Source: Owenia fusiformis (lineage: Eukaryota; Annelida; Polychaeta; Sabellida; Oweniidae). Taken from it: a DNA stretch of 64,000 nucleotides. The stretch lies in assembly GCA_903813345.2 (NCBI GenBank), contig CAIIXF020000005.1, forward strand, positions 1,860,001-1,924,000, given 5' to 3'. Within the stretch, counting starts at the first letter, position 1. Each line of letters begins with the position of its first letter. The notes beneath the pieces are model-generated. The model did not search any database and had not been told where the DNA came from. It saw nothing but the letters and a program-made list of their open reading frames with translations. The translations under genes and the position numbers were made by a program. Shown one piece after another: positions 1 through 64,000 of the stretch.

Positions 1-407
1 CTCTCATGTTCTCTGGGTTTCAAGGTCATTTCTGAGGTTAGAGAAATCTCGTCACTCCAGGTAGTCAAGAGGTTAAATTCCCAATGCAAAGCCAAAGTGG
101 TTTAAACTTTATATGGTGCCTTTAAGCTCAGGGCATGTCAAAGACTTTGGGAATACTGGTCAAAAATAAATTATGGACTAGTAATCTGGACCAAAGGGGT
201 AATCACTGACAATTCTGCTAAGGCCACACCCTGGTTCATCTCTATGTGGTACACTTCAGTTGTCATTAATTAACTTTTGTTCCATCAAAGATTAAAAAGA
301 ACAGTTCATTTTAATTTTAAGTACTTTGACATAAATCAGTGGTTAATTGGCTGACTTAGAAAGGAACAATAATTTCTGGAGAAACATTGAAAATGCTGCA
401 TATTTAC

Positions 408-3400
408 CTGCGAAGGCCACAATCTTGATGATCTCTCCACGAGCAACATTGTGATTACAAATCCTCATCTGCTCATGAGTGAGGCGGACACTGCTCTCCA
501 TATTCCTACAACATTGGCACACATTGTAAACACAGGTCACACATTGTAAACACACATAGCACACATTGTAAACACAGGTCACATATAGTAAACACATGTA
601 ACATTTTGTACGCACATCTCATGCATTGTAAACACATGGAATGCATCGTAACAGATGGAATGAATTGCAAACACATAGAATGCATTGTAAACACAGTCAC
701 ATATTGTAAACACATGGCACACATTGTTAACCCATGGCACGCATTGTAAACACATTTTCCACATTATAAACACATGGCACACATTGTAAACATGTGGCAC
801 AATTGTAAACACACAGCACACATTGTAAACACATTTACCACATTGAAAGCACATTATATCATATTGTCAACACATTGTAAACACATGGGCCACATTGATA
901 ACACATGGAACCACATTGTAAACAAATGGCACCATATTGCAAACACATGCCACCATATTGCAAACAAATAGCACCACATTTTAAACACATTGCGCCACAT
1001 TGTAAACACATTGCACCACATTGTAAACTTATGGCCCCACATTGTCAACACACATTGTAACATGTGGAATTACATAAGTTATAGAGGGATACAGTGAAGA
1101 CATGTGAAGTACACTCTGATCACATAGTCCAGAAATGACATTCTGGTATAGGCATAGTTTAGTTTAATTAGCTAAATATCATTTATTGAAATCATGATAA
1201 TAACATAAAAAATTACCCATATTTGAGTATAGATTGCTGGCCTGACTTTGATGAAAGAGCGTTGGCTAGCTGTCCATACTTGGAACAAGATGTGTTCTCA
1301 AACAGGTACAGTGCGTAATAGAGTCTGTAATGCATCCTGAAAATAATGAAATCTTTTAATAAATACAACAAGGCATTATTATGCAAAATGTCATCACGGG
1401 CTGGCCTCTGCCATTTGTTACAGACACCAAATGCCTAACACCAAACACCAACCACCAAGTGCCAAACATCAACCACCAAACACTGTCCACAAAAAGTTTG
1501 AGACTGTAACAATATGTCAGCACTACTGGTGGTCACATAACAAACATGCTATTCTTAAAGCAGGGTGCCAATGAACCTTACAAATGAGTTTTTTATTACA
1601 TGATATAAATCACATGATGCAATATACATAATATATATCTTTACAAGTACATGTATATATGATTAAAAAAGATATTGTAAAAAAATCAAAATTGCTTACC
1701 CAGTCCAGGGTTCATTATATTGCACTGCCTTGAATGTGTATAGGAATGCTAGAATGCAGTAGAGACAATCTAATAACTCCATCAATGAACATTGTGAATC
1801 CTTGCTTAGAAGACATTTAATTATTTCTTGGCAGTCTTGGACATTTTCACTGAGAACCACGAGGAGAGCGATCATACACCAGGGATTGGGGACCTTTAAA
1901 ATACAAAAAATCATCATCAATAATATGTACAATTATAAGATGCCTTTAAATTACAATGGCTTTGTTTATGATTTAATTCCACCGAACAGATGATAAACTT
2001 GAGAAGGTAATAATACTACAAATTCGTAAAACCATAATTTTAAGAAGCTAATTGCATGATTTCCACTCGGCTGAATTAGCGATCAGATCTGAAGTCAGTG
2101 ACACTACAGTTAATCTGTTTGCCATCTGATAACAATCAACCAGTTTCACTTCTCTCATTAAACTACTCATTAATACACTGATACGCTTACATCATTTGTG
2201 ATGACATCATTTATTCTCTCCTTCATCAATGCTAACGCCCAACTGTATTTAGGATGCTTCTGAAGACACCTGTCTTTGTTTGTATTGAACCTCGTGACCA
2301 GTTTGAAACCCTTCATGTACCTGTAAAATAGTACAATTTAGTATATACAGCATTTTTGAGAATAGATTTGATAACAGAAGTTGTTTCATACAGTCTTGTG
2401 AACATGAAAATGATCTTATCCTTCTGAGCTTTATACCTAAGTAATGCAAGAACATATTTGGGAAACTAATCTTCTACCATTCTAATCTCTGTAAAATTAG
2501 ATCAACGACTACCACTATTTGATCTTTAATATGAATCCCAATATCTGCATTTTATTTATGAGTCACAATTTAATAAGATCTTAATAAGAACAGTGTAAGT
2601 GACTCAATCCCAGCCACCTCAAACTGTCATTGTGACATACTTGACAAGTCCCAAAAGGAAGCTATCTCTGGTTGCCATGCCATTTTCACTCATTATAGTT
2701 CGTATCTCAAGCTCCTTTTGAGGTCTTCTTTTCTTCAACATGTGATATTTCTTCTTCCATGGCACAAACTGAAATTATATAAGTTAAAGAGGGTTTGATA
2801 AGATTTTACAGGCCCATAGCGACTCTGTTAAAACCACGCAGTTTTTCACCATTACGAGCCATTTTTGGACCAATATTGTCGACGTGAAACACCTTGGAAT
2901 TTTTTAAAATGTGAACCCCCCTTGGCAAAAGCTGGTTAGGGGCTTGTTTTCTCAATTCAAGAACTGTAATGTATGTGCAAATGGATTAAGATTAGCATCA
3001 TACTACTCAAGAAAATTTCAAAATTTTCAACTGAGTGTACATTGTTTCAATATGGGATCTAGTTTTGATCTTTCGTTTGATAACTTACATTTTCATTTGA
3101 GATGATGGCATTCCACTGCTTACAAACTATGTTAAGATGTAAACATAAGTCTAGCATTGGCATCTGACAGAATATATTCTCAAGCACTTCAACGGGTAAT
3201 GAGAGGAAATGATTTGTTGTATCTTCCGGATATTGCCCTGTCCCTAATAGTCCATATTTGTCTTCAATAGCTGGTTTGGTTTCTGGACAATCAGGCTTCG
3301 GTTCAGTGACTGCGTTTGAATTTGTTTCATGATTTGAGTTTTTATATGGGGTTTGTTTAGAGTACTTGGAATTTCTCTTAAATTTCTTTGATGCATTCTC

Positions 3401-4300
3401 TGGTTTAAATAACTCTTTAAATGATTTGTGTTCCTTTTGAGTTTGGGACGCACCTTGACTACATGAAGGATTCTCACCATCATCAATATATATTGAGTCA
3501 GATACTTGTTTTATAGGGGAATGCATCATGGTTATTTTTGGTGGAGTTTTTGTTGGAGTCTTTGGATGAGGATTATCAGACACTGTTGTAATTTGCTTTG
3601 TAACATGAAAGAATGGATAATCCTTCAGGGTATTTGACTGCATTGGAAGTTTTGGTTTACTACGGGGTTTCAGCTGAGAATATCCATCATTCGTATTGTC
3701 TTTGGATGCAGATACAGAAGTTTTGTCTTCTTGGGGTGATTGTGGATTCGGTGAAGGTAATACAGATGAAGATGCGAGAAGGTGACTTGCTGACTGGAAA
3801 CCTCCAGGAATACCAGATGATGATGACGCTGCTGGTGGATTTAAACGACCATGTAGCTTTGGATAGATCTTCGAACCCTTATTAGGAATTCTGGGATAAA
3901 GGCCCCGATTGGAATCTTTTGTTGATTTTTGAACATTTGCTGGTTGAGTGAGAGATGAAGCACCCTCAGCCGTATTAGAGTGGTTCATACATTGCTGTAC
4001 ATCCATGTGGATTCTCCGTCTCTTAGAAGTATGCACAGAATCATTCTCACCACTGCAAAATAAGCTTCCATTAACAATTGTTTTAGAGGTGTTATCCAAC
4101 TTGGACTCAGCACTGATTTTATCAGGGCTGTTGCTTTTTTCGAGGTCAGAAATCTGACCCATTTCTGCTGCAGTGAAACTGTCTTCATGGCCCCAATCAA
4201 AACTGGCAGATTCCGTCTCATTGTGTTCAGATCGTGTTCTAGGCATATCAATAGGCATAAAATAATTCCTTATGCTCTCAAAAAATGATGAAAATGCCAT
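408..4300 (-). CDS. FBH1: F-box DNA helicase 1 (partial, 5' portion)
   Basis: FBH1 is a nuclear UvrD-type 3'-5' helicase that is also the F-box subunit of an SCF ubiquitin ligase; it restrains RAD51 at damaged forks. Exons read on the minus strand: 4300-3089, 2768-2641, 2320-2191, 1893-1700, 1336-1217, 505-408, all GT-AG with phases that join (627 codons plus one base). Residues 1-365 are a low-complexity Ser/Pro/Lys-rich region with a GLYPRIPNKGSK block like the human N-terminus and a YGLLGT motif just before the F-box, as in human. The F-box (SLPVEVLENIF) starts near residue 367. Later exons match the conserved linker (PWKKKYH, MHYRLYYALYLFENTSC), and the last exon reads VRLTHEQ..IIKIVAFAG, stopping exactly where the Walker A GTGKT would follow. 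The start at 4300 is preferred because an upstream in-frame Met (4399) would lie inside the divergent gene. The helicase core is beyond the left edge. The N-terminal region is longer than in vertebrates. Confidence 0.93.
506..1066. repeat. Minisatellite, about 18-20 bp unit ACATTGTAAACACATGGC
   Basis: About thirty imperfect head-to-tail copies fill most of FBH1 intron 5, starting at the acceptor of exon 505-408. Short open frames over it are artefacts of the repeat. Confidence 0.9.
1381..1548 (-). repeat. Hairpin-end repeat fragment (GTGGTGACAT family), reverse orientation
   Basis: The segment starts TGCAAAATGTCATCACGG and ends CTACTGGTGGTCACAT, with degenerate CCAAACACCAACCACC in between. 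It is a reverse-complement relative of the copies at 20302, 22638, 26912 and 36107. It lies in FBH1 intron 4. Confidence 0.6.
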
Positions 4301-4451
4301 GCATTGTTCAATAATAACAATGTGAATAAAAAAAGTTTCAAAAATATAACCGGAAGTTAGAATGCCGCTTGAACATGAACAAATTAGCGAAGTCCCCATT
4401 TGTTATTGCTGCAACGACAAAAAGAAAAAGTGCTTCCGAATCAAAATTTCG
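4301..4451. promoter_or_regulatory. Shared bidirectional promoter / 5' UTR interval of FBH1 and ANKRD16
   Basis: Only about 150 bp separate the chosen start codons of the two divergent genes, so both transcription starts and any core promoter must lie here or inside the first exons. No TATA box or CpG-rich block is evident by eye. An alternative ANKRD16 Met at 4362 would shrink the gap to 61 bp. Confidence 0.6.
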
Positions 4452-16742
<12,291 letters not shown>

Positions 16743-16752
16743 TAAATATAAC

Positions 16753-16758
16753 AATAAA
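16753..16758 (+). promoter_or_regulatory. Poly(A) signal AATAAA of ANKRD16
   Basis: A canonical AATAAA lies 11 bases after the TGA stop of the last ANKRD16 exon. Confidence 0.65.
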
Positions 16759-17594
16759 GTAGATTAAGAAAAAACAGATGTCCTGTCCATCCACTTATAT
16801 GTTTAAAAGGAGCCAATTATTTGAAGGAAAAAGCTCTGCAGTAACTGATCTAATAAATATATGCAGAGAATACAACATTGTTTTGCTTTACCTCTATTAA
16901 AAACTTAGTTTGTGTTAGTTTGATATTGTAACGATTTAGAGTAATCTAAAAATATGAAAACAATGTGGTTTTATTTGATTGACAAGAAAAAGGTAATTGC
17001 ATCAAAAAGTAACAATTATAGAGTGTGGTTTTATGTTCATTGGATTTCATCTTTTTTCAAATTGAATTCCAAAATATTTAGAATATTTTATTAAAGAAAC
17101 ATAAAGTGAGGACATTTTGAACTTGGAAACATACATATTTCCCAGGATTTGATTTACATCTATTAGATACAATAAAAACAATTTCAATGAAAAATGGTTG
17201 ACAAATGTAAATAATACATACCACAAAAGTGTTTTCATATATGAAAATTCTTGATGAATAAAACTTAAAATGTTCTTTGTTCCCCTTTCATGAACTGTGA
17301 TTGAGTTGCTCTCAAGGTGTGTACATTTCCAAAGCAACATTGAAAATGGTTGATTTTATTGCATGACAATTACTCTAAAAGATATGAACTAACTAATGCT
17401 GTGATAGAGCTTGATTCTTGATTGCTTTGAAATATGGCATTCAGTGATAGCAATAGAAATGTTGAAGTGGTAAAATGGTTTTATTTTGAATATTTGTTAT
17501 TATGACATTTCAGTTTAAAGAATAGATCGAGTATGTTTTCAAAGTCTCGCACTTTTTCGGGGTATTCTCTTGTCTTTTTGGAATATGCATTATT
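16759..17594. other. Intergenic, no gene seen
   Basis: AT-rich sequence between ANKRD16 and the next repeat. Only short open frames without recognisable content. Confidence 0.5.
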
Positions 17595-18286
17595 ATCCCA
17601 TCGAACGAAGTTCAGAGGGATATAGGGAACGCCTCCGTCTGTCCGTCCGTCCGGGCAATAACTCAAATACCGTTGGCCCGATTTTGTTCAATTTTTTTTT
17701 TACACATATACCTTATGGGGGTAGAAGTTCTGCTTGAAAGCCGATTTTCAAAATGGCCGCTCATTTAAAAATGGCGGCCATTTTAGTGCCGATTTTACAG
17801 TAATTTAGGTGCAGTATGTAAAACTGTAATAGCAATATGTTTTAAATGTAAAAAAAATTATGTAGGACATTAGTAAAGCTAGAAATGTAGATATTAAAGA
17901 AGCACATGGCAGCCATCTTGAAAAATGGCGGCCTTTACTCGTTATTTTACGATTTTTACTGTAACTCGAAAAGTAGTGGAGCGATTTTGTTCATATTTGG
18001 TATGTGAATACTGTAAGCATGGCACACTGTCTAATGACACTTTTGGTAGAAGGTGGCCATTTTGAAAAATGGCGGACATTTTGAAAAATGGTGGCCATTT
18101 TAACTTATTTTACTATAACTCGAAAAGTAGTGGAGCGATTTTGTTCATATTTGGTATGTGAATACTATAAGCATGGCACACTGTCTAATGACACTTTTGG
18201 TAGAAGGTGGCCATTTTGAAAAATGGCTGCCATTTTTGCTATATACTTAGTTTGTAAAAATGCCAGCCATGGCTGTTCGATGGGAT
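17595..18286 (+). mobile_element. TIR repeat ATCCCATCGAAC..GTTCGATGGGAT with GTCCGTCC tract
   Basis: Exact 12-bp inverted ends enclose CTGTCCGTCCGTCCGG, AACTCAAATACCG and direct copies of a roughly 160-bp unit (AACTCGAAAAGTAGTGGAGC, twice) separated by ATGGCGGCCAT motifs. No coding capacity. Relatives at 9032 and 15318. Confidence 0.75.
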
Positions 18287-18289
18287 TCG

Positions 18290-19074
18290 CTACGCTTTGG
18301 CGTTGCCGTTGTTCTGGTTATATTTTACCTGATAATGCAGTACATATGTTCATTTCAAAATATCTTTATACTAATGAATAGATGCAATATGGAATTTAGT
18401 GTGGAGAAATTATTTTCTCATATTTGACCTAATTTGAACTTATTAATTCAGAGAGCAATGATGACCAGTATTTACTTATTCATGACATCTGACCTCTGAC
18501 AGGAATATTTGATTAGTATGGAATTCCATCAATTTATCTCTCGTATTGTCAAATAAAAGTAATTACATACTGAAATATTAATGGTGATGTCTACGTCTTA
18601 TACCACATGTCTAAATAATTTATTTTGTTGCGAGTCTCTTGGGTCCTTATAGAATGGAGTATCTATACTTTCTTTAATTAAATTATCTGTGTTCTTATTG
18701 CTTTTGAATCTTTATGATAGACACGAGATATAAGTAAACAGCGAGCTCAAATGTAAGGTTTATGTTTTTGAAGTATAGTGCTATGTTTATCATCACACAC
18801 AGGTGATTGGCTCTGGAGGAATTCAAGTCAGAATAAAACCCGTCAAGTTGGATATAATGCATATTTATGCAAGGTGAAAAATGAAAAGTCAGCATGACTA
18901 GGATTCATTATATCACGTCAGTGTTATTACTGGATTAACGTTATGAAAATATAAGAAAAGGAAGGAATAATGGATATATGATGAAACATGGAGACCAAGA
19001 AAGGCTGATGATATAATTAATATTTTGTTACAATTATAATTATTGAAGAGAAGTGGTGGATTTGTAATATTATC
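18290..19074. other. Upstream region of the lectin/EB gene
   Basis: AT-rich, no gene or clear promoter motif seen; any 5' UTR and promoter of the plus-strand gene should lie here. Confidence 0.4.
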
Positions 19075-19888
19075 ATGACGTGGAATTATATATTATTTGT
19101 AAGTATTTATATTTTTAACTACTGCTAGTGTAATTAAATAAGATATTTCGAATTTTCTCTCATTTCTTCAGATTTTGTAATAAATCAATTTATGGAAATT
19201 AAATAAGCATATTTCATTTTTTGTTAGAAAATGTATTTTATTTTACAGAGCTAACTAACTAAATTCTAAGCAGGAAAATCTCATTCCTCTTCTATACAAA
19301 AATACAAAATGTTTATATTTTGGGATTTTATAATTACTTTAGCTTGATTGAGGGTGACACAAGAAATATCAAGAGGATTCCATCATTATTAAATTCATCC
19401 AAAGAATTGGAGATTGCATATTGGAGGTTACCCTGTATTAACTAATTTTTATTTTATTTTAAACTTTGCACACTGAAATTGATTTTAGGACATTTATATC
19501 AACATAATAAAGTTATTCATATCTTATTCTTAATTTTAATAATTGAGATATAATTATATCTCAATTTTATTGACAATTCATGCTAATTGCTTGCAATAGT
19601 AATGTGCAAGGAACATGAGGAAGGAATTATACACAACAAATTAATGTAAACATTTTTCAAAACAAAACAATTACATAGAGATACAAGTATATTCAACAAT
19701 TATTAAATAGTTATGTATTATCACCCCAACAAACACATCTCAATATAATTGGGATATAATGAAGTATAATCTGTGGTGTTCCAAGTTTTAAGATGAATAA
19801 AAAAAAATTTCTTCATTTTTTCTAAAGGTGCCTTTTGTTGCAACAATTATGGAACTAATTTCACACATGGAAGGAGCAATATCCACAA
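19075..19888 (+). CDS. Signal-peptide exons 1-2 of the lectin/EB gene
   Basis: Exon 1 (19075-19098) codes MTWNYILF and ends at GTAAGT; exon 2 (19828-19888) follows a T-rich acceptor and codes VPFVATIMELISHMEGAIST, then GTGAGT. Together they give a short hydrophobic leader with small residues before the MAM domain, and phase 1 fits the next exon. Exon 1 is tiny, so an alternative upstream start cannot be excluded. Confidence 0.5.
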
Positions 19889-22800
19889 GTGAGTAATTTG
19901 GTTTTACCAGAATAAGTGAGTAATGTTTATTGTATCTTCATTTTGATTGATATTAAAGCATTACAAAACATGCAAAGTTTAATACATACAGCAGTAAGAG
20001 TATTAAAGAAAAATATTGTTCATGAAGAAACCTTTGTCATTTCCAAAATTATTGTCATGCCTCACACACTTGTCCGTCTGTCTCTCCATTATCAATAGAA
20101 ATATATTTGTATTATTATATTCTAGACTTCCATTGTGATTTTGAGGATGATAGTATTTGTGAATTCACTAACTCGGATTTGGATGAATTGGATTGGACAT
20201 TGACCACAGGACCGGGTTCGTATGTGAACAATGGGACTGGACCACAGACAGACAATAGGTTAGTGTCACCTGGCTAGAAGTTTAATTTTTTATTTATATA
20301 TGTTGTCACCACAACAAGTGGTGGCATATTGTTATAGTAGCCAACTTTTGTGTGGACAATGTTTGGTGGTTGGCAGTCATTGTCTAAGGTGGTGTCATTT
20401 TGCATATTAATGCCTTGTGTCACTTTTACACAATTATTGCTCATTTCAAAAATCAGAATTAGGCTCATAGGCTTTAATAATAGACCTTACATAATAGGTT
20501 TGAATAATTAATGTTCTGAGGTTATTCCAGTGAGGGCTGATGAACCTTATCTGGGGTTGAATAATATGTTTCATAACATCGTTATTGGTAATGTTACATA
20601 CATGTTAAAATAACTGACACCAAGCTGATAAACGTGACTAGTATTTCCATTGTTGTAGGGTCGAAGGAGCAATGCTCTGTACTCATTTGTCTGGTTCTAG
20701 TACTTCTATTGTTTAAATCTCTCTATTCATTCCAGTGGATCAGGGTCTTACATGTTAATGATCAGCCATGAAGCACAGAAAGGTGACAGAGCCCAACTGG
20801 TGTCACCCCTGATGAAAGTACATCGCCCTGTACCCATATGCCTTAAGTTCTGCTATTATTTATAGCCCTCTATTCATTCCAGTGGATCAGGATCATACAT
20901 GTTAATGATCAGCCATGAAGCACAGAAGGTGACAAGGCCCAACTAGTGTCACCGCTGATGAAAGTACATCGCCCTGTACCCATATGCCTTAAGTTCTGCT
21001 ATTATTTATAGCCCTCTATTCATTCCAGTGGATCAGGGTCTTACATGTTAATGATCAGCCATGAAGCACAGAAAGGTGACAAGGCCCAACTGGTGTCACC
21101 CCTGATGAAAGTACATCGCCCTGTACCCATATGCCTTAAGTTCTGCTATTATTTATAGCCCTCTATTCATTCGAGTGGATCAGGATCATACATGTTAATG
21201 ATCAGCCATGAAGCACAGAAAGGTGACAAGGCCCAACTGGTGTCACCCCTGATGAAAGTACATCGCCCTGTACCCATATGCCTTAAGTTCTGCTATTATT
21301 TATAGCCCTCTATTCATTCCAGTGGATCAGGATCATACATGTTAATGATCAGCCATGAAGCACAGAAAGGTGACAAGGCCCAACTGGTGTCACCCCTGAT
21401 GAAAGTACATCGCCCTGTACCCATATGCCTTAAGTTCTGCTATTATTTATAGCCCTCTATTCATTCCAGTGGATCAGGATCATACATGTTAATGATCAGC
21501 CATGAAGCACAGAAAGGTGACAAGGCCCAACTGGTGTCACCCCTGATGAAAGTACATCGCCCTGTACCCATATGCCTTAAGTTCTGCTATTATTTATAGC
21601 CCTCTATTCATTCCAGTGGATCAGGATCATACATGTTAATGATCAGCCATGAAGCACAGAAAGGTGACAAGGCCCAACTGGTGACACCCCTGATGAAAGT
21701 ACATCGCCCTGTACCCATATGCCTTAAGTTCTGCTATTATATATAGCCCTCTATTCATTCCAGTGGATCAGGATCATACATGTTAATGATCAGCCATGAA
21801 GCACAGAAAGGTGACAAGGCCCAACTGGTGTCACCCCTGATGAAAGTTCATCGCCCTGTTCCCATATGCCTTAAGTTCTGGTACCACATGTTCTCTAGCA
21901 AGGATTGGGATATGGGCTACCTGAGTGTCTATTTAGAGCTAGAGACAGACCCAGGTACACTTAGACTGCTCTGGACTGAGGCTACTGCACAGGGAGAAAG
22001 GTACTCATACTCTATGTTGCCACTTTTTCACTTCCTCTGACCCTGAAAATGGATTGCAGATTTTGGAACTCTTTATCTAAATTATGAATGTTTCATACTG
22101 ATACCTATATTTATGACTGAACAGTTCATTTTGACTTGGTAATCTTACTTGTGTGCCATTTTGCTAGATTTTACTTAACAAATGTCTAACTTTTTGATCT
22201 CTAGATGGGTACCAGGTCAGACCATGTTGAGTGCAGGCGAGAACTTCCGTCTTGTGTTTGAAGGTGTCCGAGGTGACTCCTTTAGATCAGATATAGGACT
22301 AGATGATATCTCAATGACCATTGGCCGCTGTAATTTAACAGGTGAATATATTTTGTTTACGTTGACTTTCTAGATCTTCGCACAAAGATTTCTGAGTTTC
22401 TGAAACTAATTCTTCCTGTGCAATATGTTAATGATCAGTTGTTGACTTGGTGACTAAAAAATACCTATGAAGCATAGGAAATGACTTTAAGACTAACCTA
22501 TTAACTACTTTGTGAAATATTTGGACCTCAGTAAGTTTTTGCAGTGGTTGTGATTCTTCAAAGAAGCCTAAACCTCACCTAAGAACATTGGAATAATTAC
22601 CCAGGATTAAGTTTATTAATATATGTGTTAAATATATGACATATTGTTATGATCTCCAACTTTTTGTGGATAGTGCTTGGCGTCCGACAGTTGGTGTTTG
22701 GTGGTTAGTGTTCAGTGGTAGGCATTCAGCGTCTGTAAAAAATAGCAGGTGGTGACATTTTGCATGTTAATGCCTTGTATATACATTCTATTTTCCTTTT

Positions 22801-25800
22801 ATTTCAGCATGTCAAGACAGGTGGACTCAGTATGGGCTTCACTGCTATAAGTACTTTGATGAACTGAACTTTGCTCGCACCCAGTGGGAAGCACACAAGG
22901 ATTGTGAGAACAGGGACGGGGGACTTGTAAGTGTGTTGAGCCAGGCAGAACAGAACTTTGTACAGTCTCATGTTGCTTCAGGGTAAGTTATGTGAGAACA
23001 GGGACGGGGGACTTGTAAGTGTGTTGAGCCAGGCAGAACAGAACTTTGTACAGTCTCATGTAGCTTCAGGGTAAGTTGTGTGAGAACAGGGACGGGGGAC
23101 TTGTAAGTGTGTTGAGCCAGGCAGAACAGAACTTTGTACAGTCTCATGTTGCTTCAGGGTAAGTTGTGTGAGAACAGGGACGGGGGACTTGTAAGTGTGT
23201 TGAGCCAGGCAGAACAGAACTTCGTACAGTCTCATGTAGCTTCAGGGTAAGTTGTGTTAGAACAGGGACGGGGGACTTGTAAGTGTGTTGAGCCAGGCAG
23301 AACAGAACTTTGTACAGTCTCATGTTGCTTCAGGGTAAGTTGTGTGAAAACAGGGACGGGGGACTTGTAAGTGTGTTGAGCCAGGCAGAACAGAACTTTG
23401 TACAGTCTCATGTAGCTTCAGGGTAAGTTGTGTGAGAACAGGGATGGGGGACTTGTAAGTGTGTTGAGCCAGGCAGAACAGAACTTTGTACAGTCTCATG
23501 TTGCTTCAGGGTAAGTTATGTGAGAACAGGGACGGGGGACTTGTAAGTGTGTTGAGCCAGGCAGAACAGAACTTTGTACAGTCTCATGTTGCTTCAGGGT
23601 AAGTTGTGTGAGAACAGGGACGAGGGACTTGTAAGTGAGTTGAGCCAGGCAGAACAGAACTTTGTACAGTCTCATGTTGCTTCAGGGTAAGAAGTTGTGT
23701 GAGAACAGGGACGGGGGACTTGTGTGTTGAGCCAGGCAGAACAGAACTTTGTACAGTCTCATGTTGCTTCAGGGTAAGTTGTGTGAAAACAGGGATGGGG
23801 GACTTGTGAGTGTGTTGAGCCAGGCAGAACAGAACTTTGTACAGTCTCATGTAGCTTCAGGGTAAGTTGTGTTAGAACAGGGACGGGGGACTTGTAAGTG
23901 TGTTGAGCCAGGCGGAACAGAACTTTGTACAGTCTCATGTTGCTTCGGGGTAAGTGTTGTTATTATCCCATTGGAATCAAGTTGAATTGCATGATGAAAA
24001 ACAATATGTAAATCTACAAAAGATTGCTACTACCAATCACCTACTAGTATTATAGTTATTAAAACAATGAAATAAAGTCTGATATATACCAACATTCATG
24101 ATTGAAAACTAGGATTCTGCAAGACTGTGAATAGCATTATAATTTGGAAAAAGCTAAGAGACATTTTTCTCAATGTTATTTACTTTATTCCTTATTTCAT
24201 ATCTTTTGATTAATAGGTAAATTAGAATGTAAGCAGAACCAATTATATTTGTACTGGTGGATATGTTAACGTGTATATTTATAGTTATTCAGTACTTAGT
24301 AATTAGAGATATGTGTTCATAATAAATTACAAGGAATGAATTGACACTGTTTAATGACACCTTCATCATGCTTTATAACTAATTTATTGTCATTTGTAAC
24401 TACTATGTCCTTGCTATTACTGATAAGCCATGTATTTTATGAAGTGGAGGTCTCCACTACCAGTGCCAACCAATAGGTCACCATTATGATCAATGGCAAC
24501 TGCAGCTGGGCGCCCTGCATTGTCCTCTGGGGTTAGGAGGTACTTGATAAACTTCCCAGTGGGATCCAACATGTGGATTCTGCTGTTACCATTGTCAGCT
24601 ATGAAGATGTTGTCAAGTGAGTCAGTGCAGACACCAAATGGTTGATGGAGTTGATTATTGCCACTACCCTTTGTGCCATAGGTGTTTAGAAGGTCTCCCT
24701 TCCTGTTGAACATTTTTACACTGTGTCCTCCTTCATCTGATACAATGACTGCATATTTGCTGTTAGTTGTGAGAAATCTTGGTTTCTCTAATACACCATC
24801 ACCTATTGTACCCAGTATTGAACCATTATTGCAGTCAACAATGTACACACATTTGACTGCAAAGTCAGTGACCAACAGTTCACCTTTAGAATTCATACAT
24901 AAACGATGTGGATGTTTGAAAGTGCCAATGTTTCTCTTGTGCACCAAGTTTTGATTGTAAATAGCCACACATTTGTTCGTTAGATCACATATGGCATAAC
25001 AATTGTCTTTGGTAGTACACACTCCAACTGAGTTGATCTCCTTTGTTGACTTTTTATTCAATGATCTAGGATTGATTTCATAAGTCACAAACTTAGGCTT
25101 ATTCTCAGGATATTCAACCACTAATATATTTTGATTCTCACCCACACATATATCCTGTATGGCACATGATTCACTCTTCTTATCTACCAAATGCTCAGTT
25201 CTGTGTAAGTTTGGCATACATAGTTTTGGACTTTCCTTACATTGTAAAGATGTCGCTGAAGCTTTAACACTTGCCTTATCAGTAGATGTCACAATGTGTC
25301 CTAGTTGAGATATGTCCAAGTGACCAGGTTTGTATGTACCAATGTCAAGAGATTTGTCTTGATGTTCAGAGTCCACCCTTAAAGGCATTGAACTCCAATC
25401 TTGTAGTGTTTGTTTGATATCAGCACTTGAGTTAACTATCTCAACAGGATGTCCATGTTTTTGTAGTGACATCAGATGAAGTAATGTACTTTCAGTGATG
25501 CCCTTCTTTAGCTCTATATCGGTCCTTCGAGATTCAACTTGCTTCAAGGTGTTATTATGTGCTTCCTTAGCATCCCTTTCTTGTTTATTAAAGTACTTGT
25601 CAAGTTCACTTTGCATAGCTCTGCGATCTGATTTTATTGAACTGAGAAGTTTTTGGAGCTTTTGCCCTTGGGTTTCAGTCAAGTTATCTGAGATTTTGAG
25701 TTGCTTTTCAAGTAAATTTTTCCTTTGGATGGCTAATCCAATCAATGCAGACACATTGCGTATTTCTTCCTTTGCCACATCTTCAATTTTCACACATGAA

Positions 25801-28800
25801 TGCCCAGAATGATCAGTAATACAACAGTCTCTACATACAATGGCTTTGTCAGTCTTACAGTAGAACTTCAGGGGTTGGTCGCTGTGCTCGGTGCAATCAA
25901 TATTTCTTTGAACCAGACAGTCTATAGCAATCTTTGAATCTTTCTCAGTATCTCCAGTCAATTTAACATGCTTGTGAGATTTCGAGGATCTCATCCTACC
26001 ATGAGATTTGTCGCAAGTGTTGCATAAATATTCGGCACATTCGATACATCTGGCTACAGCATGTGTATGTTGGTCATCCTGTACACAGATGTCACAGTTT
26101 ATGCTAGATTCATTCAATTGTTTCTTGGTTCTCTCCAGGGCTTCAGCCATTGACTTCATGGTGAAGTTAGTCCTATATGAGTTTGCACCTCCATTTGGGA
26201 TGTCTGTGTCACACTTGCATACTGGACATGGATAGTTCTTTTTCCTGCTGTCTTTTTCAGTTTGAATCCATTCATCTAAGCATCCTTCACAGAATGAATG
26301 TAGGCATTTTAGAGACTTTGGTGTCTTTACTGTGTCTAGACATATAGGACACATTAACAGTTCAGTATATTCCTCGATAAATGATTTAGCAGCTGCCATT
26401 TCTTAGCCTATATATTTTAAAGCTGACTACACTTACAAACTACACTCTTTTTGCTTATAACACAACATCAATCAATACCATTGAATAAAGAATATGCACA
26501 GTGTAAAGCATTGAAAAAAGAATATGCATGTATCAGAAAATCAATAATTTTAAGTGTTTGTACTTTGTACACACTGGGGAGCAAATCAAAATCTAAGTGT
26601 TTAATAAGTTTAAAAGAATAAAAGATCAGGCATGTGACATCCATATGACTCTCTTTCATCAATTTTGAAAGAAAAACTCTGGGAAATAATTTGGAAGATA
26701 CAGTCTGAATAACATTTTTAAAAAGGGAAAAAATTAACTTTTTGAATTCACCCCGAGAATTTATCTTGATAAACGTTTAAATCAATCAGTATACAGCAAC
26801 CAATGCCATCTTTTATATGGACACATGATATTTCTTACAGACAGAAGTGTGAAAGAAACTATAGTAATATAGTACTTCATGTAAAAACAGATCATTTAGT
26901 TTGGGTCAATTATGTCACCACCAAAAGTGGTGACATATTGTTATGGTCTCCGTTTTTTTGCGACGGCGTCCGGCGGTTGGCGTCCGGCGTCTGTAACAAT
27001 TTCTTACAACTTCCTATAACTTAACAAATACTGTTTAGACTGACTTCAATTTTTTTCTAAATCATCTACTTGTTCTCAGAAGTTCAAATCTGACTTTAGA
27101 TTTGACATTTGACCTTCAATGACCTTCTCAAGGTCAAAAAGGTCTTTTTTCAACTTGCTTCACATTGACTAATTTTTTTTTCAAAATCATCTACATGTTC
27201 TCAGAAATTCAAATCTGACTTTAGATTTGACATTTGACCTTCAAATCTGACTTTAGATTTGACATTTGACCTTCAATGACCTTCTCAAGGTCAAAAAAGG
27301 TCAAAAAGGTCTGTTTTCAACTTGCTTCAAATTGACTAAAAAAAATTTTCAAAGTCATATACTTGTTCTCAGAAATTCAAATCTGACTTTAGATTTGACT
27401 TAAGATTTGACATTTGACCTTCAATGACCTTCTCAAAGTCAAAAAAGGTCAAAAAGGTCTTTTTTCAACTTGCTTCAAATTGACTAAATTTTTTTTTCAA
27501 AATCATCTACATGTTCTCAGAAATTCAAATCTGACTTTAGATTTGACATTTGACCTTCAATGACCTTCTCAATGTCAAAAAAGGTCAAAAAGGTATTTTT
27601 TCATCTTGCTTCAAATTGACTAATTTTTTTTTTCAAAATCATCTACATGTTCTCAGAAATTCAAATATGACTTTAGATTTGACATTTGACCTTCAATGAC
27701 CTTCTCAAGGTCAAAAAGGGTCAAAAAGGTCTTTTTTCAACTTGCTTCAAATTGACTAATTTTTTTTTTCAAAATCATCTACATGTTCTCAGAAATTCAA
27801 ATCTGACTTTAGATTTGACATTTGACCTTTAATGACCTTCTCAAGGTCAAAAAAGGTCAAAAAGGTCTGTTTTCAACTTGCTTCGAATTGACCAAATTTT
27901 TTTTCAAAATCATCTACATCTTTTCAGAAGTTCAAATTTGACTTTACAAGTTCTCAGAAGTTCAAATCTGACTTTAGATTTGACCTTTGACCTTCAATGA
28001 CCTTCTCAAGGTCAAAAAGGTCTTTTTTCAACTTGCTTCAAATTGACTAATTTTTTTTTCAAAATCATCTACATGTTCTCAGAAGTTCAAATCTGACTTT
28101 AGATTTGACATTTGACCTTCAATGACCTTTTCAAGGTCAAAAAGGTCTTTTTTCAACTTGCTTCAAATTTACTTAATTTTTTTTTCAAAATCATCTACAT
28201 GTTCTCAGAAGTTCAAATCTGACTTTACATTTGACATTTGACCTTCAATGACCTTCTCAATGTCAAAAAAAGTCAAAGAGGTATTTTTTCAACTTGCTTC
28301 AGATTGAATAATTTCTTTTTTCAAAATCATCTACAAGATCCCAGAAGCTCAAATCTTCAAAAACCTTCTTAAGGTCAAAAGGTATTTTCCAACTTGCTTT
28401 AAATTGACCAAATTGTTTTAGGTGGTGACATTTTGTCATGTTAATGCCTTGTTAATATTGCTACCATTACATTTTCATTTTCAGATGTACAACAAAATAG
28501 AAACCTTGTATACACAAATTTTTTCATACATGTACTAGATATAGTACTTTGTGTGGTTCCAGGTGACTTTGATCTGATAGCAATACTTTCCTACCAAGTA
28601 TTTATTTACAATATGTTTAACACATTTGATTCATGTGGTTCCAGATGACTTTGGTCTGATAGCAATACTTCCCCCTATTCATTATGCCTATTGTACCTAC
28701 CAAGCATTTATTTACAATATGTTTAACACATTTAATTCATGTGGTTCAAGATGACTTTGGTCTGATAGCAATACTTCCCCCTATTCATTATGCCTATTGT

Positions 28801-31800
28801 ACCTACCAAGTATTTATTTACAATATGTTTAACACATGTAATTCATGTGGTTCCAGGTGGCTTGGACTGAACTACAGCGACCCTCGATGGACTTGGTCTG
28901 ATGGTTCCTACTATCATTACTCCAACTGGCACCAAGAGCAGGGATCAGGTATATCTATTGAAATGAAGCTCAAGATTCAATATACAGGGGTGGGGGCAAA
29001 AAACATCCATATTTTTATTTTTGTAATATCTTTGCTGATATTTTGAGAATATCCATAAATTATATATCATTAGAAACATGTCAAAATAAAAAGGGTATTT
29101 TTGTTATCAGTGGTAAAATATGATATTTTTGTAAGTGTAAACATCGCCAGATCGTTGGAAAATTCGAATTAAAATCACTTTATTTCCGACGATTCGGATG
29201 TTGACTTTAACTATGGAATAAAAATAACATCCTATGATTTACTCGTGATATGATTTTAATCCATTCATGGATATTGATATCTACAGGTATCATATCCATT
29301 TGGGATAAAAATCATATTACTCATAAATCATAGGATATCCTCTATATATCACATGGCTTAATCAACACTTTTAGGCTTTTACATATAAAGAAAAAGTATT
29401 GGAGTTGAGTTTTATTGTTTGTAAGTCATTTTATAGCTGAATATAACCTATTTTTATGCATTGTAGTCCATTATAAAGTTAGATTGATTGATACATTGAT
29501 ATTTGCTTCAAACACGTTTCTCAAAGTAACTCAGTTGAAATTTTGCCATAACCCATAATATGGAATAAATTTCTATTATTTCCACTTCTGGTGTCTATAA
29601 TTACATTGTTTGTAATTTAAAATGTCAGATAAGTTAAATTATATAAGAACAACATCATTATTGCCAATTTCATGATAATTTCAGCCTTAAATCCGCATTG
29701 TGTCCAAAATGTCTTGAAAATTGAGTAAATGTTCAACTATTTGATACAGACTTCACTACATTATTTAGGCTATATTACTGATTACCAATACCTATCAAAA
29801 TGGCAAAAGAACTCAATAATATTGCATTTGTAAATCAATTTAATTTCATATCATCATAAATCAACAATTGTGACTTTCTATAATTGGAATTATATCCCCA
29901 AAGCTGACATAGGAGTTCTATCTGTCTGGTCAATTCTTAGCATTTGTATTCAGCAATTGGTTAATCAAGATTTGACCCCTTGTACACCTGTGGTAATTGA
30001 AATTATATTTTAAGACGAATACTCCTTTATATGAAATGAATTATATATCATTTTGTTGGAAATTGAATTGTCTTTCCATTGATATATGGCATATACATTT
30101 GTGTGTAATATCTAAACCTCAAAATCAGGATATGGTTGATCATGCATGTATTTTAGGATAATTTCTCTCAGTATTATCTCAAGTCAAATGGTTTGCACAT
30201 ATGATTACTAGGTTCATGTGCTTGTATGCTGGGATCAAAGGAAGAATATAAGTGGAGGAAGTTTCCTTGTAGTGATCTGAACTCATACTTCTGCAAGAAA
30301 AATGCAGGTAAGGTCTACAGTTGCATTTATTGTTCTTTATCATTCTGATCTCCCTTCCAACAATTTTGTTCCAAATAATGGGAAGCAAGTAGATTGTGTT
30401 TCGAGGATCTCAAAGGGAATGATTATCAGCTGACAACAATTGGTTGAACACAGCCCAATGGCTTCTGCATAACCTTCCCATAAATACATACTGTTCATAC
30501 CTATATAACCTTTAAGTATATTTTCAGACAAGGATGAATGCTACAACTCTCCCTGTGGCCATGGTGGGACTTGTGTGGACATAATTCCTGGATTCTTCTG
30601 TGCCTGCCCTGTGGGGTTCACTGGCAAGACATGTGAAACAAAGAGTGGTACATGAACTTTATCTGTGTTTATGACAAAATTGCTTACTTATTGTTACTAT
30701 CAGATTGTTGGTGGTTTCCACATTCTGTATTGTGGTCTGCAATAATTTAGTATACTCTGTTCACAGTAAGATTCTATCAAAACTTTCAAAATCCTAAAGC
30801 ATCCAGGTCTGTTACATTAAATTCAAATTATAGTTCACTTTGAATTTGGACTGTATAACATTCAAGGTTGATGATGAAAAAATCCTCAAAACCTTTCTTT
30901 TATTTTCTATACATGAAATCATTATTATTATTATTTTTACCAAGCTTCATTAAAAATGCAGCAAACATCAGAAAATGGATGTCTTCATTGTATTGTACTC
31001 AACAGTGTGCTTATTGTGCTTTCTAGGTCAAGAGATTCTTGTTATTGATGGAAAGCCATGGCTTGGGGTTGAAGACAAATACCTAAAGAAACACAACCAC
31101 AAGAACATCTCCCCTTTGACCTTGGAGGAGTGTCTGGAACGCTGTCGAACTCACACTGAGTTTGAATGCATTTCTGTGGACTACAATGAAGCGAACAGTA
31201 CATGCATCTTGAGTAAAGCAGATCGGAAAGTTGCACCTTTGCTGCCGGAACAGAAATGGAATTACTTTGAAGTGAGATCGGGTGAGTACACCGTTACCAG
31301 ACTGACCGTTACCATAGCAGAAATGGAATTACTTTGAAGTTAGATCGGGTGAGTACACCGTTACCAGACTGACCGTTACCATAGCAGAAATGGAATTACT
31401 TTGAAGTTAGATCGGGTGAGTACACCGTTACCAGACTGACCATTACCATAGCAGAAATGGAATTACTTTGAAGTTAGATCGGGTGAGTACACCGTTACCA
31501 GACTGACCGTTACCATAGCAGAAATGGAATTACTTTGAAGTGAGATCGGGTGAGTACACCGTTACCGTAGCAGAAATGGAATTACATGTACTTTGAAGTG
31601 ATATCGGATGAGTGTGCAATCAAGCTAGTTTTTTGTCATGAAGAAGTTGTATCTTATTGTTATATGTAGACTTCATTTTTGGGATTGGCTTTCTGCAAAG
31701 ATGGTTGGTGTCTGTAACAAATTGCCTCTAACCATTTTTGTCATGTACAATCCTTTGTTTTTTCATTTTATTAATTTTGCAATATTTAAATATTTACAGA

Positions 31801-34800
31801 TAAAACTAGACATTTTCACTATGTTTGTTAATTTCTCGAAATCTGTGTGATATTGTAAAAGGTTTTCTGAGATTTACACTTCTTAGATTCTTCATCTCCT
31901 TTGCTACATGTCGGCCAGTCTCAATTTGCTCATGTTGGCAGGAAACAGTTTTTCATTTTCATGAACACATTAAATATTAAACAATATCACAATGCTCCAG
32001 TCTTTCATACAATTCAGTGATGAGTCATAAGAATGTTTCACTTGCTCAGATAAGCGTCCTGATAATACCTCACTAAATTATGAAAATACCATACCATTCA
32101 AGAACAATCTTATCCCACAAAAGTCATGCAACCATCATGCTAAAAAAGTAATAACCTAAAACTTGAGTGTATTGTTGATTTATTAATAAATGCACAATCT
32201 GACTGAATTACATATTATTATGACTGGTTCATGGTGAGACCAGCACTTCAGAGAATCAAGATATCATGAATTTTATTCTAATGCAGTATTTTTCATAAAT
32301 GATTCATTAGCATGTCATGTTTGAAGACTGTAACATGTTACTGTACATGTATACTGTCATAATTTCTCTTGTGAAAGATTTTATTTTAGATTGGGTGATT
32401 TAAATTTACTTGACAGTTATTTAAGAATTTTGTCTATTTAAAGATTGATAAACCAAAATAATCAGTGATATTGGCCCTTGTTCACCACAATAATCATTAA
32501 ATCTTAGTGGGGCTACAGTATGTAACATTATTTTACTTTCTTAACAATACATTGTAGCACATCATTATCCTATATAAAAAAATTTTGACTTCACCAAACA
32601 CCCATCTATCAATGTTTATAAAACTACATGTCGGCCAGTCTCAATTTGCTCATGTTGGCAGGAAACAGTTTTTCATTTTCATGAACACATTAAATATTAA
32701 ACAATATCACAATGCTCCAGTCTTTCATACAATTCAGTGATGAGTCATAAGAATGTTTCACTTGCTCAGATAAGCGTCCTGATAATACCTCACTAAATTA
32801 TGAAAATACCATACCATTCAAGAACAATCTTATCCCACAAAAGTCATGCAACCATCATGCTAAAAAAGTAATAACCTAAAACTTGAGTGTATTGTTGATT
32901 TATTAATAAATGCACAATCTGACTGAATTACATATTATTATGACTGGTTCATGGTGAGACCAGCACTTCAGAGAATCAAGATATCATGAATTTTATTCTA
33001 ATGCAGTATTTTTCATAAATGATTCATTAGCATGTCATGTTTGAAGACTGTAACATGTTACTGTACATGTATACTGTCATAATTTCTCTTGTGAAAGATT
33101 TTATTTTAGATTGGGTGATTTAAATTTACTTGACAGTTATTTAAGAATTTTGTCTATTTAAAGATTGATAAACCAAAATAATCAGTGATATTGGCCCTTG
33201 TTCACCACAATAATCATTAAATCTTAGTGGGGCTACAGTATGTAACATTATTTTACTTTCTTAACAATACATTGTAGCACATCATTATCCTATATAAAAA
33301 AATTTTGACTTCACCAAACACCCATCTATCAATGTTTATAAAACTACATGTCGGCCAGTCTCAATTTGCTCATGTTGGCAGGAAACAGTTTTTCATTTTC
33401 ATGAACACATTAAATATTAAACAATATCACAATGCTCCAGTCTTTCATACAATTCAGTGATGAGTCATAAGAATGTTTCACTTGCTCAGATAAGCGTCCT
33501 GATAATACCTCACTAAATTATGAAAATACCATACCATTCAAGAACAATCTTATCCCACAAAAGTCATGCAACCATCATGCTAAAAAAGTAATAACCTAAA
33601 ACTTGAGTGTATTGTTGATTTATTAATAAATGCACAATCTGACTGAATTACATATTATTATGACTGGTTCATGGTGAGACCAGCACTTCAGAGAATCAAG
33701 ATATCATGAATTTTATTCTAATGCAGTATTTTTCATAAATGATTCATTAGCATGTCATGTTTGAAGACTGTAACATGTTACTGTACATGTATACTGTCAT
33801 AATTTCTCTTGTGAAAGATTTTATTTTAGATTGGGTGATTTAAATTTACTTGACAGTTATTTAAGAATTTTGTCTATTTAAAGATTGATAAACCAAAATA
33901 ATCAGTGATATTGGCCCTTGTTCACCACAATAATCATTAAATCTTAGTGGGGCTACAGTATGTAACATTATTTTACTTTCTTAACAATACATTGTAGCAC
34001 ATCATTATCCTATATAAAAAAATTTTGACTTCACCAAACACCCATCTATCAATGTTTATAAAACTTGCAAAAATCGCAAAAACAGATATCTTCACACTTG
34101 CAATTTTAGAGAACCTCAGACCACCCAGACACCAATGGAAAGTAATGTTGTGTCAAATCTAGTGTGGAACATATAAGACATCCCCTTATATGTATACTAT
34201 TCATTTCAGTGCTAGGGGCCAATTGTAGCTCAGCCCCTAATATATATACTATTCATTTCAGTGCTAGGGGCCAATTGTAGCTCAGACCCAGATGTTTGTG
34301 TTAAGAATGACAACAACAGTATATGTGGAGATGACCAGTTATGTGTTTGTAAACAGGGATACTTTGAATTCAATGAAAATTGCACAAAGTGTAAGTATTA
34401 ACATCTATATGTAGTATTAAATTATTTAATGGTTGTGATTTCAGTTATTCTGATGCGTGGGTCACACATACAGTACTTATTTTGAAACAATACAAATTGC
34501 ATGTAATTCATATCTTTTATTTTTGTTAGTGCTTGGACTTGACTGTTCTGATGAAGAGTATTTATGTGGAGCCATAGATGAGTTCAGTGAATGTACCAAA
34601 TTCATGCAGTGCTACTGTAAACCAGGATTTTTTCCCCAGGATGATATTTGTGTACAGTGTAAGCATAAGCTAGTTATTTCAATACTTTATAATTACTGTA
34701 AAATGCAACATTTTTTGTGAATCAGGATGAGACCAAACATTAAAAAATGTTCATAGTAAGAAGCTCTAGCACAGATTCACAGGCTGGTATCGAAATATTT

Positions 34801-37800
34801 GTCCGCTGTGACGGAGCATGCTATTTTTCATAAAAACACTAAGAATACTTCACGATTTATTTTTTAACTCATACGTTTCGTTATACCACACAAAATTACT
34901 TACTCCATGCAATGGATATATCATTTGCGGGTAACTTTCACTTCTGTTTGAAGTCCAATTACGCTGGGAAGAAAAGCTATTGAAAATGGCGCCGGAGTAT
35001 CATACTTCAAAATGTACCATTTCTTGTTTAACTTTCTAATGGCACGATATAGTGACACGATAATATTTACACATGGTTCAAGCATAACTATGAAGGTGTA
35101 AATGAGATGTTGATGTATCTGGTCTTTTTAATTCTTTTATAAAAAATAATGTTTAATTTTTTTGTCCGCTGTGACGGAGCAGTTGCAAATGTGAACTGTG
35201 AAAATGCTCCGTCACAGCGGACAAAAAATATTAATATTATTTTTTATAAAAAAAATTAAAAAGACCCAATGCATTAATATATCATTAATACATTCAGAGT
35301 TATGCTGAAAACATATGTTAATATTATCGTGTCACTATATCATGCCATTAATTAGTTAAAAAAGAAATGGTACATTTTAGAGTTTGATACTCTGGCGCCG
35401 TTTTCAATAGATTTTACTCCTAGCGTTATTGGACTTCAAACAGAAGTGAAGGTTACACGCAAATGATATATCCATTGCATGGAGAAAGTAATTATCTTTG
35501 ATATAACGAAACATATGAGTTAAAAAATAAATTGTGAAGCATTTTTAGTGTTTTTATGAAAAATAGCATGCTCCGTCACAGCGGACAAATCTTTCGATAC
35601 CAGCCTGTGAGATTTAAGTCACAATACACACTTGTTGTTTTATTTGGGTGTCTCAAAAATGTGTCTATCTCAAAATCCTCACTTTGACCCTATAGGTCTC
35701 AATATACATAGTGCACTGATTAATTACTATAATCTCCATTAAATAACCAAAATGAAATAGAAAATCTGATTGTTTGCTATTTTATCTCCAGTGCTTGGTT
35801 CAGCATGCTCTACCAATGCAGAATGCACTGCTGTGGACCAGCACAGTGAATGTGGCACAGAAGGAACATGTGTATGTCTGCCTAGCTATGTCAACTCAGG
35901 ATCCATGTGTGTAACACGTAAGTACATTGCTAGTCAATTTACCAAGTGTCAATTATGGGTTTTTGAAGGATGAGGCTACGCTGTGACAATAGGTGACTCT
36001 ATGAGACATCTACAGCTCTGCTGGGGGAGTTCATTGTGGCTATAATGATTTAGTTATAGCAGGGAATTTGAAAAAATTGAACTTTGAATCTGCATTTCTG
36101 CATTTTATGTCACCACAAGAAGTGATGACATATGGTTATAGTCTCCAACTTTATTGTGGATAGTTCGGCAGTTGGTGTTTATAACAAATTGCAGGTGGTG
36201 ACATTTCGTATGTTAATGTCTAGTCTACACTTGTGTTCCAGTGGTTGGGGCAGCATGCAGCCTTAAGCCAACTATGTGTGAAGAGGGAGATATCAACAGT
36301 GAATGTGTCAATGATGTGTGCAGCTGCAAGGCTGGCTATTTTACAGTAGATTTGAAATGTGTGCCAGGTAAGATAATATGCTACATTGTCTAAGACGAGG
36401 ACTGCATGTTTTCTCATGTTTTAAGTCATTATATTTTAGCTGGAAAAAATGATTCTGAATTACATTATTGAACATTTTTTAATGGCTCTCACCTTGTGTA
36501 TCATGTATCAAGGGTGTGCCATGTGCCATAGTATGAAACAATGCAATGGCTAAGTAGCAATCTTTTATAACCAGTGAACAATCTCCACAATCTATCTGTC
36601 AGTTTCAAAGGACAAGTCTCCGTTTGGAGTACAGTCTCCTGAGCTAATACTTTCTTTATGAAAAATATAGAAATATCACCCAAATTAAAGAATTCAAAAG
36701 AGGACATTCTGTAAAAATATCAAAATTGTCCAATGCAGGCATAACATGCAGTAGACTGATGAACTTTGTTCTCTAAACCGAGACTAGTCTTTTCCCGCCA
36801 TCATTTTTGCTTTAAGGCTCACTTTATTGATCATTAAGGAGGCACTTTGTCTGCTCATAAATATTTACTGGGAAAAATATTTATTTGGAATTGATAGACT
36901 GAGAAGATAGCAGCCCATCTCCATTTTATGTATTGCAGTGATGGGCTATGACTGCTCTGGTAACTCAAGTATATGTGAGATGTTTGATGAGAACAGTGAA
37001 TGTAGAGAAGGGACCTGTCAATGTAAACCAACAACACATCTTATCCTTGGTGTATGCAGCACACGTAAGTTATTTTCTGTAGAATATTGAGTTGAGTTGC
37101 AGGTATGATTTTCTTACTAATGTGTCATTTACTGCTTAAATATAAGGTCTCAAAATGATATAAAGTAAATTTAGATATTAAAAGATTTACAATATAGAAT
37201 CTGAAATCGCCTGTTGATGAATGTTAATTATAAAACAGTTAGTGTATTGTGTTGATTATTTGATTATCATTTTTACTGACATAATTTCCCTTAAATTTTC
37301 TAATTCTTTAGTAGTAGGCGATTATTCATTCGTTTGATTTGATTGCATACCTCTATTGAATAAAATATATCAATAAGATGTATCAGAAAACACAAAAACA
37401 ACAAAGGTAAGCGTCTGGCTTAGGGTAATTAGCTGGTTTGGCAGTTTGAGTTTTAAGCTTGGCATGTCAACCTGACAAATTAGGTCTCAATCAGTCAGTG
37501 ACATCATGTAAGCTTACTCACGGCAGGATGCTGAAGATTATCTTTTTGAGAATCAGTTAATTGAGTATTAAGAATCTTAATCGATTAAACTTTTGTCGAT
37601 CAATTAATCGATGATCGATTAAAAATTCACACCTCTAGTTGATGCTCTGCAATGAAATGTACATTTCCATTATTCTTTGTTCAGGGATGTATTGGTCAGT
37701 TTGTGTTTCACTAATATTGACCATGTCTTGCAGTTCTAGAAGCAAAATGTGACCAAGACCCTGGCATCTGTGTGATCCTAAATGAGAACAGCACTTGTGT

Positions 37801-40800
37801 GGATGGTGTCTGCCAGTGTAAGGTTGGCTATATAGGAATCAATGATGTCTGTTTCACTAATATTGACTGTGTTCTGTAGTTCTAGAAGCAAAATGTGACC
37901 AAGACCCTGGCATCTGTGTGATCCTAAATGAGAACAGTACTTGTGTGGATGGTGTCTGCCAGTGTAAAGTTGGATATATAGGAATCAATGATGCCTGTAT
38001 ACTCAGTAAGTACTTGGCAAATATGCTATCTTAAAGAACAATCTAGAAAAGCTTTATTCAAAATAAAGCAACAATATCACAAGTTTAATGACATTCCCAT
38101 ATCCGTTGCCTTACATTTATTTGATTCACTTGTCCAACCAATTTTGATGTATGGTTCAGAAATATGGTCAAGTAAAAAACATATCAAGTAACTGGAAACT
38201 ATTCACCTGTCCTTTTTAAAAAGCATCCTTGGTGTGAAAACATCAACTGCAACCCTTGCAGTCTATGGAGAGCTGGGTCGTTTTCCACTTAGTTTGTGCT
38301 TTGATATTCATCTTATTAAATATTGGATACGGCTTATACAACTTTGTCCAGATAACCTCCTTTATAAAGCATATCTATATGATTATGAAATGTACAGTTT
38401 AGGATTTAAAAATACTTGGTCAAGTAAGGTTCATAATATTTTAAAAGATTGTAATCTCCAAAGCACTTGGAATGAACAAGTTGTTGAGGATGACTATGTA
38501 TTTAAAAATAACCTAACTAAAATATTGTACCAAAATTATAAGGAGAAATGGAAGTGTGATTTACAATTATACCCAGTTTTAAGAACATACATTAAATTCA
38601 AAACAACTTTTGAAAGAGAACAATATTTAAGCCTTCAAAACAAAAATCACAGGCAATCAATTTCACAACTGAGATTAAGTTCACATAAATTACAAATAGA
38701 ACTGGGTAGACATGTAAAACCACGGCCAAAACCTGAATATGAAAGATTATGTAACTTTTGTGGGGAAATAGAAAATGAGGTTCATTTCATGATTAAATGC
38801 CATTTACATAGAGAAAATAGAAAAATATTGTTTGACAACATCACTAGCAAAATTAATGTTGATCAACATGATCCTGAAAATACATTCATTATGTTAATAT
38901 CTTCAAAAGATAAATATGTGCAAAAGCAAGTTGGAAGTTTTATTACAAAATCATTCAAAAACTTAAACTTGCCTGGAGATTAACATTTTGGATGCATCAC
39001 ACCTAAAGTATATTATAACATATATGTAAATAACAAGTTTTTTGTATAAATTGTATATATTAGTGTAGTGTAGTGTAGTTTTGTGAAATTTCATTTTGTA
39101 ATGACTAATATGTCAGGTCATGACATCTAAAGAGTCAATAAAAGATATATATACTAATGTTTTATGATTTTTAAGATTGAGAACCAATACCTAGTCGTAG
39201 ACACCCATTTTCTAGTGTCTAGTTATATACACATAATCAGGTGTCTGATATTGCTAGTAATATATTGTCTCTAGGAATGTTACTCTATGGTACTTAATTG
39301 TACACGTACCTTTTCAGTATCAATGGTATCCTTTAATGGTATGTGTTATGTTTTAGCCTCTGAGGTTGACTGCTCCATGCGTCCAGGTCTATGCACAGAG
39401 GGAGATGTGAACAGTGTTTGCGAGGAAGGCAGCTGTGTTTGCCTGCCTGGGTACTTTGGCTCTAAAGATGGTTGTAAATCAGGTAACCTCATCATTTATC
39501 AAATCCATCTACAGCATACAGAAACTTCTACATGTATAGATATAGTTTGTATGCTTGTTGTAATGTTGTATTTAACGATACTAAATAGTGAAACGAAAAG
39601 TGCATCCAGTTTTAGCCGGTTTATGAGAGACAGCACTACCACAGGTTATAATATTAAATACTGCATGTGGGGAATTCGAGTCAATGACTTCATCATGGCC
39701 AACAACAGGATCAGTGTTACCAAGCTATGGTCACCGGTCACACCATTTCTTCTGCCTTATTGTATCTATTGTTAAATGATGGTTTATGTTTTAGTGTACA
39801 AAGCAGACTGTAGTTTGGATTCTGGGATATGTGAGCGATATGATGTTAACAGTGAATGTAGGGTGCAGTCTGGACAGTCTCGCTGTCTATGTAAAGGCAT
39901 ACTAGTACACATCAATGGAAAATGCCAGTCATGTAAGTTCTTATTAGATAAGTTCACATACTAGGCATCTGCGATGAGTAAACTATACAGTGGTAAAATA
40001 AGTTTATTGTGCCATAATGGTATTGAAAACTATGGATACTCCCTGAAAATTAAATCTTAACTATGAAATAGTGTTTTTGCTTAATTATTGATACTTTACA
40101 GGATATACAATATACAGTGTTTGTACAATGCTATCTTACTAAAGCTGCAAGTGGGAATTGCATGATAGTATTCCATGTTGTAGTGATAGGAGCTACATGT
40201 ATCCCAGGGACTGTACCAGATGAAATGTAGTTATTATGATGAATTCACATCTTGCCATGTACATAGGAAGACCTGCCACTCATGTTAATGCCTTGTATTC
40301 CATGTTGTAGTGATAGGAGCTACATGTATCCCAGGGACTGTACCAGATGAGTGTAGTTATTATGATGAATTCACATCTTGCCATGTACATAGGAAGACCT
40401 GCCACTCATGTTAATGCCTTGTATTCCATGTTGTAGTGATAGGAGCTACATGTATCCCAGGGACTGTACCAGATGAGTGTAGTTATTATGATGAATTCAC
40501 ATCTTGCCATGTACATAGGAAGACCTGCCACTCATGTTAATGCCTTGTATTCCATGTTGTAGTGATAGGAGCTACATGTATCCCAGGGACTGTACCAGAT
40601 GAGTGTAGTTATTATGATGAATTCACATCTTGCCATGTACATAGGAAGACCTGCCACTCATGTTAATGCCTTGTATTCCATGTTGTAGTGATAGGAGCTA
40701 CATGTATCCCAGGGACTGTACCAGATGAGTGTAGTTATTATGATGAATTCACATCTTGCCATGTACATAGGAAGACCTGCCACTCATGTTAATGCCTTGT

Positions 40801-43800
40801 ATTCCATGTTGTAGTGATAGGAGCTACATGTATCCCAGGGACTGTACCAGATGAGTGTCGTTATTATGATGAATTCACATCTTGCCATGTACATAGGAAG
40901 ACCTGCCACTCATGTTAATGCCTTGTATTCCATGTTGTAGTGATAGGAGCTACATGTATCCCAGGGACTGTACCAGATGAGTGTAGTTATTATGATGAAT
41001 TCACATCTTGCCATGTACATAGGAAGACCTGCCACTCATGTTAATGCCTTGTATTTCATGTTGTAGTGATAGGAGCTACATGTATCCCAGGGACTGTACC
41101 AGATGAGTGTAGTTATTATGATGAATTCACGTCTTGCCATGTACATAGGAAGACCTGCCAGTGTGTGCCACATTACTATCTCAGTGGGGATTACTGTATG
41201 CCAGGTAACATATAAAATGAATTTATTGAGTTTGAATTGATTTGAAGATACCGATGTCTGTAGCAAGATTGCATTATGATCATGTTCTACTTGTTTTGTA
41301 TTTATTTGGGCAATCTCCTAGCATTTCATCCAGTGCAGTTAGAACTCCTAACCTCTGCAGATTCTTGATTGCACTGTGATTTCTTGAAAGTTCATCAATT
41401 ATATGTTGTTATATCTTTGGAGATATTTCTCTATAAAAAATACTGATACAATTGTACATGTAAACTATACATCAGGTTGAAAATTCATGGATCTTTATCA
41501 ACATGTAAATGAAATAAAGAAATGATGTGTTTTTAAAAAAAAATAATAATATAAAAATGTTGTCATAACAAAGGAAAATTCATTGGAAGAAATCACTTGT
41601 GTGATTCAAACTCCCAATGTGCAAGAAAAAATATGTACAAGTAATTTCTTATGGAGACTTTGTTACCTGGGAATAAATGAATTAAGGATCTGCAGAGAGA
41701 AAGAAGAAACACACTGAACAATCCTGCTTGGAGAATGTTTACTCTGACCATAATATCTTCAGTTGTTTTAATCTTTTGATCCAAATCTAATCTTACTGTA
41801 AAGGAGTTATAATTTAATGTATTGAGCATGCATTATTCTGCTATTGATGATTTTATTTTGTTTTACATTAATTTTGTTAAGGTGGATTGTTTTGACTATA
41901 TACATACCAGTGATCTCCCCTGGATTTTTCTCAAGTGGGTGCAAAATTCTCATTTTTTCAATTCTGACCGAATTTGGTCAAAATATGCCAATTTTTAACG
42001 ATTTATCTCATTTTCAAGTGTGTGCAAATGGATTTTCAGGTGGGTGCTGCGCCCACTTGCTTTAATGGGCTGGTGGGGAGACCACTGCATACATGTATCT
42101 GGTTTGTAAGAGTGTATGCAAACTTTGATGAACAAAATTTTCTATAAGTTACTATTTATTTCTGATTTTTGTTAATATTTATTTTCTTATTTGATTCTGT
42201 GTTTTCATTGCAATCAGTGTGTTTGAATAATTTTTAATTAATAATGAATCGTTAACTGGAAAACTCAACCCTTAGACAACTCATTCCTAGACACCTTATC
42301 TCTTAGACAACTCATCCCTAGACAACTCATCTCTAGACAACTCATCCCTGGACAACTCAACTCCTAGACAACTCATCCCTAGACAACTCATCCCCTAGAC
42401 AACTCATCCCTAGACAACTCATCCCCTGGACAACTCATCCCTAGACAACTCATCCCTAGACACCTTATCTCTAGACAACTCATCTCTAGACAACTCATCC
42501 CTAGACAACTCATCCCTAGACACATCATCTCTAGACAACTTATCCCTAGACAACTCATCCCCTGGACAACTCATCCCTAGACAACTCATCCCTAAACACC
42601 TTATCTCTAGACAACTCATCTCTAGACAACTCATCCCTAGACAACTCATCTCTAGACAACTCATCTTTAGACAATTCATCCCTAGACAACTCATCCCCTG
42701 GACAACTCATCTCTAGACAACTCATCTCTAGACAACTTATTCCTAGACAACTCATCCCCTAGACAACTCATCCCTAGACAACTCATCTCTGGACAACTCA
42801 TCTTTAGACAACTCATCCCTAGACAACTCATCCCCTAAACAACTCATCCCTAGACAACTCATCCCCTGGACAACTCATCTCTAGACAACTCATCCCTAGA
42901 CAACTCATCCCCTGGACAACTCATCTCTAGACAACTCATCTCTAGACAACTTATTCCTAGACAACTCATCCCCTAGACAACTCATCCCTAGACAACTCAT
43001 CTCTGGACAACTCATCTTTAGACAACTCATCCCTAGACAACTCATCCCCTAAACAACTCATCCCTAGACAACTCATCCCCTGGACAACTCATCTCTAGAC
43101 AACTCATCCCTAGACAACTCATCCCCTGGACAACTCATCCCTATACAACTCATCCCTAGACACCTTATCTCTAGACAACTCATCCCTAGACAACTCATCC
43201 CTAGACACATCATCTCTAGACAACTTATCCCTAGACAACTCATCCCCTGGACAACTCATCCCTAGACAACTCATCCCCTAGACAACTCATATCTAGACAA
43301 CTCATCCCTAGACAACTCATCCCTAGACACACCATCTCTAGACAACTTATCCCTAGACAACTCATTCCCTGGACAACTCATCCATAGACAACTCATCCCC
43401 TAGACAACTCATCCCTAGTCAACTCATCCTTTTCCACATACTCTCTCGAACAATCTTGGGTCTAAAGCACAATCAAACTATGAAAAGTAAACAAAATATG
43501 AGATCAACGAAACTTTATCAATGGTAATATAATATAGAATATCAAGAATGAACTATAATTTTACAAGGTTCTTCTTAAATGTACAAGATTCTTCTATAAT
43601 CTAGAAGATTTTCCTTTGATTTACAAGATTCTTATTCAGTTCTAATCTACTTTATGATTGTTCTTCTTTTACAGAGCTAGATAGTAAGAAAGTGTATTTC
43701 TGTTTTAATTTTATTCTCTTACAATTCCTACTTTTTGCAACTTTTGCAGTTGTATTTTTCCAAAGCTCAGTTGAAAATATAGTGCTTTATATTGTGTCAT

Positions 43801-46800
43801 TGCTTTCAGTTGTGATGTGTTTTCATTTGTAGTCGACTACAAATTAAATGTCTGTTAGAAAATATTACTTATCAAGCCTTTATTTGCTCTTTGTTGGGAA
43901 AATTAATGATTTACAATTTTCCTATATTTTGCCACTTATTTTTTTTCAATGTAGAAGATGAACAGCAAACAATAACTTGTAGTGGCCTTATAATCTTCTA
44001 TTTACGAACATAGATATTGTATATACCTACTATCAACCTTGATTAAAATGTTGACCTTCACATTCTTATTCAACATTACAATCTGGTTTAAAGTAGAGGT
44101 ATACAGTTTACCCTGATTTTGCAATTATATATTTTACTTGTATGTATTTATATTATTCTTTCAGCTTGTAGAATAGTAGCTACACATATATACAATTCAA
44201 ACCATTTATCTTTGCTTTAACCTTGCTTTGCTTTTGCTTTATGTAACATAGTGTATGGTGCTGACTGTTACGAGGATGAAGGGTTATGTGTACGCAATGA
44301 CCCGTTCACAGTCTGTGATGAAGATATGTACTTTTGTACATGTGCGACATTTGCAATTGAAGACATGGAGACTGGTGCCTGTTTAAGTGGTGAGGTGTAC
44401 AACACATACTGTTGACCTTAATGCACCACATATGAGAATGCACCACATTTGATTGATCTGTCATGATGTACCAAATATTGTTATGTGTTCAAGAAAGTTT
44501 ACTAATTAGGGTCATGTTGGCATGATATGATGACCAAATAAGGTCAGATGTTACTGGAGAATGAGTATGTTTGATTGGTTTATATTAACAAATGCATGAC
44601 ATATGACTTTACAAAACAATTTATACACAGGATTTGATTAAATTTTATAATGCACATCTCTGAGGTGCAAGGCATTATAATTCATTAAAATGTTGCAAGT
44701 TGTATTGAAGATGAATCTGCATGATTTGTTTACAACAATCATTTTTTTTAATTTTAGCACAAATTAAACATTTGAAAAGCCAAATACTTGATAGACTGTA
44801 CTTCTTGGTTATTAAGCAAATAACAAGTTCACAATTTTCATTCTTAGAGTAAGTATTTCTTAAATTGCACTGTCTGCATGTAGCATTATTAAATGCAGGT
44901 TTGCATTTTGACCTAATGTGTCGTATCAGTGATGTTTACTTGGTGATGTGTTTTCCGACAGATGTGTTAAGACTTATGAATGCTTGCTTATGTCCAAAAT
45001 ATTCACTTTTCCTTTTTACTTACACTATTTTCTTATAATATTATACAAATCTGTTTCTGTCAAAAATTAGTAATCATACCACAATTCTATTGAGTATTAC
45101 AGTTTCCTAACCAGCTATTTCATACAGATCTATAACTTCAAAATTGATGCAGATTCTTTCATTTATGATGTTATATAAAGGGAATTAAAGAGCTTTGGTA
45201 TTATGACATTTTACCTGAACTCCTGCTAAATGAATATCTAATCTCAAATGAATCGTGGATTGTTAAAATTATACCTTATTGTGATTATCTTTTCTTAATT
45301 TACTGCAGTCGTAGGTTCGGAATGTGAAAATAATGAATCATGTGTGGCGCAAGTTGAGAATAGCTTCTGCAATGACAAGGACATTTGTGAATGTCAAGAT
45401 GGATTTACAGAGCATCATGGGTTCTGCGAGCAGCTCACCAATGGTAAGAGATAGAATCATGTAAATATTATCCTTTAGGGAAGTATTTTCAGAAGTACCT
45501 ACAATTTTCAAAGTGGATATAGAATTCAAATTGGTTTGATACACATTACTATGTGTCTCTTTGAATGGAGGAATTTTGATCATTTTTATGAGTTTGAGTT
45601 TTCTATTAATATATGTACATTATATAAATTGTGATCAAAATTGATGTTAGAAATAAAAATGACCTTGCACAACCTAGAGCTGAATCTGGGTACCAGACCC
45701 CTATTTATATAGCATTGTAATTGCATAGTGTTGATAATCTATGGTTTGGAGATATTTAGTCATTTTCTTGTCCTTCAAGAAATGAACATTGTGATAAAAA
45801 ATATTTTGCATGCTGTTCTCAAAATGTCATAGTCATTTGATTAAATATGTACCTTTATGGGTAAACTATGCATTGTACCATATTTATGTGTCTATATGTG
45901 CATGATGCATGGGTATCTCCATTTACAGTGCATGGGTTTGACTGCTTTGACAGACCGTGGTTATGTGAAGAGTTTGACAGGAAAAGTGCATGTATAGATG
46001 GCGCCTGCAGTTGTATCAACGGTTTTGACGTAAATGAAAATGATGTTTGTGTCTCAGGTATAGTGATGTATGCACAGTACAGATAGAAATACATGTACAG
46101 ATAGAAATACATGTACAGATAGAAATACATGTACAGATAGAAATACATGTACAGATAGAGATACATGTACAGATAGAAATACATGTACAGATAGAAATAC
46201 ATGTACAGATAGAAATACATGTACAGATAGAAATACATGTACAGATAGAAATACATGTACAGATAGAAATACATGTACAGATAGAAATACATGTACAGAT
46301 AGAAATACATGTACAGATAGAAATACATGTACATAGGTGCATGATTTGATCCCTTATTTTGATAGTAGAATAGTCTTAAAATGAATTGATGTTCCATGCA
46401 TCTTGTGAAAATGTCTATTCAACCTTTAGAAAAAATGTCTGTTGTTAAATTCCCCCAAAAATGTTTTTCATTCATAATGATATGTAATGTGTTACATCAA
46501 TAGGCTTTGATTTCAAGCTTCTTTTCTGTGACAAAGCTTTAACTTTTTAAAACTGAAAAAGTAAAGAGTTGTAGAATTCAATTTGGAAAATGTCATTCTG
46601 CTTTCTAGTTGAGGATTTTTCTATCTTCTATTTTCAGAAGATATGGTTTGTAAAAATCTATCGATGGTACAAGTCACAAATGAATATGAATTTTAAACAT
46701 TTTGGGGTTTTTAGAATCAGCGTTATAGATAATTTATATAGTAACCATGTATATTATACAGTGTATTAACATTTATTTTTTCAATATAATTATTTCATTA

Positions 46801-47781
46801 ATGTTTGAGATCACTTTATTTCCAGTGTTGGGTAGGTCTTGTTCAGATTTCACAGATTGCATTGTGTATGATCCAAATAGTGATTGTATAGATGGGACAT
46901 GTTTATGCAGGGCGGGCTATTTGGACATAGAGGGGACGTGTACGCAAGGTTTGTGGATCACAAATAACATTTTACTTGTCTTGAAATTTCACATTTTGTG
47001 AAGTTTGTTGTTTCAGCCTGGTCATTTAAATTTTAATAAATTACTTGTTTCATAAAACTAATTTGGGAATATCTATCTGGTGCCTAATTGAGGTATTAAA
47101 AATTGATGAACATTTGTCTATGATGTCATATTATAAAGAAATATAGCACGATCATGGGGAGTCTTTCTAAGGGTTAAAATGGATTCAAATATAATGGTAC
47201 GATTGATCAATATATGGGCACCACTTTTGTATCAGAAAAATCACTTTTGGAGCCATAACTTGGGAAAATTTACAAATATGTTCTCTTTATGTTATGGGTG
47301 ACTTGAGATTACTTATATATCATTATGATGAACTTGACATGGATGGTTACAAAGTTCTTTATAATTCTAGTGCATGGATCATCCTGTGCAGATGATGCCA
47401 CAAAATGCCAGAGGTTTGATGCATTCAGCGAATGTGGTCCTGAGTTGACCTGCATTTGTCGTGATGGCTATATTGTTGGGTCAACAGAAACTTGTCAAGA
47501 AGGTATTCAATTCAAAGTTGATATGTAACATTTACATCTTTTAGTATAGGTTAATTATTATTATATACTCTTGGCATCTAAGACTTCATTTTTTGTGATT
47601 GGTGATGCCATGAACACTTTTTTAATGACCAAGTGTTCTTATATTGTAGCGTTTGGTATAGACTGCAGTAAGGATGCTAGTATATGTACAGCACAGCCTG
47701 AGTTGAACCTGGTCTGTAGTGCTTCCGGGAAATGTCAATGTAAGCCTGGATACCTGATAGATGGCAGCATGTGTATACCAG
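19075..47781 (+). CDS. Secreted MAM / C-type lectin / EGF / PAN / multi-EB protein (3' end unresolved)
   Basis: I do not recognise a named orthologue. Twenty-five exons join in phase into 1094 codons: 19075-19098, 19828-19888, 20126-20258, 21764-22000, 22205-22341, 22808-22982, 28857-28948, 30212-30307, 30528-30647, 31027-31281, 34262-34390, 34530-34658, 35792-35917, 36242-36367, 36939-37064, 37880-38005, 39357-39482, 39795-39932, 41067-41204, 44252-44389, 45309-45443, 45929-46057, 46826-46948, 47371-47502, 47650-47781. Order: signal peptide, MAM (about 29-197), CTLD (198-318), EGF (319-358), PAN (359-443), fifteen cysteine modules (444-1094). No transmembrane segment is seen. The last exon ends in a good donor (GTAAGT), so more exons should follow before the convergent gene at 52182. 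An extracellular recognition or adhesion role is inferred from domains only. Introns hold a nested TRIM gene, exon-edge arrays, a LINE and TIR elements. The first two exons are the least certain. Confidence 0.75.
20126..22341 (+). CDS. MAM domain exons 3-5
   Basis: Exons 20126-20258, 21764-22000 and 22205-22341 encode one MAM domain (meprin/A5/PTP-mu type, an extracellular beta-sandwich used in adhesion). Visible hallmarks are CDFEDDSICEF near the start, LDWTLTTGPG, then GSYMLMISHEA, AQLVSPLMKV, CLKFWYHMFS, LRLLWTEAT, FRLVFEGVRGDSFRSDIGLDDISMTIGRC, which is the complete canonical order. The acceptor of the middle exon is the last of eight tandem copies. Confidence 0.88.
20302..20418 (+). repeat. 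GTGGTGACAT hairpin-family copy (short)
   Basis: GTCACCACAACAAGTGGTGG at the start and AAGGTGGTGTCATTTTGCAT then TTAATGCCTTGT at the end, with a 70-bp middle. Confidence 0.7.
20719..21763 (+). repeat. Seven 147-bp tandem partial copies of the acceptor side of MAM exon 4
   Basis: Starts at 20721, 20868, 21014, 21161, 21308, 21455, 21602; the eighth (21749) runs into the complete exon 21764-22000. Each unit holds CTCTATTCATTCCAG, then the first 110 or so bases of the exon, then CTATTATTTATAG instead of the exon remainder. Using an upstream acceptor reads KFCYYL and a stop. Copies are nearly identical. Confidence 0.95.
22638..22780 (+). repeat. GTGGTGACAT hairpin-family copy lacking the first arm
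   Basis: GACATATTGTTATGATCTCC to GGTGGTGACATTTTGCATGT, then TAATGCCTTG. Intron 5 of the lectin gene. Confidence 0.65.
22808..30307 (+). CDS. C-type lectin-like domain exons 6-8
   Basis: Exons 22808-22982, 28857-28948 and 30212-30307 give a complete CTLD: CQDRWTQYGLHCYKYFDE, W..HKDCENRDGGLVSVLSQAEQNFV, then WLGLNYSDPRWTWSDGS and YHYSNW, ending WRKFPCSDLNSYFCKK. The disulfide cysteines and the WLGL-type motif are present. The sugar/Ca2+ motif (EPN or QPD) is replaced by EQGSG and the WND site reads WRKFPC, so canonical calcium-dependent sugar binding is unlikely. The 5.9-kb intron after the first of these exons contains the TRIM gene. Confidence 0.85.
22983..23952 (+). repeat. Eleven 88-bp tandem copies of the donor side of CTLD exon 6
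   Basis: Units start at 22991, 23079, 23167, 23255, 23343, 23431, 23519, 23607, 23698, 23782 and 23870, repeating GTGAGAACAGGGACGGGGG through CTTCAGGGTAAGT. The first, functional copy is inside exon 22808-22982. Reading past the real donor gives TCA GGG TAA, an immediate stop. Confidence 0.95.
24383..24388 (-). promoter_or_regulatory. Poly(A) signal of the TRIM-NHL gene
   Basis: AATAAA on the minus strand, 28 bases after the TAA stop. This supports a real independent 3' end for the nested gene. Confidence 0.6.
24417..26399 (-). CDS. TRIM-NHL protein (RING, two B-boxes, coiled coil, NHL), intronless
   Basis: A single 660-codon open frame encodes a predicted E3 ubiquitin ligase of the TRIM class with a C-terminal beta-propeller. 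RING: C17 P I C20, C32-x-H34, C37, C40, C58, C61. B-box1: about 102-145. B-box2: about 169-205 (CTEHSDQPLKFYC, CRDCCITDHSGH). A coiled coil rich in K/E/Q runs about 207-330. NHL-type repeats fill about 410-660 (HPHRLCMNSKGELLVTD, QPFGVCTDSLDNIFIADNGNSRI, RPAAVAIDHNGDLLVG). No filamin domain is seen between coiled coil and NHL, so it is closer to TRIM2/3-like or TRIM56-like lineage expansions than to TRIM71. It sits antisense in intron 6 of the lectin gene. Being intronless, it may derive from a retrocopy. All RING zinc ligands are intact. Confidence 0.92.
   Translation of the reverse strand: MAAAKSFIEEYTELLMCPICLDTVKTPKSLKCLHSFCEGCLDEWIQTEKDSRKKNYPCPVCKCDTDIPNGGANSYRTNFTMKSMAEALERTKKQLNESSINCDICVQDDQHTHAVARCIECAEYLCNTCDKSHGRMRSSKSHKHVKLTGDTEKDSKIAIDCLVQRNIDCTEHSDQPLKFYCKTDKAIVCRDCCITDHSGHSCVKIEDVAKEEIRNVSALIGLAIQRKNLLEKQLKISDNLTETQGQKLQKLLSSIKSDRRAMQSELDKYFNKQERDAKEAHNNTLKQVESRRTDIELKKGITESTLLHLMSLQKHGHPVEIVNSSADIKQTLQDWSSMPLRVDSEHQDKSLDIGTYKPGHLDISQLGHIVTSTDKASVKASATSLQCKESPKLCMPNLHRTEHLVDKKSESCAIQDICVGENQNILVVEYPENKPKFVTYEINPRSLNKKSTKEINSVGVCTTKDNCYAICDLTNKCVAIYNQNLVHKRNIGTFKHPHRLCMNSKGELLVTDFAVKCVYIVDCNNGSILGTIGDGVLEKPRFLTTNSKYAVIVSDEGGHSVKMFNRKGDLLNTYGTKGSGNNQLHQPFGVCTDSLDNIFIADNGNSRIHMLDPTGKFIKYLLTPEDNAGRPAAVAIDHNGDLLVGTGSGDLHFIKYMAYQ
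26912..28450 (+). mobile_element. GTGGTGACAT hairpin element with about nine 130-150 bp internal repeats
   Basis: Opens with ATGTCACCACCAAAAGTGG and TGACATATTGTTATGG, then GGCGTCCGGCGGTTGGCG. The body repeats TTGACATTTGACCTTCAATG and TCAACTTGCTTCAAATTGAC. It closes with GGTGGTGACATTTTG, the complement of the opening arm, then TTAATGCCTTG. No coding capacity. Confidence 0.8.
28553..28856 (+). repeat. Tandem degenerate copies of the acceptor side of CTLD exon 7
   Basis: GTGGTTCCAG-type acceptors occur at 28553, 28635, 28741 (as TTCAAG) and 28847 (real), spaced 82, 106 and 106 bp. Copies read GATGACTTTGGTCTGAT, an internally deleted version of the exon start, then TAGCAATACTTCC. Confidence 0.85.
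29040..29200 (+). repeat. Reverse-orientation relative of 14635-14880
   Basis: Contains AACATGTCAAAATAAAAA, TCAGTGGTAAAATATGATAT and a region around ACATCGCCAGATCGTTGG, matching the other copy on the opposite strand. Confidence 0.55.
29230..29341. repeat. 112-bp palindrome
   Basis: CATCCTATGATTTACTCGTG with ATATGATTTTAATCC pairs with GGATAAAAATCATATTACTC and ATAAATCATAGGAT. MITE-like, in intron 7 of the lectin gene. Confidence 0.75.
29342..30211. other. Intronic sequence, nothing recognised
   Basis: AT-rich unique-looking intron between CTLD exons 7 and 8. Confidence 0.5.
30528..30647 (+). CDS. EGF-like domain exon 9
   Basis: A symmetrical phase-1 exon of 120 bases encodes one EGF module: DKDECYNSPCGHGG, TCVDIIPGFFCACPVGF, TGKTCE. 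All six cysteines are present with normal spacing. The leading DxDE resembles calcium-binding EGF modules. Confidence 0.9.
31027..31281 (+). CDS. PAN/apple-like domain exon 10
   Basis: A 255-base phase-1 exon encodes about 85 residues with the PAN pattern: LTLEECLERCRTH..FECISVDYNEANSTCILSKADR, ending WNYFEV. This fold mediates protein or carbohydrate contacts in secreted proteins. The donor side of the exon (from 31251) is the first copy of a 67-bp tandem array. Confidence 0.85.
31251..31612 (+). repeat. Six 67-bp tandem copies of the donor side of PAN exon 10
   Basis: CAGAAATGGAATTACTTTGA occurs at 31251 (real exon), 31318, 31385, 31452, 31519 and 31571 (last unit shortened), most followed by the donor GGTGAGTACACCG. 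Reading past the real donor gives SGEYTVTRLTVTIAEMELL and a stop. Confidence 0.95.
31904..34065 (+). repeat. Three identical 720-bp tandem copies
   Basis: The blocks starting CTACATGTCGGCCAGTC at 31904, 32624 and 33344 are identical line for line as given. The sequence is AT-rich and non-coding on both strands. It lies between PAN exon 10 and the first EB exon. Either a very recent amplification or an assembly artefact. Confidence 0.97.
34193..34261 (+). repeat. Partial copy of the acceptor side of EB exon 11
   Basis: ATACTATTCATTTCAGTGCT and AGGGGCCAATTGTAGCTCAG occur once here and again at the real exon start (34262). Using the first acceptor reads into CQL-type sequence and a stop within about 20 codons. 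Confidence 0.85.
34262..47781 (+). CDS. Fifteen tandem EB/EGF-like cysteine modules, exons 11-25
   Basis: Each module is a single exon of 123-138 bases, divisible by three, with phase 1 at both ends. The shared pattern is V-x-G-x-x-C-S, a second Cys after 4-8 residues, D-x-x-S-x-C, G-x-C-x-C, G-Y and a final Cys close to the donor. Examples start VLGLDCSDEEYLC, VVGAACSLKPTMC, VMGYDCSGNSSIC, VHGFDCFDRPWLC. This matches the EB module or a short EGF variant. Uniform phase and length indicate expansion by exon duplication. Exons at 41067, 44252 and 45309 are the most diverged. Confidence 0.82.
34778..35609. mobile_element. 832-bp near-complete palindrome with AGATT target duplication
   Basis: Ends CACAGGCTGGTATCGAAA and its complement; AGATT lies directly outside both (34773-34777, 35610-35614). 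The arms (about 404 bp each) pair throughout, leaving a loop near 35182-35204. Each arm carries TTTGTCCGCTGTGACGGAGC at its outer and inner end, so that motif appears four times. No coding capacity. It sits in intron 12 of the lectin gene. Confidence 0.9.
36107..36220 (+). repeat. GTGGTGACAT hairpin-family copy (short), just before EB exon 14
   Basis: ATGTCACCACAAGAAGTGATG to GGTGGTGACATTTCGTATG, ending 21 bp before the exon acceptor. Confidence 0.75.
37734..37879 (+). pseudogene. Truncated duplicate of EB exon 16 without a donor
   Basis: A 146-bp upstream copy has a good acceptor (TCTTGCAG) and the same coding start (LEAKCDQDPGICVILNENST) as the real exon at 37880, but its 3' end is fused to intron sequence and reads CFTNIDCVL then TAG. 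It cannot be included productively. Confidence 0.9.
38010..39150 (+). mobile_element. 5'-truncated non-LTR retrotransposon (LINE) with reverse-transcriptase tail remnant
   Basis: The frame reads ALHLFDSLVQPILMYGSEIW, the conserved segment just after the RT domain, then an in-frame TAA at 38189, then a further 249 codons with a C-terminal zinc-knuckle-like CNFCGEIENEVHFMIKC. The end has a TAGTG repeat and AATAAAAG. The polymerase core is missing. Inserted in intron 16 right after the donor of exon 37880-38005. Family not resolved (CR1/RTE-like candidates). Confidence 0.85.
40178..41063 (+). repeat. Seven 126-bp tandem partial copies of the acceptor side of EB exon 19
   Basis: Acceptor TAG positions begin at 40181, 40308, 40434, 40560, 40686, 40812 and 40938; the eighth (41064) is the real one. 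Each copy has TTGTAGTGATAGGAGCTACA through GGAAGACCTGCCA, then CTCATGTTAATGCCTTG, the tail motif of the GTGGTGACAT repeat family. Using an upstream acceptor reads RKTCHSC and a stop. Confidence 0.95.
41205..41907. other. Intronic sequence, nothing recognised
   Basis: AT-rich intron following EB exon 19; no gene or clear repeat seen. Confidence 0.45.
41908..42087. mobile_element. 180-bp TIR element (CAGTGRTCTCCCC ends) with CATAC target duplication
   Basis: CAGTGATCTCCCCTGG at the left pairs with TGGGGAGACCACTG at the right; CATAC flanks both sides (41903-41907 and 42088-42092). Non-coding MITE. Confidence 0.8.
42272..43430. repeat. Minisatellite of 15-bp unit CTAGACAACTCATCC, over 70 copies
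   Basis: A run of about 1.16 kb with minor variants (CACCTTATCT, CCTGGACAACTC). A higher-order repeat is visible: blocks around 42690-42880 and 42880-43110 recur nearly unchanged. Reverse frames reading MSCLEMSCLGMS are artefacts. Confidence 0.97.
43431..44251. other. Intronic sequence, nothing recognised
   Basis: AT-rich intron upstream of EB exon 20. Confidence 0.45.
44390..45308. other. Intronic sequence, nothing recognised
   Basis: AT-rich intron between EB exons 20 and 21. Confidence 0.45.
46075..46336. repeat. 18-bp minisatellite ACAGATAGAAATACATGT, about 14 copies
   Basis: Nearly perfect head-to-tail units just after the donor of EB exon 22. Because 18 is divisible by three, several frames stay open on both strands (VQIEIH, TDRNTC, LYMYFY), all artefacts. 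Confidence 0.97.
46337..46825. other. Intronic sequence, nothing recognised
   Basis: AT-rich intron between EB exons 22 and 23. Confidence 0.4.
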
Positions 47782-48169
47782 GTAAGTCTATTTTCATTCT
47801 CAAAATTCATTTCGTTCGTTGCGTACCTTCACTACCTCATGAGGTAAGGCACAGGAGGTACGGATTGCACTGGACGAAAGGCTCGGAGATTGGTCAATTT
47901 TACGTAATAGACTTGATAGATTAATTAGGCTTCGTTGTAAAATATTGACTTCTGAAATGACATGTAGGGTGAATAGGCTTAACCAATTATGATAGCTGTT
48001 ACATTGTACCAGATGCTGTATTATAGATATCTGTGATCTGAATTTATTGGATTACACATTACATTATTGATCAAATTTATTAATTGTCCAAAGACAACTG
48101 TCAACTGGGTATCACATTCACATATGATTGAGTTGAATTCACATTATGACAGAATGCAAAGGCATTTTT

Positions 48170-49689
48170 ATGTCCCCACCACATAGTGTGGGGCCATATT
48201 GTCGGCCTAGGCAGTGTGGGGCCATATTGTCGGCCTAGGCGCGTCCGTCCGTCTGTCTGTCCGTCTGTCCGTCTGTCTGTCCGTCTGTCCGTACGTCCGG
48301 CAGTTTTCTCCAAAACCGCTACAGATATCACCTTCAAATTTTCAGGGATAACTTATGAGTGCATACAGATGTGGATGAAAAAAAATTAACTCGATACCTA
48401 CTTCCTGTCGGCCATTTTGAAGTCAAATGCTAAAATCCTTGTCTGCAAACTTTAAGAAAAACTGCTTCACAGTTGCTTTTAAAACTTTAACATCTTGTTC
48501 AGCTCACTTCATTCTAGATCTGATTAGGTTTTGGACCTGCTAGCTCAGTCATGTCAGCCATTTTGAATGTCTTAAGAAAAGTTAGCGCGCGATAATACTT
48601 TGTATCATATTGAATGGTGTTTTTGAGTTTTCATACTTTAACTATTTAGTAGCTTTATAAATAATTTCAGATGTACTTTGCTGTAAAAGCCTACTTTATT
48701 GTTAACAGTAGTTATATGTGATAATTTTGTAAAAAGAAATCAGCAAAAACTCATAAGGACTTTTTTATTGTCGGCCATTTTGGATTTTTCGGTCCTAAAA
48801 TCTTGTCTGTGAAGTCTTGTCTGCGCGTTTTCAGGTGAACAGTTTGGTGGATCAATTTCAAATTTTCAGGGATGATTCTTAGTATAAAAATCTAGATCTC
48901 ATTAGTTTTTTGGCATTCTGGGTAAATGTCAAGGCAGCCATTTTGGATTTTCCGTCCTAAAATCTTGTCTGTAAAGTCTTGTCTACTCGTTTTCAGGTGA
49001 ACCGTTTCGTAGATCAATTTCAAATTTTCAGGAATGATTCTTAGTATGAAAATCTAGAACTGATTAGTTTTTTTGCATTCTGGGTAAATGTCAAGGCAGC
49101 CATTTTGGATTTTCCGTCTTAAACTCTTGCCTGTAAAGTCTTGTCTACGCGTTTTTAGGAGAACAGTTTGATAGATCAATTTCGAATTTTCAGGGATGAT
49201 TTTTTGTATGAAAATCTACATCTGATTACTTTTTTTGCATTCTGCGTAAATGTTAAGGCAGCCATTTTGGATTTTCTGTCCTAAAATCTTGTCTGTAAAG
49301 TCTTGTCTACCCGTTTTCAGGTGAACCGTTTGGTAGATCAATTTCATATTTTCAGGGATGATTCTTAGTATGAAAATCTACAAACAGATTAGTTTTTTGA
49401 CATTCTGGGTAAATGTCAAGGCAGCCATTTTGGATTTTCCATCCTGAAATCTTGTCTGTAAAGTCTTGTTTACATGTTTTCTGGTTAACTGTGTGACGGA
49501 TCAATTTCAAATTTTCAGGGGTGGTTCTTAGTATGAAAATCTAGAACTGACTAAATTTTTGGCATTCTGGGTAAATTTTAAGGTGGCCACTTTGGATTTT
49601 CCGTCCTCAAATTGTGTTGGTAAAGTCTTGTCTACTCATTTTCAGGATAACCATTTCACGGGATCACCACTTGGTGGGGACATTTTGTA
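48170..49689 (+). mobile_element. Hairpin-start element (ATGTCCCCACCA ends) with 160-bp internal repeats
   Basis: Opens with ATGTCCCCACCACATAGTGT and GGGGCCATATTGTCGG, a CGTCCGTCTGTCTGTCCG tract, then about five copies of a 160-bp unit holding GGCAGCCATTTTGGATTTTC and AAATTTTCAGGGATGATTCT. It closes TTGGTGGGGACATTTTG, the complement of the opening arm. Related in design and end sequence to the 26912 element. Non-coding. Confidence 0.8.
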
Positions 49690-50574
49690 CACATTTGTGT
49701 TCTTGTATTCTTTTACTTTTATTAAAAAAACATTCAGCATGTATATAATATAATGATAATGTCATATTGTTAAAAAGCATTTTAATACATACATGTGCTT
49801 CATCACTGGTCATTATCAAGAAATAATGGCACAAACATTTATATTATGAAAAAAGGTAATTTATAAAGTTAGTAACTTTGAAATATCTTTTATGAAAAAC
49901 AAACTCATAAAATCTCCAGTTCTTGAATATTTAGAAACATGTGAAGAAATGAAATGTTGTATTGAACTGATTAAGACTCCATTGATACTTATAAATATAA
50001 GTGTTTAATGATAATATTAAAACATCAAATATACATATTCATCTTTTTAATATACACATACTATTTAATAACAATAATATTAAAGTCTACCCTGTGTGCA
50101 TTTTAGTTTTGTCACAGGGATCACAATGCTATGATTTAGGGTAGATTAATTAATATTCTTATTCTTATATCCATTGCCAAAGACATTGCTTTTATCTCAT
50201 AAAAACATCAAACTCTTACACTCATTATCTTTAAGGATGGACCAAAAATAGTACCCTTATTATATATTTGTACAATCAATATTTCCCTTATATTATGTAC
50301 AGTACAATTGGCCCACCTTGTACATTCATACATACAAAATGTATAATATATTTGATATATATAGTTGAGATCATTAAAAACTAGATAATGTAAGATATGT
50401 TTGGTATCTGTAATAACAGATATGAAATGATAAAGAGTTCATGTAAGAACATAATATACATGTATATATTCAAGTTTCTTGTCAAAATTACTGCATTATG
50501 CACATTTGATATGTAACATGTATATGCATGTAGTCTGTATAAAGTCTATGTATACTGAGAGCATTAAACATATA
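49690..50574. other. AT-rich region, no exon recognised
   Basis: No phase-1 cysteine module or other domain was found here although the lectin/EB gene needs further exons. Confidence 0.4.
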
Positions 50575-51778
50575 CAGGGTGGTCCAAAAAAAGTGAACCC
50601 CTGCAACAGGCTACATTTTTCTTAATACATGCATGAATTGGCTCATATTATCACATGTTGTAGAGAAAGGTCTAAAATTTTGGTTGATGCCATAATTTAT
50701 TCCCAGTCTTAAATTTTAAAGAAACTACAAGCGTTTAACAAACATGCCTGGAAATTAGATATTGTACAAAATTTTACAAATGTGATTCACGGAAATTGTT
50801 GAAACACATTGGATGATCTTAAACAGCTTCCAGTTAGAGATACAACTTTAAAACCCTACCATATGACAAATGGGACACTATTCAAGCAGAAAACACATTT
50901 CACACTTTCATTGATCATTTTGAAGCATTTCTAACTGTTCAACAGTTCAGGGGTATGTTACCTACACCAACAGTTAGAGGGGGGCCTCTTATGGAAGGAA
51001 GTTGCCCCCTGTGACCAGGAATCTGATAGCCCTTTCATCAAATATCTTTAAAAAATCAAAAGAAAATCCAATATTCAATGTTTTGAGCCATACTGTATAA
51101 GTGGTATTTAATCCGAGTGGTTAATTTTCCGAATGGTAAAATTTCATCATTTTCCTAATTTTATTTTTCCTAATGACAAGAAACCTCCCATTGGATAACA
51201 TTATAAAGACAATATTTCCGACATTTAATTTTCCGAACCTGGCAAAAATTAGGAAATAGGAAAATTAAATGATTAGGCAAAATAACCACTTATACAGTAT
51301 ATCATTAGAATTGGTCCATGATTTATGAAGATATTGACAATACAAGATCATATAGGGGTATGTTCATGATTTCACTTGAAAATGTTTTCGTCTTTGGAAG
51401 CTTAGCACATCTCTTTGGGTCACAATAACTTTGCAACTAACAAATGTAGGATGCTAGTTTTAAGACATTATGTGCAGGATTTAAAATTAAACAAAGTCAG
51501 AAAATATTAGCTCTTTAAGACTGCAGCTTAAAAAATTCTCAGGGGAAAGGTGTTAAAGGGTTGAAGAATCGCGGATATTGAAAATCACAATTTGTCCATT
51601 TTCAGTAATGTTTGGTTAGGGCTTATAATTTCTGCAAATTTCAAGACTAAGAAAAATGTATGGTACCAACATAAATTTTAGACCTTCCTCTACAACATGT
51701 GAAAATAAAAAAGAATTCCTGCAAGTTATACGAGAAAGATGGCCAGTTGCAGGGGTTCACTTTTTTTGGACCACCCTG
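50575..51778. mobile_element. Mariner/Tc1-type non-autonomous element with perfect 33-bp TIRs
   Basis: Starts CAGGGTGGTCCAAAAAAAGT and ends with the exact complement; TA flanks both ends (50573-50574, 51779-51780). Beyond the perfect 33 bp the subterminal regions remain similar for about 150 bp (CACATGTTGTAGAG, AGGTCTAAAATTT). No transposase frame. A second element is nested inside. Confidence 0.9.
51093..51297. mobile_element. 205-bp MITE nested in the mariner-type element
   Basis: Inverted ends CTGTATAAGTGG / CCACTTATACAG flanked by TA on both sides; interior rich in AATTTTCCGAA and AGGAAAATTA. It must have inserted after the host element. Confidence 0.85.
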
Positions 51779-51805
51779 TATATAAAAATATTCTGGTATC
51801 TACAG

Positions 51806-51954
51806 TAAGTGGATCTAATGAGTGGGATGGATTTAGCTATATCCCACTATCACAGAGGTCCAGGAGATATTTCTCACTATTTTTTTTAAAAAAAATTGAA
51901 GTTTTAGAATTAAAAATGAACTTTTTAAAATGTGGAACCTTAGATCAAAGGTAG
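51806..51954 (+). CDS. Possible terminal exon of the lectin/EB gene (uncertain)
   Basis: After a TATCTACAG acceptor, a phase-1 reading frame gives VSGSNEWDGFSYIPLSQR and ends at TAG. It is the only phase-compatible open segment I noticed between 47781 and the convergent gene, but it has no recognisable domain and no clear poly(A) signal, and it lies right beside a transposon end. It may be non-coding. Confidence 0.15.
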
Positions 51955-52181
51955 AATGTACTTAGCGCCTCTTAGGATACATCTCAGTTGGTTTTGAATA
52001 CAGTTGTTATCCCAATGAAAACATGTGTATCCAGAACCTCATAATACATAACCCTTATATATTTTATGTTATACTGTCTGTTTGTTGTGGATGATAATTT
52101 CTAGAATATACCCCATTTTACTCATCACTACCAATGTTCTGAGTGTTCGATATTTCCTTCCTCCATTTAATCTCATTTAGT
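51955..52181. other. Convergent 3' interval
   Basis: Lies between the possible plus-strand terminal exon and the stop of the vWA gene. No AATAAA was seen on either strand. Confidence 0.35.
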
Positions 52182-52549
52182 CTATCCTCTGCTTCTTCCA
52201 CCTGAACGACGATGACTGCTTCTTCCACCAGAGTGATGACGGCTTCTTCTATGATGCTTAGAACTATTTTCTTTACTCCTGGAACTACTTTTATGACGAC
52301 TATGGTGTTTTGAGCTATTTTCACTATCTCTACGTCCTCTACTTGACTGACCATGTCCTTTTAGACACTTAGAGAGACGCTGGTCACATGGGCTTGACAT
52401 CACAGCTGTACTGCTTTTTAGAAGTTCCTCTGAGACCCCTAGTCCATTAGGACACTGCATGGCAACAGCCTTACCTCTGACACACCAGTAGTAGCTACAC
52501 TGGTTCTTGGGGTCAGCGAAGAACTTGTGTTCTGTACCAGCAGTGCATT
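52182..52549 (-). CDS. Terminal exon: second chitin-binding-like module and basic Ser/His/Arg tail
   Basis: The exon begins CTAGTEHKFFADPKNQCSYYWC, again matching ADP-x-x-C-x-x-YYxC, then CPNGLGVSEE and two more cysteines (PCDQRLSKC). The last 55 or so residues are dominated by S, R, H and K (SSKHHSRHKSSSRSKENSSK), ending GGRSRG and a stop. Pif-type proteins have an acidic mineral-binding tail; here it is strongly basic. Confidence 0.85.
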
Positions 52550-55500
52550 CTGAAAAAGAAAAGTAATGAACCAATAAAAATAGCTTTGAAGTATTACTCA
52601 TATTATACATATTACACACTAACATATACAAAATGGTGCGGAATCCTTGACAAAGGATCACATGACCAACCACATAGATGCCATCTTTATAATGAATAAA
52701 TTGCTTTAACAGCTAATGGGCATTCAGAGTTGACTGAATACAGAAATATAAAGTTTCATTTAATCTTGTAATTTCCAACTATAATATAATTATATGTGGA
52801 ACATAACATAATGCACAAAAATCTATTCTCAAGATTTGTAAAACTTAACAACCTAGGTGAAATTTTATCCCAGCATGTATAGGGTAAGATGAGTCAGATA
52901 TGTTGTCTACTTACGGACAGTTTTTGTGCCAACATTGTCATCATTGGTACGCTTAGAACTACATCTGGCCTGGTACCATGGTACACATCTCTTCCAGTCC
53001 TGTCTATAGAGTAGGTATGGTCGACAGGATAACTTGTGGGGTGTGATCTTCTGGGTCACCCTCTCCTTGGTGCAACAGTAGTATGACTTGCAGTCTGTGG
53101 GGTCGGCATAGTTCCCAATTCCATTTTTACAGATGCTGTCCACTGTAAACCAGAACAAAATGTCAAATATATATGACATACAGACTTTTGGTATAATGAT
53201 TCCTGAAATGTTGTAAACTTTCTAGTACATTGAATCATTAATGTCAGTTTTTTTGCCTGATGTAGGTTGCACTCTTTAGTGGTCTTTTCTAATTGGAGCT
53301 TTTTGGCATGGGGGCATACATATTATTGATATTGATAAAAACAAGATATTTAATTAAAAATGAAAATATAGAAATTAGGTGAATTATGAAGTGAATACAC
53401 ATTTTTGAGACTTACGTCATATGTACTCATATGTGATATTGACTCACCTGGGCAGTCTGTATTGTGACATTGTCTAACTTCTTTCCTAGGTCCTCTACAA
53501 TACTGTCCTCCATAGCTTGGGTAGGGACTGTCACATCTTCTCACTCTGTATGAGGTTCCTGTACCACAGGAACTGGAGCACTTAGACCATCCACACCACT
53601 GACCCCAGCCACCATTCACACAAGGTCTTCTGGTTGTTGTGACTTGTGTGGTCTCTGTGATAATAGAATCATATTTGTCACTGAGATATCACAAATTGGA
53701 TATCGAAATACCAACTTAACACTGTAATTTTATCACATAGTAAGGCTTACTATGACTTTATAATCAATGTTCAACATTAAAACCATATCTATGATAAATA
53801 TATAAGCACTAGTGCCAAAGGGAAAGGACCAAAAGTTGTAATGGAACTTAGCAAGAAAAAGCAAACTCTAAGTGCATACCAGTCAAGAAAAACAAACCCC
53901 ATATAGCCCAAAACCATGATCTAACGTGAAAAGAAACAATGTCTAATACCCCCTTTCCCCCCACCATTCAAGAATCAATATCACAATCCAAGACCAGAAG
54001 ACCTAGGACATTTCATTCATACTGAAGTATACTAAACTAGATATACAATTATTTCTTTGTATACAGGTACTGAACTTACTCATTTCTTTTGTTGTTGGTT
54101 TGTTTGTTGGTGAGTCTGTAGTCTTTGGTTCTTTGGTGGTTTCCCAAGGTTGACCAGTTGTTGTTTTCCATGGTTGCCTTGGTGTTGTCCTCCATGGTTG
54201 CTTCGATGTTGTCCTCCATGGTTGCCTCGATGTTGTCCTCCATGGTTGTTTAGTTGTTGTTGAATATTGTTGTGTTGTTTTGGAAGCAGGAGTTGTGGGT
54301 GGGTCATTGAGCTTTACACAAATATCTTCAGTTAGGGTGTTGATCAGATTCATTAACTCATCAAATTCATTTACCTCAAAAATATGATCTTCAGCTGGTT
54401 CACTTGCAATTGTTTCCCATTCCTTTCTTGCTTTGTCCTTAACTTTGTCTTTCTTGTTTGGTACAGCAACAACAAATACCTCAATGTCTTCATTCTTCAA
54501 CAACCTGGCTTGGATCAAAGTTGCTCTTTTGCGGGTTCCCGGGAATGTAAGGCCATCAGTGAGGACAATTGCAATGTTTGGTGCATCCCTACGATCTCCA
54601 TTCTTTGGGGTGAAATACACATTTCTGGTTGTATTCAGAGCAGCAAATGTGTGAGTTTTACAACCTTTTGGATCGAGTTGAATGTGACTCACAAGTGTTT
54701 CAAGTGCATCATTTGAGACTGCATCATTGAGGTAGAACTGGTGGTGTGCACCCTCATTGAAGGTCTGTACAGCTATCTGCGTCTCTCCCTTCTTGTTACC
54801 AATGATGAGATGACGTCCAAGTTCTTTGATGAAGTTTCTCACTGTTTGCTTGTCATTATTTGGAATACTACAGGATGTGTCAATGCTGAAGGTGATGTCA
54901 ACGCCACAAGCTACAAGAACACCAAAAAATATGTACCAGTATATGTATCATTTAAAAGTTTCTATTTTTCTGATATTTGCTTTGAGTATATTTGCAGATT
55001 TTATATTATTGGAAGCAAATGATAATGAATAGGATTACCTGTATATCTATACTTTCATACTTGTTGGCATTGGCAGTTCAAGCATGACTTACCTTTTGGT
55101 ATGATTTGAGGTGTTGTTACATGTATTCCAGGTGTAGTTTTCTCCAGTTCAGTTGTTGTCTCTACAGGTGGCTCGGTAGTTGCCTGAGTTGTCTTTGGTT
55201 TTATTGTGGTTGTAGCTTCTGGTGTTGTTCTAGGTGCTTTGGTAGTAGTAGGATCAACTACATCTGGACATATATATCTAGTCATCTGGTGAATCAGATT
55301 CACAAGTTCCTCAAACTCATTTACTTCATAGATGTGTTCTTCAGCTGGTTCACTTGCAATTGTTTCCCATTCTTTTCTTGCTTTATCCTTTACTTTGTCT
55401 TTCTTGTTTGGTACAGCCACAACAAATACCTCAACTCCTTCATTTTTCAACAACCTGGCTTGAGTCAAAGTTGCTCTCTTACGGGATCCTGGGAATGTGA

Positions 55501-58500
55501 GACCATCAGTTAAGATGATTGCTACGTTTGATGCAGTCCTACGATCTCCATTCTCTGGGGTGAAATACACATCTCTGGTTTGCTTCAATGCAGCGAATGT
55601 GTGAGTTTTACATCCTGCTGGTACAAGGTCAATATTTCTAGCTAGTCTGTCAAGTGCGCTGTTCGATGCTGAATCATTGAGGTAGAACTGATGATGGGCT
55701 CCTTCATTGAATGTCTGTACTGCTATCTGCGTCTCATCTTGGCCACCACCAATCTTCACACTGCTTCCTAGTTTCCCAATAAACTCCCTCACCATTAGTT
55801 TGTCAGTGTCTTTTATACTGCATGATGTGTCAATACTGAACACTATGTCCACTCCACAAGCTGAAAGAATTAGGTCATCTTTGTTATCTGGATGTATGAG
55901 AAATGCATGATAGCAGTAAAATAAAAATGTTTTGTTTCTGATATCTCACTGGGGGGTATCGTGATGCAACAACACCGTGTTGTTGCATCAAGATGGCCAG
56001 ACTTCCGGTGATAGATTTTCGTAAGATGTTTTGTTTTCCCAATTTACACCCATTTCTAGGACGAGTTGCTCTATAATCATACGCATGAAGTTAGCGCATG
56101 ATCTATATTTTAAAAAATTGTCATTGGTATACATGTAGCATCATCAAGAAGCGATAAATTCGTGGTTTTAATTCCTCACTATTGATGCAACAACACCACT
56201 CTGTTTCTTATCGATGATGCAACAACACCAATGTGCTGATGCAAAAACGCCAATATGACGTATCATTGAACAACAAAAGAAACTGATTTATGTTCTGTTT
56301 ACAGGTGTAGGTCGGGACATGAATAAAACGCGTGAGTCAGTGGTCCATGAACGAAACGTATTTTGTTTGGTTTCTTTGTCTATACCAAAATTAAAAGGAT
56401 ATACAAGGCAAACTAAATAGAGTACAGAATCCCTGGGAGGCAATCTCATTGATATTGTATCTGAAAAATAAAGATTATACATTTTCTAAATTAAATACCC
56501 TTGATTTACCGTATGGAAATTGCTTACAAATAACTAATAATTTTGGAAAGACAACAGCTATCAGTCATTTTGTGTTTTTAGTACCTCAATTGAAATACTC
56601 AATTCTGATTGGTTGATGAGCGGTGAAAAAAAGTTTCATGACGTCACAAAAAAACATGGAAGACGGACATTTTGTAAACGTTGATGAAAATGACTTTACT
56701 AGGCGACAAGTATAACAAAAATACAAATAGAAACTTAAAATTAACATTAATTCACTAACGAGTGCGCCGTGATGTGCCAAATACAGAGTTAAGCTACTTG
56801 CACTGTCTCCATATTTTCTAAAAAAATATTGCTAACGTGGTTCGGAGAAAAGGTTGTGAAATGAAGCCATTCCGATTGATGATTGTCGTCTATATGTGTA
56901 TTATTAGTTTACTCGGACTAACAAAACAATTGTAGACCTCTCCATTTGATCAACCGTCAAAATCATATACCTCGACTGTAAACCTTGAAACTACTGTTGA
57001 CCTCGACCTTCGGACTCTGTCAACAGTAGTTTTTCGGTTTACAGTCTCGGTATACAATTTTGCCGGTTGACCTCTGGGGAGGTCAACAATTGTAAACTGT
57101 TGACCACTACTAGGTACTGTTAACCCCTATTTTTGAAAAATTGTTTTTTTAATGTTGAAATTTTTTAATTTTGAAAAAATAAGTTGTGTAAAACATTACA
57201 AGTATTCCACGGTTTGGGGATTTTTTGCTAAAATATGATACCTTTACTTATCAAATATGTTCACGTGATATTCGATTATATATTCGTCCAATTATTATAT
57301 TATTTGGACTAACAGAAGAATTGTTAACCTCTCTTTTCGGTCAACTGGCAAAAGTGTCCTCGACCTCTGGTCTTGATCAACAGTACATTCAAGGTTTACA
57401 GTATCGGTATACAATTTTGCCAGTTGACCTTAAGAGAGGTCTACAATTGTATATTGTATATCCTTTGTTATCCCACCCAAAGTATGATGTCATATATCAA
57501 GTTGAAGAGTTGTATACGCTGCTCAGGAGTTAACGCTATCGAGGAGTTGTACATCGTTCTCAAGATTTGTATAGGATGAGTGTTGGTTTAATGATTTTGC
57601 AGTTATACAATGCTATTATATAAAGGTTATTTACTGAGAGGGATTCAATATTGGTTTTATTCCGAGAGACAATATGATATTTCCCGAGGGCCCGGGATAT
57701 CTGGGATAACTGTACCCCTATCAATTTACCTTTTTGGGCCCTTAATCTTATCACTTTTGTTTACCTTTTTACCCAGTCGGAGAGAAGGTATCCAAAGAGA
57801 GCAATACTAGTAATTCTACATGTGCGTCGTGCAAGATTTCCATTAAACGTGTAACTAAACGGCCTATCTAATAAAGTCAATTAGACGTTTTTACATGTTG
57901 GCTCTCCAAATTGGAGGAAATAAAGAATCATATCATATTATATCATAGATGAAGCAATCATCCCATCAACATAAGCTCACGAATGTCACTGTTTTAGTTA
58001 TAATATTTGATAAACAGTGGTAACGTACATCTACTAGTTTATCACTGTTCCACAGATGGATGACAGATAATTTCCAATAGCTCATCATGTTTACCAAGAA
58101 CGAAAGATGTTTGTCAACCTTTTTGAATGATACTAACTGGAGTCAGGGTCATCAAGCTATGGAACAGTGGTTTATGAAAATCGATTGAGTTACTAAAGCT
58201 TGCCATGTTAAAGGCGATTGAACTATGTTATAGAACAACGTCCAGTACATTATAATATTTAAAAGTATAAATTTTTGAAAATACATAAAGGATCTTCGCC
58301 CGCAGGACGTGTATTTTGAATGCCTTGAGAAGAACGCATGGGTAATGGGTAACGGTGTTGCAACAGTAGCATTTAAAAATCTGTTCCTCTCGAGATTTAT
58401 GGTCTTCTGAAATTATACTATCAATTGGTGTTGCTGCATCATTGCTCAAATCTAGAGGAGTGTTGTTGCATCTTCGGTTTGGTGTTGTTGCATCAATAGT

Positions 58501-61500
58501 GAGGAACTAAAACCGTGAACTTATTGCTTCTTGGTGATGGTACATGTATACTAATGACAGTTTCTTTAAATATAGATCGTGCGCTAACTGCACGTGTATG
58601 GTTATTGAGCAACTCGTCCTAGAAATGGGTTTAACTGGGGAAACAAAATATCGTACGAAAATCTATCACCGGAAGTCTGGCCATCTTGATGCAACAACAC
58701 GGTGTTGTTGCATCACGATACCCCCCAGTGTATCTGCCCCTCAATTTTAATCTGTTTGTATGGTATTATTAGGAGCGGAGGATAGTGACTAGTATTATTT
58801 GCATATTTTTGTTTCATACTTGTATGGCATTCACAATTTAACACTCACCTTTTGGTAGCATAGGGGGTGTTGTTACAGATATTTCTGGTGTGGTTTTCTC
58901 CAGTTCAGTTGTTGTCTCTTCAGGTGCTTTTGTAGTAGCTTGAGTTGTCTTTGGTTTTATTGTGGTTGTAGCTTTTAGTGTTGTTCTAGGTGATTTGGTA
59001 GTAGTAGGATTAGCAACATCAGGACATATATCCCCAGTCATCTTGTAAATTAGATTTACAAGCTCCTCAAACTCATTTACTTCGTATATGTGTTCATCAG
59101 CTGGTTCACTTGCAATTGTTTCCCATTCTTGTCTTGCTTTATCTTTTACTTTGTCTTTCTTGTTTGGTACAGCAACAACAAATACTTCAACTCCTTCATT
59201 CTTCAACAATCTGGCTTGAGTCAAAGTTGCCCTCTTACGGGATCCTGGGAATGTGAGACCATCAGTTAAGATGATTGCTACGTTTGGTTCATTCCTACGA
59301 TCTCCATTCTCTGAGGTGAAATACACATCTCTGGTTTGCTTCAATGCAGCGAATGTGTGAGTTTTACATCCTGCTGGTACAAGGTCAATATTTCTAGCTA
59401 GTTTGTCAAGTGCACTGTTAGATGCAGAGTCATTGAGGTAGAACTGATGATGGGCTCCTTCATTGAATGTCTGTACTGCTATCTGTGTCTCATCTTGGCC
59501 ACCACCAATCTTTACACTGCTTCCTAGTTTTGCTATGAACTCCCTCACCATTAGTTTGTCAGTGTCTCTTATACTGCATGATGTGTCAATACTGAACACT
59601 ATGTCCACTCCACAAGCTGAAAGAATAAAACTGTCTTTGATATTATCTGGGTAAGAAATACAATGCAATGGTAAAGAAACAGTCAATGTATAACAAGAAA
59701 CAAATTTGAGACAGTGCTGATATTAAAAATCTGTACAATAATCATCATTCATGTATGCTATAAACAAAATAATAAATGTTACCAAAGGCTCCCATAGATA
59801 TACTTGAAGAGATGTAACATGTAGTATTAAGAAAGTTCACCTTTTGGAAGAATGGGTTGTCCAGATGTTGTGATCTTGGGTTTAGTTGTTGTGGTTATAG
59901 ATTCAGTAGTTGTTGTCGGTTCAGGAGTCGGTGTGGTTGTAGGTTCAGTTGTCATGGGTTCAGTTCTTGTGGTTGTAGGTTCAGTTGTCATGGGTTCAGT
60001 CTTCGTGGTTGTAGGTTCAGTTGTCATGGGTTCAGTCTTCGTGGTTGTAGGTTTAGTTGTCATGGGTTCAGTCTTCGTGGTTGTAGGTTCAGTTGTCATG
60101 GGTTCAGTAGATGTGGTTGTAGGTTCAGTTGTCATGGGATCAGTTCTTCTGGTGGTAGGTTCAGTTGTCATGAACATAGCAGTTGTGGTTGAAGGTCCAG
60201 CAGTTGTAGGTTCAGTTGTCATGGGTTCAGTCTTTGTGGTTGTAGGTGCAGTTGTCATGGGTTCAGTTTTCGTGGTTGTAGGTTTAGTTGTCATGGGTTC
60301 AGTCTTCGTGGTTGTAGGTTCAGTTGTCATGGGTTCAGTCTTCGTAGTTGTAGGTTCAGTTGTCATGGGTTCAGTCTTCGTAGTTGTAGGTGCAGTTGTC
60401 ATGGGTTCAGTTCTTGTGGTTGTAGGTTCAGTTGTCATGGGTTCAGTCTTCGTGGTTGTAGGTTCAGTTGTCATGGGTTCAGTCTTCGTGGTTGTAGGTT
60501 CAGTTGTCATGGGTTCAGTCTTCGTGGTTGTAGGTTTAGTTGTCATGGGTTCAGTCTTCGTGGTTGTAGGTGCAGTTGTCATGGGTTCAGTTCTTGTGGT
60601 TGTAGGTTTAGTTGTCATGGGTTCAGTCTTCGTGGTTGTAGGTTCAGTTGTCATGGGTTCAGTCTTCGTAGTTGTAGGTGCAGTTGTCATGGGTTCAGTT
60701 CTTGTGGTTGTAGGTTCAGTTGTCATGGGTTCAGTCTTCGTGGTTGTAGGTGCAGTTGTCATGGGTTCAGTCTTCGTAGTTGTAGGTGCAGTTGTCATGG
60801 GTTCAGTTCTTGTGGTTGTAGGTTCAGTTGTCATGGGTTCAGTCTTCGTGGTTGTAGGTGCAGTTGTCATGGGTTCAGTCTTCGTGGTTGTAGGTTCAGT
60901 TGTCATGGGTTCAGCAGTTGTGGTTGTAGGTTCAGTTGTTGTAGGTTCAACAGTTGTAGGTTCAGTAGTTGTAGGTTCAGTCGTCATGGGTTCAGCAGTT
61001 GTGGTTGTAGGTTCAACAGTTGTAGGTTCAGATGTTGTGGTTGTAGGTTCTACAGTTGTAGGTTCAGTCTTTGTGGTTGTAGGTTCAGTTGTCATGAGTT
61101 CAGTAGATGTGGTTGTAGGTTCAGTTGTCATGGGTTCAGTCTTCGTAGTTGTAGGTTCAGTTGTCATGGGTTCAGTTCTCGTGGTTGTAGGTTCAGTCGT
61201 CATGGGTTCAGTTGTTGTTGTTGTAGGTTCAGCAGTTTTAGGTTCGGCAGTTGTGGTTGTAGGTTCAGTTGTAGTTGCTGTCGTAATATTTGACTGTACA
61301 GTTGTTTTTTCTGTAAAACATTATGTAACATTTGCTTGTTGTAATACTTTTAAAAGTATTATCCATGGGCAATATTAAGTTTATATCTTAATAATATTTT
61401 ATGTAGAATAATATAAAAAACAAGACATTAAAAATAAAATATAATTGTACCTTCACATACAGCTACTGAAAGATCTGTAATGATGCTAGTTAGATCAGTA

Positions 61501-63253
61501 AATGATTCAACATTGTAGAAATGATCCTCTACTTTATCACTAGCGATAGCTCTCCACTCAGACTCATCTCTGTCTCTCTTGGACTCACTGGGCAGGGCCA
61601 CCACATACATTTCTATACCTACAACATTGTGTTCTATTATTAATGTGTGTTCGAGTTATATGCTCAGTCAACCACATGTATGCTGGTCACAAAAAGCCCC
61701 ACCTTCCAATATATTTCTTGCATTTGGATTCCGATGATATTTGATTCATTGATCTTTCTATTGGTATTTCATGCTGTTGTAAGTGGAGGGAACATGTCAT
61801 ATATGATACATTCAATGATATACTTAATGATATGATAAGCTCAATGTACATATACTATAGCAGTACCTGCATCTTTGGTAAGCTGAGCCTGTGCTATTGT
61901 GTTCTTGCCAAAGCGTGGTGGGATTGTTATACCATCAGTAAGCACCAGACCGATGTTGGCAGCATTGGGTCTGTCTCCATTAGCTGCTGTAAAGTAATCA
62001 TTCCTGATCACCTCTAGTGCTGTGTGAGTGTGGGTCCTAAAAACATAAATCATGCAATTTCAAGGGTTATATTGCAGGAAAATAGAAATTTTGAAGTAAC
62101 AGAATTAATGGTAAAGAAATAACTGTTCCTGGTTTGAATGATAGAATGTTTGTTTCTGGGCGATTTGTTAAAATGAAATCCCTCTCTTGTCTTGTCTTTC
62201 TTGTTTATTCATCACTCATTCAACAATTATGAGTTTTGAAAAAATTTTGAACTAATTGAATATAAACTCACAGATCTAACTTAACTGTATTAACTTACCT
62301 GCATCCCAATGGTGTTGTGTTAATGTTTTCAGCCAGCTTTATAGCCTCGTCATTAGTCTTGGCATCATTGAGGTAGAACTGATGTTGAATGCCATCGTTA
62401 TAGGTCAGTACACCTAACTGGCTTTCTGTAGGTCCAGGGCCAATGTTGATGGTTCTTGCAAGGTCAATTATAAACTCTCTGGTCGTGTTCTTGTCTTCAT
62501 CTGTTATACTACACGAGGTATCTATGGCAATCACTATATCTATGCCACAGTCTGGAATCAAGGTTTGTTATGTTCATTCAGTTTGTTTATTGAGACAACA
62601 TTGACAGAATTTGTCATTATATTATTATAAGTAGAGTGTATTGTTATAATTTCTGATTATTGTACCATTCATGAATGTCACAAATAAATTATTTTAACAA
62701 TGAATTCAAACAAAAATATACTTATAAAACTTTGTAAATTTTTAATCGAGGCTGGGCAAAAAAATGTACATTTATAATGTTATCTTAATGTTTGTTACTG
62801 TATTAGTTAAGTTCATCTTTTGTACTCTTATACCCTATAAAGGGTGAATTGAGAAATCAATAAATAAAAAAAATAAAATAAAAAATAAAAACATTGATGT
62901 TAGTAAAAAAAATTATATGAAGAATTTCAGAAATCTTAAAAGTATGTTTGATTTATTGACGATTTTTTATGATAGAAAGAGAAAAGGGGTGTTTAATGTA
63001 TTTTAACAAATACGATATTTGGAGAAAATGTTTTTGAGTAACAACTTTTGTCCCAACTTGTAATTTGTTCAATCATTATATAAACGTGACAATTATATTG
63101 AAGTATATGAATTGATAAAGGGGACTGACAAAGTAATTACAAATATAGATTGATTAAAAATGGTTTACCTGTTTGTAGCTGACTGTATGTGTTTGCAGAG
63201 AACACGACTAACAGAAGTAGTGTGATTGGTCCTTTGTGGTCAGGTGACCCCAT
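52182..63253 (-). CDS. Secreted four-vWA, mucin-like, TSP1, chitin-binding protein (Pif/BMSP-like)
   Basis: Eleven minus-strand exons join in phase from ATG at 63253 to a stop at 52182: 63253-63169, 62551-62299, 62036-61867, 61618-61451, 61310-59841, 59616-58849, 55860-55093, 54910-54080, 53654-53448, 53142-52915, 52549-52182; total 5316 bases, 1771 residues. Order: signal peptide, vWA1 (29-225), Thr-rich repeat region (226-715), vWA2 (716-971), vWA3 (972-1227), vWA4 (1228-1504), TSP1 (1505-1573), chitin-binding-like module (1574-1649), a second one and a basic tail (1650-1771). Four vWA domains plus chitin binding is the plan of the mussel shell protein BMSP, and vWA plus peritrophin modules that of Pif; both act in the chitin-rich organic shell matrix. 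TSP1 and the long Thr-rich exon are additions. Shell or cuticle matrix function is inferred; no transmembrane segment was seen. Confidence 0.87.
52915..53142 (-). CDS. Chitin-binding (peritrophin-like) module exon
   Basis: The exon reads ICKNGIGNYADPTDCKSYYCC, then LSCRPYLLYRQDWKRC and YQARC. The C-x(n)-ADP-x-DC-x-x-YYxC pattern with a following aromatic segment is the ChtBD2/peritrophin-A signature. The spacing is somewhat long and an additional Cys is present, so chitin binding is likely but not certain. Confidence 0.8.
53448..53654 (-). CDS. Thrombospondin type-1 repeat exon
   Basis: The exon encodes NGGWGQWCGWSKCSSSCG, TGTSYRVRRCDSP, GGQYCRGPRKEVRQCHNTDCP: a canonical TSP1 module with the W-x-x-W-x-x-C core, WSKCSSSCG and the normal six cysteines. 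TSP1 modules bind glycosaminoglycans and matrix proteins. Confidence 0.92.
54080..54910 (-). CDS. vWA domain 4 with QPWRTT-repeat linker
   Basis: An 831-base exon beginning ACGVDITFSIDTSCSIPNNDK, more diverged than copies 2 and 3 but with the same core (ETQIAVQTFNEGAHHQFYLND, NIAIVLTDGLTFPG). The linker carries five to six copies of an eight-residue repeat around QPWRTT, then a Lys/Thr/Pro stretch, ending in phase 1 at GTAAGT. Confidence 0.92.
55093..55860 (-). CDS. vWA domain 3 with Thr-rich linker
   Basis: Also 768 bases and phase 1 at both ends. It differs from vWA2 at scattered residues (SIKDTDK for SIRDTDK, RRTASN for RRNEPN, linker PPVETTTE for APEETTTE). MIDAS residues are intact. The 2988-base intron between the two copies is almost entirely one transposable element. 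Confidence 0.92.
55947..58730. mobile_element. 2784-bp TIR element with about 300-bp inverted ends and TATCT target duplication
   Basis: Left end CACTGGGGGGTATCGTGATG, right end its exact complement; the arms stay about 90% alike for 250-300 bp. TATCT occurs directly outside both ends (55942-55946, 58731-58735). Each arm contains GATGCAACAACACC-type motifs five or more times, several as back-to-back pairs. The interior (about 56250-58430) has no transposase frame. It fills most of the intron between vWA exons 2 and 3. Confidence 0.9.
56925..57455. repeat. Two related hairpin modules inside the 2784-bp element
   Basis: Module 1 (about 56925-57110): ACAATTGTAGACCTCTCC and CGACTGTAAACC pair with GGTTTACAGTCTCGG and GAGGTCAACAATTGT. 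Module 2 (about 57298-57455): TTAACCTCTC, GGTCAACTGGCAAAA pair with TTTTGCCAGTTGACC and GAGAGGTCTACAATTG. The two modules share GTATACAATTTTGCC. Confidence 0.7.
58849..59616 (-). CDS. vWA domain 2 with Thr-rich linker
   Basis: A single 768-base phase-1 exon: ACGVDIVFSIDTSCSI (MIDAS DxSxS), GCKTHTFAAL, IILTDGLTFPG, VEVFVVAVPNKKDK, DICPD, then a Thr/Pro linker ending PPMLPKG. The length equals that of the next exon and the proteins are nearly identical, so this is a recent tandem duplicate. Confidence 0.92.
59841..61310 (-). CDS. Thr/Pro-rich mucin-like exon with 12-residue repeats
   Basis: One 1470-base exon encodes about 490 residues, mostly TEPMTTEPTTTK and variants (TAPTTTK, TKPTTTR, TVEPTTT). 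The underlying DNA is a 36-bp minisatellite. Such Thr-rich stretches are typically O-glycosylated, extended spacers. The repeat leaves the opposite strand open too, producing a long but spurious antisense frame. Confidence 0.9.
59900..61250 (-). repeat. Coding minisatellite, 36-bp unit
   Basis: About 35 copies of a unit containing GTCATGGGTTCAGT (plus strand) within the Thr-rich exon. Single-base variants differ in lockstep across groups of units, indicating repeated unequal exchange. Confidence 0.93.
61451..62551 (-). CDS. vWA domain 1 (three exons)
   Basis: Exons 62551-62299, 62036-61867 and 61618-61451 encode one vWA domain split by two introns, unlike the three other copies, which are single exons. 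The MIDAS residues are intact: DTSCS (DxSxS), the Thr in the GCRTHTHTAL segment, and the Asp in LVLTDG. This looks like the ancestral, intron-containing copy. Confidence 0.9.
62552..63168. other. Intron 1 of the vWA gene, nothing recognised
   Basis: AT-rich, includes an AATAAAT/AAATAAA tract near 62860-62890. Confidence 0.5.
63169..63253 (-). CDS. Signal-peptide exon of the vWA gene
   Basis: ATG at 63253-63251 begins MGSPDHKGPITLLLLVVFSA, a polar start then a Leu/Val core and small residues before TYSQLQT. The exon ends in phase 1 at GTAAAC, and the next exon begins with the Asp of DCGIDIVIAID. Confidence 0.85.
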
Positions 63254-64000
63254 AATGTCCTGAAATAGTTTACAAATATAACAAATATTTTTGTGCAATC
63301 ACTCATGAAAAGATTGTCATGTTTGTAGATTATTTTGACTCATAAACATTGTTTTCAAATAAATATAAATACAATCTTTTTATTTTTTATTTATTAATTT
63401 TTTCAATTAAAAAATCCAACAAGTCAATTCATAATAGCAGAAAATAACAGTTTATAAATGTGTCATTTTTCATATTTGCCTCAAAACAAATATTTAACAT
63501 GAAAATCAGACATTGGAAGTCGGAAGACTAATCAGATTTTGATGTACAATTTTGAGTTGTGACCAGACCATTAGCATCATATGTACGTGCCTTTTAGCCC
63601 TAAACACCAGTTAAACTCAAATAAGCACTTTATCTATGATAATGTGTAGGTGTGCAAAAAACTGGTTTTGTTGACAAATTGGTCTATTTAACAGGTGACA
63701 AATTAGATGATTTTCACCATAAACATTTTGATTTTCTGTTTTATATCAATTCACAATACACACATACAGTAGACCTAAACAGAATAAACTAAAATCTACT
63801 GAAAATATTCAATAAATCAATTTATGATAGAAAAATTAGTAGATTATAAATATGTCATTTTGATCATATTAATATACATGTACTGGCTAAGCACTTTTTA
63901 TCAAATATCATTTAAAAACAAGTATTCCTGTTCCTAAAAAAATATTGAAGGTTCCAGTTAGTTAAACATCTTTATATCCATTCAAATTTGAATGATAAAA
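63254..64000. other. Upstream region of the vWA gene
   Basis: No gene seen. The promoter or a 5' non-coding exon should lie here; no clear TATA box could be assigned. Confidence 0.45.

What the first reader, a model, noticed from the sequence alone, without database searches (positions are those of the whole stretch)
20719..41204. At least seven exon edges of one gene amplified in tandem together with their splice site
In the MAM/lectin/EB gene, tandem arrays straddle exon-intron borders at exon 4 (8 x 147 bp, acceptor), exon 6 (12 x 88 bp, donor), exon 7 (4 x about 106 bp, acceptor), exon 10 (6 x 67 bp, donor), exon 11 (2 x about 55 bp, acceptor), exon 16 (2 x 146 bp, acceptor) and exon 19 (8 x 126 bp, acceptor). 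Unit sequences are unrelated, so this is not one satellite; what recurs is the position at a splice junction. No array was seen inside the TRIM, FBH1 or ANKRD16 exons. A process that favours exon edges in this gene, or selection for multiple splice-site copies, would be new.
Basis: seen in the sequence. Interest (0 to 1): 0.85.

Follow-up and report, generated by a model that had tools for sequence, protein, structure and literature searches.

The report
Splice-junction minisatellites ("mirages") in an annelid
In a marine-worm gene, seven exon edges have each been copied in tandem together with their splice site; the same kind of array, already known from amphioxus as "mirages", also turns up in other genes of this genome, so it looks like ordinary DNA amplification left by selection where it does least harm, although this gene holds unusually many.

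Summary
Seven arrays sit at seven splice junctions of one open gene (MAM, C-type lectin, EGF, EB modules). In this gene 7 of 8 arrays with 40-300 bp units cross an exon edge; 1.5 were expected (P about 5e-5). The kind is not new: repeats over exon-intron borders are published in amphioxus ("mirages") and in human segmental duplications. The host here is a spiralian, very probably the annelid Owenia fusiformis. Five more mirages turned up elsewhere in its genome (up to 39 copies, 5 kb), including a kinesin and a MAP2K-like kinase gene. In a rule-based sample 3 of 344 presumed exon edges had one, against 7 of 46 here, so this gene is a hotspot. Units are mostly exon (median 78%). In 10 of 12 arrays, use of an extra splice site would break the frame. 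Best reading: exon-rich DNA amplifies, selection removes most exon-internal events, and survivors carry one edge whose extra copies lie in the intron. Selection for many splice sites is not supported, though pooled substitutions in extra copies favour third codon positions, so constraint is not excluded. Open: why exon-rich DNA, why this gene. No RNA or long-read test was possible.

The parts
20699..21880 (+). 8 x 147 bp array over the acceptor of exon 4 (117 exon bp + 30 intron bp per unit); last copy is the working exon edge
   Evidence: TRF; junction copies; anatomy
21764..22000 (+). exon 4 (MAM), working copy
   Evidence: gene model
22808..22982 (+). exon 6 (C-type lectin), working copy
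   Evidence: gene model; Pfam
22903..23955 (+). 12 x 88 bp array over the donor of exon 6 (80 exon + 8 intron bp per unit); first copy works
28563..28870 (+). 4-copy degenerate array (82, 106, 106 bp spacing; start given is the first junction) over the acceptor of exon 7; exon-like part is a gapped match to exon 7
   Evidence: (TRF 28590-28870)
28857..28948 (+). exon 7, working copy
31027..31281 (+). exon 10, working copy (no Pfam family)
31251..31614 (+). 6-copy 67 bp array over the donor of exon 10 (31 exon + 36 intron bp); first copy works; the last, diverged copy (beyond TRF's end at 31566) has lost GT
34182..34289 (+). 2 x 52 bp over the acceptor of exon 11; 4 bp of shared sequence at the breakpoints
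34262..34390 (+). exon 11 (EB module), working copy
37704..37998 (+). 2 x 146 bp over the acceptor of exon 16; unit covers 119 of 126 exon bp and stops short of the donor; 3 bp shared at breakpoints
37880..38005 (+). exon 16 (EB module), working copy
40168..41160 (+). 8 x 126 bp array over the acceptor of exon 19 (94 exon + 32 intron bp); last copy works
41067..41204 (+). exon 19 (EB module), working copy
20126..47781 (+). host gene as modelled, exons 3 to 25 (MAM, C-type lectin, EGF, one unassigned exon, EB modules); first and last exons not established

Best explanation
These are mirage-type minisatellites. A short tandem duplication arises in or near an exon and is expanded and homogenised by slippage or unequal exchange. 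A duplication wholly inside an exon damages the protein unless it is in frame and tolerated, so it is usually lost. One that takes in exactly one splice site is tolerated: the true exon stays intact at the outer end of the array (last copy for an acceptor, first copy for a donor) and every extra copy falls in the intron. Splicing can ignore the extra copies because only the true copy lies within one exon length of the opposite splice site (exon definition). Shown: the anatomy, the open frame, the excess at edges in this gene, the exon-rich units, the same arrays in other genes. Inferred: the expansion mechanism, the selective filter and the splicing choice.
For: (1) Each of the 12 arrays examined contains one splice-site type and leaves one intact exon copy. 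(2) Units are mostly exon: median exon fraction 0.78, 10 of 12 above one half, intron part 6-36 bp in 11 of 12 (KS against uniform P = 0.012, Wilcoxon P = 0.042). (3) No frame constraint: 5 of 12 periods are multiples of 3, whereas the arrays I placed inside open frames (24/48 and 36 bp in the window, 63 bp at C3) keep the frame. (4) Splice dinucleotides of extra copies are not significantly protected by column. (5) Use of an extra splice site gives a stop or frameshift in 10 of 12. (6) Generality: C11 91 bp x 20.8 acceptor, C11 75 bp x 13.6 donor, C3 127 bp x 39 donor, kinesin 159 bp x 17.9 acceptor, MAP2K-like kinase 54 bp x 3.9 donor. (7) The two two-copy arrays share 4 and 3 bp at their breakpoints. 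(8) Amphioxus mirages are reported not to disturb regular splicing.
Against: A filter acting on duplications placed at random cannot raise edges above introns; it needs exon-rich DNA to amplify more often, which I infer from unit composition and did not measure directly. Outside this gene the excess at edges is weak: 3 of 5 arrays within 350 bp of 172 sampled exons, P = 0.04. It is a matter of longer units only: of 23 arrays with periods of 12-39 bp in the 100-exon sample, 2 lie inside a hit, 2 touch a hit start by 3 bases, 1 begins at a donor, the rest lie outside. Among extra copies, substitutions summed by codon position are 71, 78 and 136 (7 of 9 arrays), biased to third positions (naive P about 2e-6); shared variants are counted many times and by column the bias is not significant (28, 27, 38; P = 0.30), but constraint or conversion from the true exon is not excluded. 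It does not explain why this gene has about 17 times the sampled edge rate. Two arrays (C11 75 bp; kinase 54 bp) would stay open if extra splice sites were used. Exon 7's unit has only 7 bp of ungapped exon match.
Confidence: 0.65

Rival explanations
1. Selection keeps many copies of a splice site, for backup splicing or for protein diversity in a surface, immune-type gene.
For: 41 of 42 junction copies in this gene keep AG or GT. Across nine arrays 1 of 234 dinucleotide positions differs from the array consensus against about 3% elsewhere (naive P = 0.011; copies more than 25% diverged were dropped, among them the exon 10 copy that has lost GT). Pooled substitutions in extra copies favour third codon positions (71, 78, 136). 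The C11 75 bp donor array is open in frame through its copies. In human segmental duplications repeats at exon-intron boundaries can alter splicing.
Against: Counted by column, which allows for shared ancestry of copies, the dinucleotides are not special (P = 0.15) and codon positions do not differ (P = 0.30). Ten of 12 arrays give stops or frameshifts if an extra site is used. The arrays also sit in kinesin and MAP2K-like kinase genes.
Confidence: 0.12
2. The mutational process is aimed at splice sites themselves (for example through transcription, R-loops or RNA-templated repair), rather than at exons.
For: In this gene 7 of 8 arrays of 40-300 bp period include a splice site.
Against: A splice-centred process predicts units balanced about the junction; they are skewed to exon (median 0.78). 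In-frame arrays inside open frames exist where the protein tolerates them.
Confidence: 0.12
3. Assembly artefact: single copies expanded by misassembly of long reads.
For: The intronic 720 bp repeat is three exact copies, which is suspicious. One published amphioxus mirage was aberrantly assembled in the draft genome.
Against: Neighbouring copies in the window's junction arrays differ by 1-7%. Arrays of the same kind occur at independent loci. The amphioxus papers cite RT-PCR and re-sequencing in support of theirs.
Confidence: 0.05
4. The arrays are satellites carried in by transposable elements.
For: Some arrays in the window look element-borne (27240-28356 lies between repeat ends seen elsewhere in the window; read by eye). 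The exon 19 unit contains 16 bp resembling such a repeat end (by eye).
Against: Units of the edge arrays consist mostly of the local exon. The 6.9 kb query over exons 11-19 listed, beside itself, two transposon-like segments and one 46-base match, and no second copy of those arrays (only 40 of 4739 candidates were scored).
Confidence: 0.03

Closest known systems
Amphioxus 'mirage' minisatellites (Adh3, globins BflGb6 and BflGb9, PGBD5, TnC; PMC3087553 and PMC3902484, passages read)
   Same: Minisatellite-like tandem duplication of exon-intron borders, at both 5' and 3' edges; similar unit lengths; many copies keep AG or GT; the gene's own edge is one copy of the array
   Different: Different phylum (spiralian, very probably Owenia fusiformis); seven in one gene; up to 39 copies and 5 kb (C3); units measured here as mostly exon; no RNA or haplotype data here
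Variable internal tandem repeats at exon-intron boundaries of human genes in segmental duplications (PMC2812944, passages read)
   Same: Minisatellites located at exon-intron boundaries of genes, expanded recently
   Different: There the repeats average 30 bp units and about 4 copies and are linked to novel introns and altered splicing between paralogs; here larger arrays enlarge introns of the present gene model
Intron gain by tandem duplication of AG/GT segments (Rogers model, as cited in PMC3087553)
   Same: Tandem duplication that copies splice sites inside a gene
   Different: I saw no sign that an array made a new intron inside an exon among the 12, but had no relative's gene structure to test it
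Mutually exclusive or duplicated exons
   Same: Tandem copies of exon sequence in introns
   Different: Copies here hold only one edge of the exon, so they cannot be spliced as complete exons

Membership tests
mirage minisatellites | tandem repeat unit spans an exon-intron border | tested here: met
   seven arrays in the window, five elsewhere; exon 7 only as a degenerate match
mirage minisatellites | both acceptor and donor borders can be affected | tested here: met
   7 acceptor and 5 donor arrays among 12
mirage minisatellites | many, not necessarily all, copies keep AG or GT | tested here: met
   41 of 42 junction copies in the window gene
mirage minisatellites | gene is still spliced normally | not testable with these tools
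   only an intact open frame through the outer copies; no RNA data
mirage minisatellites | copy number varies between haplotypes or somatically | not testable with these tools
   one assembly; two DNA queries of the locus listed no second copy of the gene, in capped lists
intron gain by tandem duplication | a new intron appears inside a formerly continuous exon | tested here: inconclusive
   in the window the arrays lie in introns of the present gene model; without a relative's gene structure I cannot say when each intron arose
mutually exclusive exons | each copy has its own acceptor and donor | tested here: not met
   units carry one splice-site type each; the exon 16 unit stops short of the donor

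The most novel reading that the evidence does not exclude
In this genome exon DNA is itself a hotspot for tandem amplification, well above introns, and the single-edge arrays are the visible remainder after selection; some genes, such as this one, are strong hotspots, and a few arrays (C11, 75 bp, 13 in-frame donors) have become a way to make proteins with variable numbers of repeats by choice of donor.
Probability: 0.3. Interest if true: 0.7.

Novelty: new member of a known kind. Interest (0 to 1): 0.45.

Why it matters
In the papers I could search, arrays called mirages were described only in amphioxus, with a related class in human segmental duplications. Finding them in a spiralian, with seven in one gene and others in a kinesin and a kinase gene, suggests they are either widespread and overlooked or have arisen more than once. 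Each array is a natural test of exon definition: up to 39 near-identical splice sites of which, by reading frame, usually only the outer one can be used. They are also raw material for the proposed route of intron gain by tandem duplication. A genome-wide count would be new information.

Tried and rejected
Organism: no cox1 match in the assembly. I then fetched 12 homeobox stretches of the C1 Hox cluster; 11 passed my motif filter, with Lox5-, Lox2/Lox4- and Post-type homeodomains among them (type names recalled), so a spiralian. Species is therefore an inference.

Transposon satellites: rejected for the edge arrays. Protection of splice dinucleotides: suggestive per cell, not significant per column, so not claimed. 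Exon against intron divergence among extra copies: 2.8% against 4.1% (naive P = 0.002), probably driven by T-run variation in two arrays, so not claimed as constraint. Rows dropped: copies more than 25% diverged (one each in the exon 4, 10 and 19 arrays, one in exon 7), and arrays with under three kept copies (exons 7, 11, 16); the codon count also leaves out the C11 75 bp and kinase arrays. A kinase pair at C10:2256896 that looked like a two-copy mirage proved to be two complete diverged exons. A homeobox pair at C6:27596062 showed no relevant array. A Helicase_C pair at C4:29162068 is a 2 x 181 bp repeat in a helicase-like stretch whose frames are broken; I could not place it at an exon edge and did not count it. 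By eye, beyond these and the kinesin run, I saw no runs spaced under 500 bp in the Helicase_C, Lectin_C, kinase and TCP1 lists, and only irregular spacing in the myosin list; the lists are capped and this look has low sensitivity. Paper searches for such arrays outside amphioxus gave the human segmental-duplication paper (passages) and no other that I recognised from the listings; the library lacks most subscription papers, and the 2002 Adh paper was not read.

Full report
What is there. The window lies at C5:1860001-1924000 of a 498 Mb assembly. On the + strand a gene runs from at least 20126 to 47781. Pfam finds MAM, C-type lectin, EGF and EB modules in the first 804 residues; an HMM built from this gene's own EB exons matches e11 to e25 (they match by construction). 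The first and last exons were not established. TRF finds a tandem array over the acceptors of e4, e7, e11, e16 and e19 and over the donors of e6 and e10.

Which copy works. The open frame needs the last copy of each acceptor array and the first copy of each donor array. All extra copies therefore lie in the intron. 41 of 42 junction copies in this gene keep AG or GT; the exception is the last copy of the exon 10 array.

More than chance in this gene. I collapsed every array to one unit, placed units of the same length at random along the gene, excluded placements wholly inside exons, and counted those crossing an edge by at least 5 bp. Of 8 arrays with periods of 40-300 bp and score at least 150, 7 cross an edge; 1.54 were expected; P = 4.8e-5. 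With the 720 bp intron repeat added, 7 of 9, P = 8e-4. The thresholds were chosen after seeing the arrays and the gene was handed to me because it looked striking, so these values flatter the case.

The rest of the genome. The MAM and EB family searches gave 140 and 33 exon hits, in capped lists. Reading 90 kb of MAM- and EB-rich stretches gave three more mirages: 91 bp x 20.8 over an EB acceptor and 75 bp x 13.6 over an EB-type donor on C11, and 127 bp x 39 (nearly 5 kb) over a MAM donor on C3. The C11 pieces were fetched after loci from them had shown arrays; the C3 and C7 pieces were unseen, part of the C6 piece had been seen without arrays, and C6 and C7 held no array with a period of 40 bp or more. 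In the kinesin hit list, 18 hits to one end of the motor domain lie 159 bp apart; the DNA shows an acceptor mirage of 17.9 copies. I then took the first 25 hits with frames under 160 residues and no stops from each of four lists (kinesin, Helicase_C, Lectin_C, kinase; picked by hand) and fetched each with 350 bp on each side. One of these 100, a MAP2K-like kinase exon (name by recall), has a 54 bp x 3.9 donor mirage. A 39 bp array in another kinesin exon's intron begins at the GT itself and was not counted, nor was a 37 bp array that abuts an EB exon.

Rates. Pooling those 100 hits with 47 MAM hits in the C3, C6 and C7 stretches and 25 of the 28 family loci (3 dropped as duplicates) gives 172 hits and 344 hit ends, taken as edges. 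Not every hit end was checked to be a splice site, and some hits lie in long frames, so true edges are somewhat fewer. Three arrays with a period of at least 40 bp cross an edge and two lie in introns within 350 bp; P for 3 of 5 or more is 0.04. This excludes the kinesin array, which lies 492 bp from the sampled exon, and a 37 bp array that TRF there reports with a period of 155. The window gene has 7 of 46 edges against 3 of 344 (Fisher P = 2e-5). So mirages are scattered through the sampled genes at roughly 1% of edges, and this gene is a hotspot. Outside this gene the excess of edges over introns is only suggestive, and arrays with periods of 12-39 bp do not favour edges: of 23 in the 100-exon sample, 2 lie inside a hit, 2 touch a hit start by 3 bases and 1 begins at a donor.

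Anatomy of 12 arrays. The unit is mostly exon: median exon fraction 0.78, 10 of 12 above one half; the intron part is 6 to 36 bp in 11 of 12. Against a uniform split the KS test gives P = 0.012 and the Wilcoxon test 0.042; leaving out the degenerate exon 7, Wilcoxon gives 0.002. In the window gene exons are 45% GC and introns 34%. Five of 12 periods are multiples of 3, about what chance gives. By contrast the arrays inside Thr-rich open frames in the window (54159-54261; 59932-61274) and at C3 (63 bp) keep the frame. Among extra copies of nine arrays, 1 of 18 splice-dinucleotide columns varies against 161 of 916 others (P = 0.15). Variable exon columns fall 28, 27 and 38 on the three codon positions (P = 0.30), but substitutions summed over copies fall 71, 78 and 136 (7 of the 9 arrays). 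The sum counts shared variants many times, so I do not claim constraint, but I cannot exclude it. If an extra splice site were used, 10 of 12 arrays would give a stop or a frameshift; the C11 75 bp array and the kinase array would stay open. The two-copy arrays at exons 11 and 16 share 4 and 3 bp at their breakpoints.

How it most likely works. Shown: the arrays, the intact outer copy, the exon-rich units, the presence in several genes. Inferred: short tandem duplications arise more often in exon-rich DNA, perhaps because it is richer in GC; duplications wholly inside an exon are mostly lost unless in frame; those including one splice site survive because the extra copies become intron; slippage or unequal exchange then expands them. 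Splicing ignores the extra copies because none has the opposite splice site within an exon's length (exon definition). The exon 16 unit, which covers 119 of 126 exon bases yet stops short of the donor, fits this.

What is known. [quoted passage not shown] it says the mechanism is unclear. The PGBD5 paper (PMC3902484, one passage read) adds PGBD5 and TnC. A human study (PMC2812944, passages read) reports variable minisatellites at exon-intron boundaries of genes in segmental duplications, with units of about 30 bp, linked to novel introns. My other searches showed no further case that I recognised. The present arrays meet every feature of mirages that could be tested. The host is a spiralian by its Hox genes (type names recalled) and very probably Owenia fusiformis by size, chromosome number and Hox location.

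Verdict. The interpretation as a new process is not: it is a known kind of structure in another phylum, unusually dense in one gene. What deserves follow-up is the exon bias of the units and the hotspot.

Noticed in passing
window 31904-34065: Intronic 720 bp repeat in three exact copies (1442 bases identical at offset 720): a very recent triplication or an assembly error.
   Followed up: partly
window 38018-39153: A repeat of about 1.1 kb with a 263-residue open frame (no Pfam hit) starts about a dozen bases after the exon 16 donor; at least 20 other near full-length places at 96-100% identity (capped list).
   Followed up: partly
window 34777-35610: An 833 bp palindromic (foldback) element in the intron after exon 12; its relatives match on both strands, at 97-98% and 87-88% identity.
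   Followed up: no
L031 (C11:22066001-22076000) 3940-4960: A 75 bp donor mirage whose copies stay open in the exon's frame and would add 25 residues each if later donors were used: a possible variable-length protein.
   Followed up: partly
window 54159-54261 and 59932-61274: In-frame tandem repeats inside open frames rich in Thr and Pro (periods 24/48 and 36/72/108 bp).
   Followed up: no
L150 (C10:2256600-2257600): Two complete, diverged copies of one kinase exon (hits start 178 bp apart), each with its own acceptor and donor, as in mutually exclusive exons.
   Followed up: partly
G000 C9:37986009-37994334: Some eleven irregularly spaced hits to the same segment (about 25-84) of the myosin head profile, looking like a cluster of mutually exclusive myosin exons.
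   Followed up: no
G000 C11:23278065-23282466: Three Lectin_C hits to the same profile segment lie about 2.09 kb apart on one strand, probably a tandem duplication of a whole exon or gene.
   Followed up: no
L152 (C4:29161850-29162700) 221-582: A 2 x 181 bp tandem repeat (89% matches) inside a helicase-like stretch with broken frames.
   Followed up: partly
window 18787-18898: Possible last exon of a separate C-type lectin-like gene just upstream (reading GDWLWRNSSQ...YLCKVKNEKSA and a stop), seen by eye.
   Followed up: no
window 46077-46333 and 42262-43429: An 18 bp x 14 array starting 20 bp after the exon 22 donor, and a 15 bp x 77 array in the intron after exon 19.
   Followed up: no
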